Assembly: GCA_017509255.1 (NCBI GenBank)
Contig: JAFWQA010000014.1
Location: 33,663-97,662 of the forward strand
Direction: 5' to 3'
Source of the DNA: Clostridia bacterium
GTDB taxonomy: Bacteria; Bacillota; Clostridia; Christensenellales; Aristaeellaceae
Length of the DNA: 64,000 nt
Under the pieces are notes generated by a model. It did not search any database, was not told the DNA's origin, and saw only the letters and a list, made by a program, of their open reading frames with translations. How positions within the stretch are numbered: the stretch's first letter is position 1; every line of letters begins with the position of its first letter. Positions 1 to 64,000 of this stretch are shown piece by piece. The position numbers and the translations under genes are program-made.

Positions 1-1
1 C

Positions 2-556
2 CTGCCGGACCTGGACGGGGTGGAGGTCATACGGAAATACCGCACCTGGTCCAACAATCCCGTCATTGTGATCAGCGCCAGGAACGAGGATTCGGACAAG
101 ATCGAGGCGCTGGACGCCGGTGCTGACGACTACATGACCAAGCCCTTCTCCGTGGAGGAGCTGCTGGCGCGCCTGCGCGTGGCGCTGCGCCGTCTGGCGA
201 TCAGTCAGAGCGGGGCGCCGGAGGACCCGGTGTTTGTGAACGGGCCGCTGACCAACGATTACGCGGCCGGCTGCGCCTTCCTGGCCGGGGAGGAGCTGCA
301 CCTGACGCCCAACGAATACAAGCTGCTGTGCCTGCTGACGCGGAACTGCGGCAAGGTGCTGACGCACAAGTACATCACCCAGAAGATCTGGGGCGCCGCC
401 TGGGAGAACAACGTCGCCAGCCTGCGCGTAGTGATGGCGACCCTGCGGAAAAAGCTGGAAAAGGACCCGGAATGCCCGCCGTTCATCCAGACGCATATCG
501 GGATCGGCTACCGGATGCTGCGCGTGGACGCCGCCGGCGAAAACGCCGAGGAATAA
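2..556 (+). CDS. KdpE-like response regulator, 5' end outside window
   Basis: C-terminal part of an OmpR/PhoB-family DNA-binding response regulator. The frame is open to the left edge and begins LPDLDGVEVIR, which lies just after the phospho-acceptor Asp of a receiver domain, so that Asp is outside the window. The switch residue region (VISAR) and the conserved Lys in MTKPF are present. A winged-helix output domain follows, with HLTPNEYKLLCLL and the terminal IGIGYRML motif. Spacing and motif wording match KdpE more than PhoB, but the usual kdpFABC target and KdpD kinase are not visible, so the regulon is unknown. The internal GTG at 20 is not a real start. It ends 10 nt before a bidirectional terminator. 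Confidence 0.9.
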   Translation: MPDLDGVEVIRKYRTWSNNPVIVISARNEDSDKIEALDAGADDYMTKPFSVEELLARLRVALRRLAISQSGAPEDPVFVNGPLTNDYAAGCAFLAGEELHLTPNEYKLLCLLTRNCGKVLTHKYITQKIWGAAWENNVASLRVVMATLRKKLEKDPECPPFIQTHIGIGYRMLRVDAAGENAEE

Positions 557-566
557 ACGGAAGGCC

Positions 567-600
567 AAAAAAGCCTTCTCACGGAAGAGAAGGCTTTTTT
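567..600. terminator. Bidirectional intrinsic terminator
   Basis: A 14-bp perfect stem (567-580 with 587-600) with a 6-nt loop. The A and T runs form the stem ends, so it can stop the response-regulator transcript and, on the other strand, the exonuclease III transcript. Confidence 0.9.
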
Positions 601-619
601 GCGTGGCGGGAAAGCTGTT

Positions 620-1375
620 TTACAGCTCCAGCTCCAGCGTGACGGGGCAGTGGTCGGAGCCCATGACCTGCGTCTCGATACCGGCGTCTTTGATCTTTCC
701 CTGCAGCCGGTCGGAGCAGAGGAAGTAGTCGATGCGCCATCCGGAATTGTTCTCCCGGGCATGGAACATGTAGCTCCACCAGGAATAGATATCCTTTCTG
801 TCCGGATAGAGGAAGCGGAAGGTGTCCGTGAAGCCGGAGGCGAGAAGCTCGGTCATTTTCTCCCGTTCCTGCGGGGTGAAGCCGGCGTTCTGCTCGTTGC
901 TTTTCGGGTTTTTCAGGTCAATGGGTTTGTGGGCCACGTTCATGTCCCCGCAGACGATGACCGGCTTTTTCCGGTCCAGCGCCTTCAGATAATCCCGGAA
1001 GGCGTCCTCCCAGGTCATGCGGTAGTCCAGCCGGGTCAGCCCGCGCTGGCTGTTGGGCGTATACACCGTGACCAGGAAGAAGTCCGGATACTCCAGCGTG
1101 ATCACCCGGCCCTCATGATCGTGCTCCTCCTGCCCGATGCCGTAGGAAACGGACAGGGGCTCCTGCTTCGCGAAGACCGCTGTGCCGCTGTAGCCCTTCT
1201 TTTCGGCGGAGTTCATGTACAGGCGGTAGCCCTCGGTGGGGATCTCCGCCTGGTCCGGCTGCATCTTGGTCTCCTGAAGGCAGAAGAAGTCGGCGCCGGA
1301 GGCTTTGAAGTAATCGGAGAAGCCCTTGCCCATGCAGGCACGCAGGCCGTTGACGTTCCAGGAGACAAATTTCAT
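620..1375 (-). CDS. xth: Exodeoxyribonuclease III
   Basis: AP endonuclease and 3'-5' exonuclease of the ExoIII/APE1 family, 251 aa (usual length 250-270), acting in base excision repair. The active-site set is visible: Asn7 in SWNVNGLR, Glu35 in LQETK, Asp144 and Asn146 in GDMNVAH, WRIDY at 213-217, and the catalytic pair Asp241/His242 in SDHCP. The ATG at 1375 is preceded by AGAGAGGATC. A TACAAT -10 element lies on the minus strand (1419-1424) without a clear -35. It is monocistronic and ends at the shared terminator. Confidence 0.96.
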   Translation of the reverse strand: MKFVSWNVNGLRACMGKGFSDYFKASGADFFCLQETKMQPDQAEIPTEGYRLYMNSAEKKGYSGTAVFAKQEPLSVSYGIGQEEHDHEGRVITLEYPDFFLVTVYTPNSQRGLTRLDYRMTWEDAFRDYLKALDRKKPVIVCGDMNVAHKPIDLKNPKSNEQNAGFTPQEREKMTELLASGFTDTFRFLYPDRKDIYSWWSYMFHARENNSGWRIDYFLCSDRLQGKIKDAGIETQVMGSDHCPVTLELEL

Positions 1376-1816
1376 AGATCGATCCTCTCTTTGCTTTCAG
1401 TCGGTACGCGGATAAGTCATTGTAACACGGGATCCGTTTTTTTCATAGCATCCGGCCGCCACGCCCGGATCATTCTTTGCGGGGGCCGGAAACCGCTCCC
1501 ACGCGAGAGATATTTTTGTCCCTCATCCGAAAGAAAATTTCACAGAAAAACAGATGCTTTTTTTCAACCGGAACCGTCGGAAAGTCGCTCTGAAGGGACT
1601 CAGTTTGTACGGACAAAATTGGTACGCACAATAGCAAACAACAATTTTCACAGAGCCCTTTTGTCCATGGGTCTCAGGCCAAAAACAGAGCGCTTTCAAG
1701 GTTTCGGGAAAATGCCGGGAAGGTGCGAAAAACATAGATTTATCAAAAATGTCCCATGGCCGGATCGTCACAATTTGCAGCACTGTACTCAATATTTGCG
1801 GCCTTGATGAAAGCCC

Positions 1817-1845
1817 TTGCAAATATGTTTGGTTTGGTTTATACT
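1817..1845 (+). promoter_or_regulatory. Likely mglB promoter
   Basis: TTGCAA (1817-1822), a 17-nt spacer and TATACT (1840-1845). This lies about 100 nt upstream of the mglB ATG and is the best sigma-A match in the gap. Confidence 0.7.
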
Positions 1846-1891
1846 TTTATCAAATTTCGCATTGTTTTATTATTTGTTGCCCTGACGGTGC

Positions 1892-1915
1892 ATCTGAGCG
1901 GGAGACCGCTGAGAT
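1892..1915 (+). other. 5'-UTR hairpin of mglB
   Basis: Stem ATCT-G-AGCGG, GAGA tetraloop, CCGCT-G-AGAT: five G/C-rich pairs, one G-G mismatch and four more pairs. It lies 28 nt before the start codon and may protect the 5' end of the mRNA. No known riboswitch class was recognised. Confidence 0.45.
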
Positions 1916-1943
1916 AGATAATTTCATAAGGAGAGAAAGACCC

Positions 1944-3203
1944 ATGAAGAAAATCATTGCTCTGGTACTTACCCTGGTAATGTCCCTCGGCCTGCTGGCT
2001 GTGTCCTTCGCGGAAGCGAACGATCAGAAGCCGGTCATCTGGTTCAACCGTCAGCCCTCCAACAGCACCACCGGTGCTCTGGACATGGACGCGCTGACCT
2101 TCAATGAGAAGACCTACTACGTCGGCTTCGACGCCAAGCAGGGCGCTGAGCTGCAGGGCCAGATGATCGTTGATTATCTGCAGGCCGGCGGCGCTGCCTT
2201 CGACCGCAACGGCGACGGCATCATCGGCTATGTCCTGTCCATCGGCGACATCGGCCACAACGACTCCATCGCCCGTACCCGCGGCGCCCGCAAGGCTCTG
2301 GGCACAGCTACCCCCGACACCGCGCAGGGTAAGACTGAGATCGCCACGATCGACGACGTCAACCCCGCCCCCATCGGCACCAACACCGACGGCTCCTCCT
2401 CCATCGTGAAGGACGGCGCCATCACCATCGACGGCAAAGAATACATCGTGCGTGAGCTGGCTTCCCAGGAAATGAAGAACAGCTCCGGCGCCACCTGGGA
2501 TGCTCCCACCGCCGGCAACGCCATCGGCATCTGGGCCGCTGACTTCGGCGATCAGATCGACGTGGTCGTTTCCAACAACGACGGCATGGGCATGGCCATC
2601 TTCAACGCCTGGTCCAAGGAAGCCAAGGTTCCCACCTTCGGCTACGATGCCAACAGCGACGCCGTGGAAGCCATCGGAGACGGCTTCGGCGGCACCATCT
2701 CCCAGAATGCTGACGTTCAGGCTTACCTGACCCTGCGCACCCTGCGCAACGCGCTGGACGGCGTGGATATCATGACCGGTATCGCCACCCCCGACGCTGC
2801 GGGCAACTGCCTGAATGACAGCCTGTACTACTATGACGAAGCGACCCGCTGCTTCTACGCCCTGAACGGCGCAGTGACCGCGGACAACTATCAGAGCTTC
2901 CTGGATGCCACCGCCCCCAACCCCCTGTTCAACAATCAGCTGGGTGAGGACGTCGCTCCCAAGGCGAAGGTCTGGCTGGACATCTACAACAGCACCGACA
3001 ACTTCCTGAACGCGACCTACAAGCCGCAGCTGGAGAACTACGACGGCATCCTGAACCTCGAAGTGGAATACATCGCGGGCGACGGACAGACCGAGAGCAA
3101 CATCACCGACCGTCTGGCCGATCCCAGCGCCTATGCCGGATTCGCCTTCAACATGGTCAAGACCGACAACGCCAACGCTTATCTCGCGAAGCTGATGCAG
3201 TAA
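1944..3203 (+). CDS. mglB: Galactose/glucose-type ABC transporter substrate-binding protein
   Basis: Periplasmic-binding-protein-fold receptor (419 aa) for the sugar importer encoded by the next two genes. The ATG at 1944 follows AGGAGAG, and an in-frame extension to 1749 lacks a ribosome site and would bury the signal peptide. The start MKKIIALVLTLVMSLG is a clear signal peptide, probably cleaved near SFAEA. Family landmarks are the ligand-side VIWFNRQPSN, LSIGDIGHNDSIARTRG, VVVSNNDGMGMAIFNAW and FGYDANSDAVEAI, which align with E. coli MglB segments. No lipobox cysteine is visible, which is unusual for a Gram-positive importer because the receptor normally needs a lipid anchor. Galactose is the family default; the actual sugar is inferred. 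Confidence 0.92.
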   Translation: MKKIIALVLTLVMSLGLLAVSFAEANDQKPVIWFNRQPSNSTTGALDMDALTFNEKTYYVGFDAKQGAELQGQMIVDYLQAGGAAFDRNGDGIIGYVLSIGDIGHNDSIARTRGARKALGTATPDTAQGKTEIATIDDVNPAPIGTNTDGSSSIVKDGAITIDGKEYIVRELASQEMKNSSGATWDAPTAGNAIGIWAADFGDQIDVVVSNNDGMGMAIFNAWSKEAKVPTFGYDANSDAVEAIGDGFGGTISQNADVQAYLTLRTLRNALDGVDIMTGIATPDAAGNCLNDSLYYYDEATRCFYALNGAVTADNYQSFLDATAPNPLFNNQLGEDVAPKAKVWLDIYNSTDNFLNATYKPQLENYDGILNLEVEYIAGDGQTESNITDRLADPSAYAGFAFNMVKTDNANAYLAKLMQ

Positions 3204-3238
3204 TCTGATTCAGAACAGCCTGAGATAAAAAACCAGGG

Positions 3239-3278
3239 ACGGGCCATCGGGAAGTCCCTCTTCCCGATGGCCCGTTTT
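3239..3278 (+). terminator. Strong hairpin between mglB and mglA (attenuator or processing stop)
   Basis: A perfect 16-bp stem (3239-3254 with 3260-3275), 5-nt loop, then TTTT. It lies inside an obvious operon, so it most likely lets mglB mRNA accumulate above mglA and mglC, either as a leaky terminator or as a 3' block to RNases. A TATAAT at 3284-3289 follows but has no good -35. Confidence 0.85.
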
Positions 3279-3333
3279 CAGTGTATAATAAACCATAGCG
3301 GGAAAGCAAAAGTTAACAGGCAGGAGTGAGACG

Positions 3334-4836
3334 ATGGCAGAACAATCGTATATCCTATCCATCCGGGGCATGTGCAAGTCCTTCGGACGCAACCGCGTTC
3401 TGGACCACATCGACATGGATGTGAAGGCCGGAAGCATCATGGGCCTGATGGGCGAGAACGGCGCCGGCAAGTCCACCATGATGAAATGCCTTTTCGGCAC
3501 CTATGAGAAGGACGAGGGCACGATCCTTCTGGACGGGAAGGAGGTCAACTTCTCCGGGCCGAAGGACGCGCTGGAAAACGGTGTGGCCATGGTCCATCAG
3601 GAGCTGAACCAGTGCCTGGAGCGGAACGTGCTGGACAACCTCTATCTGGGCCGGTATCCCAAAACCCCCGCGGGGACCGTGGATGAGACCCGGATGAAGA
3701 AAGAAGCTTCCGATCTTTTCCGGCGGCTGAACATGACGGTGAACCTGAGCGCTCCGATGAAGACGATGTCTGTTTCCTCCCGCCAGATGGTGGAGATCGC
3801 CAAGGCCATCTCCTACAACGCGAAACTGATCGTGCTGGACGAGCCCACCTCCTCCCTGACCGTGCGCGAGGTGGAAAAGCTTTTTGAGATGATGCGCAAC
3901 CTGCGCGACCAGGGGATCTCGCTGGTCTACATTTCCCATAAGATGGACGAGATCTTCGAGATCTGCGACGAGGTATCCGTTCTCCGGGACGGCAAGCTGG
4001 TCATGACCAAGGCGATCCGCGATACGGACATGAACGAGCTGATCGCCGCGATGGTCGGGCGCTCGCTGGACAACCGTTTCCCGCCGGTGGACAATGTTCC
4101 CGGCGAGCCGGTCCTGAACGTACAGCACCTGAGCACCAAGTTCGCTCCGAACCTGAAGGACATCACCTTCGAGGTGCGGGAAGGTGAGATCTTCGGGCTG
4201 TACGGGCTGGTCGGCGCCGGGCGGACGGAGCTGCTGGAGACGATGTTCGGCGTGCGGACGAGGGCTGCCGGGCGTGTATACTACCGCGGAAAGCTGGTCA
4301 ACTTCTCCGATTCCCGCGAGGCCATGGACCACGGCTTCGCGATGATCACGGAGGAGCGCAAGGCCACCGGCCTCTTCCTGGAGGGGGACCTGACCTTCAA
4401 CACGACGATCACGAACCTCCGGCACTACATGGCCGGCATTGCCCTGTCCAGGGACAGGATGGTGCGGGCCACCGCGAACGAGATCAACATCATGCACACC
4501 AAATGCATGGGCCCGTCGGACGCCATCACGGCGCTGTCCGGCGGCAATCAGCAGAAGGTCATCTTCGGAAAATGGCTCGAGCGCGATCCCGAGGTTTTCC
4601 TGATGGACGAACCGACGCGCGGCATTGACGTGGGCGCCAAGTACGAGATCTACGAGCTGATCATCAAAATGGCCAAGATGGGCAAGACCATCATCGTTGT
4701 ATCCTCCGAGATGCCTGAGATCCTCGGCATCACGAATCGGATCGGCGTCATGTCCGGCGGCAGGCTCGCCGGCATCGTAAATACCGGGGAAACCAATCAG
4801 GAGGAACTCCTGAGGCTCAGCGCAAAATACCTGTAA
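3334..4836 (+). CDS. mglA: Sugar ABC transporter ATP-binding protein, two NBDs
   Basis: Cytoplasmic ATPase of a CUT2 sugar importer, 500 aa as usual for MglA/RbsA. The first nucleotide-binding domain has Walker A GENGAGKST (40-48), a signature written SVSSRQM, and Walker B LIVLDEPTSS. The second has the degenerate P-loop GLVGAGRTEL typical of this family, an intact LSGGNQQK signature near residue 405, and VFLMDEPTRGIDVGAKYE. Only one site is therefore likely to hydrolyse efficiently. The ATG follows GGCAGGAGTGAGACG. The gene is 130 nt after mglB and 16 nt before mglC. Confidence 0.95.
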   Translation: MAEQSYILSIRGMCKSFGRNRVLDHIDMDVKAGSIMGLMGENGAGKSTMMKCLFGTYEKDEGTILLDGKEVNFSGPKDALENGVAMVHQELNQCLERNVLDNLYLGRYPKTPAGTVDETRMKKEASDLFRRLNMTVNLSAPMKTMSVSSRQMVEIAKAISYNAKLIVLDEPTSSLTVREVEKLFEMMRNLRDQGISLVYISHKMDEIFEICDEVSVLRDGKLVMTKAIRDTDMNELIAAMVGRSLDNRFPPVDNVPGEPVLNVQHLSTKFAPNLKDITFEVREGEIFGLYGLVGAGRTELLETMFGVRTRAAGRVYYRGKLVNFSDSREAMDHGFAMITEERKATGLFLEGDLTFNTTITNLRHYMAGIALSRDRMVRATANEINIMHTKCMGPSDAITALSGGNQQKVIFGKWLERDPEVFLMDEPTRGIDVGAKYEIYELIIKMAKMGKTIIVVSSEMPEILGITNRIGVMSGGRLAGIVNTGETNQEELLRLSAKYL

Positions 4837-4852
4837 GGGGAGGAGAACGAAA

Positions 4853-6514
4853 ATGGCCGATATTAAAGGAAAGATTCTGACGGCAGAGGAGGAACAGGGT
4901 CTCCTGAAGCCGATCGATGAGTTTGTGGGCGGCATCCAGGAGGAGATCAACGCGCTGCGCGCGGACGGCACCGACCGGGTCACCTCCCTGACCAACCATA
5001 TCGCGATCATCCGCGAGAACGCCAACTATACCAAGGCGGAAAAGGCGGCGATCATCGCGAAGGACAAGGCGGAGCTGCAGAAGGCGAAGCAGGTCGAGAA
5101 GCAGCACAGCGCGGAGATCAAAAAGCTGATCGGCGAAGCGGTCGGACATCTGGACGCGCATTACGACTCGGATTACTACGCGCCGGTGGCCGCGTCCTGC
5201 GAGCTGGAAAAAGCGGAGGAAAACAGCCGTTACGCCGCGGAGCTCGTGCAGCTGGAAAAGGAGCATACCGCTGAGCTGGCAAAACTGACCGACAAGCACG
5301 AGATCAAGGATGAAAAATACGTCTACAAGAACAGGATGTTCGACGCCAGGCTGAAGCATGACGCGACCCTGCAGGGCATCAAGGACCGGAAGCATGAAGC
5401 TTTCTCCTACCGGTATCACCTGACGGACCTGCTGCGCCTGTCCAAGTTCACCTTTGCCGAGAAGCAGAAGCAGAAGTGGGAGAACTACAAATACACCTTC
5501 AACACCCGCAACTTCCTGCTGGCAAACGGACTGTACATCGTGATCATGATCGTGTTCATCGTGCTGTGCCTGCTGGCGCCCATCATCAAGAACACGCAGC
5601 TGCTGACGGTGAACAATATCCTGAACATCCTGCAGATGGCCTCCCCGCGCATGTTCCTGGCGCTGGGCGTCGGCGGCCTGATCCTGCTGGGCGGCACGGA
5701 CCTGTCCATCGGGCGCATGGTCGGCACCAGCATGGTGCTTTCCACCATGATCATGCACAAGGGCATCAATACCGGCGCGCTGTTCGGCCAGATCTTTGAC
5801 TTTACCGCGATCCCGGTGGGGCTGCGCATCGTGATGGCGTTGCTGGTCTGCTGCTGCGTGACGACGGTCTTCGCCTCCATCGCCGGCTTCTTTACTGCCA
5901 AGTTCCGGATCCATCCCTTTATCTCCACCATGGCGAACATGCTGATCATGTTCGGCCTGATGACCTTCGCCACCAAGGGCGTATCCTTCGGCGCGATCGA
6001 GCTGAGCATCCCGAAGACGATCATTCCCAAGCTCTTCGGCGGCCAGTTCCCGTCCATCATCCTGTGGGCGGTCGCGGCGGTGGCGATCATGTACTTTGTG
6101 TGGAACAAGACCACGCTGGGCAAAAACATGTACGCTGTGGGCGGCAACCGTGAAGCGGCGGCGGTCTCCGGCATCTCCGTGTTCAAGGTCACGCTGACGG
6201 CCTTCATCATCGCCGGCATCCTGTACGGCTTCGGCGCCTGGCTGGAATGCATCCGCATGGTGGGCTCCGGCTCCGCCTCCTACGGGCAGGGCTGGGAAAC
6301 GGATGCCATCGCGGCCTGCGTGGTCGGCGGCATCTCCTTCAGCGGCGGCATCGGCAAGATCCAGGGCATCGTGGTCGGCGTCCTGATCTTCACCGCCCTG
6401 ACCTACTGCCTGACCGTGCTGGGCGTGGATACCAACCTGCAGTTCGTGTTCAGCGGCATCATCATCATCTCCGCCGTGACCATCGACTGCCTCAAGTACG
6501 TGCAGAAGAAGTAA
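4853..6514 (+). CDS. mglC: Sugar ABC transporter permease with long cytoplasmic N-terminal extension
   Basis: Membrane permease of the CUT2 family partnering MglA/MglB. The permease core runs from about residue 217 to 553 and shows ALGVGGLILLGGTDLSIGRM, FRIHPFISTMANM, AVGGNREAAAVSGI and VVGGISFSGGIGKIQG. MglC/RbsC proteins are usually 320-340 aa; this one is 553. Roughly the first 210 residues are hydrophilic, rich in Glu, Lys and Ala, with heptad-like stretches suggesting coiled coil. The start is well supported by GGGGAGGAGAACGAAA and an ATG directly after mglA, so the extension is real. Its job is unknown; regulation of or docking to the ATPase is a guess. Confidence 0.93.
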   Translation: MADIKGKILTAEEEQGLLKPIDEFVGGIQEEINALRADGTDRVTSLTNHIAIIRENANYTKAEKAAIIAKDKAELQKAKQVEKQHSAEIKKLIGEAVGHLDAHYDSDYYAPVAASCELEKAEENSRYAAELVQLEKEHTAELAKLTDKHEIKDEKYVYKNRMFDARLKHDATLQGIKDRKHEAFSYRYHLTDLLRLSKFTFAEKQKQKWENYKYTFNTRNFLLANGLYIVIMIVFIVLCLLAPIIKNTQLLTVNNILNILQMASPRMFLALGVGGLILLGGTDLSIGRMVGTSMVLSTMIMHKGINTGALFGQIFDFTAIPVGLRIVMALLVCCCVTTVFASIAGFFTAKFRIHPFISTMANMLIMFGLMTFATKGVSFGAIELSIPKTIIPKLFGGQFPSIILWAVAAVAIMYFVWNKTTLGKNMYAVGGNREAAAVSGISVFKVTLTAFIIAGILYGFGAWLECIRMVGSGSASYGQGWETDAIAACVVGGISFSGGIGKIQGIVVGVLIFTALTYCLTVLGVDTNLQFVFSGIIIISAVTIDCLKYVQKK

Positions 6515-6536
6515 GGCTTTTCCGGATAAAAAGAAT

Positions 6537-6565
6537 GCGCCCGCGGGGCAATGCCCCGCGGGCGC
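6537..6565. terminator. Convergent terminator between mglC and rubrerythrin
   Basis: A G/C-rich 14-nt inverted repeat (6537-6550 with 6552-6565). The minus-strand exit is followed by a T run (complement of ATAAAAAG), the plus-strand exit only by TGTTG. It best fits rubrerythrin termination but also closes the mgl operon. Confidence 0.75.
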
Positions 6566-6578
6566 TGTTGCGTCAGGA

Positions 6579-7235
6579 TCAGTAGTTTTCGGCGTTGACT
6601 TCGAAGTAGCTCTGCGGATGATTGCAGACGGGGCAGACGTCGGGAGCCTGCGTGCCGACTACGATGTGGCCGCAATTGCGGCATTCCCAGATCTTGACCT
6701 CGCTCTTTTTGAAGACCTCCTGCAGCTCCACGTTGCGCAGCAGCGCGCGGTAGCGCTCCTCATGGTGCTTCTCGATGGCAGCCACGCCGCGGAACTTCTT
6801 CGCCAGCTCGGTGAAGCCTTCCTCTTCGGCGGTCTTCGCGAAGCCCTCGTACATATCGGTCCACTCGTAGTTCTCGCCCTCGGCGGCGGCGGCCAGATTC
6901 TCGGCGGTGGAGCCGATGCCGTTCAGTTCCTTGAACCACAGCTTGGCGTGCTCCTTCTCGTTGTCCGCGGTCTTCAGGAACAGCGCGGCGATCTGCTCAA
7001 AGCCTTCCTTCTTGGCCTTGGAGGCGAAATAGGTGTACTTGTTCCGGGCCTGGCTCTCGCCGGCGAAAGCGGCCAGCAGGTTCTTTTCGGTCTGGGTGCC
7101 GGCGTAGGGATTGGTGGGCGCCTCCTCGATCTTCACGAATTTGGAGGCGGGCTGTTTGCACTTCGGGCACTTGAAATCCTCGGGCAGGGGTCCTTCATGA
7201 ATGTAACCGCAGACTGTGCACTTCCATTTTTCCAT
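6579..7235 (-). CDS. rbr: Rubrerythrin with rubredoxin domains at both ends
   Basis: Non-haem diiron peroxidase that reduces hydrogen peroxide in anaerobes, 218 aa, cytoplasmic. Three parts are visible: an N-terminal rubredoxin-like knuckle (C6, C9, C23, C26), the four-helix diiron domain with Glu60, ExxH at 93-96 and ExxH at 155-158, and a C-terminal rubredoxin centre (C185, C188, C201, C204). Classical rubrerythrin has only the C-terminal one; the extra N-terminal centre may let the protein accept electrons without a separate rubredoxin. The start follows AGGAGG. perR lies 67 nt upstream on the same strand, which fits a peroxide-stress operon. Confidence 0.95.
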
Positions 7236-7302
7236 TTTGTTTTCCTCCTGAATATTGATTTTTGGTTTTTAGGGGTTACGCGCGCGGGCGTAAGGGAAGG
7301 GG

Positions 7303-7671
7303 TCAGTCCTCCGTGAGCGCCTTCCGGCAGGCGGGGCACAGGTAGCTGACCTGCAGGTCGTAGTTCAGCAGCTTTTCCTCCGTCCGGGACTGCAGCAGCT
7401 CCGTCAGGTCCGGGAAGCAGACGTCCGCCAGGCTGCCGCACCGCCTGCAGACCAGGTGGTCATGCCGGGCGGTCCTGTCGTAGCGTTCCGGAAAGCCGTC
7501 CACACAGATCCGCCGGATGCGTCCCTGCTGATGCAGGCGCGCCAGATTGTTGTAGACGGTGGCGAGTACGACGCCGGAGCCCTTTTCCTTCATTTTCAGG
7601 AAGATCTGCTCCGCGGTCAGGTGTTCCCGGGACACCTCGACGATCTCAAGAATCGCGGGTCCGTAGCTCAT
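7303..7671 (-). CDS. perR: Fur-family peroxide regulator, PerR-like
   Basis: Metal-dependent repressor of 122 aa. The N-terminal winged helix has TAEQIFLKMKEKGSGVVLATVYNNL, given here as a span ending near residue 43. The C-terminal metal region has RHDHLVCRRCG and YLCPACRK, supplying the structural CxxC pairs and His/Asp ligands used for oxidation sensing in PerR. The placement directly before rubrerythrin argues for PerR rather than Fur or Zur. The start ATG follows GAGAGGATT. Slightly short for the family, mainly at the N terminus. A PerR-box-like site overlaps its own promoter, suggesting autoregulation. Confidence 0.88.
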   Translation of the reverse strand: MSYGPAILEIVEVSREHLTAEQIFLKMKEKGSGVVLATVYNNLARLHQQGRIRRICVDGFPERYDRTARHDHLVCRRCGSLADVCFPDLTELLQSRTEEKLLNYDLQVSYLCPACRKALTED

Positions 7672-7689
7672 GGTGGGAATCCTCTCTTC

Positions 7690-7733
7690 TTAGAATCAAT
7701 CTAATTTTAAATAGTGTCCCTTTTGTTGGTCAA
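7690..7733 (-). promoter_or_regulatory. perR-rbr promoter with PerR-box-like palindrome
   Basis: On the minus strand: -35 TTGACC (7728-7733), an 18-nt spacer, -10 TAAAAT (7704-7709), then the 15-mer TTAGATTGATTCTAA (7690-7704). That palindrome matches 12 of 15 positions of the Bacillus PerR box TTATAATNATTATAA and abuts the -10, where binding would block polymerase. Confidence 0.72.
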
Positions 7734-7839
7734 GAACAACAATATCATTTTTTCGGACCCGAAAAAAACATCAGGGATGATTCTTTCCGGGATCCCGGTT
7801 ATAATGGAAAGGAATTAAGACCGGAGGCTGTGAAGCGAT

Positions 7840-9027
7840 ATGAAAAAGAACTACGGCAGGACGGCTGTCGCCTGCTATATGGGGTTCATTACCCAGGCGA
7901 TCTCGGCGAACTTCGCGCCGCTGCTCTTCCTGACGTTTCAGAAAAGCTACGGGATCCCACTGGGGCAGATCGCGCTGATCTCGACCGTTTTCTTTTTTAC
8001 CCAGCTGATCACCGACCTGCTCGCCGCGAAGTTTGTGGACAGGATCGGTTACCGGCGGTGCGTGGTCGCGTCCGAGGCGCTGTCGGCGGCCGGTCTCATC
8101 GGCCTGGCCTTCCTGCCGGACCTGCTTGAGAACCCCTTCGCGGGCATCCTGGCCTGCGTGGCGGTCTACGCTGTGGGAAGCGGTCTGATCGAGGTGCTGG
8201 TCAGTCCCATCATCGAGGCCTGCCCGTTTGAGCACAAGGAAGCGGTGATGAGCCTGACGCATTCCTTCTACTGCTGGGGAGCCGTGGCGGTGATCCTGCT
8301 TTCCACGCTGTTCTTCCGCACGGTCGGCATCGGGCGCTGGCCGCTGCTGGCCTGCCTGTGGGCGGTGATCCCGCTGGTGAATATCTTCAATTTCTCCTCC
8401 TGCCCCATCGAGCATCTGGTGGAGGACGGGAAAAGCATGACGATCCGCCAGCTGCTGGGAAACGGGCAGTTCTGGCTGCTGGTGCTGCTGATGGTCTGCG
8501 CCGGTGCCTCCGAGCTGGCCATGGCGCAGTGGGCTTCCGCCTTCACGGAGTCTGCGCTGAAGGTCTCCAAAACGGTGGGCGACCTGGCGGGGCCCTGCCT
8601 GTTTGCCGTGCTGATGGGCATCAGCCGTGTGTTCCACGGCAGATTCGGGCATAAGATCGACCTGACGAAATTCATGATCGGCTCCGGCATCCTCTGCGTG
8701 GTCTGCTATCTGACGGCGGGCCTGGCCTCCAGCCCCGTGCTCGGTCTGGCGGGCTGCGCGCTGTGCGGCTTCTCCGTGGCGGTCATGTGGCCGGGCAGCA
8801 TCAGCATCGCCTCCCGGAGCCTGGCGACCGGCGGCACGGCGATGTTCGCCCTGCTGGCGCTGGCCGGGGACCTGGGCGGATCCATAGGCCCCGGGCTGGT
8901 GGGCCTGATCTCCCAGAACGCCGGCGGTGACCTGAAGGCCGGTGTGCTGTCGGGGGTCATTTTCCCGGCGGTGCTGGTTCTGGCGCTGCTGCTCCTGCAG
9001 GGGATCCGCAAAAGAAAAGAGCCGTAA
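7840..9027 (+). CDS. MFS transporter
   Basis: Major facilitator superfamily carrier, 395 aa, about 12 membrane segments, inner membrane. The loop 2-3 motif appears as AAKFVDRIGYRRCV. The general look (FITQAISANFAPLLFLTF, MALAGD-type glycine-rich helices, VMWPGSISIASRSL) is closest to the FucP/sugar-like or uncharacterised MFS proteins; substrate unknown. The ATG is preceded by GGAGGCTGTGAAGCGAT, and a TATAAT lies at 7800-7805. It stands alone between perR and a nucleoside hydrolase, so context does not name a substrate. Confidence 0.88.
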   Translation: MKKNYGRTAVACYMGFITQAISANFAPLLFLTFQKSYGIPLGQIALISTVFFFTQLITDLLAAKFVDRIGYRRCVVASEALSAAGLIGLAFLPDLLENPFAGILACVAVYAVGSGLIEVLVSPIIEACPFEHKEAVMSLTHSFYCWGAVAVILLSTLFFRTVGIGRWPLLACLWAVIPLVNIFNFSSCPIEHLVEDGKSMTIRQLLGNGQFWLLVLLMVCAGASELAMAQWASAFTESALKVSKTVGDLAGPCLFAVLMGISRVFHGRFGHKIDLTKFMIGSGILCVVCYLTAGLASSPVLGLAGCALCGFSVAVMWPGSISIASRSLATGGTAMFALLALAGDLGGSIGPGLVGLISQNAGGDLKAGVLSGVIFPAVLVLALLLLQGIRKRKEP

Positions 9028-9037
9028 GGACAAAGCA

Positions 9038-9065
9038 AAAGCGCCGTTCCCGCGAACGGCGCTTT
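9038..9065. terminator. Bidirectional terminator
   Basis: A 12-bp perfect stem (9038-9049 with 9054-9065), 4-nt loop, A run before and T run after. It separates the convergent MFS and nucleoside hydrolase genes. Confidence 0.88.
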
Positions 9066-9079
9066 GCTGTACGGCCGGT

Positions 9080-9973
9080 TCAGCCCTTCTGCCGGGCAAA
9101 CAGCTGCAGCTTGGCAAAGAAGTCCTCCAGAATGTAGCGGGTATCCACGTCCCGGTAGACGCGGATCACCGGGTTCCCGGCCTCCTCGGCGGAGGAGGTA
9201 TCCTCGTTGATGAAGGGCGCCTTCTCATAGCGGTAATGCCCGCAGTCCGGGTTGATGGCCGCGGCGATGGCGGGGGAGTCGCCCAGGGACCAGCTTTCGC
9301 CCTGCGTCCAGCCGGCGTTTTCGGACAGGTTGTAGTTGACCATGTTCTCAAACAGGTGCAGCCCGATCTGCCCGCAGGGGGCCACCTTGCATTCCAGCTC
9401 GGACAGGCCGACGCGCACGGTGCGGTAAACGTCGGAGGGGATCAGCCACAGCTCCGCGCCGGAGGAGAGCACCGCGTTGGCGGCGGGCACGTCGTTGCCG
9501 GCGTTGAACTCCCGGAAGGGCGCGGGCCGGACTTTGGTGCCGTGCGTGCCGATCCAGACCACGATGACGGAATCCACGATGTCCGGGTTTTTCCGGAAGG
9601 CCATGGCCACGTTGGTGATGGCGCCCTGGCACAGCAGGTACAGCTTGCCCGCTCCCGGCTCGAGCTTTTTCTGCTCCAGCGCCTTTTCAATGATGAAATC
9701 CGCCGCCTCGGAAACCGAGGCGTCCCGCGCGAGAGGGCCGTCCTGCCCCATCAGCACGGGGACATCCAGCCCCATGGCGTCCAGGATCGTGCGGATCTCG
9801 TCATAGCTTTTCCGCACGGACCCGGGGGCGCTGAAGTGCTCCGCCAGGATGCCCCTGACCCGCAGCTTTGGGCTGAGCAGGGCGTGCACGATGGCAAAAG
9901 GATCGTCCGCCTCGCAGGCGGCGTCCGTATCGATCAGCACATTGATCTTTTTGTATTCCGGGATACTGTACAT
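9080..9973 (-). CDS. Nucleoside hydrolase-like protein
   Basis: Predicted ribonucleoside hydrolase of the IU-NH fold, 297 aa, which cleaves the N-glycosidic bond of nucleosides to base and ribose. The N-terminal Asp cluster appears as VLIDTDAACEADDPFAI (Asp15, 17, 23, 24), a variant of the usual DTDxGxDD calcium site. Later family blocks are LYLLCQGAITNVAMAF and FNAGNDVPAANAV. The start at 9973 is chosen because GGAGAT lies 8 nt upstream; the longer frame to 10339 overlaps the deoB promoter. It is divergent from deoB, which handles the resulting pentose phosphates, so a salvage role is likely. The exact nucleoside is not predictable. Confidence 0.82.
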   Translation of the reverse strand: MYSIPEYKKINVLIDTDAACEADDPFAIVHALLSPKLRVRGILAEHFSAPGSVRKSYDEIRTILDAMGLDVPVLMGQDGPLARDASVSEAADFIIEKALEQKKLEPGAGKLYLLCQGAITNVAMAFRKNPDIVDSVIVVWIGTHGTKVRPAPFREFNAGNDVPAANAVLSSGAELWLIPSDVYRTVRVGLSELECKVAPCGQIGLHLFENMVNYNLSENAGWTQGESWSLGDSPAIAAAINPDCGHYRYEKAPFINEDTSSAEEAGNPVIRVYRDVDTRYILEDFFAKLQLFARQKG

Positions 9974-10054
9974 AGGCTTATCTCCGATCTGTTCAGTTTT
10001 TTTCGGCGGATCCATTTTATCATAATCCCGCGCGATATGGAACCACCGAAACGC

Positions 10055-10083
10055 GTGACAAGACGGGAAGAAAAAGGTATAAT
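10055..10083 (+). promoter_or_regulatory. deoB promoter
   Basis: GTGACA (10055-10060), 17-nt spacer, perfect TATAAT (10078-10083), 90 nt before the deoB start. Confidence 0.75.
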
Positions 10084-10172
10084 GACAGCAGTGAAAAAGG
10101 ACAGGACCGGCGGAGGGAAGGGAATTCCTTTTCCGGCCGGTGATAAAAGCAAAAGGACAGGAGCGTGCGCAG

Positions 10173-11333
10173 ATGAAAAGAGTATTCCTGACGGTTCTGG
10201 ACGCGGTCGGCTGCGGCGAGCTGCCGGATGCCGCGCTGTACGGAGATGCAGGCGCAAACACGCTGGGGCATATGGTGGACGCGGCCCATCCCTCCCTGCC
10301 GAACCTGGCGGGCATCGGCCTGGGGCATATTCCTTCCACGCATTATCCGCCGGATCCGGCTGCCGTGGGCGGCTACGGAAAGTGCGCGGAGGTCAGCGCG
10401 GGCAAGGATACCACCACCGGACACTGGGAGATCGCCGGCCTGAGGCTGACGAAGCCCTTCCCGACCTTCCCGGAAGGCTTCCCGGCGGACTTCATCGCCG
10501 CCTTTGAGAAGGCGATCGGGCATAAGGTGATCGGCAACAAGCCGGCCAGCGGCACGGCCATCCTGGACGAGATCGGCGAGGAGAGCCGGCGGAACGCCAC
10601 CCCCATCGTTTACACCTCGGCGGACTCCGTGTTCCAGATCGCCTGCCACGAGGCTGTTTTCCCGCGGGAGGAGCTGTACCGCTTCTGCCGCATCGCCCGG
10701 GAAATGCTGCAGGGCGACCTGGGCGTGGGCCGGGTCATCGCGCGGCCGTATGAAGGGGAGGAGGGCAGCTTTGTGCGCACCTCCGGCCGGCGGGACTTCA
10801 GCATGCCGCCCATCGGGCGCACGCTGCTGGATGCCGTGAAGGAAGCCGGCATGGAAAGCCTGGGCGTGGGCAAGATCGAGGATATCTTCGCGGATACCGG
10901 GCTGACCGGCTCCAACCACGCGGCCGGGAACCCGGCGTGCATCGACGCCTGGATGGAGTATATGCGTAAGGATTTCGACGGCCTGTGCTTCACGAACCTG
11001 GTGGATACGGATTCGCTGTGGGGCCACCGCCGCGACCCGAAGGGCTTTGCCGAAGCGCTGGAGTATGTGGACCGGAAGCTGCCGGAGATCCAGGCCCTGA
11101 TGGGCGAAGACGATCTGCTGATCTTCACCGCCGACCACGGCTGCGACCCCACCTACCGCGGCACGGACCACACAAGGGAGTACATCCCGCTGCTGTGCTG
11201 GCACAAAAAAATGACCAGGGCGGTGGACCTCGGCACCCGGTCCACCTACGCGGATATCGCCGCCACCTGCGCCGACTGGCTCGGCCTGCCGGAGCGCTGG
11301 AATGCCGAATCCTTCAAAGATATGCTGCTGTAA
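10173..11333 (+). CDS. deoB: Phosphopentomutase
   Basis: Interconverts (deoxy)ribose 1-phosphate and 5-phosphate in nucleoside salvage; alkaline-phosphatase superfamily with two Mn ions. The diagnostic GKDTTTGHWE loop carries the phospho-Thr, with metal ligands in LTVLDAVGCGE at the start, NLVDTDSLWGHRRD and LIFTADHGCDPTYRGTDHTRE later. 386 aa, normal length. The ATG at 10173 follows AGGACAGGAG; the longer reading from 10140 is less likely. Monocistronic, with a terminator 18 nt after the stop. Confidence 0.96.
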   Translation: MKRVFLTVLDAVGCGELPDAALYGDAGANTLGHMVDAAHPSLPNLAGIGLGHIPSTHYPPDPAAVGGYGKCAEVSAGKDTTTGHWEIAGLRLTKPFPTFPEGFPADFIAAFEKAIGHKVIGNKPASGTAILDEIGEESRRNATPIVYTSADSVFQIACHEAVFPREELYRFCRIAREMLQGDLGVGRVIARPYEGEEGSFVRTSGRRDFSMPPIGRTLLDAVKEAGMESLGVGKIEDIFADTGLTGSNHAAGNPACIDAWMEYMRKDFDGLCFTNLVDTDSLWGHRRDPKGFAEALEYVDRKLPEIQALMGEDDLLIFTADHGCDPTYRGTDHTREYIPLLCWHKKMTRAVDLGTRSTYADIAATCADWLGLPERWNAESFKDMLL

Positions 11334-11351
11334 ATAAAATAAGCCAAAGCG

Positions 11352-11378
11352 AAAGGGCCGTCCGCCGGACGGCCCTTT
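11352..11378. terminator. Bidirectional terminator
   Basis: A 12-bp perfect stem (11352-11363 with 11367-11378) with a 3-nt loop, flanked by A and T runs. It closes both deoB and the convergent MFS gene. Confidence 0.88.
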
Positions 11379-11387
11379 TGATTTGTA

Positions 11388-12530
11388 TTATCGGGAGCTT
11401 CTCCGCGCGGCGGTCCCGAAGAGGAGGAGGGCCGCCAGGCAGCCCGCGCCGCAAAGTCCCAGCGCAAGGGGCAGGGAAGCGTCCGCGGCGCGGCCGAGAC
11501 CCAGGTCCAGCACCACGGCCAGGCTGTCCGCCAGCATGGCGTTCAGGCTCAGGGCGGTGGCCCGGTCCGGCGTGGCGACCAGCCGGTTCTCCATCGCGCC
11601 GGAGAGCGGGCTGAACAGGGCGGACAGCAGGGACAGCAGCGCGATCAGCGCCACGGACAGGATCCCGATCCGCAAAAAGACCAGGCTGCCCATGCAGAGC
11701 GCGGCGCCCAGCAGCAGCCCCCGGCCGGTTCTCCGGTCGCCGAAGCGTTTGCTCAGCCGGTGGGAGAGCGGGCCGCAGAGCCCCGCCGCCGACACCAGCA
11801 GGAAGGCGGCGCCGATGGCCTGCTCGCCCATGCCGCATCGCACATACTGCAGCTGGCCGAAATAGACGGTCACGCAGTGAACGACCTCGCCGAAGACCGC
11901 GGCGCACAGCACCAGAGGCAGCATGCCGGGGATGCGGAAGTGCGCCCTTGCCAGCGGGAGCAGGCGCTGGTGCGCCTGCTTTTCCTCCGGCTTCACCTCC
12001 TGCAGGAAGAAGGTCAGCACGGCGGCCAGCCCGTAGGTGAAAACGGTCCACAGCGCCGCGTCCCGGTAACGTCCGCTGAGGAAAACGGTATAGAGCAGGC
12101 CGGAGAGCAGCAGGCCCGCCTCCCCGGCGGACCTCCACCAGCCCTCATTGCGCTGGGCGTCCTTTTCCGGAGCGGACAGGTACAGCAGGCTCGCGTCCAC
12201 ACCGGAAAGGCCGCTCACGGTGACCGCGAGCAGCAGACGCTCCAGCAGGAAAGCGCCGAAGCTTTCCGCCTGCCAGAATATGATTTTGGTTCCGAGAAAA
12301 AGCAGATTGCACAGGATCATGGTGCGGCGGTAGCCGATGCGGTCGGCCGCCCAGCCCCAGGGGATCTCCATGGCCATGGAGAGGGCGAAGCTGGCGCCCT
12401 CGACGGCGGTGATCTCAAAAACGCTCAGGCCCGCCTGTTGCCTGTACAGGGTGGCAACAGCGGAATAGAAGACCATTCCCTGCAGGAAGGCGATGGCGCA
12501 GAGCAGATAAATATTCTTCTTTTTGCGCAT
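11388..12530 (-). CDS. MFS transporter, drug-exporter-like
   Basis: Major facilitator carrier of 380 aa with about 12 membrane helices. The conserved cytoplasmic loop is present as IPWGWAADRIGYRRTM, followed by helix-rich sequence and a charged central loop (QEVKPEEKQAHQR). The general form resembles small Gram-positive multidrug or sugar-like MFS proteins such as the YxlH/Tet group; the substrate is unknown. ATG at 12530. The upstream sequence has only a modest ribosome site. It is not related closely to the other MFS protein at 7840. Confidence 0.87.
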   Translation of the reverse strand: MRKKKNIYLLCAIAFLQGMVFYSAVATLYRQQAGLSVFEITAVEGASFALSMAMEIPWGWAADRIGYRRTMILCNLLFLGTKIIFWQAESFGAFLLERLLLAVTVSGLSGVDASLLYLSAPEKDAQRNEGWWRSAGEAGLLLSGLLYTVFLSGRYRDAALWTVFTYGLAAVLTFFLQEVKPEEKQAHQRLLPLARAHFRIPGMLPLVLCAAVFGEVVHCVTVYFGQLQYVRCGMGEQAIGAAFLLVSAAGLCGPLSHRLSKRFGDRRTGRGLLLGAALCMGSLVFLRIGILSVALIALLSLLSALFSPLSGAMENRLVATPDRATALSLNAMLADSLAVVLDLGLGRAADASLPLALGLCGAGCLAALLLFGTAARRSSR

Positions 12531-12720
12531 ACGAAAACAAGCCCCTTCTGAATGTCGGTACAGAGAAGTATTATTCCGCTGTATGCATCAGGTGGGCGTA
12601 CACATGGCAAAAAGCTTCCTTTCAACGTTTTCTGCAGTATACAGCGGAGAAAGCCGGCCTGTCAAGCAAAGAAAAACACGCGTCCGTAACAAGTTGACAC
12701 GGGTCCGCAGCCCCGGAAAA

Positions 12721-12749
12721 TTGACAGGAGCCCCGCTCTCCTGTATAAT
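12721..12749 (+). promoter_or_regulatory. Consensus promoter with palindrome in the spacer (mgtC-like gene)
   Basis: Exact TTGACA (12721-12726), 17-nt spacer, exact TATAAT (12744-12749). An inverted repeat ACAGGAG-N7-CTCCTGT (12724-12744) spans the -35 end to the -10 edge, a position suitable for a repressor. Transcription would start about 12756, giving a short leader. Confidence 0.8.
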
Positions 12750-12816
12750 TTCCTATACAGAAGCGGACGCAAGTTCTGACTGAAAACGATAAAAGACGAT
12801 GGGTGGAGATTTTACT

Positions 12817-13518
12817 GTGGATCTGAGTTTGGGATATCCGGTGAACCAGACGGTCGAAATGCTTTTCAGGCTTTTCCTCGCGTGTGTCTGCGGCGGTTTT
12901 GTGGGATCGGAGCGGAGCAAGCGGATGAAGCCTGCCGGGATCCGCACGCATGTTCTGGTCTGCGGCGCGGCGGCCCTCTTTATGATCCTTTCCAAATACG
13001 CTTTCCAGGATATCGGCCCGAACGGGAACAACAGCGTGGACGCCTCCCGTATCGCCTCCAGCATCCTGGCGGGCATCGGCTTCCTGGGCGCCGGAGCGAT
13101 CTTCAAGGACGGCAGCCGGGTGACCGGCCTGACCACGGCGGCGACGCTGTGGTTTACCACGGCCATCGGCATGGCCTTTGGCGCGGGCATGTACCTGATC
13201 GGCGCCGCGGCCGCCATCGTGCTGATCGTGTTCCAGTACCTGCTGCACCGCTTTACGGTTGGCGGGGACGCGCTGTACACCTATACGCTGGAGATGGTCT
13301 TCACGGCGGATGCCGACCCGGAGGAGTGCGTGACGGCGTTCTGCGACAGCTGCCATGCCATGCATGAGGAGCAGGACGTGTCCTTCAATGAGAACGGGAC
13401 CATCACCTACCGCTGCCTGCTGCGGTGCCGGGACCATATCCCCGTACAGAAGTGGAAGGAATTCTGCGCGGAGCACAAGGAGCTGCTGACCTTCAGCAAG
13501 GAAAGCTACGGCGGCTGA
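12817..13518 (+). CDS. MgtC/SapB family membrane protein
   Basis: Inner-membrane protein of the MgtC/SapB family, 233 aa from the chosen GTG. The membrane core carries the hallmarks GGFVGSERSKRMKPAGIRTH, SILAGIGFLGAGAIF and GLTTAATLWFTTAIGMAFG (residues about 30-140), followed by a soluble ACT-like tail with several Cys (CVTAFCDSCHAMH). In pathogens MgtC helps survival at low magnesium by acting on ATP synthase; in commensals the role is not known. GTG 12817 is preferred since GGTGGAG sits 8 nt upstream, but an in-frame ATG at 12799 is possible. It is preceded by a perfect sigma-A promoter and followed by two terminators. Confidence 0.87.
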   Translation: MDLSLGYPVNQTVEMLFRLFLACVCGGFVGSERSKRMKPAGIRTHVLVCGAAALFMILSKYAFQDIGPNGNNSVDASRIASSILAGIGFLGAGAIFKDGSRVTGLTTAATLWFTTAIGMAFGAGMYLIGAAAAIVLIVFQYLLHRFTVGGDALYTYTLEMVFTADADPEECVTAFCDSCHAMHEEQDVSFNENGTITYRCLLRCRDHIPVQKWKEFCAEHKELLTFSKESYGG

Positions 13519-13544
13519 GCCGGCAGAAAAAACAGATCGTCATC

Positions 13545-13571
13545 GCCCCGGGAGCATTTTCCCGGGGCTTT
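13545..13571 (+). terminator. Terminator after mgtC-like gene
   Basis: A 9-bp G/C stem (13545-13553 with 13560-13568) followed by TTT, 27 nt after the stop codon. Confidence 0.7.
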
Positions 13572-13589
13572 CCTTCTGCCCTTTCCGGT

Positions 13590-13623
13590 CCGCGGGCGGC
13601 GCTGCCCGCGGGATGTTTTTTTT
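13590..13623 (+). terminator. Second terminator before buk
   Basis: An 8-bp stem (13590-13597 with 13604-13611), 6-nt loop, then GATG and eight T. With the previous hairpin it insulates buk from upstream reading. Confidence 0.72.
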
Positions 13624-13645
13624 GCGTCTGTTTCTCTGTAAAATA

Positions 13646-13674
13646 TAGACGGCGGGGAGCTTTGTTTTTATAAT
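13646..13674 (+). promoter_or_regulatory. buk-pta promoter
   Basis: TAGACG (13646-13651), 17-nt spacer, perfect TATAAT (13669-13674), 38 nt before the buk ATG. Confidence 0.65.
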
Positions 13675-13711
13675 ACGGGCATGGCGTCCGCCAAAGTGAG
13701 GAGAATGAACG

Positions 13712-14836
13712 ATGAGCGAATCCCCGAAGAGCTACCGCATCCTGGTGATCAATCCCGGCTCCACCTCCACCAAGGTGAGCCTTTTCATAGACGAGAAGCA
13801 CGTCTTTGAGCGCAGCATTTTCCATGATGCGCCTGTTCTGCTGCAGTACCCGCATGTGAACGGGCAGGTGCCCTTCCGCTATCAGGTGATCCTGGACATG
13901 CTGAAGGCGGAGGGCGTGGATCCGGCCTCCATCGACGTGTTCGTGGGCCGCGGCGGCAGCGCGTATAGCCAGCCTGCCGGCGTGACCGTGATCGATCAGC
14001 GCCTGTATGACGATACCGAGGCGGCGGTGGGCGGCAGCGAGCACGCCGCCAAGCTGGGTGTCATGCTCGCCTGGGAATTCGTAAAGAACTATCACAAGCC
14101 CGCCTATACGCTGAACCCCACCAATGTGGAGGAGTACGGCGAGCTGGCCCGACTGACGGGCATCAAGGGCCTGTACCGCTATTCCCATTCCCACGTGCTG
14201 AACCAGAAGGCGGTGGCCGAATACCACGCGGAGCACGCGCTGGGCTGCCGTTATGATGAATGCAATCTGATCGTCGCCCATATCGACGGCGGCGTCACCG
14301 TCAGCGCGCACGACCACGGCCGCATGATCGACGGCAGCATGGGCGCGGACGGCGAGGGGCCCTTTGCTCCCACGCGCATCGGCAGCGTGCCGGTGCTGGG
14401 CCTGCTGGACTATATCGAGGCCCATTCCACGGACGAGGTGCGCCTCATGTGCTCCCGGGCCGGCGGCTTTGTGAGCCTGTTCGGCACCTCCAATTCCGAC
14501 ACCGTGCACGCGCTGGTGGAAAAGGGCGACCGCAAGGCCACGCTGGTGTGGAACACCATGATCTATCAGATCTGCAAGAGCATCGGCGAGATGAGCACCG
14601 TGCTCAGCGGCCGGGTGAACGGCATCGTGCTGACCGGCGGCCTGATGCGCTTTGACGATATCGCGGAGGGCATCCGCGAGCGCTGCGGCTGGATCGCGCC
14701 CATCAGTATCTATCCCGGAGAGATGGAGCAGGAGGCGCTGGCTGGCGCCGTGCTGAAGGTGCTGCGCGGGGAAAAGAAGGCGCTGACCTATTCCGGCAGG
14801 CCGGTGTGGGACGGCTTTGAGGGCATTGATCTGTAA
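13712..14836 (+). CDS. buk: Butyrate kinase
   Basis: Acetokinase-family enzyme converting butyryl phosphate and ADP to butyrate and ATP, or the reverse with related short acids. Family motifs: LVINPGSTSTKVSLF at the start, VGRGG near residue 70, the phosphate block IVAHIDGGVTVSAHDHG, GADGEGPFAPTR, and LTGGLMRFDD near the end. 374 aa, close to the usual 355-360 with a slightly longer N terminus. AGGAGAATGAACG precedes the ATG. The next gene, 19 nt on, is a phosphotransacetylase, so acyl-CoA to acid with ATP gain is the clear logic; acyl chain preference is uncertain. Confidence 0.9.
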   Translation: MSESPKSYRILVINPGSTSTKVSLFIDEKHVFERSIFHDAPVLLQYPHVNGQVPFRYQVILDMLKAEGVDPASIDVFVGRGGSAYSQPAGVTVIDQRLYDDTEAAVGGSEHAAKLGVMLAWEFVKNYHKPAYTLNPTNVEEYGELARLTGIKGLYRYSHSHVLNQKAVAEYHAEHALGCRYDECNLIVAHIDGGVTVSAHDHGRMIDGSMGADGEGPFAPTRIGSVPVLGLLDYIEAHSTDEVRLMCSRAGGFVSLFGTSNSDTVHALVEKGDRKATLVWNTMIYQICKSIGEMSTVLSGRVNGIVLTGGLMRFDDIAEGIRERCGWIAPISIYPGEMEQEALAGAVLKVLRGEKKALTYSGRPVWDGFEGIDL

Positions 14837-14855
14837 AAAAGAGAGGAGAAAAACC

Positions 14856-15857
14856 ATGAGCGTGATCGATCAGATCCGGCGGAAGGCGAAGGAAAGACTG
14901 ATGCGCGTGGTGCTGCCGGAGGGAGATGAGCCCCGTACGGTGGAGGCGGCGGCGGAGGTGGCCCGGGAGGGGCTGGCAAGGCCCATCCTGCTGGGAGACC
15001 CGCAAAAGGTCGCCGCGGCCGCGGCGGCAAGGGGCGCGGACATCACCGGCATCGAGGTGATCGACCCGGAGAACAGCGAGCAGGCCGCGCGATACACCGC
15101 GGCGCTGTATGAGCTGCGGAAGGCGAAGGGCCTGACGGAGGAGGCTGCCGGGCGGCTGGTCAGCGATCCGATGTATTACGGCATCATGATGGTCAAGCTC
15201 GGGGACGCGGACGGGCTGGTGTCCGGCGCGGTGCACACCACGGGCGATATGCTGCGCCCGGCGCTGCAGATCATCAAAACACGGCCGGGCATGAAGGTGG
15301 TGTCCTCCAGCTTCCTGATGGACTGCCCCAACAAGAGCCTGGGCGAGAACGGCCTGCTGGTCTACGCGGACTGCGTGGTCATGCCCTGCCCGACGGCGGA
15401 GGAGCTGGCGCACATCGCGGTGGCGGCCGCCGATACGGCCCGCACCCTCTGCGGGATCGAAGAGCCGAAGGTGGCGCTGCTTTCCTTCTCCACCAAGGGC
15501 AGCGCGAAGCATGAGCTGGTGGACAAGGTGCAGCAGGCCACGCAGATCGCGCATCAGCTGGCGCCGGAGCTGCTGCTGGACGGCGAGATGCAGATGGACG
15601 CCGCCCTGATCCCGGAGATCGGCGCGTCCAAGGCGCCGGGCAGCCCGGTGGCCGGGCATGCCAACGTCCTGATCTTTCCCGACCTGCAGGCCGGCAATAT
15701 CGGCTACAAGATCACCCAGCGCATCGGCGGGGCGGAATGCTTCGCCGTACTCCAGGGCCTGGCTAAGCCCTGCAACGACCTGTCCCGCGGCTGCAGCGCG
15801 GAGGACATCGTGAACACCGTTGCCATCACCGCCGTGCAGGCGCAGGCTGTGACCTGA
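14856..15857 (+). CDS. pta: Phosphate acetyltransferase
   Basis: Exchanges CoA for phosphate on acetyl groups, 333 aa, the short clostridial form. It starts with the family wording MRVVLPEGDEPRTVEAA and ends with the diagnostic block NVLIFPDLQAGNIGYK, QRIGGAECFAVLQGLAKP and NDLSRGCSAEDIVN. These are Pta rather than Ptb signatures, although the adjacent kinase is of the butyrate type. The ATG at 14856 follows GAGAGGAGAAAAACC; an upstream in-frame start overlaps buk and lacks a ribosome site. Likely co-transcribed with buk and closed by a TTCG-loop terminator. Confidence 0.92.
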   Translation: MSVIDQIRRKAKERLMRVVLPEGDEPRTVEAAAEVAREGLARPILLGDPQKVAAAAAARGADITGIEVIDPENSEQAARYTAALYELRKAKGLTEEAAGRLVSDPMYYGIMMVKLGDADGLVSGAVHTTGDMLRPALQIIKTRPGMKVVSSSFLMDCPNKSLGENGLLVYADCVVMPCPTAEELAHIAVAAADTARTLCGIEEPKVALLSFSTKGSAKHELVDKVQQATQIAHQLAPELLLDGEMQMDAALIPEIGASKAPGSPVAGHANVLIFPDLQAGNIGYKITQRIGGAECFAVLQGLAKPCNDLSRGCSAEDIVNTVAITAVQAQAVT

Positions 15858-15877
15858 ACAAAAGAAGCGTTGAAATC

Positions 15878-15901
15878 GGATCCCCTTCGGGGGATCCTTT
15901 T
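15878..15901 (+). terminator. Terminator of buk-pta
   Basis: GGATCCCC, TTCG tetraloop, GGGGATCC (15878-15897), then TTTTT interrupted by A. It lies 20 nt after the pta stop. Confidence 0.88.
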
Positions 15902-16182
15902 TATTTCTCAAAAAACACGTTCCAATAAGCAAATTTTGTCCCTCTGAAATTACATTTTGTCAGCAGGCTTCCGATCCGCCGTCCTCAGGAGCGGGGCATG
16001 ATGCGGAAAAAAGGAAAACAGTGTTCTAAAAGATGCTGCCCGCGGAAAAACGGAGAAAAAGGGTCAGGGTCCACATGAGGATCACGATAGGTTTTTTCTA
16101 CCGTTCACAGACTCGGAGCCGTCAGCGTCAAGCGGTTGAGGGAGAAAAGCAAAATTAACACAATTTTTTGCCAAAAAATATA

Positions 16183-16212
16183 TGGACAAGTACATACATT
16201 TAGTGTTATAAA
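16183..16212 (+). promoter_or_regulatory. EPS operon promoter candidate P1
   Basis: TGGACA (16183-16188), 18-nt spacer, TATAAA (16207-16212); one mismatch in each hexamer. Confidence 0.55.
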
Positions 16213-16299
16213 TAGTAACGTACTGTAATGAATTGTAACACGAAAAAAGTTCGTGTTCCAAAACTCATGCAGTATGCACCCGGCATGTATATTATATCT

Positions 16300-16370
16300 G
16301 AGAAAGTTTGGAGCGGACTTCGGGAAACCAGCGGTAACCGGGTGCTGCCAGACTTTCTCTCTTTCTTTTT
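16300..16370 (+). terminator. Attenuator-like hairpin in the EPS leader
   Basis: A 12-bp stem with one G-U pair (16300-16311 with 16348-16359) enclosing a 36-nt loop and followed by TCTTTCTTTTT. It lies about 90 nt after P1 and would stop P1 transcripts unless read through, a plausible target for the antiterminator encoded just downstream. Confidence 0.55.
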
Positions 16371-16419
16371 GACATTCATGCATTTTTCGGGTCGTTTACG
16401 CAGGATCTGCATGAAATGG

Positions 16420-16448
16420 TTGACCTGATTGACCGTTTAAGATAAACT
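16420..16448 (+). promoter_or_regulatory. EPS operon promoter candidate P2
   Basis: TTGACC (16420-16425), 17-nt spacer, TAAACT (16443-16448). It would start downstream of the attenuator-like hairpin. Confidence 0.45.
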
Positions 16449-16521
16449 CTTGCGGTTTGCGTTTCCTCCGGAGAGGCGCTGTTCCTGTTGGAGTGACGGG
16501 CTGAAAGCCGCCGGAAGGATC

Positions 16522-16549
16522 CCGATGCCGATGAAGCTGACGGCATCGG
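16522..16549 (+). other. Perfect 9-bp hairpin before the antiterminator gene
   Basis: CCGATGCCG (16522-16530), 10-nt loop, CGGCATCGG (16541-16549), no T tract. LoaP-type antiterminators are known to load through a leader RNA hairpin, so this is the best structural candidate for such a loading site; that link is inference. Confidence 0.5.
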
Positions 16550-16598
16550 ATGGCGAAGCTATGCCAAAAAACGAACGGAAGAAGGGAGGGGATCGGTC

Positions 16599-17102
16599 AT
16601 GAACGCGTACTGTCTTTTTTGCAGGACGGAGTATGCCGGGGATATCACCGCGGCGATCCAGGCGTCCGGAGACTACCGGGCGATCTATCCGCAGATCATC
16701 CAGCGCAAGTGGGTCCGCGGTACGGCGACGGAGGTCCCGCATCCCTGCCTGCCCGGTTACGTATTTATTTACAGCGATGAGCCGATCGCGGATTTCAGCC
16801 CCCTGCGCCGGCATCTGGGCGTGATCCGCCCGCTGGGGCAGGAAAACGAGCACTACGAGCTGGCCGGGGATGACCTGAAGTTTGCCCGGGCCGTATACGG
16901 AATGGGCGGAACGGTCGGCATCCAGAAGGCCTACCGGGAGGGAGACGGCATCCGCCTGGCGGACGGCGTCTTTGCCGGCCTCACCGGCCGGATCCTCTGG
17001 TTCGACCGCAGAAAGCAGCGGGCGAAGGTGGAGGTCACCTTCGACGAGACGGTCTATACGCTCTGGGTCGGCATCGACATGATCGAGAAGCCGGATGAAT
17101 AA
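16599..17102 (+). CDS. NusG-paralogue antiterminator (LoaP/RfaH-like)
   Basis: Specialised NusG-family elongation factor of 167 aa, expected to bind RNA polymerase and allow reading through terminators in the long EPS operon. The N-terminal NGN domain begins MNAYCLFCRTEYAGDITAAI and includes the central VPHPCLPGYVFIYSDEP, as in NusG paralogues. The C-terminal KOW part is GVFAGLTGRILWFDRRKQRA with KVEVTF. The ATG follows a strong GGGAGGGG. First gene of the locus, overlapping the LCP gene by 8 nt. Housekeeping NusG is normally next to secE and rplK, which is not the case here. LoaP is the closest named group; the exact subfamily needs a profile search. Confidence 0.83.
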   Translation: MNAYCLFCRTEYAGDITAAIQASGDYRAIYPQIIQRKWVRGTATEVPHPCLPGYVFIYSDEPIADFSPLRRHLGVIRPLGQENEHYELAGDDLKFARAVYGMGGTVGIQKAYREGDGIRLADGVFAGLTGRILWFDRRKQRAKVEVTFDETVYTLWVGIDMIEKPDE

Positions 17103-18144
17103 AGAAAGCATGGAGGTGGGCACCGTGGAGCAAGAGCAGCTGCGGCGGCGGAAGCGTCCGGGTAAAACGGTGCTGCTTCTGACCGCTGTCGGTATCCTTG
17201 TCCTGCTGGCCGGAGGGTATCTGCTGGGCAGCTGGCTGGAGAACAGCGGCCGCGAGGCGGACAGCCTGGGGGACTACAACGACCGGTTCCGCTACAGCGC
17301 GATGCTGAAGCTGGACGGCCAAAGCTACCGGCAGAAGGGCAGCGTGACCACCCTGCTCCTGATGGGCATCGACCAGGTCTCCGATGAGGAACGCAAAACG
17401 CCCTACCGCAGCGGCGGGCAGGCGGACTTCCTCCGGCTGCTGGTCATTGACCGCACCGAGAAAACCGTGGTCCAGATCCCGATCGACCGCGATACGATCA
17501 CCCCGATCCGGATCCTGACGGTGCTCGGGGAAGAGGACGGCACAAGGGAAGAGCATATCTCCATTTCCCACAGCTTCGGCGACGGGAAGGAGCAGAGCGG
17601 CGAGCTGACGCGCAGAGCCGTTTCGGAGCTTTTCCTCGGCGCGAGGATCGACTTCTGGGTCGCCATGAGCATGGACGGCATTGCCGCCTTCAACGACACG
17701 CTGGGCGGCGTCGCGGTCACCCTGGAGGATGACCTGACGCAGTTTGACCCGGCGTGGCAGCCCGGCACGACCGTCATCCTGAGCGGCGAGCAGGCTTTCA
17801 ACTACCTCCACAGCCGTATGTCCGTCGGCGACGGGAGCAACGCGTCCCGCATGCGCCGCCAGCAGGCCTACATCTCCGAAGCCGCGAAGCTCCTGCAGAT
17901 CAAGGCCCAGGATGACGCGGACTTCGTGGGCCGGCTGTTTGACAGCCTGACGCCCTATCTGTCCAGCAATATCGGACGGGCCAACCTCGTCAATCTGGCC
18001 CTCCTTTCCAGGGACTTTGACCGCACCCTCCGGGAGATCCCCGGCGAGCACGGCAGGGACGCCGACGGCTTCACCGCCTTCTATTATGACAAAGACGCGG
18101 TCAGGCAGATGGCGCTGGAGCTGCTTTTCACTCCCATGGAGTAA
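17095..18144 (+). CDS. LytR-CpsA-Psr (LCP) family glycopolymer ligase
   Basis: Membrane-anchored phosphotransferase that attaches lipid-linked glycans to peptidoglycan; 349 aa. One N-terminal helix (KTVLLLTAVGILVLLAGGYLL) with a basic RRRKRP stretch before it, then an extracellular LCP domain. Visible motifs are LLMGID, RSGGQADFLRLLVID, VQIPIDRDT and NASRMRRQQAYI, containing the Asp and Arg residues that bind the polyprenyl phosphate. The chosen ATG overlaps the antiterminator stop. A GTG at 17125 has a better ribosome site (GGAGGTGGG) and could be the true start, giving 339 aa. It probably anchors the EPS product to the wall. Confidence 0.88.
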   Translation: MNKESMEVGTVEQEQLRRRKRPGKTVLLLTAVGILVLLAGGYLLGSWLENSGREADSLGDYNDRFRYSAMLKLDGQSYRQKGSVTTLLLMGIDQVSDEERKTPYRSGGQADFLRLLVIDRTEKTVVQIPIDRDTITPIRILTVLGEEDGTREEHISISHSFGDGKEQSGELTRRAVSELFLGARIDFWVAMSMDGIAAFNDTLGGVAVTLEDDLTQFDPAWQPGTTVILSGEQAFNYLHSRMSVGDGSNASRMRRQQAYISEAAKLLQIKAQDDADFVGRLFDSLTPYLSSNIGRANLVNLALLSRDFDRTLREIPGEHGRDADGFTAFYYDKDAVRQMALELLFTPME

Positions 18145-18214
18145 CGCCGAAAGGCTTTACCATATCACAGAAAATCAACACGGAAAAAAACCGAAACGAA
18201 AGGGGACCCCAACC

Positions 18215-18736
18215 ATGAAAAAGGCCTTATCTCTGTTTCTGGCCCTGTTCCTTCTGACCCTGAGCTGCTGCGCCTTTGCCGCCGACGGCGAGGACGAGCC
18301 CAGCAGGACCGGCGAGGATCTGATCCACACCGAGATCCTCAATCCCATGAACGATTTCCGGTTCATCATCATTCCCGGAGATCCGGACGCCATGGCTGAG
18401 CTGGAAAAGCTGGAAGCCGAGACCGACAGGCTGGCCTTCTTCGGCCCTGCCCGGGACGCCATCGTGGCCATCACCGGCCCCAACGGCGCCATCAAGGAAT
18501 TTGCCGGCTGCATCTGCGAGAACTACGAAGAATCTATGGGTCCCATGACCATCGGAATGACCTTCCCGAAGCCCTTTGAGGAAGGTGCCCGGGTCGCCGT
18601 GGTCATCAAGGCGGGCGATGAATGGACCGTTTTCGAAGCAGGCGGAAGTGCTGCCGGAAGTGTGACTGTAACCTTTGATCCTGCAACCCTGCTGAAAATT
18701 CAGGAAGGCGGCGGCATGATCGCCGTGATCGCGTAA
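18215..18736 (+). CDS. Small secreted protein of unknown function
   Basis: I do not recognise this 173-aa protein. It has a clean signal peptide (MKKALSLFLALFLLTLSCC, likely cut after AFA), then an acidic mature part. Repeated short segments such as FRFIIIPGDPDAMAELEKLE and GPMTIGMTFPKPFEEG suggest a single beta-rich domain. No lipobox in the right position. The ATG at 18215 follows AAAGGGGACCCC. It lies between the LCP ligase and the chain-length regulator, all on one strand, so a role in EPS export or surface display is inferred from place only. Confidence 0.7.
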   Translation: MKKALSLFLALFLLTLSCCAFAADGEDEPSRTGEDLIHTEILNPMNDFRFIIIPGDPDAMAELEKLEAETDRLAFFGPARDAIVAITGPNGAIKEFAGCICENYEESMGPMTIGMTFPKPFEEGARVAVVIKAGDEWTVFEAGGSAAGSVTVTFDPATLLKIQEGGGMIAVIA

Positions 18737-18782
18737 CCCCTCGGCCTCATAATTCCAAGAAAAAAAAGGCACGGAGAGTAAT

Positions 18783-19589
18783 ATGGCGGATAATAAAAAC
18801 AGGCGCAGCCGGCAGGATGCCGGGCTGCTCCAGAGAAACCCGGAAAATCCCGGACAGTCAAAGGCTGCCCAGCAGGATACGATCGACCTGGTAGAGCTTT
18901 TCTACCGCCTGCTGGACAGCTGGAAGCTGCTCCTGATCGCAATGGCCGTCTGCATCCTCGCTCTGCTCGGCTTCAAGGCAGTCAAGCGCGACAAGCCGAT
19001 GTACCAGGCCAGCTCCACGATCTATGTGATCGGGACGGACACGACGCTGAGCCTGGCGGACCTGCAGATCTCCAGCAGCATGATGAACGACTATCTGAAG
19101 GTCTTCGACATCTGGGAGGTGCACGACATGGTGCGCCGAAACCTGGATCTCAAATACAATTACAAGCAGCTGCGGGAGAGCGTGACCGTGGTGAATCCCG
19201 CGAGCACGCGCATGCTGGATATCACCGTGTCCTCCGAGAGTCCGGAGGAGGCGGCGGACATGGCGAACGAATACGCCGTCGTCGTCAGCAATTACATTGC
19301 CGATACGATGAAGACGGACAAGCCCAGCATCATGTCCGTGGCGCTGGTGCCGACCAATCCCTATAACATCCACAACACCCGGGACCTGATCATGGCGGCC
19401 GTCGTCGGCCTGCTGATCGGCGCGGCGATCGTCACGGTCCAGATGATGACGGACGACAAGATCAAGACCGCGGAGGATATCATGCGCTATACCGGCCTGA
19501 GCAATCTGGCGATCATCCCGGTGGAGGAAACGCTGGCCGGCCACAGCATCAAGCCGCAGCATGCCGGAAAGGGGAGGCTGAAGTCATGA
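18783..19589 (+). CDS. Chain-length determinant / kinase activator (CpsC, Wzz family)
   Basis: Inner-membrane polysaccharide co-polymerase of 268 aa. It has the standard Wzz layout: a cytoplasmic N terminus, a first helix near residues 42-62 (LLLIAMAVCILALLGF), an extracellular loop with VINPAST-like text (VTVVNPASTRMLDITV), and a second helix near 205-225 (IMAAVVGLLIGAAIVTVQMM). In Firmicutes this protein activates the separate tyrosine kinase, encoded next with a 4-nt overlap. Together they set chain length and export. The start follows GGAGAGTAAT. Confidence 0.9.
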   Translation: MADNKNRRSRQDAGLLQRNPENPGQSKAAQQDTIDLVELFYRLLDSWKLLLIAMAVCILALLGFKAVKRDKPMYQASSTIYVIGTDTTLSLADLQISSSMMNDYLKVFDIWEVHDMVRRNLDLKYNYKQLRESVTVVNPASTRMLDITVSSESPEEAADMANEYAVVVSNYIADTMKTDKPSIMSVALVPTNPYNIHNTRDLIMAAVVGLLIGAAIVTVQMMTDDKIKTAEDIMRYTGLSNLAIIPVEETLAGHSIKPQHAGKGRLKS

Positions 19590-20362
19590 AGAAAGTCGAC
19601 CTGATGAGATTCGCTCCTCTCGGCTACGCCTGCGCGGAAGCCATCAATACCCTGTGCACCAACCTGACCTTCACGGGCAGCAACGTCAAGCGCATCATGG
19701 TGACCTCCTGCCATGCCTCGGAGGGCAAGAGCATGATCTCCATGAACATCTTGCGCACTATGGCAGGGCTGGGAAAGAGGGTAGCCCTGCTGGACATGGA
19801 CCTGCGCCGCAGCCGCCTCCGGGCTGACTACGGCATGGCCTTCAGCGACTCCAAGCCCCAGGGCATCACCCATTACCTGTCCGGCCAGGCCGCGCTGGAG
19901 GATATCATCTACAGCACGCCGATCGCCAACGCGTGCATCCTTCCGGTCACCAAAACGGTATCCAACTCCCTGTCCCTTCTCAACTCGGAGAAGACGGAGG
20001 AGCTGATCCGCAACCTGGGCGAGGCTTTTGACTACGTCATCATCGACGTATCCCCGGTTGGCGCCCTGATCGACGCGGCGCAGATCGCCCGCTACTGCGA
20101 CGGGACGCTGCTGGTCGTCAACTACAACGAGGTGCGCAAGAAGGAACTGATCGACGCCAGGAACCAGCTGGACCAGACCGGCTGCCCCATCCTCGGCACC
20201 GTGATCAACGAAGCGCGCTTCGACAGCTATCTGAACCGCAAGTATTACTACAAGTCCTATTATTACAGCCACTACGACAACTACTACGGCAAGGATGAAA
20301 AGGGCAGCGCCGATCCCGGTAAGCCCGCCGCTCCCCGCAAGGGAGCATCGGCCGGGAAATAA
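19586..20362 (+). CDS. CpsD-type bacterial tyrosine kinase
   Basis: Cytoplasmic BY-kinase, 258 aa, partner of the preceding CpsC. Walker A CHASEGKSMIS (near residue 47), Walker A' VALLDMDLRRSR and Walker B DYVIIDVSPVG are all present. The C terminus carries the autophosphorylated Tyr cluster RKYYYKSYYYSHYDNYYG, nine tyrosines in 18 residues. The start overlaps the stop of cpsC (ATGA). Cycling of Tyr phosphorylation controls polymer assembly in this family. No partner phosphatase (CpsB/YwqE) is visible in the window. Confidence 0.93.
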   Translation: MKKVDLMRFAPLGYACAEAINTLCTNLTFTGSNVKRIMVTSCHASEGKSMISMNILRTMAGLGKRVALLDMDLRRSRLRADYGMAFSDSKPQGITHYLSGQAALEDIIYSTPIANACILPVTKTVSNSLSLLNSEKTEELIRNLGEAFDYVIIDVSPVGALIDAAQIARYCDGTLLVVNYNEVRKKELIDARNQLDQTGCPILGTVINEARFDSYLNRKYYYKSYYYSHYDNYYGKDEKGSADPGKPAAPRKGASAGK

Positions 20363-20394
20363 AGCTTCTCAAATAACCGCATACCCGCAGTATT

Positions 20395-20424
20395 CAGATC
20401 CCCCGCACCGGGGGATCTGTTTTT
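20395..20424 (+). terminator. Strong intrinsic terminator inside the EPS operon
   Basis: A 10-bp perfect stem (20395-20404 with 20410-20419), 5-nt loop, then TTTTT. It lies after cpsD and 50 nt before the priming transferase gene. As no good promoter is seen after it, reading the remaining ~20 kb would need antitermination or leakage. Confidence 0.88.
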
Positions 20425-20470
20425 CACGTTTCCAAACCAGAACGATCCATCATCACGGAGGGGACCGCCA

Positions 20471-21883
20471 GTGTCTAACGTCAGAACCAAGAATCCGATT
20501 TCGCTCAGGAATCTCAAGCTGCTGAATCTCGTCGTCATGTCGGCGATTTTCTGGCTGCTCTGGACGCGCTGCGGCGCGAGCCGGCTGTATGAGGGGGAAT
20601 TCATCAGCTTCCGGAACATCGCCTTCCTGGCGGCTTTCGTGCTCCTGTATTTCGCTTTTTCGCGGATATACAACGCATTCTCGGTCGTCTACTGCAGTGT
20701 CCGGGAACTGATCCTGAGCCAGTTTCTGACAGCCCTTTTCGCCAACTCGATCATCTTCCTGGTGACCGCCGTGATCTTCGGCACGCTGGATCACATCCTG
20801 CCGTTCTTTATCACGCTCTGCTGCCAGACGGCATTCGCCGTCATCTGGTGCTGCGGGACGCACGCTCTGTACTTCAAGTATACCAAATCCGGCGATACCT
20901 ATATCATCTACGATATGCAGGAAGGCATGGAAAACACCCTGAACGAGCACGGCCTGGACAAGCGCTATAAGGTCGTCGGCACCTGCACCGCGCAGGAATG
21001 CCTGGAAAAGAACATGTCCATGCTGACCGGGAATGTGCACACCGTCTTCTTCAGCGGGGTCCACAGCCATGACCGGAACATCATCCTGAAGTACTGCATC
21101 GAAAATCATATCTCCTGCTTCATTATTCCGCGGGTCGGCGATCTGCTGATGAGCAGCGCCCTGACCATGAACATCATGCATCTGCCGATGCTGTACGTCA
21201 GCCGCTATACGCCGAATCCGGAATACGTCATCATCAAGCGGGCCTTTGACATCTTCGCTTCCGCCGTCGGCCTCATCCTCGCTTCCCCGTTCATGGCGGT
21301 CATCGCCCTGGCCGTCCGCTCGGACGGCGGTCCGGCCATCTACCGGCAGACCCGCCTGACCAAGGACGGAAAGGAATTCCAGATCATGAAATTCCGTTCC
21401 ATGCGGACGGACGCGGAAAAGGACGGCGTAGCCAGGCTTTCCACCGGTGACAACGACGACCGCGTCACCAAGGTCGGCCGGATCATCCGCATGCTCCGCC
21501 TGGACGAGCTGCCCCAGCTGATCAACGTATTCCGGGGCGACATGAGCCTCGTCGGTCCACGCCCGGAACGCCCTGAGATCGCCGCGCAGTATGAAGCAGA
21601 AATGCCCGAGTTCCGGCTCCGCCTGCAGGCCAAGGCCGGCATCACCGGCTACGCCCAGGTCTACGGCCAGTACAACACAACCCCCTATCACAAGCTCCAG
21701 CTGGACCTGATGTACATCGCCCATCCCAGCCTTCTGCAGGACCTGAAGATCCTCTTCGCTACCGTCAAGATCATCTTCATGAAGGACAGTACAGAAGGTG
21801 TAGCCGAAGGGCAGACGACGGCGTTGGACTACCAAAATGCAGCAGATAGAACGGGAAAATACGCTGAAACGGTTTCTAAATAG
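20471..21883 (+). CDS. Polyprenyl glycosylphosphotransferase (priming enzyme)
   Basis: Membrane enzyme that starts EPS repeat-unit synthesis by placing a sugar 1-phosphate on undecaprenyl phosphate; 470 aa. The N-terminal half has four to five helices and a soluble CoA-binding-like region. The C-terminal bacterial-sugar-transferase domain begins KRAFDIFASAVGLILASP and contains YRQTRLTKDGKEFQIMKFRS, RLDELPQLINVFRGDMSLVG and PRPERPE, including the catalytic Asp-Glu pair. Start GTG at 20471 after GGAGGGGACC. It is the last host-GC gene before the AT-rich cassette and lies right behind the internal terminator. Sugar choice (galactose, GlcNAc or a diamino sugar) cannot be read. Confidence 0.9.
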   Translation: MSNVRTKNPISLRNLKLLNLVVMSAIFWLLWTRCGASRLYEGEFISFRNIAFLAAFVLLYFAFSRIYNAFSVVYCSVRELILSQFLTALFANSIIFLVTAVIFGTLDHILPFFITLCCQTAFAVIWCCGTHALYFKYTKSGDTYIIYDMQEGMENTLNEHGLDKRYKVVGTCTAQECLEKNMSMLTGNVHTVFFSGVHSHDRNIILKYCIENHISCFIIPRVGDLLMSSALTMNIMHLPMLYVSRYTPNPEYVIIKRAFDIFASAVGLILASPFMAVIALAVRSDGGPAIYRQTRLTKDGKEFQIMKFRSMRTDAEKDGVARLSTGDNDDRVTKVGRIIRMLRLDELPQLINVFRGDMSLVGPRPERPEIAAQYEAEMPEFRLRLQAKAGITGYAQVYGQYNTTPYHKLQLDLMYIAHPSLLQDLKILFATVKIIFMKDSTEGVAEGQTTALDYQNAADRTGKYAETVSK

Positions 21884-22376
21884 GACAAATTGAACAAAAA
21901 TCTGACTCTTTGAGCGAAGTGGTTGGAATGTCTGCCCTCGGTACTCTGCTTATAGAAGAGGGCAGGACTATGTATCAAATACATTCCGGGTCGACGATAT
22001 ATGCTATGTGCCTTCGATAGTTTCCTTATAGAAGAGGCGGGTAAAAAATGCCGCCGATAGTTTCAGAATAGAACAGACACATTAAGGCGGCAGCCACAGG
22101 AACTCATTTCACTTTGATTCGGTTCGGACTGACCGGTCGGGATGGTGAGGAACAGAGTTTCGAGGTTAAGCCGGTGTCACCGGAGGGCGGAGCTATAAGC
22201 ACAGGTCGAAAGACCAGGTGATTGAGATAGGCTGGAGCTGGTTCATATGTTGGCCAGTAGAAAAGGTAGAAATGCTGAGAGGCTCCGGGGTTTGTTTTGA
22301 CCTCAGAGCATTTCGCTATGTTTTGGGGAGTTTTGCTCCCGTTCAATTCTGAAGAATAAAACAGGGAGCTGTAGCT
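21884..22376 (+). ncRNA. Structured non-coding segment in the EPS operon (unknown RNA)
   Basis: 493 bp with no ORF of note but many potential hairpins in the sense of transcription: 21932-21939 with 21957-21964; CCGGT-GTC-ACCGG at 22171-22183; GGTC-GAAA-GACC at 22204-22215; an 11-bp helix with a symmetric 2x2 internal loop (22270-22282 with 22301-22313); and GGGAG/CTCCC at 22326-22340. The 12-mer CTTATAGAAGAG occurs twice (21949-21960 and 22024-22035). No known RNA class was recognised. It sits exactly where composition falls, between the priming enzyme and the first cassette gene. Confidence 0.4.
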
Positions 22377-23495
22377 GTGAAGAAACTTAAAGTGATGATT
22401 TTAGCCAATGATACGACATATACATACAACCTCCGTAATGAGATTATCGAGCGCCTTGCATCAGATGGACATGAAGTTGTTGTCGCATCCCAGCCCCTAC
22501 TCCTTCAGGAAGAGTTGAAGAGTCTGGGATGTAGACTTGTAAATATAGAAACAAATCGTCATGGAACAAACCCACTTTCAGACCTCGGATTACTTATGAA
22601 GTTCAGGATGGTGTTGTCGGAAGAGAGACCAGATGTGGCTCTGACATATAACATCAAGCCGAATGCTTATGGCGGGATCGCTTGCCGGATGACAAAGACG
22701 CATTATATCCCCAATATCACCGGTCTAGGTACTGCAGTTGAGTATCCAGGTTTAATGCAGAAGATTTCTACGAAGCTATATAAGGCTGGTGTGGCTGGAG
22801 CGGACTGTATTATGTTCCAGAACGATGAAAACAAACAGTTCTTTATCGATCACCACATGATGCCTAAGAAGGCAAGAACTCGGCTTCTTCCCGGTTCTGG
22901 AGTGAGCCTCAAGGTCCATAAGGCGATGGAGTATCCAGTGGACACAGGCGTGATCAACTTCCTCTTCATTGCCCGTGTAATGGCTGAAAAGGGTATTGAT
23001 CTGCTCCTTGGAGCCGCGAAGAGGATATATGAGAAACACAAGAATGTCATGTTCCATATTTGTGGCCAGTGTGATGATGAGAAGTATATCGGTCTTCTAA
23101 AAGAAGCCGAGAAGAGCGGATATATCAATTATCACGGTGAGCAGAAAGATATGGTCCCGTTCTTCGAGATGGCACACTGCATTGTGCATCCTAGTTACTA
23201 CCCGGAAGGCATGAGCAATGTGCTGTTGGAAGCAGCAGCGCATTGCAGACCCATCATAGCCACAGATCGTGCTGGGTGCCGCGAAACGGTTGATGAAGGT
23301 AAGAGCGGATACATCATCCCCATAAAAAATCAGGATGCATTATATGATGCATTGGAAAGATTCCTGGCAATGACTTGGGAACAACGACGCAATATGGGAT
23401 TGGCTGGAAGAGCAAAGGTTGAACATGAATTTGATCGACAATTAGTTGTAAATGCATATATGGAAGAAATAGCGAGGTGTATAAAGCATGATTAA
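22377..23495 (+). CDS. GT4-family glycosyltransferase
   Basis: Retaining GT-B glycosyltransferase, 372 aa, cytoplasmic face. The N-terminal acceptor half begins VMILANDTTYTYNLRNEIIE and contains YNIKPNAYGGIACR, typical of the branch working just after priming (CapM/WbpT-like). The donor half has the E-x7-E motif in PEGMSNVLLEAAAH and IIATDRAGCRETVDEG. The start is GTG with AGGGAGCTGTAGCT before it. First gene of the AT-rich cassette, so probably the second sugar transferase. It overlaps the next gene by 8 nt. Sugar specificity is unknown. Confidence 0.9.
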   Translation: MKKLKVMILANDTTYTYNLRNEIIERLASDGHEVVVASQPLLLQEELKSLGCRLVNIETNRHGTNPLSDLGLLMKFRMVLSEERPDVALTYNIKPNAYGGIACRMTKTHYIPNITGLGTAVEYPGLMQKISTKLYKAGVAGADCIMFQNDENKQFFIDHHMMPKKARTRLLPGSGVSLKVHKAMEYPVDTGVINFLFIARVMAEKGIDLLLGAAKRIYEKHKNVMFHICGQCDDEKYIGLLKEAEKSGYINYHGEQKDMVPFFEMAHCIVHPSYYPEGMSNVLLEAAAHCRPIIATDRAGCRETVDEGKSGYIIPIKNQDALYDALERFLAMTWEQRRNMGLAGRAKVEHEFDRQLVVNAYMEEIARCIKHD

Positions 23496-24219
23496 ATATT
23501 CGATGCAACAAATCAGAGAATCCTTACCAAAGGAAAAAAATAAGGGCGATTCTTTATGGGTTCAGTATGTGGCAAGAAATATTTCTTACCCATTCACTTT
23601 CCTCTTTATAAATATTGGACTATCAGCATGGCAAGTGTCAGTCTTATCTATTTTGGTGGCATTTATGGCGTGCTTTGCTTTCTGCATTAATAATGATGTT
23701 GTCAGATGGGTAGGTGTTATTCTGATTCATTTCTGGATGATTTGCGATTGTGTTGACGGTAATATTGCAAGGGTCAAGAAGACAACTGGACCAATGGGTG
23801 AATTCATCGATGCGCAAAGCGGATATATAATAAGTGCTTTCTGCTACTTTGGATTAGGGGTTGCTGCTTTCTATACAACAAGGTTTTCACAGTACTCGAC
23901 ATTGCTACTTACGTTAGGGAGTATAGCGTCTATCGCAAATATTCTCTCGAGACTAATTCATCAAAAGTATACAGTTGCACAGATAAATTCTAATGGCGGT
24001 AAGAATGAGGTGCAAATAGAAGAAAAAGACAGTTCTAGTTTTCAAAGCCTTAGACGACGGATAGGTAAGGAAATAGGACTGTCAGGGATGTTCATGATAC
24101 TGGTGGTTTTGTGCCAAATATTCAAAATATATGATTATGTCACAGTGTTTTATTTTCTTTTCTGTATGGTGAGCTTACTAGTTGTAATCGCTAGATATAG
24201 TATAAAAGCAAAAGTATAG
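23488..24219 (+). CDS. CDP-alcohol phosphotransferase family membrane protein
   Basis: Six-helix membrane enzyme (243 aa) of the family that transfers a phospho-alcohol from a CDP-linked donor. The signature starts well as DCVDGNIAR, then GPMGEFIDAQSG. The consensus D-x2-DG-x2-AR-x(7-8)-G-x3-D-x3-D is met except for the last Asp, which is Gly here. That residue is often considered the catalytic base, so activity or acceptor may differ. It sits directly before the phosphonate activation gene, so the natural donor guess is a CMP-phosphonate and the acceptor a lipid or lipid-linked sugar. Overlaps the preceding GT gene, so co-translation is likely. Confidence 0.8.
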   Translation: MIKYSMQQIRESLPKEKNKGDSLWVQYVARNISYPFTFLFINIGLSAWQVSVLSILVAFMACFAFCINNDVVRWVGVILIHFWMICDCVDGNIARVKKTTGPMGEFIDAQSGYIISAFCYFGLGVAAFYTTRFSQYSTLLLTLGSIASIANILSRLIHQKYTVAQINSNGGKNEVQIEEKDSSSFQSLRRRIGKEIGLSGMFMILVVLCQIFKIYDYVTVFYFLFCMVSLLVVIARYSIKAKV

Positions 24220-24255
24220 TTGATTTAACCTGGCTTGGTAAGAAAGGAATAACAA

Positions 24256-26265
24256 ATGAAAGCACTAATTCTTAATTCTGGCCTCGGCTCCCGGATGGGA
24301 GTCCTCACCTCAGAGCACCCTAAATGCATGACGGAGATCAGCTCGAATGAAACGATCTTTTCTCGTCAGCTGAAGCAGATTGCCGAGGCAGGGATTGAGG
24401 AAGTTGTAATCACTACTGGATACTATGACGGCGTTCTGGTAAATTACTGCAATTCGCTCGACTTGCCGCTGCATTATACCTTTGTGAAGAATCCTATCTA
24501 CGACAAAACCAACTACATTTATTCCATCTACTGTGCAAGAGAATACTTGGAAGATGACATTATTCTCATGCATGGGGACTTGGTCTTCGAGAATGAGGTC
24601 TTTGATCGTGTAATTGCTTCTTCTGTTTCCTGCATGACCGTTTCCTCCACGCTGTCGCTTCCTGAGAAGGATTTCAAAGCGGTTGTTCACGACGGCATGG
24701 TCATGAAAGTCGGTGTCGAGTTCTTCAACGACGCGATGGAAGCACAGGCTCTCTATAAACTGAACAAAGAAGACTGGATGGTATGGCTGAATAAGATCAT
24801 CGAGTTCTGTGAGACTGAAAAGACGAAGGTCTACGCTGAGAATGCTCTGAACGAGCTGAACGGTACGGCCAATATTCATGCTCTAGATGTTGAAAATCTT
24901 CTCTGCTCAGAGATCGACAACCCTGAGGATCTGGCTGTTGTAATATCGAAGTTGAAGGAGATCCAGTCTCGTACAGTTTACATGTGCTTCGCTTCCGATA
25001 TTATTCATGGCGGTCATATTGCCATCATCAAAAAGGCACAGAAGCTTGGAAAGCTGATCATTGGCGTGTTGTCTGATGAAGCTGTTGCCTCCTATAAGCG
25101 TATGCCCTTGGTCCCGGCATCTGAGCGGAAGGTTATGTTTGAGAACATTGCCGGTGTGTATAAAGTTGTTGACCAGAACACATTGAGCTACAAGGAAAAC
25201 CTGGAGAAGTATAAACCTTCCATCGTTGTTCACGGTGACGACTGGGTGTCCGGATTCCAGCGTCTAATCCGCGATGAAGTGACGGCGATTCTTGCCTCTT
25301 ACGGCGGAAAACTCGTAGAGTATCCATATTCAACTGATCCGAAGTATGCTGAAATTGATGCCAGGACTCGCTCTGATCTTGCCATGCCTGATATCCGTCG
25401 TGGACGCCTTAAAAGAATGCTGGATGCAAAGGGCCTTGTGACGGTCATGGAAGCACATGATGGCCTCACTGGTTTGATCGTTGAGAATACTGTAGTTCAC
25501 CAGGATGGCGGCGCTCACCAGTTTGATGCTATGTGGATCAGCTCTTTGTGTGATTCCACTGCCAAGGGCAAGCCGGACATCGAGCTTGTGGATATGACCA
25601 GCCGTTTTCGTACGATAGAGGACATTACTGAAGTCACGACAAAGCCTATCATCTTTGACGGTGATACCGGAGGAAAGACTGAGCACTTTGTATATACCGT
25701 CCGGAGCTTGGAGCGGTTGGGAGTCAGCATGGTCATCATCGAGGACAAGACTGGTCTCAAGAAGAACAGTCTGTTCGGAACCGAAGTTGTCCAGACTCAG
25801 GATAACATTGAGAACTTCAGCGCGAAGATTCGTGCTGGTAAGAAGGCGCAGCGTACCAAGGAGTTCATGATCTGCGCGAGAATCGAGAGCCTCATCCTCG
25901 AACAGGGTATGGAAGATGCGCTGACACGTGCTTTTGCTTTTGTGGAAGCCGGTGCCGATGCTATCATGATCCACAGCCGGAAGAAAGACCCCTCCGAGAT
26001 TCAGGAGTTCATTGAGAAGTTCCGGGTGAAGGATAAGGCCACACCCATTGTTCTCGTTCCCACGTCTTTCAATTCTGTAACTGAGGAGGAGTGGAAAGAA
26101 CGCGGTGCTAACATCATTATCTACGCAAATCAGCTCATGAGAGCGGAAGTTCCCGCAATGCAGAAGGCAGCTGAGATGATTCTGGAAAACCACAGAGCTG
26201 AAGAGTGCGATGCGATGCTGATGCCGTTCAAAGACATCATCCGTTTGATCCCGGCAGAGGGCTAA
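24256..26265 (+). CDS. Three-domain fusion: nucleotidyltransferase, cytidylyltransferase and PEP mutase
   Basis: 669 aa, cytoplasmic. Domain 1 (about 1-235) is a LicC/RfbA-type nucleotidyltransferase: LNSGLGSRMG, HPKCMTEI, DKTNYIYSI, LMHGDLVF. Domain 2 (about 240-385) is a TagD/GCT-like cytidylyltransferase with the HxGH motif as HGGH at 251-254. Domain 3 (about 388-669) is a phosphoenolpyruvate mutase with IIFDGDTGGKTEHF and the diagnostic EDKTGLKKNS at 496-505, which separates mutases from isocitrate lyases. The mutase makes phosphonopyruvate from PEP; one or both nucleotidyl domains presumably activate the finished phosphonate with CTP. Ppm joined to one nucleotidyl domain is known; both together is unusual. 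The stop is 3 nt before the dehydrogenase gene. Confidence 0.92.
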   Translation: MKALILNSGLGSRMGVLTSEHPKCMTEISSNETIFSRQLKQIAEAGIEEVVITTGYYDGVLVNYCNSLDLPLHYTFVKNPIYDKTNYIYSIYCAREYLEDDIILMHGDLVFENEVFDRVIASSVSCMTVSSTLSLPEKDFKAVVHDGMVMKVGVEFFNDAMEAQALYKLNKEDWMVWLNKIIEFCETEKTKVYAENALNELNGTANIHALDVENLLCSEIDNPEDLAVVISKLKEIQSRTVYMCFASDIIHGGHIAIIKKAQKLGKLIIGVLSDEAVASYKRMPLVPASERKVMFENIAGVYKVVDQNTLSYKENLEKYKPSIVVHGDDWVSGFQRLIRDEVTAILASYGGKLVEYPYSTDPKYAEIDARTRSDLAMPDIRRGRLKRMLDAKGLVTVMEAHDGLTGLIVENTVVHQDGGAHQFDAMWISSLCDSTAKGKPDIELVDMTSRFRTIEDITEVTTKPIIFDGDTGGKTEHFVYTVRSLERLGVSMVIIEDKTGLKKNSLFGTEVVQTQDNIENFSAKIRAGKKAQRTKEFMICARIESLILEQGMEDALTRAFAFVEAGADAIMIHSRKKDPSEIQEFIEKFRVKDKATPIVLVPTSFNSVTEEEWKERGANIIIYANQLMRAEVPAMQKAAEMILENHRAEECDAMLMPFKDIIRLIPAEG

Positions 26266-26268
26266 AAA

Positions 26269-27399
26269 ATGGAACAGAGGATAATAACAGCAAGTGATAA
26301 TTACATAGGGTTTGATCAGTGGATTCAAGAGAATGGATGCAAGAAAATCCTGATGGTTTGTGATGGCTCCATTTGGCACATGGACGGATTTAATAAGCAT
26401 CTGGAAGAAGTTGAGAAAACGGAGGTCGAGATGATCGGTTTCCGTGACTTCCAGTCGAATCCGTTATATGAATCAGTCGTAAAAGGTGTTGAGCTTTTCA
26501 GAGAGGAAAAATGCGATAGTATCATGGCCGTCGGCGGCGGCTCTGCGATGGATGTTGCGAAATGCATAAAGTTGTATTCGGGTTGCTCTGGAGATGGCGC
26601 AGAAGGCTCTTGGCTGAACGCAGAAATCGTCCCGAACAGTATCCCGTTCATAGCGATGCCCACAACGGCAGGAACTGGAAGCGAGGCTACCCGCTATGCA
26701 GTCATTTACCATAATGATGCTAAGCAGAGCATCACTAGCGAGAGCATTATACCTGGTATTGTTTTGATGGACCCTAATGCACTTAAAACGCTCCCGTTAT
26801 ATCAGAAGAAAGCAACTATGATGGACGCCTTGTGCCATGCCATCGAGTCTTTCTGGTCGGTGAACAGTACAGATCAAAGCAAGGAGTATAGCAGAGCGGC
26901 AATTCAAGCTGTGTTGAAGCATATGAATGGTTATCTTGCAAACACCGAGGATGGTAACGCTGGAATGCTCAAAGCTGCACACACTGCCGGGCAGGCCATT
27001 AACATCACCCAAACAACAGCTGGCCATGCCATGTGCTATAAGATCACAAGCCTTTTTAGATCAGCCCATGGGCATGCTGCTATCCTTTGTGACCGTGTGC
27101 TCTTCCCCTGGATGGTTGAGAACACTGATAAGTGTATTGATCCAAGGGGTGAGGAGTATCTAAGGGCTACGCTTGATGAGATCGGACATGCTATGGGTTG
27201 TGAGGATGCGAAGGCAGGAGCTGACAAGCTGAAAAGTATCTTTGATGAACTCGGTCTCGAAGTCCCGACCGCCTCAGCAGAGCAATTTGAGATCTTGAAA
27301 AACTCTGTCAACCCGGTCAGATTGAAGAATCATCCTATAGCCTTGGACGTCGATACGATAGACTCTCTCTACCATACTATTCTGAACGGAGAATCATAA
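26269..27399 (+). CDS. Iron-type alcohol dehydrogenase, likely phosphonoacetaldehyde reductase
   Basis: Group III metal-dependent dehydrogenase of 376 aa. The nucleotide site is MAVGGGSAMDVAKCI, followed by PTTAGTGSEATRYAV; metal ligands lie in DALCHAIESFW and the His-rich SAHGHAAILCD. Between PEP mutase and phosphonopyruvate decarboxylase genes, the natural reaction is phosphonoacetaldehyde to 2-hydroxyethylphosphonate, as done by PhpC/FomC-type members of this family. No aminotransferase is present, so 2-aminoethylphosphonate is not the expected product. It begins 4 nt after the fusion gene and overlaps the next gene by 1 nt. Function is assigned mainly from context. Confidence 0.85.
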   Translation: MEQRIITASDNYIGFDQWIQENGCKKILMVCDGSIWHMDGFNKHLEEVEKTEVEMIGFRDFQSNPLYESVVKGVELFREEKCDSIMAVGGGSAMDVAKCIKLYSGCSGDGAEGSWLNAEIVPNSIPFIAMPTTAGTGSEATRYAVIYHNDAKQSITSESIIPGIVLMDPNALKTLPLYQKKATMMDALCHAIESFWSVNSTDQSKEYSRAAIQAVLKHMNGYLANTEDGNAGMLKAAHTAGQAINITQTTAGHAMCYKITSLFRSAHGHAAILCDRVLFPWMVENTDKCIDPRGEEYLRATLDEIGHAMGCEDAKAGADKLKSIFDELGLEVPTASAEQFEILKNSVNPVRLKNHPIALDVDTIDSLYHTILNGES

Positions 27400-28532
27400 T
27401 GAAGGTTGAAAAGTTAGTAGAGATCATTGGCTCTGATTTTTATACCGGAGTGCCTGACAGCCAGCTGAAAGCTCTTTGCAACTATCTGATGGCTACCTAC
27501 GGTATTGATCCTCATCATCATGTGATTGCTGCAAACGAAGGCAACTGCACAGCCTTGGCGGCCGGATATCACCTGGCAACTGGCAAGATTCCCGTGGTTT
27601 ACATGCAGAACAGCGGCGAGGGTAATATCATCAACCCAGTGGCAAGCCTGCTCAACGATAAGGTTTATGCAATCCCCATCATTTTCGTCGTCGGTTGGCG
27701 TGGCGAACCCGGAATCCATGATGAACCTCAGCATATTTACCAAGGCGAAGTAACCGTAAAACTGCTAGAGGATATGGATATTAAGCCTTTTGTCATTGGC
27801 AAAGATACGACTGATGATGAAGTGATGACAGTGATGAAAGAGTTCAGAAATGTTCTCGCTACTGGTAAAGATGTCGCGTTTGTAATCCGCAAGGGCGCTC
27901 TGACCGATGCTCCAAAGGTGGAATATAAGAACGACAATCACATGATCCGTGAAGAGATTATCAAACATATTGTCAAGGCCAGTGGCGAAGATCCGATTGT
28001 CAGCACTACGGGGAAAGCTAGCCGTGAGTTGTTTGAGACTCGTGCGGCCAACGGTCAGAGCCACAAGTACGATTTCCTGACCGTCGGGTCCATGGGCCAT
28101 AGCAGTTCTATCGCTTTAGGCATCGCTATCAACAAGCCGGAACAGCGCATTTGGTGCGTGGACGGTGACGGTGCCGTTCTTATGCATATGGGTTCTATGG
28201 CGGTATTGGGAAGCAATAAGCCAAAGAATTTAGTCCACGTTGTTATCAACAATGGCGCACATGAGACCGTTGGTGGTATGCCTACGGTTGCAGCGGATAT
28301 TGACCTCGTTGGTGTAGCAAAAGCGTGCGGATATCCATATGCAGTATCTGTTGACTGCTTTGAGAAGCTGGATAAGGAACTTGAAGCAGCAAAAGAGCGC
28401 GGAGAACTGAGCTTGATCGAAGTGAAGTGCTCTATCGGCGCGCGTGAGGATCTTGGGAGGCCAACCACAACTGCTCTTGAAAACAAACAATATTTTATGG
28501 AGTATTTGAAGACCCTATCACGAGAAAAGTAA
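27399..28532 (+). CDS. Phosphonopyruvate decarboxylase
   Basis: ThDP enzyme of 377 aa that decarboxylates phosphonopyruvate to phosphonoacetaldehyde, pulling the unfavourable PEP mutase equilibrium forward. Visible are the early FYTGVPDSQLKALCNYL and ANEGNCTALAAGYHLATG (with the conserved Glu), VVGWRGEPGIHDEPQH, and the ThDP/Mg site WCVDGDGAVLMHMGSMA followed by VINNGAHETVGG. These are hallmark texts of Ppd rather than of sulfopyruvate or acetolactate enzymes. Normal length. The ATG overlaps the stop of the dehydrogenase (TAATG). It ends the phosphonate block; 189 nt of AT-rich non-coding sequence follow. Confidence 0.93.
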   Translation: MKVEKLVEIIGSDFYTGVPDSQLKALCNYLMATYGIDPHHHVIAANEGNCTALAAGYHLATGKIPVVYMQNSGEGNIINPVASLLNDKVYAIPIIFVVGWRGEPGIHDEPQHIYQGEVTVKLLEDMDIKPFVIGKDTTDDEVMTVMKEFRNVLATGKDVAFVIRKGALTDAPKVEYKNDNHMIREEIIKHIVKASGEDPIVSTTGKASRELFETRAANGQSHKYDFLTVGSMGHSSSIALGIAINKPEQRIWCVDGDGAVLMHMGSMAVLGSNKPKNLVHVVINNGAHETVGGMPTVAADIDLVGVAKACGYPYAVSVDCFEKLDKELEAAKERGELSLIEVKCSIGAREDLGRPTTTALENKQYFMEYLKTLSREK

Positions 28533-28721
28533 CACTGCAATAAAAAATCTTTTCGTACTTATCGGCAATAGCATATAGCAGTATTTATAAGGAATTTCAT
28601 ATACTGTTTCTATGATATACTGCCCTTCATGTTTATACTAAAGGATGCCTTTTTTCTGTATAGATAACCTTGGAGTCGTGATGATTATTTTGTCTTCGTT
28701 CAAACAAAAGGAGTATTATTG

Positions 28722-29858
28722 ATGGAATCTAGAGCCAGGATGATAAGGATTCTTATGGTGCTAGGAAATACAGGACGTGGCGGTGCGCAGGCATATGCAA
28801 TGAATGTTCTACGGAGTATTGACAGATCACGATTTCATATTGATTTTGTTGTAAACTATATCTATGAAAATGGATATACTGATGAGATACGTGAAAACGG
28901 AAGTACGATACATGTCATTCCAAAGTTTAAAGGGACGAATTATTTTGCATATGTACGAGCTTTTAATAAAGTTCTTGATGCAGGAAATTATGATATCATT
29001 CACGGTCACGTCAGTAGTTCAGCCTCTATATATTTAAGAATCGCTAAAGAGCATCATTGCATAACAATTGCTCACAGTCATAGCGCAGGATATAGAGGGA
29101 ATGGGATAGAGCAGCAGATAAAAAGAGTATTTACTTTTGGAGCAAAAAAACAGGCTGATTATTGGTTTGGGTGTTCCCGTCTTGCTGCAGAGCGAATGTT
29201 TGGTCGCAATTACAAGTCTAATCCTAAGTATCATGATATTCCGAATGCTATTATAGTAGATAGATACAGATATAATGAGGAGATTAGAGCGAGAATTAGA
29301 GAACAGTATGGCATCTCGAATGATGCGATAGTCTATGGGCATGTAGGTTCATTCTCTGCTCCTAAAAATCATAGGTTTTTAATAGAGGTTTTTAAGAAAA
29401 TCTATAGCGATCAAAGAGAAAAAGCATGCTTTATATTAGTGGGAGATGGATTGCTAAAAGATAATATTCGAAAAATGGTCATGCAAAATGGACTATCAGA
29501 TCGAGTCATTTTTACTGGAAATGTTGACAACGTAAATGAGTTTCTTATGGCTATGGATGTACTCGTTTTCCCGTCACTTTTTGAGGGCTTTCCTGTTACA
29601 TTACTTGAAGCACAAGCTGCTGGGCTTCCTTGCATTTCATCTGATACAATTACTTCAGAGGTAAATATAACAGAAAATGTTATGCCTACATCTTTAAGCG
29701 CAGGGGCTGATTATTGGGCAAAAAAGGGTGAAGTGATTGAAAAGAGAGATCGTACAGTTGCAAATGATATTATTGCGGACTCTGTTTATAATGTAAACAA
29801 AAGCATCAGTTTACTTATGGAACTGTATAAAAAAATGGTTACAAATCACAGTAATTGA
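28722..29858 (+). CDS. GT4-family glycosyltransferase
   Basis: GT-B glycosyltransferase of 378 aa. The Gly-rich acceptor loop is VLGNTGRGGAQAYAMNVL, and the donor site shows GSFSAPKNH and FEGFPVTLLEAQAAGLP with the E-x7-E. ATG 28722 has AAAGGAG 8 nt upstream; TTG 28719 is a weaker alternative. The text resembles EpsF-like enzymes of Gram-positive EPS loci. Sequence is markedly AT-rich compared with the phosphonate block before it, suggesting a different source. Sugar donor unknown. Confidence 0.9.
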   Translation: MESRARMIRILMVLGNTGRGGAQAYAMNVLRSIDRSRFHIDFVVNYIYENGYTDEIRENGSTIHVIPKFKGTNYFAYVRAFNKVLDAGNYDIIHGHVSSSASIYLRIAKEHHCITIAHSHSAGYRGNGIEQQIKRVFTFGAKKQADYWFGCSRLAAERMFGRNYKSNPKYHDIPNAIIVDRYRYNEEIRARIREQYGISNDAIVYGHVGSFSAPKNHRFLIEVFKKIYSDQREKACFILVGDGLLKDNIRKMVMQNGLSDRVIFTGNVDNVNEFLMAMDVLVFPSLFEGFPVTLLEAQAAGLPCISSDTITSEVNITENVMPTSLSAGADYWAKKGEVIEKRDRTVANDIIADSVYNVNKSISLLMELYKKMVTNHSN

Positions 29859-29879
29859 TATGAACTATGGAGGAAGACT

Positions 29880-30593
29880 TTGAGTAATTATTTGTTTCGC
29901 TTGGATGACGCTTCAGACTATATGGATATAGAGAAGTGGAATAGAATAGAGAGCATACTCGATCAATATGGGATAAAGCCGATATTTGGAATTATCCCTC
30001 AAAACGCAGATGAGACTTTGGTTTCCAAATATGCACGTAACGAAGATTTTTGGAGCCTTATGCATAGTTGGATCGATAAAGGATGGACTCCCGCTATGCA
30101 TGGCTATGAGCATCGATATGTAACTGAAGAGGGAGGAATTAATCCTGTTAACAAAAGGTCTGAATTTGCAGGGCTGTCATATGAAATCCAGGCGGAGAAG
30201 ATAAGAAAAGGCTATACGATCCTTGAAAAGAATGGTATTCATCCAACTATTTTCTTCGCTCCTTCGCATACATTTGATGAGAATACATTGAAGGCATTAA
30301 AAAATCATACAACTATAAGAATAATAAGTGATACGATTGCGTGGGATATTTATAAAACTGGGGAGTTTTGGTTCATTCCTCAACAAAGTGGAAGGGTAAG
30401 AAAGCTGCCTTTCAAAACGGTCACCTTTTGTTATCATCCAAATACGATGAGTAGTGATTCTTTCATAAAACTAGAGAACTTTTTGAGAAGCAATAAGGAA
30501 CATTTTTGTTCTTCCCAGAGTTTAAAATACATCGATAGACAGAAAACACTATTCGACAAATTACTACAGAAAACTTATTTTTTAATGCATTGA
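29880..30593 (+). CDS. Polysaccharide deacetylase-like protein (DUF2334-type)
   Basis: 237 aa, no signal peptide, so cytoplasmic. It shows the metal-binding deacetylase layout: the early Asp pair in FRLDDASDYM, His in AMHGYEHRY, and FFAPSHTFDENTLKAL. This corresponds to NodB-type motifs 1 to 3 in the DUF2334 style. A possible role is removing an acetyl from an N-acetyl sugar on a lipid-linked or nucleotide-linked intermediate. The start codon is TTG with GGAGGAAGACT before it. A second, different deacetylase-like protein is encoded at 34592. Confidence 0.8.
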   Translation: MSNYLFRLDDASDYMDIEKWNRIESILDQYGIKPIFGIIPQNADETLVSKYARNEDFWSLMHSWIDKGWTPAMHGYEHRYVTEEGGINPVNKRSEFAGLSYEIQAEKIRKGYTILEKNGIHPTIFFAPSHTFDENTLKALKNHTTIRIISDTIAWDIYKTGEFWFIPQQSGRVRKLPFKTVTFCYHPNTMSSDSFIKLENFLRSNKEHFCSSQSLKYIDRQKTLFDKLLQKTYFLMH

Positions 30594-30621
30594 ACAATTA
30601 TACTTTTGCGAGGAATCGGTG

Positions 30622-31704
30622 ATGAAAACACTCCTATTTTACATTAATGCAATTAATGGGGGCGGGGCGGAGAGAGTTATCCTACAATTAGCACATCATT
30701 TTGCCGATATAGGGTATCGTTCCGTTTTAGTAACGTCGTTTGTCGACGAAGGAAAAGAATATGATATTCCCCAAAATGTAATTCGTCTTTCCATCGAACA
30801 GGAAGAGATAAAGCAGTCTAGGATAAAAAGAAACTTTTCCCGAATAACAAAACTTCGTAGATTTATAAAGCAAGAAACTCCGGTTGCGGTTGTTTCATTT
30901 ATGGCAGAACCTAATTTTCGGGCGTTGATTGCTACACTTGGATTAAGGACAAAACGAATTATCTCTGTGAGGAATGACCCTAAGCACGAGTATTCAGGTA
31001 AACTCGGAAAGTTTATAGGTAAATATATATTGCCGTTAGCAGATGGATGCGTTTTTCAGACCGAAGAAGCAAAAGCATGGTTTCCTAAAAGATTACAAAG
31101 AAAATCCAAAGTTATTTTGAATGATGTGAAAGAAGAATTCTTTGAAGTACATCGAGAAAAAACCAATAATGTCGTTTCTATTGGACGGTTGAGCAAGCAA
31201 AAAAATCATTCTCTTCTAATTGATGCGTTTTCTTTGATCGCCAAGAAATATCCTGATGAAAAGTTGCTTTTGTTTGGGGAAGGCATACTCGAAAATGATT
31301 TGAAACAGAAGATTAAGTCTTTGGGATTGCAGGAACAAGTTATGCTAATAGGCCAGACGAACAATGTTGCAGATGTATTAAAAGAAGCAAAAATATTTGT
31401 CCTTTCCTCCGACTATGAAGGAATGCCCAATTGCTTAATGGAGGCGCTAGCAGCTGGAGTGCCATGTATCTCAACAGACTGCCCATGTGGTGGGCCCAAG
31501 GAAATTATTGATAATGGAAACAATGGGATTTTGGTTCCAATACAAGATCCTGATGCTATGTGCCAAGCGTTGGATAAACTTCTTTCTGATATAGAATATG
31601 CTGAAGCAATTGGTAAGACAGCAAAAGAATCTGCGCTTAGGTTCCATCCAAATAAGATCTTCATGGAATGGAAATCTTATGTCGAAGAGGTAATTAATCG
31701 ATGA
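30622..31704 (+). CDS. GT4-family glycosyltransferase
   Basis: GT-B glycosyltransferase, 360 aa from the ATG at 30622 (GTG 30619 possible). The acceptor loop is INAINGGGAERVILQLAHHF; the donor region has VSIGRLSKQKNHSLLI and YEGMPNCLMEALAAGVP, then TDCPCGGPKEIIDNG. This last block is typical of GalNAc/Gal-transferring members such as PglH/PglJ-like enzymes, but the donor cannot be fixed. Its stop overlaps the start of the acyltransferase (ATGA), so the two are translationally coupled. Confidence 0.9.
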   Translation: MKTLLFYINAINGGGAERVILQLAHHFADIGYRSVLVTSFVDEGKEYDIPQNVIRLSIEQEEIKQSRIKRNFSRITKLRRFIKQETPVAVVSFMAEPNFRALIATLGLRTKRIISVRNDPKHEYSGKLGKFIGKYILPLADGCVFQTEEAKAWFPKRLQRKSKVILNDVKEEFFEVHREKTNNVVSIGRLSKQKNHSLLIDAFSLIAKKYPDEKLLLFGEGILENDLKQKIKSLGLQEQVMLIGQTNNVADVLKEAKIFVLSSDYEGMPNCLMEALAAGVPCISTDCPCGGPKEIIDNGNNGILVPIQDPDAMCQALDKLLSDIEYAEAIGKTAKESALRFHPNKIFMEWKSYVEEVINR

Positions 31705-32219
31705 AATTTATAACAATTATAAAACAAATAAAGAGACGTCTAAAGGGCAGCTTAAAAATAGCTAAAGAAGACGGAATGATTGTAGAAGAAGGAGTTTCTG
31801 TTCTTGGAGGAGTTAATTTCGGTAGTGAACCATACCTTATAACGCTAAGAAAAAAATGTAGAATCACATCAGATGTTGTATTTGTGACACATGATGGAGG
31901 AACTTGGGCATTTCGCAATCATTGGGAAAAATATAAGGATGTAATTAAATATGGAAAAATTGAAGTGGGAGAAGAAGCTTTCATTGGCACACGAAGTATA
32001 ATAATGCCCGGTGTTAGAATCGGTAATCACTCTGTAGTGGGGGCAGGAAGTGTCGTGACAAAGGATGTACCGGACTATACAGTTGTAGCAGGAGTTCCAG
32101 CAAAAGTTATCTGCACAACGCAGGAATACGCAGAAAGAAGTCTTGCTGGTATGCCAGACGGATTTAACAAATTAGAATATGACACAGATAAAAAATCGCA
32201 TTTGCTTAACATTTTGTGA
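31701..32219 (+). CDS. Hexapeptide-repeat acyltransferase
   Basis: Left-handed beta-helix acyltransferase, 172 aa. It carries hexapeptide repeats (IEVGEEAFIGTRSIIMPGVR, IGNHSVVGAGSVVTKDVPDY, TVVAGVPAKVI) and the catalytic-type His in VFVTHDGGTWAF. Such enzymes O-acetylate sugar residues of capsules and EPS using acetyl-CoA. Overlaps the preceding GT gene by 4 nt, so its target may be the sugar which that GT adds. Other acyl groups are possible. Confidence 0.88.
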   Translation: MKFITIIKQIKRRLKGSLKIAKEDGMIVEEGVSVLGGVNFGSEPYLITLRKKCRITSDVVFVTHDGGTWAFRNHWEKYKDVIKYGKIEVGEEAFIGTRSIIMPGVRIGNHSVVGAGSVVTKDVPDYTVVAGVPAKVICTTQEYAERSLAGMPDGFNKLEYDTDKKSHLLNIL

Positions 32220-32234
32220 TGCAGAGGGAACAAC

Positions 32235-33302
32235 GTGAAAATATTAACACTAATTAGTGCTCTTGGTATAGGCGGAGCACAGCAGATGGTATATGAACTG
32301 ATTAAGAATATCGACAATAAAGAGTTCGATATGACGGTCCTGAGCTATGGTGGGAAAAGTAATAATGCGCTCGAAAGCAGAATGGAACAGGTGTGTTCTG
32401 TAAAGTATCTAGAATATGCAGGCCATATAGGTTTACAGAAAATAATTAAGGTCATGAAATGTATGACTTCTTTCCATCCTGACATAATTCATGTTCATAT
32501 GGGTGGTGTGGCTTTTGCAATTCCGTGGGGATTGATTCATCATAAGCCTGTTATAGTGACAGTTCATACAAAGCCAGAAAATGCGTTTAGTCAAAAGAAT
32601 GAGAAATTAGTTAGATACGGTATTAAAAAAGGCGCTGTTGTGCTTGTCGCTGTCTCCGAAGAAAACTATAAAAAAGTAAGAGAATATTTTAATATTATCG
32701 ATGACAATCAATGCCTGTATATAAATAACGGTGTTGATGTTAACAGATTTTATAGAGAGAAGCATGATGGTTTTGCTTTCATCAATGTTGCAACGCAAGA
32801 TGAAAACAAAAATCAATCAATATTGTTGAAAGCATTTAAGAAAATACATATGTTGCATCCCAATACAAAACTATATCTTATCGGAGATGGTCCTTGCCAT
32901 AGTCAGTTGATTGAATTAAGACATGAATTAAAACTGGATGATGTTGTGGATATACCAGGTTCAATTGGGAATCCGGAAGTATATTATGCGAAAGCGGATG
33001 TTTATGTCCAAACCTCTCATCGGGAGGCTATGCCGTTATCTATATTAGAAGCCATTTCTGCTGGATTGCCTATAATATCGACAGATGTTGGCGGAATTAA
33101 AGATGTAGTAGATACTAATGGTTATTTGGTTAATGACAATGATGAAGATGCCCTTTATAATGCTATGAAAAATGTGCTGGAATGTTCATCAGTCGAATTA
33201 AAACAAATGGAAGCAAGGTCTAGTGAGATAGCTGACTGTTATTCTTCAAAAAAAATGGCCCAGAAATACTGTCAGTTATATCGACAATGTATCAGCAAAT
33301 GA
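32235..33302 (+). CDS. GT4-family glycosyltransferase
   Basis: GT-B glycosyltransferase of 355 aa with acceptor loop ISALGIGGAQQMVYELI, IIHVHMGGVAFAIPWG, and the donor site SHREAMPLSILEAISAGLP followed by IISTDVGGIKDVV. The start is GTG at 32235 with AGAGGG upstream. Fourth GT of the cassette; with the priming enzyme this implies a repeat unit of at least four to five sugars. Donor unknown. Confidence 0.9.
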   Translation: MKILTLISALGIGGAQQMVYELIKNIDNKEFDMTVLSYGGKSNNALESRMEQVCSVKYLEYAGHIGLQKIIKVMKCMTSFHPDIIHVHMGGVAFAIPWGLIHHKPVIVTVHTKPENAFSQKNEKLVRYGIKKGAVVLVAVSEENYKKVREYFNIIDDNQCLYINNGVDVNRFYREKHDGFAFINVATQDENKNQSILLKAFKKIHMLHPNTKLYLIGDGPCHSQLIELRHELKLDDVVDIPGSIGNPEVYYAKADVYVQTSHREAMPLSILEAISAGLPIISTDVGGIKDVVDTNGYLVNDNDEDALYNAMKNVLECSSVELKQMEARSSEIADCYSSKKMAQKYCQLYRQCISK

Positions 33303-33312
33303 GGATAGGACA

Positions 33313-34617
33313 ATGTTAGAAAAGAAGGAAATTCAATATTTCCCCATTTTTATATTTGGATTGTGTAGTTTACTCGTGGCCAGAGATGTTATTGGTATAA
33401 GCTATAACAAATTCATTCTTGTTGGGTTTATACTTCTTTTTGCCATTGTATCCAACTATAAAGATTTATCTTCAATGCTGTGTTTTATGTTCCCGTTAAC
33501 GTGGGGGCTTCCTTATACATATATTTTTCTTGGATGTATAATAATATGCTGGTTTAAGAGAAAAAAAATACCGGGTCCGTCATTCATTTTGATTATCATC
33601 TTCTTTTTGCTAGAAATAGTTGCATCGTTCTTTTACCAAACAACCGATTACATAAGCATAATAAAATATGTTTCGGTAATAGCTATATTCTTCACATTTC
33701 TTTATGATTCGGAAATTGATAAAATTAGTTGTATAAAAGCATATTATTATGGTTCGATAGTTTTGTGCCTAATTATTCTGGTTACGACATTTAGAAACGC
33801 CCCATCAAACTGGCTCTATTTATTCTCAAAAGGTTGGTTCAGATTTGGTAGCAAACAAGCAGAAGACGCAGAAGGTATGATGCTTTCTGTTAATTCAAAT
33901 ACTCTTGCATATTATAGTATTGTTGGAATAGCAATCGCTTATTATTTTATCCCAGGAACAAAAGGCAAACAAAGATGGCTCCATATTTTTGCTTTAGGCT
34001 TATTTCTAATATCTGGCGTATTTACAGTTTCAATATCATGGATGATTGTTTTTGCTGTGTGCACACTTTTGTTTGTCTTTTCGCAAACAAAAAATGTTAA
34101 AGCAGTATTGTTTTCTGCCTTAGGAATGATAGTATTGCTTCTTGTTTTTAGAATAGCGATTTCAAATAGGCCTGAGCTTTTATCGGCATTTACAGATCGT
34201 TTGGCAAATGCTGATTTACGTACTGGAAATAATAGAACTGAACTTATGCTTGGATATCATCGTGTGTTTATCAATAATCCACGTTTTATATTTTTAGGGA
34301 CTGGCGTTACTCAGTATAGACAAGTAACGAATTTGATTAATTCATTTCACAATATGATTCAACAGATATTTGTTAGTTATGGAGTTTTTGGTGGATTAAT
34401 ATTCTTCATAGGACTTTTGGCACCATTGAGAAAGATAAAGAAGCACACCACTACACTCTTGGATTGGATCCCTTTGATAGTTGTTTTATTGTTTACGCAA
34501 ACGATCCAGTTTATTAATCCAGAATCTTTAATGCTGCCCTTCGTTATTGCTTTTTATCTATTGTCTGCTAATTCTGCAAAGGAAGAAGAAAATGAAACGC
34601 TTTATTATAACGGTTGA
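33313..34617 (+). CDS. wzy: EPS repeat-unit polymerase (Wzy-like)
   Basis: Integral membrane protein of 434 aa with about 11-12 helices, low sequence conservation as usual for Wzy. Support comes from topology, a large extracytoplasmic loop with ADLRTGNNRTELMLGYHRVF, the following GTGVTQYRQVTNLI, and the late SFHNMIQQIFVSYGVFGG, a pattern shared by O-antigen ligase/polymerase proteins. It polymerises flipped repeat units outside the membrane, working with Wzx (37806) and CpsC. The next gene starts inside its 3' end (26-nt overlap). Confidence 0.83.
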   Translation: MLEKKEIQYFPIFIFGLCSLLVARDVIGISYNKFILVGFILLFAIVSNYKDLSSMLCFMFPLTWGLPYTYIFLGCIIICWFKRKKIPGPSFILIIIFFLLEIVASFFYQTTDYISIIKYVSVIAIFFTFLYDSEIDKISCIKAYYYGSIVLCLIILVTTFRNAPSNWLYLFSKGWFRFGSKQAEDAEGMMLSVNSNTLAYYSIVGIAIAYYFIPGTKGKQRWLHIFALGLFLISGVFTVSISWMIVFAVCTLLFVFSQTKNVKAVLFSALGMIVLLLVFRIAISNRPELLSAFTDRLANADLRTGNNRTELMLGYHRVFINNPRFIFLGTGVTQYRQVTNLINSFHNMIQQIFVSYGVFGGLIFFIGLLAPLRKIKKHTTTLLDWIPLIVVLLFTQTIQFINPESLMLPFVIAFYLLSANSAKEEENETLYYNG

Positions 34618-35509
34618 TACCGAAGGAGACAACCTTTGGGCATGGAAGCCTGGAGATATAATATCCACAAATAATTCTAGATTCATAGATAGATTCCAAA
34701 CTTTGTGTGAATCATTCGGCTTTATCCCGGTATATTTATGTAGCTACGAGATGATTATGGATGATCATTTTTGTTCATATATTTCCCAAAAGGCTAATAA
34801 TCAACTATGTGAGATAGGTATGCATCTTCACGCATGGAATTCACCACCTTTATTTGAAATTAATAATATTTATGGAGGACAACCATACATTACAGAGTTT
34901 ACTCGTGAACAAATGTTTGAAAAACATATATGGCTAAAGGAGTTTATTACTCGAAGAACAGGTGTAATACCTGTTTCATACCGATCCGGTAGGTGGGCAA
35001 CAAATAGTGTTTTGTTTTCTGTTTTAGATGAAATAGGAATTAAAGTGGATTGTTCCATTACACCAGGAATAACTATGGAGAAATGCCCAGGGATGACGGT
35101 GAATAGTGGTAATTCTTATGTGGGCTTTCCATCAAAGCCATATAAGCTGACTGAAAAACTAATAGAAGTCCCTATGACAACAAAGCTTATTCATCGTTTT
35201 AGTGGAACCTCTTTAAAGAACAAGATAGGAAATATGATAAAAGGCAAACAATTCTGGTTACGGCCTGCCGTTCATGAATTTGAAGATATGACATTCCTAA
35301 TAAGACAAATTGAAACTGATCAAACTCCTTATCTTGAATTTATGATTCATTCATCTGAACTTATGCCTGGTGGCAGCCCTTATGGAAAAGATCAAGATAG
35401 CGTTGAGAGAATATACGATAGAATAACACAGTTGTTTAGGTATGTATCTAGGGATTATGTAGGCATCTCTCTGCAAGATTATTACAGTGAAATAATCGGA
35501 ACAATATGA
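34592..35509 (+). CDS. Polysaccharide deacetylase-like protein (WalW-type)
   Basis: 305 aa, no signal peptide. The N terminus FIITVDTEGDNLWAWK matches the WalW/NodB-like group, where the first Asp and Glu sit in a short loop; EIGMHLHAW supplies the His pair of the second motif, and YRSGRWATNSVLF the third. Its role may be deacetylation of a sugar intermediate or another hydrolysis in glycan assembly. ATG 34592 has GGAAGAAGAA upstream and overlaps wzy by 26 nt; the longer frame from 34547 lies wholly within wzy and is unlikely. Confidence 0.78.
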   Translation: MKRFIITVDTEGDNLWAWKPGDIISTNNSRFIDRFQTLCESFGFIPVYLCSYEMIMDDHFCSYISQKANNQLCEIGMHLHAWNSPPLFEINNIYGGQPYITEFTREQMFEKHIWLKEFITRRTGVIPVSYRSGRWATNSVLFSVLDEIGIKVDCSITPGITMEKCPGMTVNSGNSYVGFPSKPYKLTEKLIEVPMTTKLIHRFSGTSLKNKIGNMIKGKQFWLRPAVHEFEDMTFLIRQIETDQTPYLEFMIHSSELMPGGSPYGKDQDSVERIYDRITQLFRYVSRDYVGISLQDYYSEIIGTI

Positions 35510-35522
35510 TGTGGTGATAAGT

Positions 35523-36584
35523 ATGGATAGAATTGGCTTGTTGACATTTCATCGGACAACAAATTTTGGGTCATATTTGCAAACATATGGGCTGTTTAGG
35601 GAAATACGCAACCTGGGATTTGATTGCGAGATTATTGACTATAGATGTCCTTCAATTGAAGAACGAGAAAATCTACAGAAAATGGTTGGACATAATGTAA
35701 AGTCCATTCTAAAAGCTTTATTGCTTCAACCTGCGTATAACAAAAAAGCAGCAGCACTTGAAGATTTTTCTACTCATAATATGACATTTAGCAAACCATT
35801 TGTACCAGACAACATAGAAGATGCAAACGATCTTTATGATCGGTTTATTGTCGGAAGTGATATTGTTTGGGGACTTGATATTACAGACTGTGACTACAAC
35901 TTTTTTTTGAAATTTGCTGCTGATGAAAAAAAGAAGTTTGCTTTTTCTTCATCTGTTGGCACGGAGACAATGGAACATAAAGATGAAGTAAAACCGCTAC
36001 TAAGGCGTTTCGATAGAATTGCTGTTCGGGAATATAGCGCTGTGGAATGGGTAAAAAAAGTATCCAATTGTAATGCTGACTGGGTTTGCGATCCGACAAT
36101 GCTTCTTACAGTTAATGAATGGAGGAGCGCCATTCCTTTTGAACAAATTGAAAAAGACTATGTCCTTATTTACTTCAATAACCCTGGTAAAAAGGCCCTT
36201 CGAGATGCTATTGAGTTTGCAAATAAGTATCATAAAAAAGTGCTATACGTAAATCATGGATTGCCGGAAAAAGGGGTAGTAAATATAAAGCCAAAATCTT
36301 TAAATGAATTCTTGAGCTTAATTTGTTATGCTGATCACATATTCACAGCATCTTACCATGGGATGCTATTTTCTCTATATTTTAATAAAGAAATGACATT
36401 TTATACTCGAGATCATGCAAGCCGAATGATATCGCTTGCTGAACGCTTAGGTATTCAGGGACAATGTGGAGATTCAAGCACTATTGAGAATTTTCAATGC
36501 ATGTCATACAAGGCGATTAACGAGAGAATCGATGAATTTCGAAATGCATCAATTAACATTTTGAAAGAAATGTTGGTTTCGTAA
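35523..36584 (+). CDS. Polysaccharide pyruvyl transferase family protein
   Basis: 353 aa, GT-B-like fold. The N terminus IGLLTFHRTTNFGSYLQTYG is the family hallmark (usually HxxNYGSxLQ), followed by FIVGSDIVWGLDI, and the C-terminal ITASYHGML-like motif appears as FTASYHGMLFSLYF. These enzymes move pyruvate from PEP to a sugar, giving an acidic ketal. The family also includes members with unknown reactions that pair with an FrhB-like Fe-S protein, exactly as here. ATG 35523 has GGTGAT before it; upstream GTG codons at 35511 and 35514 are possible starts. Confidence 0.86.
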   Translation: MDRIGLLTFHRTTNFGSYLQTYGLFREIRNLGFDCEIIDYRCPSIEERENLQKMVGHNVKSILKALLLQPAYNKKAAALEDFSTHNMTFSKPFVPDNIEDANDLYDRFIVGSDIVWGLDITDCDYNFFLKFAADEKKKFAFSSSVGTETMEHKDEVKPLLRRFDRIAVREYSAVEWVKKVSNCNADWVCDPTMLLTVNEWRSAIPFEQIEKDYVLIYFNNPGKKALRDAIEFANKYHKKVLYVNHGLPEKGVVNIKPKSLNEFLSLICYADHIFTASYHGMLFSLYFNKEMTFYTRDHASRMISLAERLGIQGQCGDSSTIENFQCMSYKAINERIDEFRNASINILKEMLVS

Positions 36585-36597
36585 TGGAGCGCGGTTT

Positions 36598-37794
36598 ATG
36601 AGTAAGATAACTCTACCAGACCATAATAGCTGTACAGGTTGTGGTGTTTGTGAGATATCATGTCTGAAGTCTGCCATTTCGATGAAACCAGATGAAATGG
36701 GAGTCTTTTACCCTGAAATTGATTATGATATTTGTATTGGTTGTGGAAATTGTCAAAGGGTTTGCCATCTTAACAAAGAAATAGTACTCGCTAAGTCGAA
36801 TAAGATATACGCTGCTTTTAGCAATAGTAAGGAAGAGAGAGAGTCTAGTGCTTCCGGAGGTATTGCTGCTGAATTATATAAGTACGCCAGAAGAAATGGA
36901 TGGCATTCCTACGGCGTGGAATTCAATCATAATTCAAACGCTTGTTACAGAGAACTTATTACAGATGAAGATTATTTAAAAGCAAAAAATTCCAAATATG
37001 TTTTCTGTGATGCTAAAGATGTGTACAAGCAGATATCGGAGCAGTTATCAAAAGGAGAAACAGTACTCTTTATCGGAATACCCTGCCAAGTTGCGGCATT
37101 AATTTGCTTTATTGGCGAACGTAAAGATAATTTAATTATTGTTGATCTGCTCTGCCACGGTACCTGTCCCGTTAGTTATTTAAACTCTCATATTGATAGC
37201 ATCGAGCGGAAAAAAGGTAAGCATGCAGATGAAATTAGCTTTAGAGACCCCCAATACTTTACGCACACCTATACATTTACCATTAAGAACCAGAATAAAG
37301 TCTTCTATCATATGACTCCTGAGCAGCTGGATGCCTATCAAATAGGTTATCACAAAGGATTAATATATAAGGAGAACTGCTATCACTGCAAATATACACG
37401 AAAAGAACGAACTGGAGATCTGACTATTTCAGATTTTTCCGGGCTTGGAAAGCTTGCACCGTATAATGGATCAAAGCGATCAGTTTCATGCGTTATTGTG
37501 TCTACGGAAAAAGGTAAAAAAATCCTCGAAGAGTTAAATAAGCAAGGCCACATAAAGACGGATCAACGGCCTACTGAAGAAGCTTTCAAATACGACAAGA
37601 TGTTCCAGGAACCAACTATTCCGCATAAGGGTAGACAGAAATTCAAAGAGACTTACATAAGAACAGAGAATTTTGAGACTGCGGCTCGAAGCGCTTTACA
37701 GTCAGAACTAAAGCTCAACTGGATAAAAATGGTATTGCATGTTAAGGAAGTGCGACATTTAGTTTCATCTATTAAGCATAAATTGCTTCATTAA
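36598..37794 (+). CDS. FrhB-like Fe-S protein (coenzyme F420 hydrogenase beta-subunit family)
   Basis: 398 aa, cytoplasmic. Two 4Fe-4S ferredoxin motifs lie at the N terminus (CTGCGVCEISCLKS and CIGCGNCQRVCH), then an FrhB N- and C-terminal domain pair with SSASGGIAAELYKYA, GIPCQVAALICFIG, LLCHGTCP and YKENCYHCKY. The family binds flavin. In EPS loci of Clostridia and Bacteroidetes such proteins often follow a pyruvyl-transferase gene, and a reductive sugar modification is suspected but not shown. The archaeal F420 function is not implied. Confidence 0.88.
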   Translation: MSKITLPDHNSCTGCGVCEISCLKSAISMKPDEMGVFYPEIDYDICIGCGNCQRVCHLNKEIVLAKSNKIYAAFSNSKEERESSASGGIAAELYKYARRNGWHSYGVEFNHNSNACYRELITDEDYLKAKNSKYVFCDAKDVYKQISEQLSKGETVLFIGIPCQVAALICFIGERKDNLIIVDLLCHGTCPVSYLNSHIDSIERKKGKHADEISFRDPQYFTHTYTFTIKNQNKVFYHMTPEQLDAYQIGYHKGLIYKENCYHCKYTRKERTGDLTISDFSGLGKLAPYNGSKRSVSCVIVSTEKGKKILEELNKQGHIKTDQRPTEEAFKYDKMFQEPTIPHKGRQKFKETYIRTENFETAARSALQSELKLNWIKMVLHVKEVRHLVSSIKHKLLH

Positions 37795-37805
37795 GGAAGA
37801 ATACA

Positions 37806-39236
37806 ATGGCTAGAATAAATAGCGGATCAACCAGCAAAGCTTTATTCAAGAACACAGGGATTATAGCAATCGGACAAATCAGCACAAGACTCATTAATTT
37901 CTTTTTGCTACCGCTTTATACAGCAATCCTATCACAGGAAGAATATGGACTTGTTGATTTGCTGTCGACTTATTCTGGTTTTATAGCGGTTATTGTCGGA
38001 ATGCAGCTTAGCCAGGCAGCATTTCGTTTTCTTGTCACATGTAGAGATGACGAGGAAAAGACTACCAACGTGATTTCTACTATAGCTATGGCAACAATGG
38101 TAGTCTCTATAATATATGCACTTTTGTTTGGATTAGTCTCTTCATTTATTCATCTTGAGTGTAAGTGGTACCTTCTTGTTCATGTAATCGTAGCTTTATA
38201 CCTTCAAACCACTTCCTGTATAGCTAGAGGCCTTGGCAGGAACGCAGACTATGCAGCAGGTAATTTTATATCTGCAGCGACATCATTAATTCTAAATGTC
38301 ATAGCGATAGCAGTGTTGCGCCTTGGTGTTCCAGCAATGCTAGCAGCATATATCATTGGCCCTGTCGTAGGTGGAACTTTTTTATTATTTCGGAGTAAAG
38401 AGTGGCGTTATATTAAGATAAAGAAAGCGTCGAAAGAAGAGTTCAACACTATAATCAAATACGCGCTTCCGCTCGTTCCAAATGAGTTGTCGTGGTCAGT
38501 CATCCATGCTTCTGATAGAATGGTTATATCGCATTTTTTAAGTGTCGCGGTTAATGGACTTATTGCTGTTGCAGCAAAATTCTCTTCCATTTACACAACG
38601 GTATTTTCAATATTTAATACATCATGGACCGAGCAAGTTGTGCTTCATTACAAAGATGAGGGAGGGCCGGAGTATATTTGCGATATGTTTGATAAGATGG
38701 TCACGTTCTTTGGAACGGTTGCAATAGGTATTATCTCTAGTATGCCATTCTTGTTTAATGTATTTGTAAATGCGAAATTCAACAATGCTTATCCGATAAT
38801 ACCCTTTTATATGATTGCAGTATTTTTTAATGCAATTATAGGGATGATTAGTGCAATATATTTGATTGAAAATGAAACAAAGCAGGTTGCAATTTCAACA
38901 GCTGTGGCGGCAGCCATAAATCTGTTAGTGGATCTGCTATTGGTCAGAATAATAGGTGCTTATGCGGCACCGATTTCATCAATCTGCGGTTATGCAACGA
39001 TCAGTTTTTGGCGACTTTATGATGTAAATAAACGTCATTGTCATGTAGCAATGCCGGTCAAGAAAGTTATGATCTTATTGCTGATGCTTTGTATTTCACT
39101 TGTAAGCTACTACCTATTTCATAAAGCATTACAGTTATTATTCCTTATTATTCTTCTGGTTTTAGCACTCCTCATCAACAAAGACTTTCTTTCTGACATT
39201 ATTGTTTTTATCAAAAAGAGAATCATAAAGCATTGA
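37806..39236 (+). CDS. wzx: Repeat-unit flippase (Wzx/MATE-like)
   Basis: Integral membrane protein of 476 aa with about 14 helices, polysaccharide-biosynthesis MOP family. The start ALFKNTGIIAIGQISTRLI and FFLLPLYTAILSQEEYGLVD are typical Wzx texts, as is the central YALPLVPNELSWSVIHASDR. It moves the undecaprenyl-linked repeat unit across the membrane for Wzy. Start ATG 37806 after AAGGAAGAATACA. Confidence 0.92.
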   Translation: MARINSGSTSKALFKNTGIIAIGQISTRLINFFLLPLYTAILSQEEYGLVDLLSTYSGFIAVIVGMQLSQAAFRFLVTCRDDEEKTTNVISTIAMATMVVSIIYALLFGLVSSFIHLECKWYLLVHVIVALYLQTTSCIARGLGRNADYAAGNFISAATSLILNVIAIAVLRLGVPAMLAAYIIGPVVGGTFLLFRSKEWRYIKIKKASKEEFNTIIKYALPLVPNELSWSVIHASDRMVISHFLSVAVNGLIAVAAKFSSIYTTVFSIFNTSWTEQVVLHYKDEGGPEYICDMFDKMVTFFGTVAIGIISSMPFLFNVFVNAKFNNAYPIIPFYMIAVFFNAIIGMISAIYLIENETKQVAISTAVAAAINLLVDLLLVRIIGAYAAPISSICGYATISFWRLYDVNKRHCHVAMPVKKVMILLLMLCISLVSYYLFHKALQLLFLIILLVLALLINKDFLSDIIVFIKKRIIKH

Positions 39237-39300
39237 ATTGTGTAAAAGTATTACTCGGGTAAGGAGGCAGACAGGGATTGTCATCTCTGCTTGAAGCATT

Positions 39301-40440
39301 ATGGTAGACATCAATGTGGTTGTTGTTGGCTCTTTACATCATAACACTTTGGGTGTTGTGAGATCGTTAGGTGAAGCAGGGATTCAGAATTCAAGAATAT
39401 GTGTTTTGTTGGTTGACAAGCAGCATGTTAAAAAGAATCTAGTCTCTGAAAGTAAGTATGTGGACGTAAACAATGTTTTCTTCGTTAGTGAATATGCAGA
39501 GATTGTTCCATGGCTTCAGAAACATTACGATGGTGAAAAGCGAAAAGTAGTTATTTGTTGTTCTGATGGTGGCGCAGAAGCGGTTGTTGGATGTGCAGAT
39601 GAATTGAAGGATAAATATGCAACACCACGAACTATCATTCCTATAGAAAGACTTAGTGAGAAAAGTCAGCAGGGATTAATTGCAGAGAAGTGTGGATTAT
39701 ATGTGCCATTAAGTATTGTTTATCAAGTAGATCAACCTTTGAACTGGGATGTTTTTCCCTGCATTATTAAACCTCATAAAAGCGCAACAGGTGCTGGAAA
39801 AGATGATGTAAGAATATTTACATCGAAAGATGAGATGGTTAAATCTTTACATTCTTTAGGTACAAACATTATTCAGATACAACAATACATCGAAAAAGAT
39901 ATTGAATTTCAGCTGATTGGTTGCTCACTTGATGGTGGAGAGAAGATCATTATCCCAGGTTTTACTAAAATGATCAGGCAGCCTAAGAACACGAATACAG
40001 GCTATCTTCTATACTCACCAATTGAACATCTTGATTATAATAAAGATGCTGTTGAAAAATACATTAGAACAATTGGTTATAGTGGCCTTTTTAGTGTTGA
40101 ATTCATTCGTGGAAAAGATGGAAAGGATTATTTTCTTGAAATTAATATGCGAAATGACGGAAATGCATATTGCGTTGAGAGTGCTGGTATAAACCTTCCA
40201 TATATTTGGGCATACTATCAAACGTTTAATGAATTGCCTGATATCCCGATTACTTTCAAAGACCCTATTTATTTTATTCCTGACTTCAAAGATCTGAAAA
40301 TAGCTTTTAAACAAATTGGACTATATAAGTGGTTTAAGCAATTCAAACAAGCTCAATCTCATTCTATTTATAACAAGCAGGATATGGGGCCATTCAAATA
40401 TGAGTTCTGGCATCTAGTGAAAAGAGAATTGAAGATGTGA
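39301..40440 (+). CDS. ATP-grasp family ligase
   Basis: 379 aa, cytoplasmic. N-terminal Rossmann-like part (VVVVGSLHHNTLGVVRSLGE), then an ATP-grasp domain with the nucleotide Lys in CIIKPHKSATGAGKDDVR and Mg ligands in EFIRGKDGKDYFLEINMRND. The family forms acid-amine or acid-thiol bonds through an acyl phosphate. In EPS loci related proteins are thought to attach amino acids or other acids to amino sugars; that role is inferred. The spacing from wzx is 64 nt. Start at the ATG although the ribosome site is weak. Confidence 0.82.
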   Translation: MVDINVVVVGSLHHNTLGVVRSLGEAGIQNSRICVLLVDKQHVKKNLVSESKYVDVNNVFFVSEYAEIVPWLQKHYDGEKRKVVICCSDGGAEAVVGCADELKDKYATPRTIIPIERLSEKSQQGLIAEKCGLYVPLSIVYQVDQPLNWDVFPCIIKPHKSATGAGKDDVRIFTSKDEMVKSLHSLGTNIIQIQQYIEKDIEFQLIGCSLDGGEKIIIPGFTKMIRQPKNTNTGYLLYSPIEHLDYNKDAVEKYIRTIGYSGLFSVEFIRGKDGKDYFLEINMRNDGNAYCVESAGINLPYIWAYYQTFNELPDIPITFKDPIYFIPDFKDLKIAFKQIGLYKWFKQFKQAQSHSIYNKQDMGPFKYEFWHLVKRELKM

Positions 40441-40495
40441 TTCTGTTGTTTAAGCATTGGAAATAGTAAACAATAAGTCGATTGGAGACATACAA

Positions 40496-40999
40496 ATGAT
40501 CTATCTTGAAATGGCTCAGATTCGCTATGGAAAGGATAAGATGCCCCGTTTCCAATATTATTATAGAAAAGCTCAAATGGGAGGTGCCCTAAAACTGTTA
40601 TATAAGTATCTCTTTATTCGAGCACGCGAAAAGAAATGTATTGATATGTCAGTAGAAAATAAGATTGGAGGCGGAGTTTATTTCGGTCATTCAACAGGTA
40701 TAACAATAAACCCTCATGTAGTCATCGGCCACAATTGTAATATTTACAAGGGGGTTACTATTGGCAGAGAGAACAGGGGAAAAAGACAAGGTTGTCCTAC
40801 TCTCGGGGACAATGTTTGGATTGGAGTAAATGCGACAATCTTGGGAAATGTTCACATTGGAAACGATGTTTTGATTGCACCAAATGCCTTTGTTAATTTT
40901 GATGTGCCCGATCATAGTATCGTCATAGGAAACCCTGCAAGGATCATCCATAGAGATAGCGCAACGGAAGGGTATATCAATAATCGAGTAGGGGTGTAA
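40496..40999 (+). CDS. CysE-like hexapeptide acyltransferase
   Basis: 167 aa, left-handed beta-helix. Motifs such as GGGVYFGHSTGITINPHVVI, IYKGVTIGRENRGKR, PTLGDNVWIGVNATILG and NVHIGNDVLIAPNAFV match serine acetyltransferase-like EPS O-acetyltransferases. It lacks the N-terminal helical domain of true CysE. ATG 40496 has TTGGAGA upstream; the TTG at 40457 is less likely. It is the last gene of the AT-rich cassette. Confidence 0.86.
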   Translation: MIYLEMAQIRYGKDKMPRFQYYYRKAQMGGALKLLYKYLFIRAREKKCIDMSVENKIGGGVYFGHSTGITINPHVVIGHNCNIYKGVTIGRENRGKRQGCPTLGDNVWIGVNATILGNVHIGNDVLIAPNAFVNFDVPDHSIVIGNPARIIHRDSATEGYINNRVGV

Positions 41000-41225
41000 T
41001 GTCAGAATTTATACAACAGGAATATTGCATATAAAAATCAAATGAATAAAAGCTTATCTATTCTTACGGTTGGGGAAAAAAAGAAGCTTTTATAACAAAT
41101 CTGGTATAGAATAAAAAATTCCCAAATTTGTCCGTAAGAAAAGGGAATACAGTTGCTTTTTCATAGTATTGATGCGATACTATCGAGGCTTTATTAGTCT
41201 GATGTTATTTTGAAAGGATGAGTAT

Positions 41226-41786
41226 TTGGATTATTTTACAATTGCTGTTTCAGCTCTGCTGATGATCATCGGGGCAATAGCGGTGAGGATATGCAGGAGT
41301 AAAAAGCCGCTGCTGGTGCTGATGTTTTTGATCTACGGGGCTGCGGTGCTGTATCTGACGCTGTTGTCCAGGGTGCCGGAGATCAACTATAACTTGGACA
41401 TTGTATGGTTCCGGGCGGCGCGTGCCGCGATCGATATCGACGGCGGCCTGATCGCGCTGCTGAAGACGGTGATCAAAGAGGGCATTGAGAGCGGGCTGGA
41501 CCGGATCCATCTGGAGAGCCTGGTGCATCTGGACGGCGTGATCCTCAATGTGCTGCTGTTTATCCCGCTGGGCTATCTGCTCCCGGCAATGTTCCGGGGC
41601 GTGAACCGCTGGTGGAAGATGCTGCTGCTCGGGCTGGCCGTTTCCGGGCTGATCGAGGCGGCGCAGGGATACTTCCACCTGGGCTGGGTGGAGCCGGATG
41701 ATTTGATGAACAATACTCTGGGCGCGGTCATCGGGTATACGATCTGGGCGGTCTTCCTGAAGAAGCGGATCACGTACAGGTTCTGA
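41226..41786 (+). CDS. VanZ-like membrane protein, copy 1
   Basis: 186 aa, four predicted membrane helices, VanZ family. Core texts are LYLTLLSRVPE, LDGVILNVLLFIPLGYLLPA, SGLIEAAQGYFHLGWVEPDD and LMNNTLGAVIGY. VanZ gives low teicoplanin resistance in enterococci by an unclear route; most homologues have no tested role. TTG start after AAAGGATG. First high-GC gene after the EPS cassette, in the same direction, so it may be the last gene of the operon. The next gene is a clear paralogue. Confidence 0.85.
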   Translation: MDYFTIAVSALLMIIGAIAVRICRSKKPLLVLMFLIYGAAVLYLTLLSRVPEINYNLDIVWFRAARAAIDIDGGLIALLKTVIKEGIESGLDRIHLESLVHLDGVILNVLLFIPLGYLLPAMFRGVNRWWKMLLLGLAVSGLIEAAQGYFHLGWVEPDDLMNNTLGAVIGYTIWAVFLKKRITYRF

Positions 41787-41825
41787 GCTGTTTATTTTTT
41801 CAGAAGGGTTAATATCTGCAGAAAA

Positions 41826-42398
41826 ATGATACTTATTTCCACTCTCCTGGCCGCTATGGGAGCGGCGGCGGCAAAGAGATTCAGGGACAGAAGGCCGCTC
41901 CTTGTCCTGATGTTCTGTGTTTACGGGGCCGCGGTGCTGTATCTGACGCTGCTGTCCCGGACGGCGAACCCGGGAAAGCAGCATGGGATCGTCTTTTTCC
42001 GGGCGGCGCAGTGGATATTCAACATACACTACGGCGTCTGGGAGACGGTGAAGATCCTGCTCGGACCGGACTGGAGGCTGAGCCGCAGGCATGTGCTGGC
42101 GCTGATGGAACTGAGGGACGTGATCCTGAACATATTGCTGTTTGTGCCGATGGGCTATATGCTGCCGGCGGTGTTTCAGAAGATTTGCCGCTGGTGGCGT
42201 GCTGCGCTGATCGCCCTGGGCGTCTCCGCCCTGATCGAGGCGCTGCAGGGAGTCCTGAACCTGGGATGGGTGGAGCCGGATGACCTGATGCACAACACGG
42301 TGGGCGCGGCGGCGGGGTTTGCCGTATGGACGCGGATGCTGAAGAGGGAAGCGCTCCGGAGAAAGACCGGGGCGGAGGAAATACAAGCGGATATTTGA
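41826..42398 (+). CDS. VanZ-like membrane protein, copy 2
   Basis: 190 aa, parallel to the gene before it: RRPLLVLMFCVYGAAVLYLT, LRDVILNILLFVPMGYMLPA and GWVEPDDLMHNTVGAAAGF follow the same order and spacing. The two proteins share most of the VanZ core, so a tandem duplication is likely, with divergence mainly in the central loop. The ATG at 41826 has only a weak ribosome site, which suggests coupling to copy 1, 39 nt upstream. A terminator follows directly. Confidence 0.83.
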   Translation: MILISTLLAAMGAAAAKRFRDRRPLLVLMFCVYGAAVLYLTLLSRTANPGKQHGIVFFRAAQWIFNIHYGVWETVKILLGPDWRLSRRHVLALMELRDVILNILLFVPMGYMLPAVFQKICRWWRAALIALGVSALIEALQGVLNLGWVEPDDLMHNTVGAAAGFAVWTRMLKREALRRKTGAEEIQADI

Positions 42399-42400
42399 GG

Positions 42401-42438
42401 AAGCCGGGAAGCGGTGCTGAGCCGTTTCCCGGCTTTCT
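42401..42438 (+). terminator. Terminator after the VanZ pair
   Basis: A 10-bp stem (42401-42410 with 42426-42435) with inner CGG/CCG pairing, then TTT. It begins 3 nt after the stop codon. Confidence 0.75.
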
Positions 42439-42478
42439 GCATTTTGGGATTTTGATGATTCGCCCGGGGGCTATATTT

Positions 42479-42530
42479 CCCCCTCATCCGTCAGCTTCGC
42501 TGACACCTTCCCCACCAGGGGGAAGGCTTT
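42479..42530. repeat. Two-hairpin intergenic repeat unit
   Basis: Short element with GTCAGC-TTC-GCTGAC (42490-42504) followed by CCTTCCCC-ACCA-GGGGGAAGG (42506-42526) and a T-rich end. The wording resembles dispersed palindromic elements that I know from many Clostridia genomes; only one copy is visible here, so its repeat nature is inferred. Confidence 0.5.
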
Positions 42531-42588
42531 TGGTCTGGGAACCGTTCGGACAGTGTGAGAGGAGAACGTGGATTTTTTTATTTCTGCC

Positions 42589-42617
42589 TTGACACGGGAG
42601 GGATGAACGGCTATACT
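42589..42617 (+). promoter_or_regulatory. Near-perfect promoter before a 34-codon ORF
   Basis: Exact TTGACA (42589-42594), 17-nt spacer, TATACT (42612-42617). It would start transcription about 42624, some 26 nt before the short ORF. Confidence 0.8.
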
Positions 42618-42649
42618 GTGCACAATATTTTTTGAAAGGAACTCCTGAA

Positions 42650-42754
42650 ATGGACCGCTTTGCTTTCCGGACCGCCACTACCACCGCCGTGCTGACTGAA
42701 ACTGCGCACGGCTGCTTTGGCGTTTCCGTCCGGAAGGGCGGCGGAAAAGAGTAG
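42650..42754 (+). CDS. Short ORF, possible leader peptide
   Basis: A 34-codon ORF with an ATG, preceded by AAAGGAACTCCTGAA and a strong promoter. The product begins MDRFAFRTATTTAVLTE and ends in a basic Gly-rich tail, with no membrane helix. A run with five Thr in the first 16 residues and a terminator 28 nt after the stop give the layout of an attenuation leader for the methyltransferase gene, but no biosynthetic target for threonine lies downstream. It could also be an independent small protein. I do not recognise a family. Confidence 0.45.
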   Translation: MDRFAFRTATTTAVLTETAHGCFGVSVRKGGGKE

Positions 42755-42782
42755 GGGATCCAGGATATCCTGAGGATAGAAT

Positions 42783-42816
42783 GACCGCTTATCTTTTTCG
42801 GATAAGCGGTCTTTTT
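42783..42816 (+). terminator. Terminator or attenuator before the methyltransferase gene
   Basis: An 11-bp perfect stem (42783-42793 with 42801-42811), 7-nt loop, then TTTTT. It lies between the short ORF and the methyltransferase gene, whose ATG is 36 nt further. Confidence 0.88.
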
Positions 42817-42851
42817 ATATTATACTATATTTATCAGAGGAGGATGGAAAA

Positions 42852-43655
42852 ATGGATCTGCATGACTACAGGGACGTGGCGGAAAACTATGACAGGTATC
42901 TGGAAGTGATGTACTCCGTGAGGGACAACTATGCCGGGTTCAGGGAGTTCTATCTGGAGCTGGCGAAGCAGTACGGCTCCGGCGGCGTGGTGGACATTGC
43001 CTGCGGGACGGGCGCCGTGCTGCTGTACCTGGCGGAGCACGGGATCATGACGGACGGGACGGACCTGTCCGAGGAGATGTGCCGCGTGGCGGCATCGAAA
43101 GCGGAGAAGATGGGGCTGAAGCTGAACATTTATCCGGCGGACATGACGAAGTTCTGCTCCGGACGGAAGTATTCGCTGGCGATCATCGCGAGGAGCGGAT
43201 TCATGCATCTGCCGTCGCCGGAGCTGCAGCGGGCCGCGCTGATGAACATCCGGGAGCAGCTGGAGGACGGCGGGATCCTGACGCTGAATACGTTCGATCC
43301 GTCGCCGCTGTTCCAGGAAAAGCAGATGGCAACGGATCCGGAGAAGGATTATGTATTCCAGCTGGAATATGTGAACAGCGAAGGATACCGGGAAAAAATC
43401 TGGAACGCCGTCGCCTATGACCCGGTGCCCCAGATCATGCACGGGAACTGGAAGTTTGAGACGTTTGACGCGGAGGGAAAGAAGATCGGCGAGCGGATCC
43501 GCCCGCTGACGATGCGGCAGACATACCGGCAGGAGATGAGGTACCTGGCGGAGCTGTGCGGCTTCGAGGTGCTGAAGGTCTGCAGCGGCTATCACGGGCA
43601 GGAAGCCGGGAATGAGCTTTCCGGCCTGGTGTGGCTGCTGCGGAAAAAGGGCTGA
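42852..43655 (+). CDS. Class I SAM-dependent methyltransferase
   Basis: 267 aa, cytoplasmic. The SAM-binding loop is VVDIACGTGAVLLYLAEHG (motif I), followed by the acidic TDGTDLSEEMC and YPADMTKF. The rest resembles small-molecule methyltransferases (type 11/25), target unknown. ATG at 42852 follows GAGGAGG. It may be expressed by read-through from the promoter at 42589 past the hairpin at 42783, or from an AT-rich sequence overlapping that hairpin's end. It is convergent with the NapH-TlpA gene, stop to stop 4 nt apart, with no terminator between. Confidence 0.87.
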   Translation: MDLHDYRDVAENYDRYLEVMYSVRDNYAGFREFYLELAKQYGSGGVVDIACGTGAVLLYLAEHGIMTDGTDLSEEMCRVAASKAEKMGLKLNIYPADMTKFCSGRKYSLAIIARSGFMHLPSPELQRAALMNIREQLEDGGILTLNTFDPSPLFQEKQMATDPEKDYVFQLEYVNSEGYREKIWNAVAYDPVPQIMHGNWKFETFDAEGKKIGERIRPLTMRQTYRQEMRYLAELCGFEVLKVCSGYHGQEAGNELSGLVWLLRKKG

Positions 43656-43659
43656 GGAG

Positions 43660-45141
43660 TCAGAGGCTTTCCTCCGCCTGCTTCAGCAGCGCCTCCAGCA
43701 CCGCATAGGTGACGGAGCCGGGCCGGTTGTAGACCACTTCACCTTTCGCGTTCAGGACGACGGTCCGGGGTAGCAGCTCCGTGCCGTTCACGATCTTGTA
43801 CAGCTGTCCGTCATCCGTATCCAGCGCGAAGGCGAGCGGCCAGCCCTGCTGCTGAAGATACGGCTCCACAGGTTCCGTCACAAGGGAGGAGTGGACAGCC
43901 AGGACGCGCACCTCCGGATGCTCCTGCTGCAGTCGGACAAAGTACGGCATCTCCCGGACGCAGGGGCCGCACCAGGTGGCCCACAGGTTGATAAAGGTCA
44001 CATGGCCGCGGCATTCCTTCAGGTCAAAGGAGCCGCCGCCGATCAAGTCTGTTGTGAAATCCTCCAGCTTATACCCGGGCTCCCAGCCGACGGGCAGGCC
44101 GCTCTCCTCCGTGACAGCGGGCAGGGGCGCGCTCTCCGGGGAGGGAGAAACGAAATTGACCCAAACCAGGACGAAGGCCAGGACGGCCAGGGCAATGCCC
44201 CACGCAATGCGCCCGGCAGTCTTCCGGGGCTTTCCTTCCGCCGCGTTCTTTGCCCTTTCCGGGGTGAGGAGCGCGGCTTTTCCGCACTTCAGGGACAGCG
44301 CGCAGGCGGAGCAGCGCGCGACGCACTCCCCGCAGTGGATGCATTCCCGGTCGCCCACGCGGCGCACGTCCATTTTGCAGTTTTTCACGCACGCGCCGCA
44401 GCCGGTGCACCTAGACGCATCCACGCGCACGCCGATCAGGGAGAAGCGGTTGAAGAGACCGTAGACCGCGCCCAGCGGGCAGAGAAAACGGCAGAACGCG
44501 CGGAAGCAGAAGATGCAGGCGAGACCGGTGAAGAGCAGGATCACGGCTTTGTTCGTGAACAGGGCGCCCAGCATGGAAAACAAGTCGCTGTTCTCCGGGC
44601 TCAGGAGCAGCCCGCCGGCGCCCTCCAGCGTGCCCGCCGGGCAGATGTATTTGCAGAAAGCGGGCACGGCTGCCTGCTCCCTGAGGGCGTACCACAGGGG
44701 CAGGATCACCGCGAAGACCGCCAGGATGACGTATTTGAGATACGAGAGGATACGGGTGACGCGGCTTTTGCTCAGCTTGGGCGTCGGGATCTTATAGAGC
44801 AGCTCCTGCAGCATGCCGGCCGGGCAGAGCCAGCCGCAGACCGTGCGCCCCAGCAGCACGCCGAAGAGCAGCAGGATGCCCAGCACATAGGTGCCGGCCC
44901 GGGCACCGGAGGAGGCGACGGCGTTCTGAAGCGCGCCCAGCGGGCATGCGCCGACCGCCCCGGGGCAGGAATAGCAGTTGAGCCCCGGGACGCACACGGC
45001 TTTTGAATTGCCGGTGAAGATCCTGCCGGTCACAAAGCCCTTCAGGTTCGCGTTGTACAAAAGCGCGCAGTAGAGCTGGGCGAGGCGGCGGGTCGTCGGA
45101 CGGTGGGCCTGCCACCATGATTTCTTTTCAGCCAAGGCCAA
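43660..45141 (-). CDS. NapH-like ferredoxin membrane protein fused to a TlpA-type thioredoxin
   Basis: 493 aa. The N-terminal ~330 residues form a membrane 4Fe-4S protein with several helices, two NapH-type loops (CGWLCPAG, CRFLCPLGAVYG) and two ferredoxin motifs (CTGCGACVKNC and CIHCGECVARC). After another helix (about 325-345) comes an extracytoplasmic thioredoxin domain with the active site FINLWATWCGPCVREMP near residue 390. The chain may carry electrons across the membrane to reduce outside disulfides or peroxides. Its gene overlaps the CXXC protein gene by 14 nt, so the two work together. Both halves are known separately; the fusion occurs in some Clostridia. Confidence 0.88.
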   Translation of the reverse strand: MALAEKKSWWQAHRPTTRRLAQLYCALLYNANLKGFVTGRIFTGNSKAVCVPGLNCYSCPGAVGACPLGALQNAVASSGARAGTYVLGILLLFGVLLGRTVCGWLCPAGMLQELLYKIPTPKLSKSRVTRILSYLKYVILAVFAVILPLWYALREQAAVPAFCKYICPAGTLEGAGGLLLSPENSDLFSMLGALFTNKAVILLFTGLACIFCFRAFCRFLCPLGAVYGLFNRFSLIGVRVDASRCTGCGACVKNCKMDVRRVGDRECIHCGECVARCSACALSLKCGKAALLTPERAKNAAEGKPRKTAGRIAWGIALAVLAFVLVWVNFVSPSPESAPLPAVTEESGLPVGWEPGYKLEDFTTDLIGGGSFDLKECRGHVTFINLWATWCGPCVREMPYFVRLQQEHPEVRVLAVHSSLVTEPVEPYLQQQGWPLAFALDTDDGQLYKIVNGTELLPRTVVLNAKGEVVYNRPGSVTYAVLEALLKQAEESL

Positions 45142-45592
45142 TACACTCCGTACAGATATTGATCGCTTTATAGAGCGCGTCCAGCAGGCTGCCGTTGAAC
45201 ACGCCGTGGATGATCAGGAGAGCGGCGAGGACCAGCAGGGCCGCGCGGAGGACAGCGGAGGAACGGCTTGAGTCCCCGACCGCGGACGGGCGCATGAGAA
45301 AGAAGGACGGATCCCGGGCGAGGGAACGGGTGAGGACGGGCCTGCCGGCCTTTTCCCCGGAAAGTCCGGCCGCCAGGCAGCAGAGCAGGAAGGCGATATT
45401 GGAAGCGAGGAGCGGGAGCGCCCGCAGCAGGCCCTGCCCCAGCTTTTCCCGCGTGAAGATCCGCGCGGTCACGTCCCCCGCGGCCCGCGCCGCGGAGCCC
45501 TCCAGGTATATGCCGAGAAAGACGGACGCGAGCCGCGCGAAAAGGAGGACGCACAGCGCCGCCTGGATCCACAGCAGGACCTTTTTCTTCAT
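45128..45592 (-). CDS. CD1871A-type CXXC motif membrane protein
   Basis: 154 aa with about four helices. The C-terminal end KAINICTECIGLG carries a CxxC directly after the last helix and matches the hallmark ending of CD1871A-family CXXC proteins, which are normally much shorter (about 40-50 aa). The extra N-terminal part has three helices and a basic loop. ATG 45592 follows AAGGAGGCGACAGCG, and the longer frame to 45637 is unlikely. It overlaps the NapH-TlpA gene, so it may be the redox partner that receives electrons outside. Exact role unknown. Confidence 0.8.
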   Translation of the reverse strand: MKKKVLLWIQAALCVLLFARLASVFLGIYLEGSAARAAGDVTARIFTREKLGQGLLRALPLLASNIAFLLCCLAAGLSGEKAGRPVLTRSLARDPSFFLMRPSAVGDSSRSSAVLRAALLVLAALLIIHGVFNGSLLDALYKAINICTECIGLG

Positions 45593-45679
45593 CGCTGTCG
45601 CCTCCTTTTTTTCTTTATGATCCGTTACCCTATACATTTCTCCGTGAAAAATCCGTTTCCTGCCGGGCGGGGGAGGGTT

Positions 45680-46513
45680 CTACGGCCGCGGCTCCGGCGG
45701 CTTGGCGGCAAGCCGCTGCCTGCCGGGGCTCTGCCGGAAGCGGCGGCTGTACACGCGGTTGAAATAGGCCGGGTCCTGGAAGCCGGTCATGTAGGCGACC
45801 TCGCTCACCGTATACTTCCCCGTGTACAGCAGGTCGTCCGCGGCATTGAGGCGGGCGCTGAGCAGGTACTGGTGGAAGGTGGTGCCCGCGGTCTTGCGGA
45901 AGAGCGTGCCGAGGTACACCTTGTTCAGGCCGTAGCGCCGCGCGTATTCCTCCAGCTGCAGGCTTTCCGAATAGTGCCGGGAGATATGGTCCATCATGGA
46001 GCGGATGCGTTCGTCCGAGGCGCTGCGCGCGGTGTCCGCGCCGGTCATCCCGGTCAGCAGGTTGTACAGCAGCAGCTGCAGCAGGCCCTTGACGCGCAGG
46101 GGGGTGCAGCTGTTCTGCTGCAGCCAGCAGACGCTGAGGCGGTGGAAAAGGTCCGTGATCACCGCCATACGCCCGGGCCGGCTGACCAGGGGCATCGGCA
46201 GGGAAACAGGATTGCCGGCGGCGTCCGTCATCAGGTAATCGATGCTGTAGCAGCGCATGGGGTTGGCCAGATCCTGCTCCGCCTGACGGAAGACGCCGCG
46301 GCCGACGCAGAGCAGGTCCCCCTGCGAGACGTGGACGTGCTCGCTGCCCAGCGTATAATCCGCCTCCCCGGCCATGAGCAGGGTCAGGTTTTCATAGCGG
46401 TGAATGTGGGGCGGCATGACCCACTCCGGCGTGCAGCGGCGAAAGACGATTTTTTTGACGCTGATCAGGATATTGCCATCCATAATATCTTGAATTTTTC
46501 CATCCGTGTTCAT
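45680..46513 (-). CDS. AraC-family transcriptional regulator
   Basis: 277 aa. The N-terminal cupin-like sensor contains MPPHIHRYENLTLLMAGEAD and VSQGDLLCVGRGVF. The C-terminal double helix-turn-helix starts near residue 170, with YGLNKVYLGTLFRKTAGTTF and the second helix pair SEVAYMTGFQDPAYFNRVYS. It is divergent from the CE15-like esterase gene, so it likely activates that gene in response to a sugar ligand; this is context inference. Start ATG 46513 with GGGGAAAGGATG upstream. Confidence 0.92.
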   Translation of the reverse strand: MNTDGKIQDIMDGNILISVKKIVFRRCTPEWVMPPHIHRYENLTLLMAGEADYTLGSEHVHVSQGDLLCVGRGVFRQAEQDLANPMRCYSIDYLMTDAAGNPVSLPMPLVSRPGRMAVITDLFHRLSVCWLQQNSCTPLRVKGLLQLLLYNLLTGMTGADTARSASDERIRSMMDHISRHYSESLQLEEYARRYGLNKVYLGTLFRKTAGTTFHQYLLSARLNAADDLLYTGKYTVSEVAYMTGFQDPAYFNRVYSRRFRQSPGRQRLAAKPPEPRP

Positions 46514-46686
46514 GCTTTTTCATCCTTTCCCCTTCAGAATAACAGAAATCCGGTCGCGGAAATATGCAAATTCAGTATGTAAAAAGGCGAATCCTGCAAT
46601 GTTCCGTCATTTATGCCCAGACGGGGGCAAAAAGAGGGAAAGAATGCGGAATCTTTAGTTTGTCCAATATTTCTGTAGTCTGTTCA

Positions 46687-46715
46687 TTGAATATCCCGCT
46701 CCGGATTGTTATGGT
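46687..46715 (+). promoter_or_regulatory. Promoter candidate for the CE15-like gene
   Basis: TTGAAT (46687-46692), 17-nt spacer, TATGGT (46710-46715). The hexamers are imperfect, as expected for an activator-dependent promoter beside araC. Confidence 0.45.
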
Positions 46716-46770
46716 ATTGTTACAGGTAAGGGAGACCGTTAAAACCGAAAACCGAAGGAGGAAAAAGAAA

Positions 46771-49278
46771 ATGAAAAAAACCCTGGTTACCTTTCTGTGT
46801 TTGCTGTGCTGTGTTATGATAGGCTCAACAGCAATGGCATATCCGAACGAAGGGAAGAGCTATGACGTGACAAAGCCTGCAGGACGTGAATATTTCCCGA
46901 GCGATATCTCCGAACTGCCCGTTTCCGCGGAGCTGAATGACCTGTTTCAGTTCCTGAATCCGGAGCTGGGCACAAACGGCCGTGTCGTGACGAAGGAAGA
47001 CTGGGCCGCGCGCCGCGCCGAGATCGCCGACCTGGTCCAGTATTACTATCTGGGCTACAAGCAGCCCGTGGCGCAGGAAAACGTGAAGGTGCGGCAGTAC
47101 CTGCGCGTGACACCCGGCGGATGGAGCTTCGGCCCGGACGGCTTCAAGATCATCCCCGAGGAGATCTATGAAGAGGAAGCGCCGTTCCTGGGCAATGACA
47201 CCCAGTGCGGCGGCATGTATATCACCGTGACCCGGCCCGACACCGGCGTTTCCGCGGACGTGTATGCCAGCGGCATCTATGTGCCTCAGTACACGGAGAA
47301 CGCCGAGCTGCAGCCCGGCGAGACCAACGTGAAGGGCCCGTATCCCGTGATCCTGGGCGTGGGCGGCGGCGTGAGCGGCACAGCGCGCAATGAGGTGCTG
47401 AAGCGCGGCTACGCGCTGGTGAACCTGAACACCGCGTCCGTGTACACCGATACCGCATGGAACCCGGGCAGCGATGAGGCCAACGCGGCCTACCGCACCG
47501 GCGCGTATACCACGCTGTATCCCTTTGATCCCAATGTGTACGAATACAACAGCGGCGCGCTGATGGGCTGGGCATGGGGCATTTCCCGCATCATCGACGC
47601 CATTTCCAACGGCGCCTATGACGGCATGCTGGACGCGGAGCACACCGTGATCACCGGCGTTTCCAGAAACGGCAAGGCCGCCCTGATCGCCGGCGCGTTC
47701 GATGAGCGCATCAGCATCGTGGCCCCGGCCGACCCCGGACAGACGGGCACCTCCAGCTACCGGTATACGGACCAGGCCCAGCTGTTCAATTATCAGATGC
47801 CGAATGGAATGAACCGCGTGTACGCCCGGAATGAAAAGCCCACCAACGTACTGACGGACTCCGAGGCGCACTGGGTGAACAGCAAGGCGGAGGACTTCCG
47901 CAACAATACGACCTCCCTGCCGTTTGACGCCCACAGCGTGGAAGCGCTGGTCGCGCCCCGGCCCCTGATGATCTTCACCGGTGAGGAGTTCGACTGGCTG
48001 GGCTCCCCCGCGAACATCCTGTGCGAGACCGCCGCGGCCGAGGTGTATGACTTCCTGGGCGCGGGCGGGAACATCGGCGTGCGGGTGCATGACGGAGCGC
48101 ATGCCCTGCAGGACCGCGACGTACCCTACATCCTGGCGATCATGGACCGCGAGTTCCGCAACGGCGGCGAGGGCGTCCTGACCGTGGAGGACGTGTATCC
48201 CGAGACAGACCCGCCGTCCAACGGCGCCGGGACCTACAAGAGCATTGCAGACTTCAGCGCCTATCCCTATGAGGTGGACAGCTCCTATATCCGCTGGTCC
48301 AATCCCAATAAGTATGTGCTGTGGGTCGAGCAGGAGCTGCTGACCGCCGGCAGGCCCGGCACCGTGATCGCCCATACCGACGCTGCGGAAGCCGAGCTGA
48401 AGCTGCCCGACGGAACCGCGCTGACCGCGAAGGCGGAGGACGGCGTGGCGAAGTTTGAACTGGACAGTGTGATCTTCGGCCGCTATGCCGTGTCCGTGTC
48501 CGGCGAAAAGGAAGGCAAGACCGTTTACTTCCAGGCCATGAGCATGTCCGACGCACTGCGCCACGGCATGACCAGCAACAACACCGGCGGAAACGAGAGC
48601 CCCATCTACGGCTTCACCAGCCGCGTGGACGCGGATGCCCTGGAGATCTACGCCGACGGCAGAAAGCTGGAGACCTCCGTGAACGAGGGCACCGCCGACG
48701 GCTATGTGCTGGACTACGGCGCGATGGCCCGGCCCACCGTGACCTATGACGTGCTGACCCTGAAGAACCTGAAGCTGGCCGCGCTGCCCGGCTACACCGC
48801 GGAGATCTCCTTTGACAAGGCGCTGTACCAGACCCTGCAGCCGGAAGGCTCCGGATCCGACGACGCCCGCGAGCGTCCCTCCTGGGCGCCCACCGACTCC
48901 ACAGTCAGCGCCAACACGCTCTGGCCCGTGTATCCCAACAACCTGGCGGATGACGGCGAGCGCAAGCCGCTGCCGCCGACTCCCACTGCCTTTGATACCG
49001 CACTGGCCTTCAGCTTTGATACCGCGGCCAAAGCGCTCACCGTTACCTTCAGCGAGCCCGTGAACAGCAATGAATTTGGCATCGCCGTGGACTTCGCGGA
49101 GAAATGGGATACCGTGTGGGCAGAGGACGGGCAGAGCGTGACCCTGACCTTCGACGCGGAGCTGTCCGCCGGCCAGGCATGCAGCGCCTACGTCTTCCGC
49201 CTGCGTGACGCGGAAAACAACATGATCGGGCAGAACGGCATCGCCGGCCCGGTCGGATATCAGTTCACTATTGAGTAA
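46771..49278 (+). CDS. Secreted CE15-like glucuronoyl esterase with C-terminal extra domains
   Basis: 835 aa with signal peptide MKKTLVTFLCLLCCVMIGST (cut near AMA). The catalytic alpha/beta-hydrolase part (about 40-490) shows the CE15 text TGVSRNGKAALIAGAFDERI with Ser298 as nucleophile, and LPFDAHSVEALVAPRPL with His388. CE15 enzymes cut esters between lignin and glucuronoxylan. The usual QESGSGG stretch with the stabilising residues is altered to PADPGQTGTSS, so the true substrate may differ. The C-terminal part (about 500-835) holds Ig-like beta domains. ATG 46771 after AAGGAGGAAAAAG. Induction by the divergent AraC protein is likely. Confidence 0.8.
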   Translation: MKKTLVTFLCLLCCVMIGSTAMAYPNEGKSYDVTKPAGREYFPSDISELPVSAELNDLFQFLNPELGTNGRVVTKEDWAARRAEIADLVQYYYLGYKQPVAQENVKVRQYLRVTPGGWSFGPDGFKIIPEEIYEEEAPFLGNDTQCGGMYITVTRPDTGVSADVYASGIYVPQYTENAELQPGETNVKGPYPVILGVGGGVSGTARNEVLKRGYALVNLNTASVYTDTAWNPGSDEANAAYRTGAYTTLYPFDPNVYEYNSGALMGWAWGISRIIDAISNGAYDGMLDAEHTVITGVSRNGKAALIAGAFDERISIVAPADPGQTGTSSYRYTDQAQLFNYQMPNGMNRVYARNEKPTNVLTDSEAHWVNSKAEDFRNNTTSLPFDAHSVEALVAPRPLMIFTGEEFDWLGSPANILCETAAAEVYDFLGAGGNIGVRVHDGAHALQDRDVPYILAIMDREFRNGGEGVLTVEDVYPETDPPSNGAGTYKSIADFSAYPYEVDSSYIRWSNPNKYVLWVEQELLTAGRPGTVIAHTDAAEAELKLPDGTALTAKAEDGVAKFELDSVIFGRYAVSVSGEKEGKTVYFQAMSMSDALRHGMTSNNTGGNESPIYGFTSRVDADALEIYADGRKLETSVNEGTADGYVLDYGAMARPTVTYDVLTLKNLKLAALPGYTAEISFDKALYQTLQPEGSGSDDARERPSWAPTDSTVSANTLWPVYPNNLADDGERKPLPPTPTAFDTALAFSFDTAAKALTVTFSEPVNSNEFGIAVDFAEKWDTVWAEDGQSVTLTFDAELSAGQACSAYVFRLRDAENNMIGQNGIAGPVGYQFTIE

Positions 49279-49347
49279 AGGCCTGACAGGAGCTTTTACT
49301 CCTGAGACCTCCTTTTTACAGGTGTCCCGGTGATCCGGGCCATCCGG

Positions 49348-49396
49348 GGGCTGCCCCGCCGCTTTTCTCCTTAGGGTGGCAGGGCGGCCCTTTTTT
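49348..49396 (+). terminator. Terminator after the CE15-like gene
   Basis: GGGCTGCCCCGCC (49348-49360) pairs with GGCAGGGCGGCCC (49378-49390), 12 of 13 positions, followed by TTTTTT. Confidence 0.75.
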
Positions 49397-49410
49397 GCTG
49401 TCCTCATATG

Positions 49411-49437
49411 AAAAGCGCCCCGTTCGGATGAACGGGG
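49411..49437 (-). terminator. Terminator of the small membrane protein gene
   Basis: CCCCGTTC-GGAT-GAACGGGG (49418-49437). On the minus strand the hairpin is followed by CGCTTTT. Confidence 0.7.
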
Positions 49438-49467
49438 CTGCCTGCTTTGACCGGGAAGATCAGTGCC

Positions 49468-49656
49468 TCAGGACACCTGCGGGGCGCTCTGTTTTTTCAA
49501 CAGCCCGGCGCCGAAATAGGCCGTGCCGCCGTAAAGAATGCCCTCGATCAGGGAATGAACGAGACCCCAGTGATGGAGAAAATAATAAAGGGAGAACAGC
49601 ACCGCCGCGCCGAGCAGGCTGAAGACGACCCTGTTCTTCATGAAAGCTTCCTTCAT
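49468..49656 (-). CDS. Small membrane protein, unknown
   Basis: 62 aa from the ATG at 49656, which has AAAGGG 8 nt upstream; an ATG at 49662 is closer to that site. A positively charged start (MKEAFMKNR) is followed by two hydrophobic stretches (VVFSLLGAAVLFSLYYFL and a Gly-rich GILYGGTAYFGAGLL), so one or two membrane helices. No family recognised. It has its own terminator, which supports it as a real gene. Confidence 0.6.
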   Translation of the reverse strand: MKEAFMKNRVVFSLLGAAVLFSLYYFLHHWGLVHSLIEGILYGGTAYFGAGLLKKQSAPQVS

Positions 49657-49737
49657 ACGCATATCCCTTTCTGTGAGATCTTACGGAACAATTATACCTC
49701 ATTCCGGCCCGGAAGGGAACGGACAAAACAGGACAGA

Positions 49738-51528
49738 TCAGGGAGCGGCGCTTTCTCCGGGACCGCGGTACTCGAGACAGAGCATGGTCAGGTCGTCAAA
49801 TTGCTCGGCGCCGCCGACAAAGGCCGCTACGTCCGCGTCCACGGACTTCAGGATCTCCTGCGGCGTTCCGTTTTCCGCCTTCCGCAGGGAGGCCTGCATG
49901 CGCTCCAGCCCGAAGAGCTGCGTCTGCGCGTCCGTTGCCTCCGGCAGGCCGTCCGTGTACACAAAGAGCTTCGCGCCGGGGGAGAGCGTGGCCCGGAGCT
50001 CATTGAAGGGGATGCCGCCCATGGCGCCGATCACCAGGGAATGCTTGTTCCGGATGATCTCAAAGTGCCCGTCCGGCTGCTTGAGCACCGGGTACTCATG
50101 GCCCGCGTTGGAAGCGGTGAGCTCGCCGGTCTTCAGATCCAGGATGCCCAGCCAGACGGTGACGAACATTTCCTCCGGATTGTGGGCGCAGATCTTGTCG
50201 TTGACCTCCCGCAGGATCGCGGAGGGGCTGCTTTCCCGGGACGCTGCCTCGTGGATCAGGATCATGCTGACCATCATGAACAGCGCGGCCGGGATGCCCT
50301 TGCCGCTGACGTCGGCAATGACCATCGCCAGATGGCTGTCATCCAGCAGGAAGAAATCGTAGAAGTCGCCGCCAACCTCCTTGGCGGGGTCCATCGTGGC
50401 GTACAGGTCGAAGTCCGCCCGCTCCGGGAACTTGTTCGGCAGCATGCTGGCCTGGATGCGGGACGCCAGCGCCAGCTCCGTGCCGATGCGCTCCCGCTCC
50501 CCGGTGATCTTTTCGATCCGCTCCAGATAATCGTCGATCTCCTTCGTCATGCCCATGACGTCGTCGCTCAGCTGCCCGATCTCGTTCCGGGAACGGATCC
50601 GGGACAGGCTGTCGTTGACGGCGGCGCTGTCCTTGGTCTCCTTGTAAAGGCGGATGTTCTGCTGCACTTTACGCAGCGGGCGCAGGACAAAGAAGAGGAT
50701 CAGCGCCAGACAGATCAGGGAAAGGAACACATGGTGCCCGACCGCGTACAGCGTTCCCCGCAGAGTCTGCTGATCGATCATGCCCCAGATGCCCTGCAGG
50801 TCATAGGTCATGCCGATCAGCACCGGCCGGTCCCCGATCATGGAGAGCGGGGAATAATAGTCCACATAATTGCCGGCCTCCGCCAGGTGACCTTCGTTTT
50901 CCTTGGCGAAGCGCATGGCCTGCTGCTGGCTCTCATGCGGTCCCTCCAGGGAGACGACATGGCCCAGCGGGTACACCTGCCCGTATTCCGTTCCGCGCAT
51001 GGATTCGTCCTCCGCCGCGCTGAGGAGGAAGAACTGCGTTCTGTAATCGTCCTCCGCGACCACGCAGAAAAGGTAGTCCACGCGGTACGCGAGCTTGATC
51101 TGGTCCATCCGGGCGATCAGTCTGGAATACAGCACCTCGGCAAACAGCTTCTGATCCTCCGGCGAAAGAGATTTCGCCATCTCCGCGGACACGTCCCGCA
51201 GGGATATCCCCGGAAGGCTTTCGGTCAGCTTCCGGTATTTTTCCGCGGTGTTCTCTCCCCGGACGTTATTGTCCTCATAGCTGACGTCCATATCCCCGGC
51301 ATGCTCCCGCCAGTATTCCAGCAGCCACTCATACGCCGGGTATTCCCGGAAGCTGAGCCGCACGTCCTCCGTGATCTCCGCGGCGATGTTTTCCACAGAA
51401 ACCTTGACGTTGTCATAGGAGGTGCTGTGCTGCGTGAAATAGGTGATCGCGCCGGTCATCAGCACGCCGACCGCAAAGAACAGAGCCACCTGCCGGATGA
51501 TCCCCAGTTTTTTCGGTTTTGCCGCCAT
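49738..51528 (-). CDS. Membrane SpoIIE-type PP2C phosphatase with HAMP
   Basis: 596 aa. Layout: a helix near 10-30, an extracytoplasmic sensor to about 260, a second helix (VFLSLICLALILFFVL), a HAMP-like stretch, then coiled coil (about 345-370) and a PP2C/SpoIIE domain with EVGGDFYDFFLLDDSHLAMV, DVSGKGIPAALFM, NAGHEYPVL and GGAEQFDDLTMLCL. The metal-binding Asp residues (GDFYD, DVSGKG, DD) are all present. RsbU/SpoIIE relatives dephosphorylate anti-anti-sigma factors, but no STAS or RsbW gene is visible. The start ATG at 51528 has AAGGAGCGC before it; the longer frame to 51624 lacks a ribosome site. Confidence 0.9.
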   Translation of the reverse strand: MAAKPKKLGIIRQVALFFAVGVLMTGAITYFTQHSTSYDNVKVSVENIAAEITEDVRLSFREYPAYEWLLEYWREHAGDMDVSYEDNNVRGENTAEKYRKLTESLPGISLRDVSAEMAKSLSPEDQKLFAEVLYSRLIARMDQIKLAYRVDYLFCVVAEDDYRTQFFLLSAAEDESMRGTEYGQVYPLGHVVSLEGPHESQQQAMRFAKENEGHLAEAGNYVDYYSPLSMIGDRPVLIGMTYDLQGIWGMIDQQTLRGTLYAVGHHVFLSLICLALILFFVLRPLRKVQQNIRLYKETKDSAAVNDSLSRIRSRNEIGQLSDDVMGMTKEIDDYLERIEKITGERERIGTELALASRIQASMLPNKFPERADFDLYATMDPAKEVGGDFYDFFLLDDSHLAMVIADVSGKGIPAALFMMVSMILIHEAASRESSPSAILREVNDKICAHNPEEMFVTVWLGILDLKTGELTASNAGHEYPVLKQPDGHFEIIRNKHSLVIGAMGGIPFNELRATLSPGAKLFVYTDGLPEATDAQTQLFGLERMQASLRKAENGTPQEILKSVDADVAAFVGGAEQFDDLTMLCLEYRGPGESAAP

Positions 51529-51743
51529 TTTTTTGCGCTCCTTTTTTCCTGCGGCCGCAGCGGAAAGCGATCGGCGCAGGGATATGCAGAGACGTCCTCT
51601 GCCACTATCAGGAACCAGATTCAATTAAAATATACCACAGAAGGGAAAGAAAAGCCATTTTTTGCCGGAGGGCAGGCGGGTCTGCATCCGGTCAGTGACG
51701 CCGATCACCTCTGCCCGGGCGCTGAGCAGGCGGAGGACAACCG

Positions 51744-52310
51744 TCAGTAGTACATGTTGAAGCCGTTCTTCAGTCTGTCGACGTAGGCGGCGCCGGCCTC
51801 CTCCAGCGCGGGCAGCATATATACGGAATTGTAGCGCACCACGGGGATCCGGTCATAGGCCCGCATGCTCATGTGCGTCAGCGCCATTTCCATATCCTGC
51901 AGGCATTCCAGCGTTCCGCGGCCGGTGCCGCCGGCGCAGGCGACGAGCACGCAGCGCCTGTCCTTCAGAGCATGGCGCTGTGTGGCTTCGCAGCGGCGGA
52001 GCCGGTCGACGAAGGCCTTCATGCACTCCGTCATGCCGGACCAGTAGACGGCGGAGATCAGGACGATGCCGTCCGCCTCAATGAGCGTACGGTAGATGTC
52101 CTCAAAATCGTCCCGGATCACGCAGCTGCCCGTTTTATTGCAGGTGCCCCAGCCGTTGCCGCAGGCCCGGCAGTGTTCGAGCTTTTTCCGGTTCAGGTGG
52201 ATATCGACGACCTCCGCTCCGGTCTTCTGAATACCGGAGGAAATGTGGTACCTTGCCGCCGCGGTCAGCCCGTCGGTATTGGGGCTGGACCAGAGGACCG
52301 CGATCTTCAT
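51744..52310 (-). CDS. Flavodoxin-like NAD(P)H-dependent FMN oxidoreductase
   Basis: 188 aa, cytoplasmic. The N-terminal phosphate loop for FMN is AVLWSSPNTDGLTAAA, then HCRACGNGWGTCN (a Cys-rich loop as in iron-sulfur flavoproteins, but not the full 4Fe-4S spacing) and LISAVYWSGMTECMKAFVDR. NADPH-dependent FMN reductase family, substrate unknown. Start after GAGGCGTTTTGC, a modest ribosome site. A different flavin reductase is divergently encoded 158 bp away. Confidence 0.85.
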   Translation of the reverse strand: MKIAVLWSSPNTDGLTAAARYHISSGIQKTGAEVVDIHLNRKKLEHCRACGNGWGTCNKTGSCVIRDDFEDIYRTLIEADGIVLISAVYWSGMTECMKAFVDRLRRCEATQRHALKDRRCVLVACAGGTGRGTLECLQDMEMALTHMSMRAYDRIPVVRYNSVYMLPALEEAGAAYVDRLKNGFNMYY

Positions 52311-52400
52311 GCAAAACGCCTCCCGATGCTTTTATCCCTTAGATCCGTTTCCTTTATTATACAGGAAACCGGAGGAATGGCAAATTGCGGATCTTCCGGT

Positions 52401-52430
52401 TTGAAGGAAAGCTGCCCCGCAGTGTATAAT
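52401..52430 (+). promoter_or_regulatory. Promoter of the flavin reductase gene
   Basis: TTGAAG (52401-52406), 18-nt spacer, exact TATAAT (52425-52430), 38 nt before the ATG. Confidence 0.65.
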
Positions 52431-52468
52431 AAGGCAAAAGGAATCAAAAATCGCGGGAGGTGATCGGA

Positions 52469-52975
52469 ATGTCAATGCATGAGATCCCGGTCGGAGAACT
52501 GAACAAATACGTCGATCCCTGGAGCCTGGAAAAGGAATGGGCCATCGCCTGCGCCTCGGACGGCAGGGAGACCAACGGCCTGACCATTGCCTGGGGCGGG
52601 TTCGGCATCCTGTGGAACAAGCCCACGGTGACGGTCTATGTGCATAAGACCCGGTATTCAAAGCACATCTTTGACGGAGCGAAGTATTTTTCCGTCTGCT
52701 TCCTGAAGGCGGAGGACCGGAAGATGCTGGAATATTTCGGCAGTGTTTCCGGCCGCGACGAGGACAAGATGGCGGGCTGCGGGAGGGAGATCGTGACGGA
52801 CGCTCCGGCGCCGTACTTTGCGGACAGCCGTGCGGTGATCCTCTGCGAGATCATGGGAAAGAGCGATTTTGACGCCGGCAGCGTGGACGAGGGCGTCCGG
52901 GCCTGGTATCAGCGGGACGGCGTGCATACCCAGTATTACGGCAAGGTCGTCCGGGTGCTGGTTTCCGGGCAGTGA
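52469..52975 (+). CDS. Flavin reductase family protein
   Basis: 168 aa, split-barrel FMN-binding fold. Typical parts are IACASDGRETNGLTIAWGG, FGILWNKPTVTVYVHKTRYS and FSVCFLKAEDRKMLEYFGSV with GRDEDK. Such proteins bind FMN and reduce it or small substrates with NAD(P)H. ATG 52469 has the perfect GGAGGTGA 6 nt upstream; GTG 52460 lies within that site and is rejected. A palindromic terminator follows. Confidence 0.9.
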   Translation: MSMHEIPVGELNKYVDPWSLEKEWAIACASDGRETNGLTIAWGGFGILWNKPTVTVYVHKTRYSKHIFDGAKYFSVCFLKAEDRKMLEYFGSVSGRDEDKMAGCGREIVTDAPAPYFADSRAVILCEIMGKSDFDAGSVDEGVRAWYQRDGVHTQYYGKVVRVLVSGQ

Positions 52976-52978
52976 AAA

Positions 52979-53008
52979 ACGGCGGTCAGCTGACCGCCGT
53001 GATTTTTT
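52979..53008 (+). terminator. Terminator of the flavin reductase gene
   Basis: A perfect 22-nt palindrome (52979-53000) followed by GATTTTTT. Confidence 0.88.
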
Positions 53009-53039
53009 GCTTTTGCCGATCCCGGCCGGGGGAGCACTG

Positions 53040-54350
53040 TCAGTTCCAGTCGATGCTGGTGTATTTTTCCGGCACCCAGAGCCGGTACCATTTGCCGGAG
53101 TCGGTTTCGTATTCGATCTCCACAAAACCGTTTTCCCGGCCGTAGGCGACCACGTCCTTCCAGGAGGAAATGTTCACCTTTGCCTTGGCGTATTTCCCGC
53201 CGGGACCGCGGTAGGTCTCGCTGGTCGCGCTGACTGTGCCCTGCCCGGTGGCGTAATACTCCTTGACCTTATTCAGGTCCACGTCCACGCGTTTCAGGCC
53301 GGTCCATACCCGGTAGCTGGCCTTGCCGCCGTTGCTGAAGTCCACAAGCACCCACCAGACGCTGCCGTCATACTCCTTGCCAAGCACTTTCACGGTTTCC
53401 TTTTTCCAGGTATTCCCGAAGAAGGTGCCCGGCTCGTCATACTGCGTTCCGGGGCCGGAGCGGGTCGCCAGCTTCATCAGCAGGTTCGCGCCGCTGACCT
53501 CCGGCCTGCTTTCATACACCACGGCCTTCTGCTCCTGCTGCGGCGCGGCCGCAAGGGCGGCCGGCGCGTGCTGCACCAGCATGACCTCGGACAGGCAGAT
53601 GTCGTTTTTGTAATGGCTGCCGGCATAGTGGGAGAGCACGGTCACGCGGACGGCAGCGACTCCCTCGTGATGATCCAGGGAAAAGGCCTGCCAGCCGTTC
53701 CGGCTTTCATCCTTCAGGGTGAATTCCTTTGCGTCCCGGTAGTTGGTTTCCCCGGCGTACAGCAGGGAGACACGGACCTTTTTCAGCCGGGCGTTGATGC
53801 CGTACTGGTCGTTGCCCTTGTCATTGTAGGCCCAGAAGCCGTTCTTGAACCAGATCTCGTCCACGGCCTCCGGGGCCTGGGTGCTCAGCTCCAGCCAGGC
53901 TTCCTTACCCTTTTTGGGAGGATTATACTGCCAGCAGGTGGTTTCATTTCCGTCGGCGGCGTTTGAGGGCACCCAGCGGAGGGGATCCTTGGAGTTTTTG
54001 ATGTAGTCAAAGGCCGTTACCTCTCCCAGCCGGACCTTGACCCGGTCGGTTTGCCCGGGGATCTGCTCCAGGTTCAGGTTCACCTGGGGCGCGCTGCTGC
54101 CGGCGGGGCGCGCCGCGCCGCAGATATTGCAGAAGTTGCCGGTGCAGCCCTCCTGGCCGCAGACGGGACAGGTCCACACGGCGGAGGTGTCTGCGGGTCG
54201 GGCAGCGCCGCAGATATTGCAGAAGTTACCGGTGCAGCCCTCCTGACCGCAGACGGCGCAGGTCCAGACCGCGTCGGCGGCGCCGGCACTGAAAATCAGC
54301 AGAAGCATGGTCAGAATAAGCCCGATGGCACAGATCTGTTTTCTGTTCAT
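53040..54350 (-). CDS. Secreted protein with two zinc-ribbon repeats, glycan-binding-like and SH3-like domains
   Basis: 436 aa. After the signal peptide (MNRKQICAIGLILTMLLLIF) come two nearly identical ribbons, each with CxVCGQEGCTGNFCNICG followed by AARPA (about residues 29-80), a tandem duplication visible also in DNA. A discoidin-like middle domain (about 95-270) begins VKVRLGEVTAFDYIKNSKDP and resembles the NADase-type glycan-binding domain. Two SH3-like segments close the protein (RSGPGTQYDEPGTFFGNTW and TYRGPGGKYAKAKVNI). Zinc ribbons outside the cell are unusual. ATG 54350 after AAAGGGGAAAGAG. Probably wall- or glycan-binding; function unknown. Confidence 0.82.
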   Translation of the reverse strand: MNRKQICAIGLILTMLLLIFSAGAADAVWTCAVCGQEGCTGNFCNICGAARPADTSAVWTCPVCGQEGCTGNFCNICGAARPAGSSAPQVNLNLEQIPGQTDRVKVRLGEVTAFDYIKNSKDPLRWVPSNAADGNETTCWQYNPPKKGKEAWLELSTQAPEAVDEIWFKNGFWAYNDKGNDQYGINARLKKVRVSLLYAGETNYRDAKEFTLKDESRNGWQAFSLDHHEGVAAVRVTVLSHYAGSHYKNDICLSEVMLVQHAPAALAAAPQQEQKAVVYESRPEVSGANLLMKLATRSGPGTQYDEPGTFFGNTWKKETVKVLGKEYDGSVWWVLVDFSNGGKASYRVWTGLKRVDVDLNKVKEYYATGQGTVSATSETYRGPGGKYAKAKVNISSWKDVVAYGRENGFVEIEYETDSGKWYRLWVPEKYTSIDWN

Positions 54351-54456
54351 TTTCTCTTTCCCCTTTTGTCTGTCCGGTTGTGAAACGAAGCCTCTCTTTA
54401 CATGCATTATACCATGGGGCGCGGGGGGACTGCAATAACCATAAGGGATATGAAAC

Positions 54457-54497
54457 AAAAGCTCCGAAAACCGCGCAGACGGACTTTCGGAGCTTTT
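54457..54497. terminator. Terminator between two secreted-protein genes
   Basis: A 13-bp perfect stem (54457-54469 with 54485-54497), A and T runs at the ends, 15-nt loop. It follows the cysteine peptidase-like gene on the minus strand. Confidence 0.8.
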
Positions 54498-54508
54498 GCG
54501 TGAGCATA

Positions 54509-56710
54509 TCAGTAGTAGTATTTGACCCAGTGGACAATGTCGGAAACGGTATCGGATGCGGTTACTTCGGATGTGGATTCCTTTTCCGTGACGGTTTTCT
54601 TTTCATAGGTGAAAAGCTTCTTATACTCGGTATAGGTCTGCCTGTAAACCGGGAATCTGTACCACCACCAGCTTCCGTCCGCGGGATCGTCTCTCCAGTA
54701 CTTATAGACATTTCCGGAGGGAGAAAGATCGTCGGCCAGTTCAAGAGCCGCAAAATACTGGCAGTCATAGCCTTCAGCGCAGATGCCTCTGGTGGGATTG
54801 ACATAGACATTGTAGCTGCCTCCGGAGAGATAGCCGGTGGAGTAGGACCAGTGATAATAGATATAAGTCAGCCTTGAGGTGGAGATATCCCGCCGGACAG
54901 TATCTTCGGAAGCGGTCAGCGCGGAATGGCTGTATTTGGAATAAAGCGCGTGGCTGCTGTCAAAACCGCCGGGATAGTCCGCGTAATCGTTCGTACCGGA
55001 GCCGGTCTTTTTCCAGGTAAACCCGGTTTGGGTATAGCCGCTCATTGAGGTCTTATAGGAGGTTTTGATTTCGGTGACCGTTTCCTTATAGGTCCACTTC
55101 TCGTCACCGGTCAGGATAGCGCCTTCAGGCACATCGGAGGCAGGCACCCAGTCTGAAACCTCGTTGATCAGGCGGTACGGGATTTTCCCTCCGCTGCTGA
55201 CAGCCAGATTATAGGCGGAGCTGCCGCGCAGGCAGTACAGGACGATGTTTGGGCTGCCGTCGAAAGCATCCGACGCGACATAGGTATACATGGACGGGAT
55301 ATAGACGCTGACGAGATTTTTGCAGTTGGCGAATGCTTTGCTTTCGATCCGGGCGCAGTCGGCGGGGACGGTCACGTGGCTGAGAACACTGCTGCCGGAG
55401 AAGGCTTCTTCAGGAATGATCTGCAGTTTTGCCGGCAGGATCACCGAACCAAGGGGAGACCAGCGGGCATACAGCGTATGGTTCGTTTTCGCGGATACAA
55501 CGGTTGAACTGACGACCTTTGAACCGCCCGCCGCGTCGGTATACCATCCGGCGAAGGAATATCCCGGCCGCGTGGGAACCGGCAGGGTGCCGTAAGCAGA
55601 TCCGACAGTCACTTCTATCGCTGCCGTATCGCAGCTCCCGCCGTTCGCGTCCAGGGACACGGTAACAGTCTCTTTTTTCCACACAGCGTACAGGGTCGCA
55701 TTGGCATTTGATGTGTATATGTCTCCGGGCTGATAAGCCGGCGCGGATGCGGAAGCTGAAAGCGCCCAGCCGAGAAACTGATAATTCGGACGGACAGGCC
55801 GGGTTTCGGACAGCGCCAGGCCCTGCCCGTGGGTTTTGGTCTGCGCCGCGGGAATCCCTTCAGCGTCGGCGGCATTCCCGTTATAGCTTACGCGATAGGT
55901 TTTGGAGTTGAATGTCAGCCAGACAGAACGTGTTATGTTTGCCGCGACCGTGCCGGAAAGCGTATCGGAACCGGAGGCCAGCCCGGCGTAGACATATCCT
56001 TCCGCAGCCTGAATGTTGCTGACCTGATAGCTTGTTCCCTCGACGATCTCCCTGCAAAAATCTGTCTGTCCGGTGAGCACGGTGTTTCCGTAGGAGACGT
56101 CAAAGGTGCCGATGCCTGCTATATCAATGGTTTCCTGTCCGTTGACATAAAAGTTGACATCCAGATAACCGGTGGGCTGGGAGGGCCTGTAATTGGGACG
56201 TACAAAAGTATAGCCGATACGGTGTTTTTGGTTAATCTGATCATATGGATATGATCTTACATATGAGTTGTCCATGTTGCCGCTGATACAATTAGTCCGG
56301 TCTGACATGATGCCGACGTGATTATAATAAGCATGGACGCCGACTTTTGTCTCCCAGTAAAAGATGAGATCGCCTTTCTGCCGGTTGCTTTCCGATATGA
56401 TCGCTGCGCCGGAGTTCATCAAAAACGCGTAAAGGTCGCTGCACCTGCCGTAAAAGGGAATGACGCTGCTCTGACCGATCAGCTTTGCGCAGTCGCCGAC
56501 AAAGTAAGAACACCATGCATCAACATAGCCGAGACTGCTTTTTGAGCGTCCCAGCTGCGCGGCAGCGACGTTGACGATATCCGTCGCCGGATCGCCGGTC
56601 CTTGTGAATGGACTGAAACTGTCGCTGTGGCTTGTTTCAGCGCAGGCGGAGAAGAACATAAGCGAAAAAACGGTCATCATCACCAGCAGTATGGACACAC
56701 GGCGTCTCAT
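54509..56710 (-). CDS. Secreted cysteine peptidase-like protein with InlB and BspA repeats
   Basis: 733 aa. Signal peptide (MRRRVSILLVMMTVFSLMFF) with a Cys at 23 that gives a marginal lipobox. Residues 40-160 look like a CHAP/NlpC-P60 peptidoglycan hydrolase: DAWCSYFVGDCAKLIG with Cys67, QKGDLIFYWE and AYYNHVGIMSD with His131. Then InlB/Flg_new beta repeats (YQFLGWALSASASA, YSFAGWYTDAAGGSK), a BspA-type leucine-rich block (SVILPAKLQIIPEEAFSGSS), and a long Tyr/Ser-rich tail with no recognised domain. A likely surface adhesin or wall remodelling enzyme. The start at 56710 follows ATCAGGAAGA; the frame extends further but without signal peptide. Confidence 0.85.
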   Translation of the reverse strand: MRRRVSILLVMMTVFSLMFFSACAETSHSDSFSPFTRTGDPATDIVNVAAAQLGRSKSSLGYVDAWCSYFVGDCAKLIGQSSVIPFYGRCSDLYAFLMNSGAAIISESNRQKGDLIFYWETKVGVHAYYNHVGIMSDRTNCISGNMDNSYVRSYPYDQINQKHRIGYTFVRPNYRPSQPTGYLDVNFYVNGQETIDIAGIGTFDVSYGNTVLTGQTDFCREIVEGTSYQVSNIQAAEGYVYAGLASGSDTLSGTVAANITRSVWLTFNSKTYRVSYNGNAADAEGIPAAQTKTHGQGLALSETRPVRPNYQFLGWALSASASAPAYQPGDIYTSNANATLYAVWKKETVTVSLDANGGSCDTAAIEVTVGSAYGTLPVPTRPGYSFAGWYTDAAGGSKVVSSTVVSAKTNHTLYARWSPLGSVILPAKLQIIPEEAFSGSSVLSHVTVPADCARIESKAFANCKNLVSVYIPSMYTYVASDAFDGSPNIVLYCLRGSSAYNLAVSSGGKIPYRLINEVSDWVPASDVPEGAILTGDEKWTYKETVTEIKTSYKTSMSGYTQTGFTWKKTGSGTNDYADYPGGFDSSHALYSKYSHSALTASEDTVRRDISTSRLTYIYYHWSYSTGYLSGGSYNVYVNPTRGICAEGYDCQYFAALELADDLSPSGNVYKYWRDDPADGSWWWYRFPVYRQTYTEYKKLFTYEKKTVTEKESTSEVTASDTVSDIVHWVKYYY

Positions 56711-56937
56711 TCTTCCTGATCTCCATTCCTGAATAAATATAATGAAAAACGGGCCGCTCCGATCCGGACCGGGCTTTTCTTCAGATTCCCGGAGAAAAAC
56801 CGGCAGATTATAGAACATCCGTCATTCTTTTTCTATACTATCATTTTTATATGGAAAGGAGAAGAGTATTCTTTGTTTTTTCGGCGTTTGCTTTTCCTGC
56901 CGGACAGCTCCCGCGGAAAGGCTTTCCGGTTCCCGGA

Positions 56938-56983
56938 CGCGCGGATCCCCCCCGGAGGAGGTATGCCGGGGGTGATCCGCGCG
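56938..56983 (-). other. G/C-rich hairpin after the truncated PspC gene
   Basis: A 10-bp stem (56938-56947 with 56974-56983) that can be lengthened by C/G runs. It starts 8 nt after the stop of the 58-aa gene. No T run follows on the minus strand, so it is not a standard intrinsic terminator. Confidence 0.5.
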
Positions 56984-56990
56984 GTACGGT

Positions 56991-57167
56991 TCAGAAGGGA
57001 CCGCGGCCCAGGAATTCCGCCGGGCCGCCGCAGACGCCGCGGATCCGCCTGATCAGACCGCTCCTCTGCAGGCGGCTGATGAGCGCTTCCCGGCGGCTGC
57101 CGGACATAAACCGGTGAATGAAACAGCTGAGAGCCAGTACGGCCGCAATGATCAGAAGGAGTGTCAT
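56991..57167 (-). CDS. 58-aa protein with a truncated PspC domain
   Basis: Starts with a membrane helix (MTLLLIIAAVLALSCF), then a basic linker and RIRGVCGGPAEFLGRGPF, where it stops. This end aligns with KISGVCAGLAEYLGCDPT of the full PspC protein encoded at 59627-59893, which continues for about 34 further residues with a second helix. Here that part is missing. The gene begins 4 nt after the stop of the upstream membrane protein gene, the same spacing as in the full-length pair. Either a small functional derivative or a decayed copy. Confidence 0.65.
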   Translation of the reverse strand: MTLLLIIAAVLALSCFIHRFMSGSRREALISRLQRSGLIRRIRGVCGGPAEFLGRGPF

Positions 57168-57171
57168 GGCT

Positions 57172-57522
57172 TTAATTTCCTTTCTTACGCAGGTAAACGC
57201 TCCGCAGCCAGCGGAAGGCCAGATACAGGGCCGCGCCGGTCAGCACGCTGGTCAGGAAGCCGCCGGGGAAGCCCGCGCCGGCAAACACGGAGCCGACCCC
57301 GCGCAGGACGCCGGTGAAGGCCGCTCCCAGGCCGGAAAAGACCGCTCCGACGACCGTGAACGCGACCTTCACCAGGGTGAGGATCACTGTCAGGGCGATG
57401 CCGCCTCCGAAAAGGATCCCGGGGATCAACAGCAGCCAACCGACAGGGGAGATGCCCCTGCGGAATAATCCGCGGCCTCCGAAGGGTCCTGAACCGTTCA
57501 TCATATGAAACATTTTAAACAA
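57172..57522 (-). CDS. Glycine-rich membrane protein, module copy 1
   Basis: 116 aa. A Met/Gly/Phe-rich start (MFKMFHMMNGSGPFGGRG) precedes two to three hydrophobic stretches (LLLIPGILFGGGIALTVIL, AFTGVLRGVGSVFAGAGF, LTGAALYLAFRWL). It is clearly related to the 113-aa protein encoded at 59898-60239 (same order of PGILFGG, GAVFSGLGAAF, and the last helix). Family function unknown; in the other copy it accompanies a PspC protein, suggesting envelope stress. The ATG follows AAAAGGAGTTG. Confidence 0.72.
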   Translation of the reverse strand: MFKMFHMMNGSGPFGGRGLFRRGISPVGWLLLIPGILFGGGIALTVILTLVKVAFTVVGAVFSGLGAAFTGVLRGVGSVFAGAGFPGGFLTSVLTGAALYLAFRWLRSVYLRKKGN

Positions 57523-57679
57523 CTCCTTTTCCGTCTCTCCGGGCGCTGTCCGCGCTCCTTCCTCTCGACGGGTTTATCTTACTTCACCTCGCCGACCCGT
57601 TAAAGGTGAATTTCCGGAACGTTTCATGAGAAAAGGGAGTTATTCAGATTAAAATCAGATGAGTTACCCGGGAAATGAG

Positions 57680-57705
57680 AAAAAGCGGCGCGCTTGCCGC
57701 GCCGC
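57680..57705 (-). terminator. Minus-strand terminator antisense to the kinase leader
   Basis: GCGGCGCG (57685-57692), 5-nt loop, CGCGCCGC (57698-57705). The minus-strand exit has five T (complement of 57680-57684). No minus-strand gene ends nearby; the nearest upstream on that strand is the transglutaminase gene, 570 bp away across the kinase gene. Confidence 0.7.
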
Positions 57706-57774
57706 GGATTCCGTGATATGCTTGTCCCCGGAGTAAAAAGGGTAAAAAAAAGAAGCCGGATCGGAGGGCTGAAA

Positions 57775-58260
57775 ATGAAGGTGATCGTGATCAACGGTCC
57801 CATGGGCGTCGGAAAAACAACGGTGGGCAGGTATCTGGCGGACAGCCGTCCGGGAACGGCCTTTATCGACGGGGACTGGTGCATGGACCTGCACCCGTTT
57901 GTCGGCAGCCGGGAAACGAAGGCGATGGCGGTGGACAATATCCTGCACATGATCGGGAACTACGGCAGATGCTCCGTGTGCGGCATGATCGTGGTGGTCT
58001 GGCTGATGGACGACCCTGAGGTCTGCCGGAGGATCGGGGACGGCATCGCGGCTCTGGGTATGGAAATCAGGAGCGTGACGTTGACCTGCGGCAGGGACGA
58101 GCTGATCCGCCGGTGGAAAAACGACCGCGTGTGCGAATGGAGAACGGACGAATGGCTGCAGGCGAGCCTGAAGTCGCTGCCGTATTTTTCCTCACTGGAG
58201 AATGTGATTGACACAGACGGCCTGACCGCTGCCGAGGCAGCGGCCAGGATCCTGCCGTAA
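57775..58260 (+). CDS. P-loop kinase-like protein
   Basis: 161 aa, cytoplasmic. Walker A is INGPMGVGKTTVGRYLAD (residues 6-23). The next text FIDGDWCMDLHPF and the later RDELIRRWKNDR with a lid-like part resemble small nucleoside/shikimate-type kinases and the AAA_33 group. Substrate unknown. ATG at 57775 follows CGGAGGGCTGAAA; the longer frame from 57694 runs through a hairpin and is rejected. It ends 18 nt from the stop of the convergent transglutaminase gene with no terminator between. Confidence 0.82.
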   Translation: MKVIVINGPMGVGKTTVGRYLADSRPGTAFIDGDWCMDLHPFVGSRETKAMAVDNILHMIGNYGRCSVCGMIVVVWLMDDPEVCRRIGDGIAALGMEIRSVTLTCGRDELIRRWKNDRVCEWRTDEWLQASLKSLPYFSSLENVIDTDGLTAAEAAARILP

Positions 58261-58278
58261 ACGGGTATCCGCCGAAGG

Positions 58279-59367
58279 TCACTGAACGGACCCGGGGATC
58301 AGGTGAACGCCCTCCGTGTCGCTGTAGGAGAAGTCCACATAATGGGAATTCCCTTCCAGATCGCAGTAGAGGCAGTGCATGATGCCCGCATCGTGATCGA
58401 AGCTGATCAGGCGGGTGTGCCAAAGCGGCGTCAGGGAATCGTCGTCCGCCCTGTAGTCCGGGTGGGGATACACCGTGGTGAAGTTGCTGCCGACCACGTA
58501 TTCCTCCGGCGGGTATTCTTCCGCGCGCTTTTTGTCGCTCATCATGAAGAACTCCAGCGTACCGGGATCGGAAAGCGCGTAGGTGGGGTCGATGTGATAG
58601 TTCTTTCCGTTCAGGCGGACATAGGACCACTGGTGGCCCTCGCCGGTCAGGTCGGAGTCGCCCATCATGATCGTGGCGCTGACGCCCACCTGCATCAGCA
58701 GATAGGAGTAAGCCGCGGAAATCTCCTGGCAGATGCCTGTTCCCCCGGTCAGAAGGCGGTAGGCGGAGATGTACTCCAGGTATTGACTGTTCATCTGATA
58801 ATACGTATCGTAGTCATAAACATATTTTTTGCTGAAGTACAGATACAGCGACAGGGCTTTTTCCAGATCGGTGTAATACGGCTGTACGGCAGTGTTCACG
58901 ATATCCTCCACCAGCGCGATAAACCCGGAAATGGCTTTGGCGCTTTCCTCCCTGGAGACCTTATAGCCGATCTTCGCGACGCCGTCCCCGACCATTCCGC
59001 CTGCTGCCGGGTCGATGATATCCACCAGCACGGGAAAGTACCGATCCGGGAACTGGCCGGTGACCCAGTCGTAAAGAAGCTTTGTTTCGCAGGCAAAGGT
59101 GTCCTCGCCTGCCATCACGGCGTCCACCAGGTTATACCAGGTTTCGGCCATGGCGCCGGGGAACATCTCATCCATGTAATCACACCGGACCTTCGGGTTG
59201 AAAACGAACCATCTTTCCCCGGCGCCGCTGTCAGCAGCGCCGGCATTTTCGGTTTCCGGCGCGGACACGGCGTCCGCGGGAAGGGTCGTGGTCATATCGT
59301 CAGCGCAGGCGATGCTGCCGAAGAGCAAGCCAGCGCAAAGGATCCATACAAGTACTTTTTTCATCAT
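58279..59367 (-). CDS. Secreted transglutaminase-like protein
   Basis: 362 aa. Signal peptide MMKKVLVWILCAGLLFGSIA, possibly a lipoprotein with Cys21. The transglutaminase-like core lies in the last half with Cys213 in GTGICQEISAAYSYLL, His245 in GEGHQWSYVRLNG and Asp260 in YHIDPTYAL, the typical triad order of the family. A C-terminal block with two Cys (HCLYCDLEG) follows. Such domains are usually proteases or amidases rather than cross-linking enzymes in bacteria. The start follows CAGGAGCAGAACAG. Confidence 0.87.
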   Translation of the reverse strand: MMKKVLVWILCAGLLFGSIACADDMTTTLPADAVSAPETENAGAADSGAGERWFVFNPKVRCDYMDEMFPGAMAETWYNLVDAVMAGEDTFACETKLLYDWVTGQFPDRYFPVLVDIIDPAAGGMVGDGVAKIGYKVSREESAKAISGFIALVEDIVNTAVQPYYTDLEKALSLYLYFSKKYVYDYDTYYQMNSQYLEYISAYRLLTGGTGICQEISAAYSYLLMQVGVSATIMMGDSDLTGEGHQWSYVRLNGKNYHIDPTYALSDPGTLEFFMMSDKKRAEEYPPEEYVVGSNFTTVYPHPDYRADDDSLTPLWHTRLISFDHDAGIMHCLYCDLEGNSHYVDFSYSDTEGVHLIPGSVQ

Positions 59368-59536
59368 CTGTTCTGCTCCTGTGATTCATGCCGCAGCGTT
59401 CTGCGGGGGCCCGGCCGCCCCGGGGTCCGGACCGGCTCAAAGCCACGGTCAGATTATAGGCCTGTTCACGGGCCTGTCAAGGGAAGAGGCCGAATTGTTA
59501 CAAAGTGCCGGGCGGCGTTTTTGCCCGGAAAGCATG

Positions 59537-59567
59537 AAAAAACGGGCTTCCGGATATCCGGAAGCCC
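59537..59567 (-). terminator. Terminator of the PspC module copy 2
   Basis: An 11-bp palindromic stem (59544-59554 with 59557-59567) then GTTTTTT on the minus strand. With a tiny loop it may form fewer pairs. Confidence 0.8.
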
Positions 59568-59626
59568 TGAAGAGGGGAGAGTGCGGCCCCGCGTCGGAAA
59601 CGGGACCGCGGGAGGCTTGCCCGGGA

Positions 59627-59893
59627 TCATTCCTCGGGCAGGACAAAAGCAAGAATGAAGTACAGCAGGATGCCGGTTCCCCAGCCGAAGGCCAGGACCG
59701 CCCAGGCGATCCGGACAACGGTGGGATCGCAGCCCAGATACTCGGCCAGGCCGGCGCAGACACCGGAGATCTTTTTATCACCCGCGCTCTTGTGCAGGCG
59801 GCCCCTGGCGGTGCCCTTGGCATTGCCGGTCACATACTGGTAAACGAAATAACCGAGGGCAAGCCCGATCGCGACAGACATAAGTGTTGTCAT
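59627..59893 (-). CDS. PspC-domain membrane protein
   Basis: 88 aa. N-terminal helix (SVAIGLALGYFVYQYVTG), then the PspC domain from residue 38 with KKISGVCAGLAEYLGCDPTV, VRIAWAVLAFGWGTGILLYF and the final ILAFVLPEE. PspC is an envelope-stress membrane protein in enterobacteria; in Firmicutes similar small proteins are common and poorly studied. It begins 4 nt after the stop of the 113-aa gene, with AGGAGG just before that stop, so the two are coupled. Confidence 0.9.
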   Translation of the reverse strand: MTTLMSVAIGLALGYFVYQYVTGNAKGTARGRLHKSAGDKKISGVCAGLAEYLGCDPTVVRIAWAVLAFGWGTGILLYFILAFVLPEE

Positions 59894-59897
59894 TTCT

Positions 59898-60239
59898 TTA
59901 ATCCTCCTCCGTATGCGCCTGACCGTTCTTCAGGCGGCGAATGATAAAGTACAGGGCCGCACCCACGGCCACGCTGGCCGCGAAGGCGCCGCCGGAAGCA
60001 AGGCCGGTGAAGAGGGAGCCGAACCCTCTCACGGCCCAGGCAAGAGCCGCGCCGATTCCCGTGAACACGGTGCCGATCACGACGCCGGCTATATTCAGAA
60101 CGGCGAGGATCGCGTAAAGGCCGAAGAGCCCGCCGAACAGAATACCGGGGAACAGGAACAGCCCTCCCATCGGGCGGAATCCTCCATGGTGCATTCTGCG
60201 GCAGCCATGAGGACCCATGTGATTCATCATCCAGAACAT
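59898..60239 (-). CDS. Glycine-rich membrane protein, module copy 2
   Basis: 113 aa. It begins MFWMMNHMGPHGCRRMHH, a Met/His-rich stretch that could bind metal, followed by GLFLFPGILFGGLFGLYAI, VIGTVFTGIGAALAWAV and AVGAALYFIIRRLK. The same layout is found in the 116-aa protein at 57172, its paralogue. Start after GAAAGGAGGACTCGAAA. A TATACT -10 element lies on the minus strand (60297-60302). Function unknown, likely with the PspC protein. Confidence 0.78.
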   Translation of the reverse strand: MFWMMNHMGPHGCRRMHHGGFRPMGGLFLFPGILFGGLFGLYAILAVLNIAGVVIGTVFTGIGAALAWAVRGFGSLFTGLASGGAFAASVAVGAALYFIIRRLKNGQAHTEED

Positions 60240-60405
60240 TTTCGAGTCCTCCTTTCAAACTCTCCGGTCAGGCTCTTTTCCTCTGACCGTGACTGAAGTA
60301 TAGCATTCATCACTCCGGAAAAACAGGGCAAAGAGGGAAAATTACGGGGTTTTATTTCTCGTTTTCGGATGATATGACGCGGAAGGCCTGCTTATCGGAG
60401 ATACG

Positions 60406-60435
60406 AAAGGCAGGGGGAAGCTCCCCCTGCCTTTT
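60406..60435. terminator. Terminator near the end of the large repeat protein gene
   Basis: A 13-bp perfect stem (60406-60418 with 60422-60434), 3-nt loop, T run on the plus strand and TTT on the minus strand. It serves the minus-strand gene ending at 60464. Confidence 0.75.
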
Positions 60436-60463
60436 TGTATGGATCCGTACGCAAACGCGCGGA

Positions 60464-63400
60464 TCAGTCGATCGGGATAAAGTACAGGTTGTTCACGGCT
60501 GCCGCGTAGGCCTCCAGGTACGAGCCGGGCTCGCCGAAGACGAAGACCGGTCCCGAGGTGCCGAGAGCATCGGCCGCAAAGGATGTGATGCCCGCGGGCA
60601 GATCGAGCTCGACCAGCTTGCTGCAGCCGGTGAAGGCATTGGATTCAATCGTCGTTACGCCGGCGGGGAGAACGAATTTTTCCGCCGCGACGTAGGCGAA
60701 GGATTCCGTCGGAATGACCTTCACCTTGGCCGGCAGGGTCATCGTTTTGAGGGATGCCTTGCGCGGCGTAACGAAGCGGGAAGCTTCATTTCCATCATAT
60801 CCGGGAGCGAATGAGATCACTGAGATCTCATAGAGTTTTCCGGCGGTAAAGCCGTAGTCGGCCGAGGACAGGCAGAACCGCTTTTCGGGTGTTCCCCGCG
60901 GGACGAATTCGGCGAAATCGGCTTCCTCCGCGCCGTGCTGCCCGACCAGAACCAGATACTGAGCGGAATCCACTGCCGCGTTGACGGTGAAGTCCAGATC
61001 GCCGCCTGCCGCCCAGGCGCTGTTCAGGCGGATGGCCGGCGCCGGCAGGAGGCCGTTCGGGGCGGTGACTTCCACCGTTTCCCGCGCGGTTTCCGACGTG
61101 CCGTCTTCATAGAAGGCCGTCAGGTCCAGGATCAGGACGTCCGGATGCTCGCCGGTGAAGACCTCGGCCGTCAGGAAGGATCCTTCCGCTTCGAAGAAAG
61201 CGGGTTCGGGATCCCAGGTCTCGTTTTCAAAGGATACGTTGAGCCGCAAACGGACCGCGTCGTTCACGAAGCCGGTGACCCGGATCATGTCCCCGGTCGC
61301 CGCGCTTTCCGCGCTGACCCTCATGTGCGGACCTGCGTCCGCCTCTGTGACGGTGAACGGGATCCGGGTATCCACGGGATAGCAGCCGAGCGCATTGGCG
61401 CTGACGAGCAGCCGGTAGTCACCGGGCTCCAGCTCCAGCGTATCGATCCAGATGGTTTTGGGATCGTCCGGATCCGGACTGAACCAGGGATACTCTGAGC
61501 CGTCCTCTTCTTCGCCCGAGGGCTGTACGGCCGCGCCGTAGGATACGTCAAGGCCCGGGTTTTCGTTCAGGATGCTGACCTTCAGCAGGTCACCGCGTTT
61601 CACCGAGGACTGCTCCAGGCTGATATTCAGCTCTTCCAGTTCTCCGGTGGGCGGCTCGATCGTGAGGAGGACGGAATTGGACATGCCCTCCCAGCGGACG
61701 TCCTCCCAGCTGAAGCCTTCCCGCTCCGGATCGATGGCCTGGGTGGTATAGAGGCCGTAGAACAGCTCCTCGCCGTCCATCCAGGCCGTCTGCGCCTCCT
61801 GCAGGGAGTCGCCTTCCGCATAGATCCAGTCCATTCCGTTCATCGTGCCGTAAAGGGCGACCGCGGTCGCGCCGGGCGCGTTGAGCTGCAGGCTCAGGTC
61901 CTCAAAAATTTGCATCGGGTTCGGAACGGCCGTCAGCGTGGCGTTCAGCGTGCCGGCGGTCACGTCGATCTTCGCGCGGTAGATCAGGGTCTCATAACCG
62001 GGCGCGCCGGGGAAGAGGTAGGCAGTGAGGAAATACGGTCCGATCTCCAGGGTATCCGCGTCCACGCGGCCGGTGACCTGCAGGATGCCGTTCTCCAGGG
62101 GCGTCTCTGTGATCTGCAGGTCGTATTCTCCGCTGTCGAGGGAAAGGAAGTGATATTCCGCGTATCCGTCCGTGCCCTTGAAATCGCAGAGCAGGGTGAA
62201 GGTGACGGGATCGGAGGCGCGGACGGTTTCGGGCACCTGAGCGGTGATCTCCATGGATCCGTACGGCGCGGTGACGTCGATGTCCGCTTCACCGATCAGC
62301 AGCCATTCGTCTTCGGCACCCTCTTCTCCGGGGTAATACGCGTAGGCCTGCAGGCGATAGACCCTGCGCCAGTTGAGGGAAACACAGGACGTCAGGCTTT
62401 CGCCCCAGCTGGAGTTTATCTCGTTGTCCACGCTCTCATTGCAGAGCTTGACCTGCGCCGCGCCGGGAGCATAGATCGAGTAGGTCAGGTATTCGCGGGT
62501 CAGCATTTCCGTGGCGCTGACGCGGAAGACGGGATCATCCGTCCAGGAATCCGGCTCCGTCACGGTCAGGGAATACCCGTCGGAGCGTCCGTCCCAGCCG
62601 TAGCGCCTGGGATCGATCTGAAGGACGTAGTCCCCGGGCTCCAGGGCGTCCGTGGGCACCCGTACCGCAGTCGTTTCAGACAGCGGGCATTCCATATCCA
62701 CAAACCAGTACCAATCGTCCGTCCGGCGGATCTGTATGCCGTAGCCGTAGGCGTTTTCCACGGGGTGGATGATCAGCTCCAGCATATCGCCCCGCTGCAC
62801 GGTCTGCCCGCCCGGGAATTCCACCAGCGGAGATTCCAGGACGCCGTATTGGATCACGGGCACCGTGACAGGCTCGCTGGCCATCGTCCAGGAGACCTGA
62901 CTCCAGTCAAAGTCCCGCATGCCGTCGTGAGACGGATCTTCCAGCCATTCTGTGACGGAGGTATCGGTGGAAGCCTGCGCGATCAGCATATCGTCGCCGC
63001 CGTGGTGGAAGCCCCAATCCCATTCCATGGTATTCCGCGTCCGGTCGCGGTCACTGTATTCCCAATCGCCGCGCAGGCTGCTGTAGACGCGCACGGCGGT
63101 CACGTTTTCCGGTACTGTGATCGTCAAGGGCAGGACCTGATGCAGGTAAACGGGTTCATCCGAGCCGCCGTTGACCGTCAGGGTCAGGTTCTGTTCCATG
63201 TTTTCCGTGACCAGGATCCGCTGCTTCAGGTGAGCGGTATTCCAACCGGTCGTGTAGGCGTGGATCTCCAGCTCATAGAAGCCCGGACGGCTGAAGAATT
63301 CCGCCGGGAAGTCCAGATCTGTCAGATAAGTCTCATCGCCCCAGGCCGGATTGCGGAACTTCACATAGACCGTGAACCATTCGCTGTCCTCGGGACACCA

Positions 63401-64000
63401 GGTCAGCCGGATCTCATAGTCCGTGGCGTTTTCGTCCGCGGTGAAGGAGCCGTGGACGGCTGTATTCGTTCCGATCACGCCGGGGATATTCTGTGTGCCG
63501 GCCAGGAAGAGGTCTCCGTACGGGGCGGCAACGGTGAGGTCAAAGGAATCCTCGCCGATGACCTCGCCATCCCTCCAGGCGGTGAGAGTGAAGGTATATA
63601 CGCCGGCATCGGAGAAGGACCAGTCAAAGTCCCGGTATTCCCCGTCGCTGTCGCGGTGGTTCCACCAGCCCGGGTCGTCCGCGCGGGTCATGTTCACCTC
63701 GAACCAGTCCGCGCCGGGCGCGTAGGCGAAGAAGGTGACGTCCTGCCCGGTCAGGATCTCACTGCCGGTAAAGTAGAGCTTTGTCTGCGGCTCAAAGCCG
63801 TCGTCCGAGAGGATGAAGGGGACGTGGGACTCATTGCCGTCCCAGCCGACGCTGTCCACGCCGATGGCCAGGTAATAGTCGCCGGCCGGCAGAAGCGCTG
63901 TGGGGATGGAGAAGTGACTGTCCGCGTCAAAGCTGAAGCCCAGCACGTCTTCCCAATGATAGCCGCCGTCGTCGTGCCATTCCCTGCGGACCTGGCCCCA
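60464..64000 (-). CDS. Very large secreted repeat protein with C-terminal BspA-type block, 5' end outside window
   Basis: At least 1,178 residues; the frame is open across the right edge (reading GQVRREWHDDGGYHWEDV there), so the GTG at 63946 is not the start. The protein is built from beta-rich Ig-like segments. A long unit recurs about every 405-415 residues: an L-x-PGDY hallmark with a hydrophobic strand (LLPAGDYYLAI, ALEPGDYVLQI, LELEPGDYRLLV), then VTAPYG or VTAPNG ends. The C-terminal 100 residues are a BspA-like leucine-rich block (TLPAKVKVIPTESFAYVAAE, LPAGVTTIESNAFTGCSKL) similar to that in the protein at 54509. Acidic, few Cys, no anchor at the C terminus. Probably an adhesin or glycan-binding surface protein. 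Confidence 0.85.
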   Translation of the reverse strand, partial: WGQVRREWHDDGGYHWEDVLGFSFDADSHFSIPTALLPAGDYYLAIGVDSVGWDGNESHVPFILSDDGFEPQTKLYFTGSEILTGQDVTFFAYAPGADWFEVNMTRADDPGWWNHRDSDGEYRDFDWSFSDAGVYTFTLTAWRDGEVIGEDSFDLTVAAPYGDLFLAGTQNIPGVIGTNTAVHGSFTADENATDYEIRLTWCPEDSEWFTVYVKFRNPAWGDETYLTDLDFPAEFFSRPGFYELEIHAYTTGWNTAHLKQRILVTENMEQNLTLTVNGGSDEPVYLHQVLPLTITVPENVTAVRVYSSLRGDWEYSDRDRTRNTMEWDWGFHHGGDDMLIAQASTDTSVTEWLEDPSHDGMRDFDWSQVSWTMASEPVTVPVIQYGVLESPLVEFPGGQTVQRGDMLELIIHPVENAYGYGIQIRRTDDWYWFVDMECPLSETTAVRVPTDALEPGDYVLQIDPRRYGWDGRSDGYSLTVTEPDSWTDDPVFRVSATEMLTREYLTYSIYAPGAAQVKLCNESVDNEINSSWGESLTSCVSLNWRRVYRLQAYAYYPGEEGAEDEWLLIGEADIDVTAPYGSMEITAQVPETVRASDPVTFTLLCDFKGTDGYAEYHFLSLDSGEYDLQITETPLENGILQVTGRVDADTLEIGPYFLTAYLFPGAPGYETLIYRAKIDVTAGTLNATLTAVPNPMQIFEDLSLQLNAPGATAVALYGTMNGMDWIYAEGDSLQEAQTAWMDGEELFYGLYTTQAIDPEREGFSWEDVRWEGMSNSVLLTIEPPTGELEELNISLEQSSVKRGDLLKVSILNENPGLDVSYGAAVQPSGEEEDGSEYPWFSPDPDDPKTIWIDTLELEPGDYRLLVSANALGCYPVDTRIPFTVTEADAGPHMRVSAESAATGDMIRVTGFVNDAVRLRLNVSFENETWDPEPAFFEAEGSFLTAEVFTGEHPDVLILDLTAFYEDGTSETARETVEVTAPNGLLPAPAIRLNSAWAAGGDLDFTVNAAVDSAQYLVLVGQHGAEEADFAEFVPRGTPEKRFCLSSADYGFTAGKLYEISVISFAPGYDGNEASRFVTPRKASLKTMTLPAKVKVIPTESFAYVAAEKFVLPAGVTTIESNAFTGCSKLVELDLPAGITSFAADALGTSGPVFVFGEPGSYLEAYAAAVNNLYFIPID

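Follow-up and report, generated by a model that had tools for sequence, protein, structure and literature searches.

Closest Described Systems

The closest described systems are the Pnt pathways with PntC (Rice et al. 2019, PMC6697681). In the accessible part of that article, PEP mutase (Ppm) is found fused to PF12804 and/or PF01467 domains, and the likeness extends to phosphonopyruvate decarboxylase (Ppd), CMP activation and a surface-glycan context. Triple fusions are also counted there (42, 2.8% of 1485 Ppm); hence, the cassette described here varies a pathway that is already known. The PntC enzymes characterised in this article, the main one on surface-phosphonate activation, act on aminoethylphosphonate (AEP) and are accompanied by a transaminase, whereas the cassette possesses a dehydrogenase instead.

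Fom1, from the early fosfomycin pathway (PDB 5x3d), likewise carries an HxGH cytidylyltransferase N-terminal to PEP mutase, and its fused domain makes the CMP adduct of 2-hydroxyethylphosphonate (CMP-HEP) according to the same part of PMC6697681. Unlike Fom1, the fusion studied here has an extra N-terminal PntC/LicC-like domain and is encoded in an EPS operon, not in an antibiotic cluster. LicC (1jyk) and the inositol-1-phosphate cytidylyltransferase/DIPP synthase structures (2xme, 4mnd) belong to the same family as this extra domain. In 4mnd, such a domain and a CDP-alcohol phosphotransferase form one chain; here, they are the products of neighbouring genes.

The same core is present on plasmid NZ_CP085933.1 of Segatella copri DSM 18205: a triple fusion (73% identical), Ppd (54%) and an iron-type dehydrogenase (45%), followed by genes for a CDP-glycerol-glycerophosphotransferase-family protein, an O-antigen polymerase and a flippase. 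Its order, Ppm-Ppd-dehydrogenase, is unlike that of the present cassette, and its HxGH motif reads NSAH instead of HGGH. No HEP-type PntC and no phosphonate in Prevotella/Segatella copri was encountered in titles and abstracts, among which subscription journals are thinly covered. The putative HEP branch in this cultured gut species would allow HEP glycans to be tested for in a strain that has a name.

Organization of the Cassette and the Surrounding Operon

The analysed stretch of DNA, called the window, is 64,000 nucleotides long. Four tightly packed genes had been proposed between 23488 and 28532, and they were indeed recovered as ORFs on the + strand with gaps of at most 36 nt. The first gene (23488-24219) encodes a CDP-alcohol-phosphotransferase-like membrane protein of 243 aa and overlaps the upstream glycosyltransferase gene by 8 nt. 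After 36 nt follows the triple fusion (24256-26265, 669 aa), composed of a MobA/LicC/PntC-like nucleotidyltransferase, a Fom1-type HxGH cytidylyltransferase and a PEP mutase. An iron-type alcohol dehydrogenase, the proposed phosphonoacetaldehyde reductase (26269-27399, 376 aa), begins after a gap of 3 nt and overlaps by 1 nt the phosphonopyruvate decarboxylase gene (aepY, 27399-28532, 377 aa).

The same genome contains a second fusion copy on another contig (C27), 76% identical, with a dehydrogenase 60% identical and a decarboxylase 79% identical, the latter on the strand opposite to the fusion. Fusion relatives are encoded in 382 stretches of public genomes, of which the best 80 were taken further. 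Because of this second copy and these relatives, the cassette is not a chance arrangement. A misassembled or chance fusion was rejected as well, since the chain was found in 110 collected proteins; 105 of these differ from one another within the last 600 aa, and clustering at 97% leaves 103. Close relatives of the source bacterium come from rumen and gut.

The surrounding genes had been read as an EPS operon with wzx, wzy, a priming enzyme and LCP. On the + strand, a LytR-CpsA-Psr (LCP) protein (17095-18144; PF03816, 60.6 bits), a priming sugar-phosphate transferase (20471-21883; PF02397, 213 bits) and a Wzx-type flippase (37806-39236; PF01943, 68.2 bits) were identified, which confirms the EPS setting, while the Wzy assignment is weak: the Wzy_C/O-antigen ligase match at 33313-34617 (+ strand, PF04932) reaches 26.3 bits, under the cut-off of 31.7. 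Profile matches also revealed a Wzz-type chain-length protein (18783-19589, + strand) and its AAA/ParA-type partner (19586-20362, + strand), and the operon includes glycosyltransferase genes and a pyruvyltransferase gene.

Predicted Pathway and Core Enzymes

From its gene content, the cassette is predicted to make HEP and to activate it with CTP. The PEP mutase in the C-terminal part of the fusion would yield phosphonopyruvate, which Ppd would convert to phosphonoacetaldehyde; the iron-type dehydrogenase would form HEP from it, and the cytidylyltransferase part of the fusion would join HEP to CMP. A CMP-phosphonate-using transferase could then attach HEP to one of the sugars in the EPS repeating unit, or to the lipid that carries this unit. 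Here, this transferase would probably be the CDP-alcohol-phosphotransferase-like protein, and in sister loci LicD or TagF-like proteins. A phosphonyl-tailoring (Pnt) cassette of the HEP kind, with HEP placed on an EPS sugar or lipid carrier, is quite probably what the window encodes. The first two steps are assigned through curated equivalog models whose cut-offs are passed; we infer the reductase step, the formation of CMP-HEP and, most of all, the transfer step. The sequence-only reading had proposed a HEP decoration activated with CTP. Synthesis and CTP activation gained good support from the Fom1-type cytidylyltransferase, the lack of an AEP transaminase over cut-off in the genome, the dichotomy between sampled loci and the pocket residues, which mostly agree with that dichotomy; attachment, wall linkage and the role of the CDP-alcohol-phosphotransferase-like protein did not.

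The PEP mutase domain (25381-26262, + strand) matches PEP_mutase (Pfam, 187.8 bits), TIGR02320 (399.4 bits, cut-off 319.55) and PDB 1m1b (E 6.6e-42). It contains the EDKTGLKKNS motif noted earlier, as the middle domain does the HxGH motif (HGGH), and D497, K498, N504 and S505 are conserved in 110/110 fusions. A plain isocitrate-lyase relative was rejected, as TIGR02320 is over its cut-off and the methylisocitrate lyase models are far below theirs. The expected ThDP-type decarboxylase was confirmed by TPP enzyme domains (Pfam) and by TIGR03297 (460.8 bits, cut-off 312.5).

The dehydrogenase matches Fe-ADH (PF00465, 128.4 bits) and PF25137, and exceeds the NCBIfam cut-off of none of the 17 models among the matches listed (TIGR03405: 127.9 vs. 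423.7). D186, H253 and H267 are present in all 88 aligned proteins, and H190 in 79, with Gln in the other nine; D/H/H/H is the metal ligand set of iron-type dehydrogenases. The Segatella copri homologue is recorded as phosphonoacetaldehyde reductase.

Proposed Transfer of the Phosphonate

Among the locus genes scanned, the CDP-alcohol-phosphotransferase-like protein is the sole candidate for a CMP-HEP user. It matches CDP-OH_P_transf (PF01066) with 33.7 bits (cut-off 22), and its best PDB match is the CDP-alcohol phosphotransferase AF2299 (4o6m, E 0.0025). The full motif of these enzymes is D(x)2DG(x)2AR(x)8G(x)3D(x)3D. The motif had been reported for this protein, and DxxDGxxAR...GxxxD is present, with the last Asp replaced by Gly. 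Since the motif is incomplete, the protein is named CDP-alcohol-phosphotransferase-'like' and is not filed as a member. The last position is also Gly in L011 (L numbers denote collected loci), His in L144 and Thr in L138-L141; in AF2299, it is Asp. The family context of this protein is thin, as relatives occur in 6/150 family genomes and, except for its own, at 25-30% identity.

Directly upstream of the fusions, LicD (18), Glyphos_transf (9) and CDP-OH_P_transf (2) were identified among the 92 genes scanned out of 111, the other 19 coming from duplicate own-type loci, lying antisense or encoding fewer than 120 aa. The core of three genes resembles a module, found repeatedly in surface-glycan loci with varying transferases.

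HEP could also be made and activated here for a membrane lipid, with the CDP-alcohol-phosphotransferase-like protein forming a phosphonolipid. Its likeness to AF2299 and its best NCBIfam match, archaetidylinositol phosphate synthase (49.8 bits, far below the cut-off of 180), point in that direction. However, its gene overlaps a glycosyltransferase gene in the EPS operon, and LicD or TagF-like genes often lie directly upstream of the fusion in sister loci, so a lipid destination seems unlikely. For the preferred glycan destination, HEP may be attached to the EPS polymer, which could be linked to the wall through the LCP protein.

Nucleotidyltransferase Domains of the Fusion

As proposed earlier, two nucleotidyl domains are fused to the PEP mutase: NTP_transf_3, CTP_transf_like and PEP_mutase were identified in one chain (Pfam). 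The N-terminal PF12804 domain (24256-24951, + strand, aa 1-232; NTP_transf_3, 40.4 bits) shows weak PDB similarity to LicC (1jyk), 2xme and 4mnd (E 7.5e-8 to 7.9e-6). The PntC consensus GXG(T/S)RX4-8PK, as given in the accessible part of PMC6697681, is present as GLGSR...PK, and the catalytic residues R13, K23 and D108 are conserved in 110/110 fusions. Equally invariant (110/110) is His106, which stands in the window fusion at the place of the amine-contacting Glu104 of Tde-PntC; the aligned PDB segment stops before Glu196, the second amine contact. Because of this His, the fusion is not filed as an AEP-type PntC. The same position is Glu in 9/9 aligned separate PntC-type proteins from transaminase loci and, read by eye, in a tenth (L150); it is Asp in LicC, Met in 2xme, and Tyr in the NTP domain that is fused to the mutase in L152, an AEP locus.

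The middle domain (24949-25380, + strand, aa 232-375; CTP_transf_like at aa 248-342, 54.7 bits) matches the HEP-cytidylyltransferase of Fom1 (5x3d) with an E of 1.5e-36. Its K281, D329 and Q335 correspond to the Lys/Asp/Gln of Fom1 and may bind HEP. Transaminase-linked middle domains have Asn/Asn/Glu-or-Met at these places (8/8); the dehydrogenase-linked split protein L143, with R/N/Q, is an exception. The pocket differences map to one branch of the middle-domain tree and hence reflect one evolutionary event, not replicates; as independent evidence, the pocket residues were rejected. This tree has 40 rows, with 15 fusions picked by hand from the 109 then aligned and every fusion labelled HEP regardless of its own neighbours. 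In the alignments, the label 'H' also took in 10 proteins that are split or re-fused; eight of them are dehydrogenase-linked and two (L118 and L122) have no dehydrogenase in view.

Tentatively, His106/Glu together with KDQ/NN(E or M) may serve as a sequence rule distinguishing HEP from AEP loci. The rule is weakened by the Tyr of L152 and by two proteins, L123 (genome G032) and L127 (G132), which fall within the AEP-type clade in genomes lacking a transaminase over cut-off. L127, from a genome of the same genus, is an NTP-CTP-dehydrogenase fusion.

Dehydrogenase and Transaminase Linkage

No AEP transaminase over cut-off was found in the whole genome, which is 74% complete (best TIGR03301 26.8 vs. 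360.8), in agreement with the earlier statement that no aminotransferase is present; at this completeness, the gene could be missing from the assembly. In the bacterial family, the full-length fusion occurs in 31/150 genomes, which makes the putative HEP branch frequent; 29 of these 31 contain Ppd, and a single one (G033) an AEP transaminase over cut-off.

One of the 80 loci (L037) was dropped, its fusion being split over two ORFs. Among the remaining 79, 65 extend at least 2.6 kb downstream, with a dehydrogenase homologue in 59, Ppd in 60 and both in 56; in six of the 65, no dehydrogenase was found by direct BLAST. Locus genes were counted in this way because a greedy choice of ORFs had masked some dehydrogenases with antisense reading frames. 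A PhnW/AEPT homologue is present in 5/79 loci, beside the dehydrogenase in L052, L058, L067 and L069, and in L017, where no dehydrogenase was found; those of L017, L058 and L069 are over NCBIfam cut-offs. The fusion as an exceptionless predictor of HEP was rejected on account of these five loci. His106 is unchanged in all five and therefore does not track the transaminase there.

In the phylum sample, a PEP mutase over cut-off was detected in 16/398 genomes. The 15 other loci are linked to a dehydrogenase (five) or a transaminase (nine), or have neither in view (one); in none of the 15 were both seen together.

The product might instead be AEP, its transaminase being encoded in the quarter that the assembly lacks and another role falling to the dehydrogenase. 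The 74% completeness, the homologues in five sister loci and the accessible part of PMC6697681, where AEP exemplifies surface phosphonates, would fit. Against this stand the rarity of the transaminase in fusion-bearing family genomes (1/31), pocket residues without the AEP-type signature, and a dehydrogenase within the operon, a homologue of which forms one chain with the same pair of nucleotidyltransferase domains in L127; an AEP product is thus quite unlikely. That HEP is a mere intermediate towards another phosphonate or a free antibiotic-like molecule is very improbable: the accessible parts of the sources place HEP in the fosfomycin route (PMC6697681) and in methylphosphonate synthesis (PMC8931226) and interpret a gut-methanogen PPM-Ppd-reductase cluster as possible antibiotic synthesis (PMC10035134), but the operon genes scanned match no recognised HEP-processing family, and glycan-transfer genes recur as neighbours of the fusion.

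Two Nucleotidyltransferase Domains per Locus

Two nucleotidyltransferase domains were identified in 14/15 of the other phylum PEP-mutase loci, the fifteenth (L145) lying at a contig edge. In the two-domain loci, one is fused to the mutase and the other is separate or also fused, the pairs being NTP+CTP or NTP+NTP. A specific question about the phosphonate pathway arises from this pattern. Phosphonate tailoring might need two nucleotidylations, with the triple fusion as their single-chain form; the N-terminal domain would be a HEP-specific cytidylyltransferase, with His for the amine-binding Glu, and the mutase-fused domain would perform the second activation or be dispensable. This explanation is possible but rather doubtful. 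In L163 and L076, from records named Bacteroidota, the first His of HxGH is lost and the N-terminal catalytic residues are intact. Two loci of the family sample, L123 and L124, show a third pairing, CTP+CTP.

Cassette Genes and Genomic Context

The sequence-only reading had proposed four tightly packed genes (23488-28532, forward strand), and its open reading frames, their packing and their families were borne out by ORF calls and Pfam matches. The 669-aa fusion carries NTP_transf_3 (aa 3-122), CTP_transf_like (aa 248-342) and PEP_mutase (aa 387-643) in a single chain (Pfam). Curated equivalog cut-offs are passed by the PEP mutase and the phosphonopyruvate decarboxylase (Ppd); the iron-type dehydrogenase passed none in the same NCBIfam scan, and a Segatella record itself annotates its homologue as phosphonoacetaldehyde reductase.

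The cassette is filed as a variant of the Pnt pathway. PMC6697681 reports triple fusions in 42 of 1485 Ppm, as well as the chemistry of Fom1 (the fosfomycin-pathway cytidylyltransferase-PEP mutase). The triple fusion is shared with that pathway, whereas its characterised PntC cytidylyltransferase is of the 2-aminoethylphosphonate (AEP) type. Elsewhere, in the excerpts considered, esters of 2-hydroxyethylphosphonate (HEP) on polysaccharide are reported from marine dissolved matter (PMC9381506), and a PPM-Ppd-reductase cluster of one gut methanogen is interpreted as possible antibiotic synthesis (PMC10035134). The AEP/HEP residue differences, exchangeable transferases and two-nucleotidyltransferase pattern described below were not found in the literature searched, which does not prove them unpublished.

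The three core genes (fusion, dehydrogenase, Ppd) have a G+C content of 0.47-0.48, the CDP-alcohol-phosphotransferase-like gene upstream 0.365, two flanking glycosyltransferases 0.36-0.45 and the entire window 0.538. This pattern fits a core module placed within a glycan locus that is AT-rich. A second copy of the fusion and dehydrogenase lies on contig C27 of the genome (2.5 Mb in 62 contigs, 74% complete), with a decarboxylase copy on the opposite strand; also in that stretch are genes for a Wzy/ligase, for two glycosyltransferases and for metabolism and transport. A third Ppd-like gene (L003:641-1771, C27:75683-76753; TIGR03297, 412 bits; 42% to the Ppd of the window) neighbours an aldo-keto reductase, a C-C bond lyase, fumarase halves and a MatE gene, not glycan genes.

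Reduction or Amination of Phosphonoacetaldehyde

Amination of phosphonoacetaldehyde yields AEP, and its reduction yields HEP. No TIGR03301 transaminase exceeds the cut-off in this 74% complete genome (best 26.8 bits vs. 360.8). A full-length fusion is listed in 31 of 150 family genomes, with an in-frame stop in three of them. Ppd is above cut-off in all of the 31 but G002 and G026 (29 genomes), and a transaminase in one, G033. The other two transaminase genomes of the family sample, G090 and G128, encode a two-domain CTP-PEP-mutase protein instead of the fusion.

On public contigs (best 80 of 382 relatives), a full-length fusion ORF is present in 79, with at least 2.6 kb downstream in 65. By BLAST, these 65 include 59 with a dehydrogenase homologue, 60 with Ppd, 56 with both and four with a transaminase homologue. 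Among all 79 fusion loci of these best 80, a transaminase homologue occurs in five, accompanied by a dehydrogenase in L052, L058, L067 and L069; in L017 no dehydrogenase was found. The transaminase homologues of L017, L058 and L069, the three scanned against NCBIfam, all pass its cut-offs.

In five loci of the same genus (L131, L133, L134, L161, L162), the 16-18 kb surrounding the triple fusion showed no close dehydrogenase or Ppd gene. A single dehydrogenase match, at 27%, occurs in L162, and G026, the source of L161, has no Ppd match genome-wide.

A phylum sample of 398 genomes, drawn independently of similarity to the fusion, contained 16 with a PEP mutase above cut-off, including the present one. 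Neighbours in the other 15 loci were identified by BLAST with reference proteins: five have the dehydrogenase (L143, L144, L151, L154, L156), nine the transaminase (L146-L150, L152, L153, L155, L157), and none showed both. L145, at a contig edge, has neither in view.

Residues of the Nucleotidyl Domains

The crystal structure of Tde-PntC places Glu104 in contact with the amine of AEP (PMC6697681). The N-terminal domain of all 110 fusions has His106 here, as do 10/10 split or re-fused homologues, eight of them dehydrogenase-linked. In transaminase loci, glutamate occupies the position in 9/9 of the separate PntC-type proteins aligned, and in a tenth (L150), read by eye. The rule is not clean, however: in transaminase locus L152 the NTP domain fused to the mutase carries Tyr, and His106 is retained in all five fusion loci with a transaminase homologue. 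The aligned PDB segment stops before Glu196, the second amine contact.

The middle (HxGH) domain is nearest to the cytidylyltransferase domain of Fom1 (5x3d, E 1.5e-36; runner-up 6.3e-12). Three positions shared by Fom1 and the fusions, Lys, Asp and Gln, become Asn, Asn, and Glu or Met in 8/8 aligned transaminase-linked homologues; across the 110 fusions they are K in 108 (R in 2), D in 108 (N in 2) and Q in 110. L143 departs from this pattern, with R/N/Q despite its dehydrogenase linkage. A tree of the middle domain (40 rows, including 15 of 109 fusions) places the eight transaminase-linked proteins in one clade (100/100), so the residue difference counts as one evolutionary event. This clade also takes in proteins of L123 and L127, from genomes (G032, G132) without a transaminase above cut-off. 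Fom1 lies on the opposite side, grouped with the protein of dehydrogenase-linked L144 and with two CTP domains that stand free in L123 and L124 (99/98). The residue difference draws its weight from Fom1, of known activity, lying on the dehydrogenase side.

Paired Nucleotidyltransferases

Two nucleotidyltransferases occur in 14 of the 15 phylum-sample loci, counting L143, in which one copy, at a contig edge, is partial. Transaminase-linked L146-L150 and L157 have a PntC-like gene beside a CTP-PEP-mutase; in L152, L153 and L155 it stands beside a PEP-mutase-NTP fusion (confirmed by Pfam for L152 only). Split versions also exist, in which the N-terminal domain has its own gene next to that of a CTP-PEP-mutase protein. 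L127, of the same genus, has both nucleotidyl domains fused to the iron-type dehydrogenase (13774-16020); Ppd, a CTP-PEP-mutase protein in its own right and three LicD-like genes are also present in this locus. In the family sample, L123 and L124 each have a pair of CTP domains, and L126, at a contig end, shows the mutase-fused nucleotidyltransferase alone. In three oral anaerobes, Rice et al. described nucleotidyltransferases of both kinds, fused and encoded nearby; in the excerpts considered, the assayed enzymes are PntC proteins (PMC6697681).

R13, K23, D108, E195, E219 and D221 of the N-terminal domain are invariant in 110 fusions, whereas HxGH is intact in 103, with Gly replaced by Ala in seven. 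Two of the seven have also lost the first His (NSAH in L163:11305-13314, a Segatella copri plasmid; LGAH in L076:3222-5231, a Prevotella MAG), with the N-terminal domain intact. These patterns suggest that the N-terminal domain is the more constrained of the two, and probably the likelier CMP-HEP synthase wherever the middle domain is degenerate. Two variants are a PntC-like nucleotidyltransferase with an N-terminal MarR-type winged helix, adjoining an AEP transaminase homologue (L150:10180-11076), and a free-standing NTP-CTP double nucleotidyltransferase (L130:7095-8186; 363 aa), around which 15 kb showed no PEP mutase.

Candidate Transferases

Of 111 genes seen directly upstream of the fusion, 92 were scanned, giving LicD (18), Glyphos_transf (9), sulfatase (4) and CDP-OH_P_transf (2). 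A BLAST search covered 60 of the 79 loci (from the best 80 of 382), those flanked on each side by 2.5 kb or more. Run with one or two queries for each family, and thus an undercount, it found LicD-like genes in at least 25, TagF-like in at least 13, the CDP-alcohol type of the window in at least one, and any of these in at least 35. Since the LicD, TagF-like and CDP-alcohol-phosphotransferase families all use CDP-alcohols, the core is most simply read as a module whose transferases are exchangeable.

The scanned genes of the window included no LicD or TagF-like gene, and the CDP-alcohol-phosphotransferase-like protein is therefore the remaining candidate. Its role as transferase of the phosphonate is only plausible, because the last motif aspartate, presumably the catalytic base, is replaced: by Gly in the window and L011, by His in dehydrogenase-linked L144 and by Thr in four distant homologues (Asp in AF2299). 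Further along the EPS operon, a polysaccharide pyruvyltransferase is followed by an FrhB/FdhB-type iron-sulfur protein (35511-37794).
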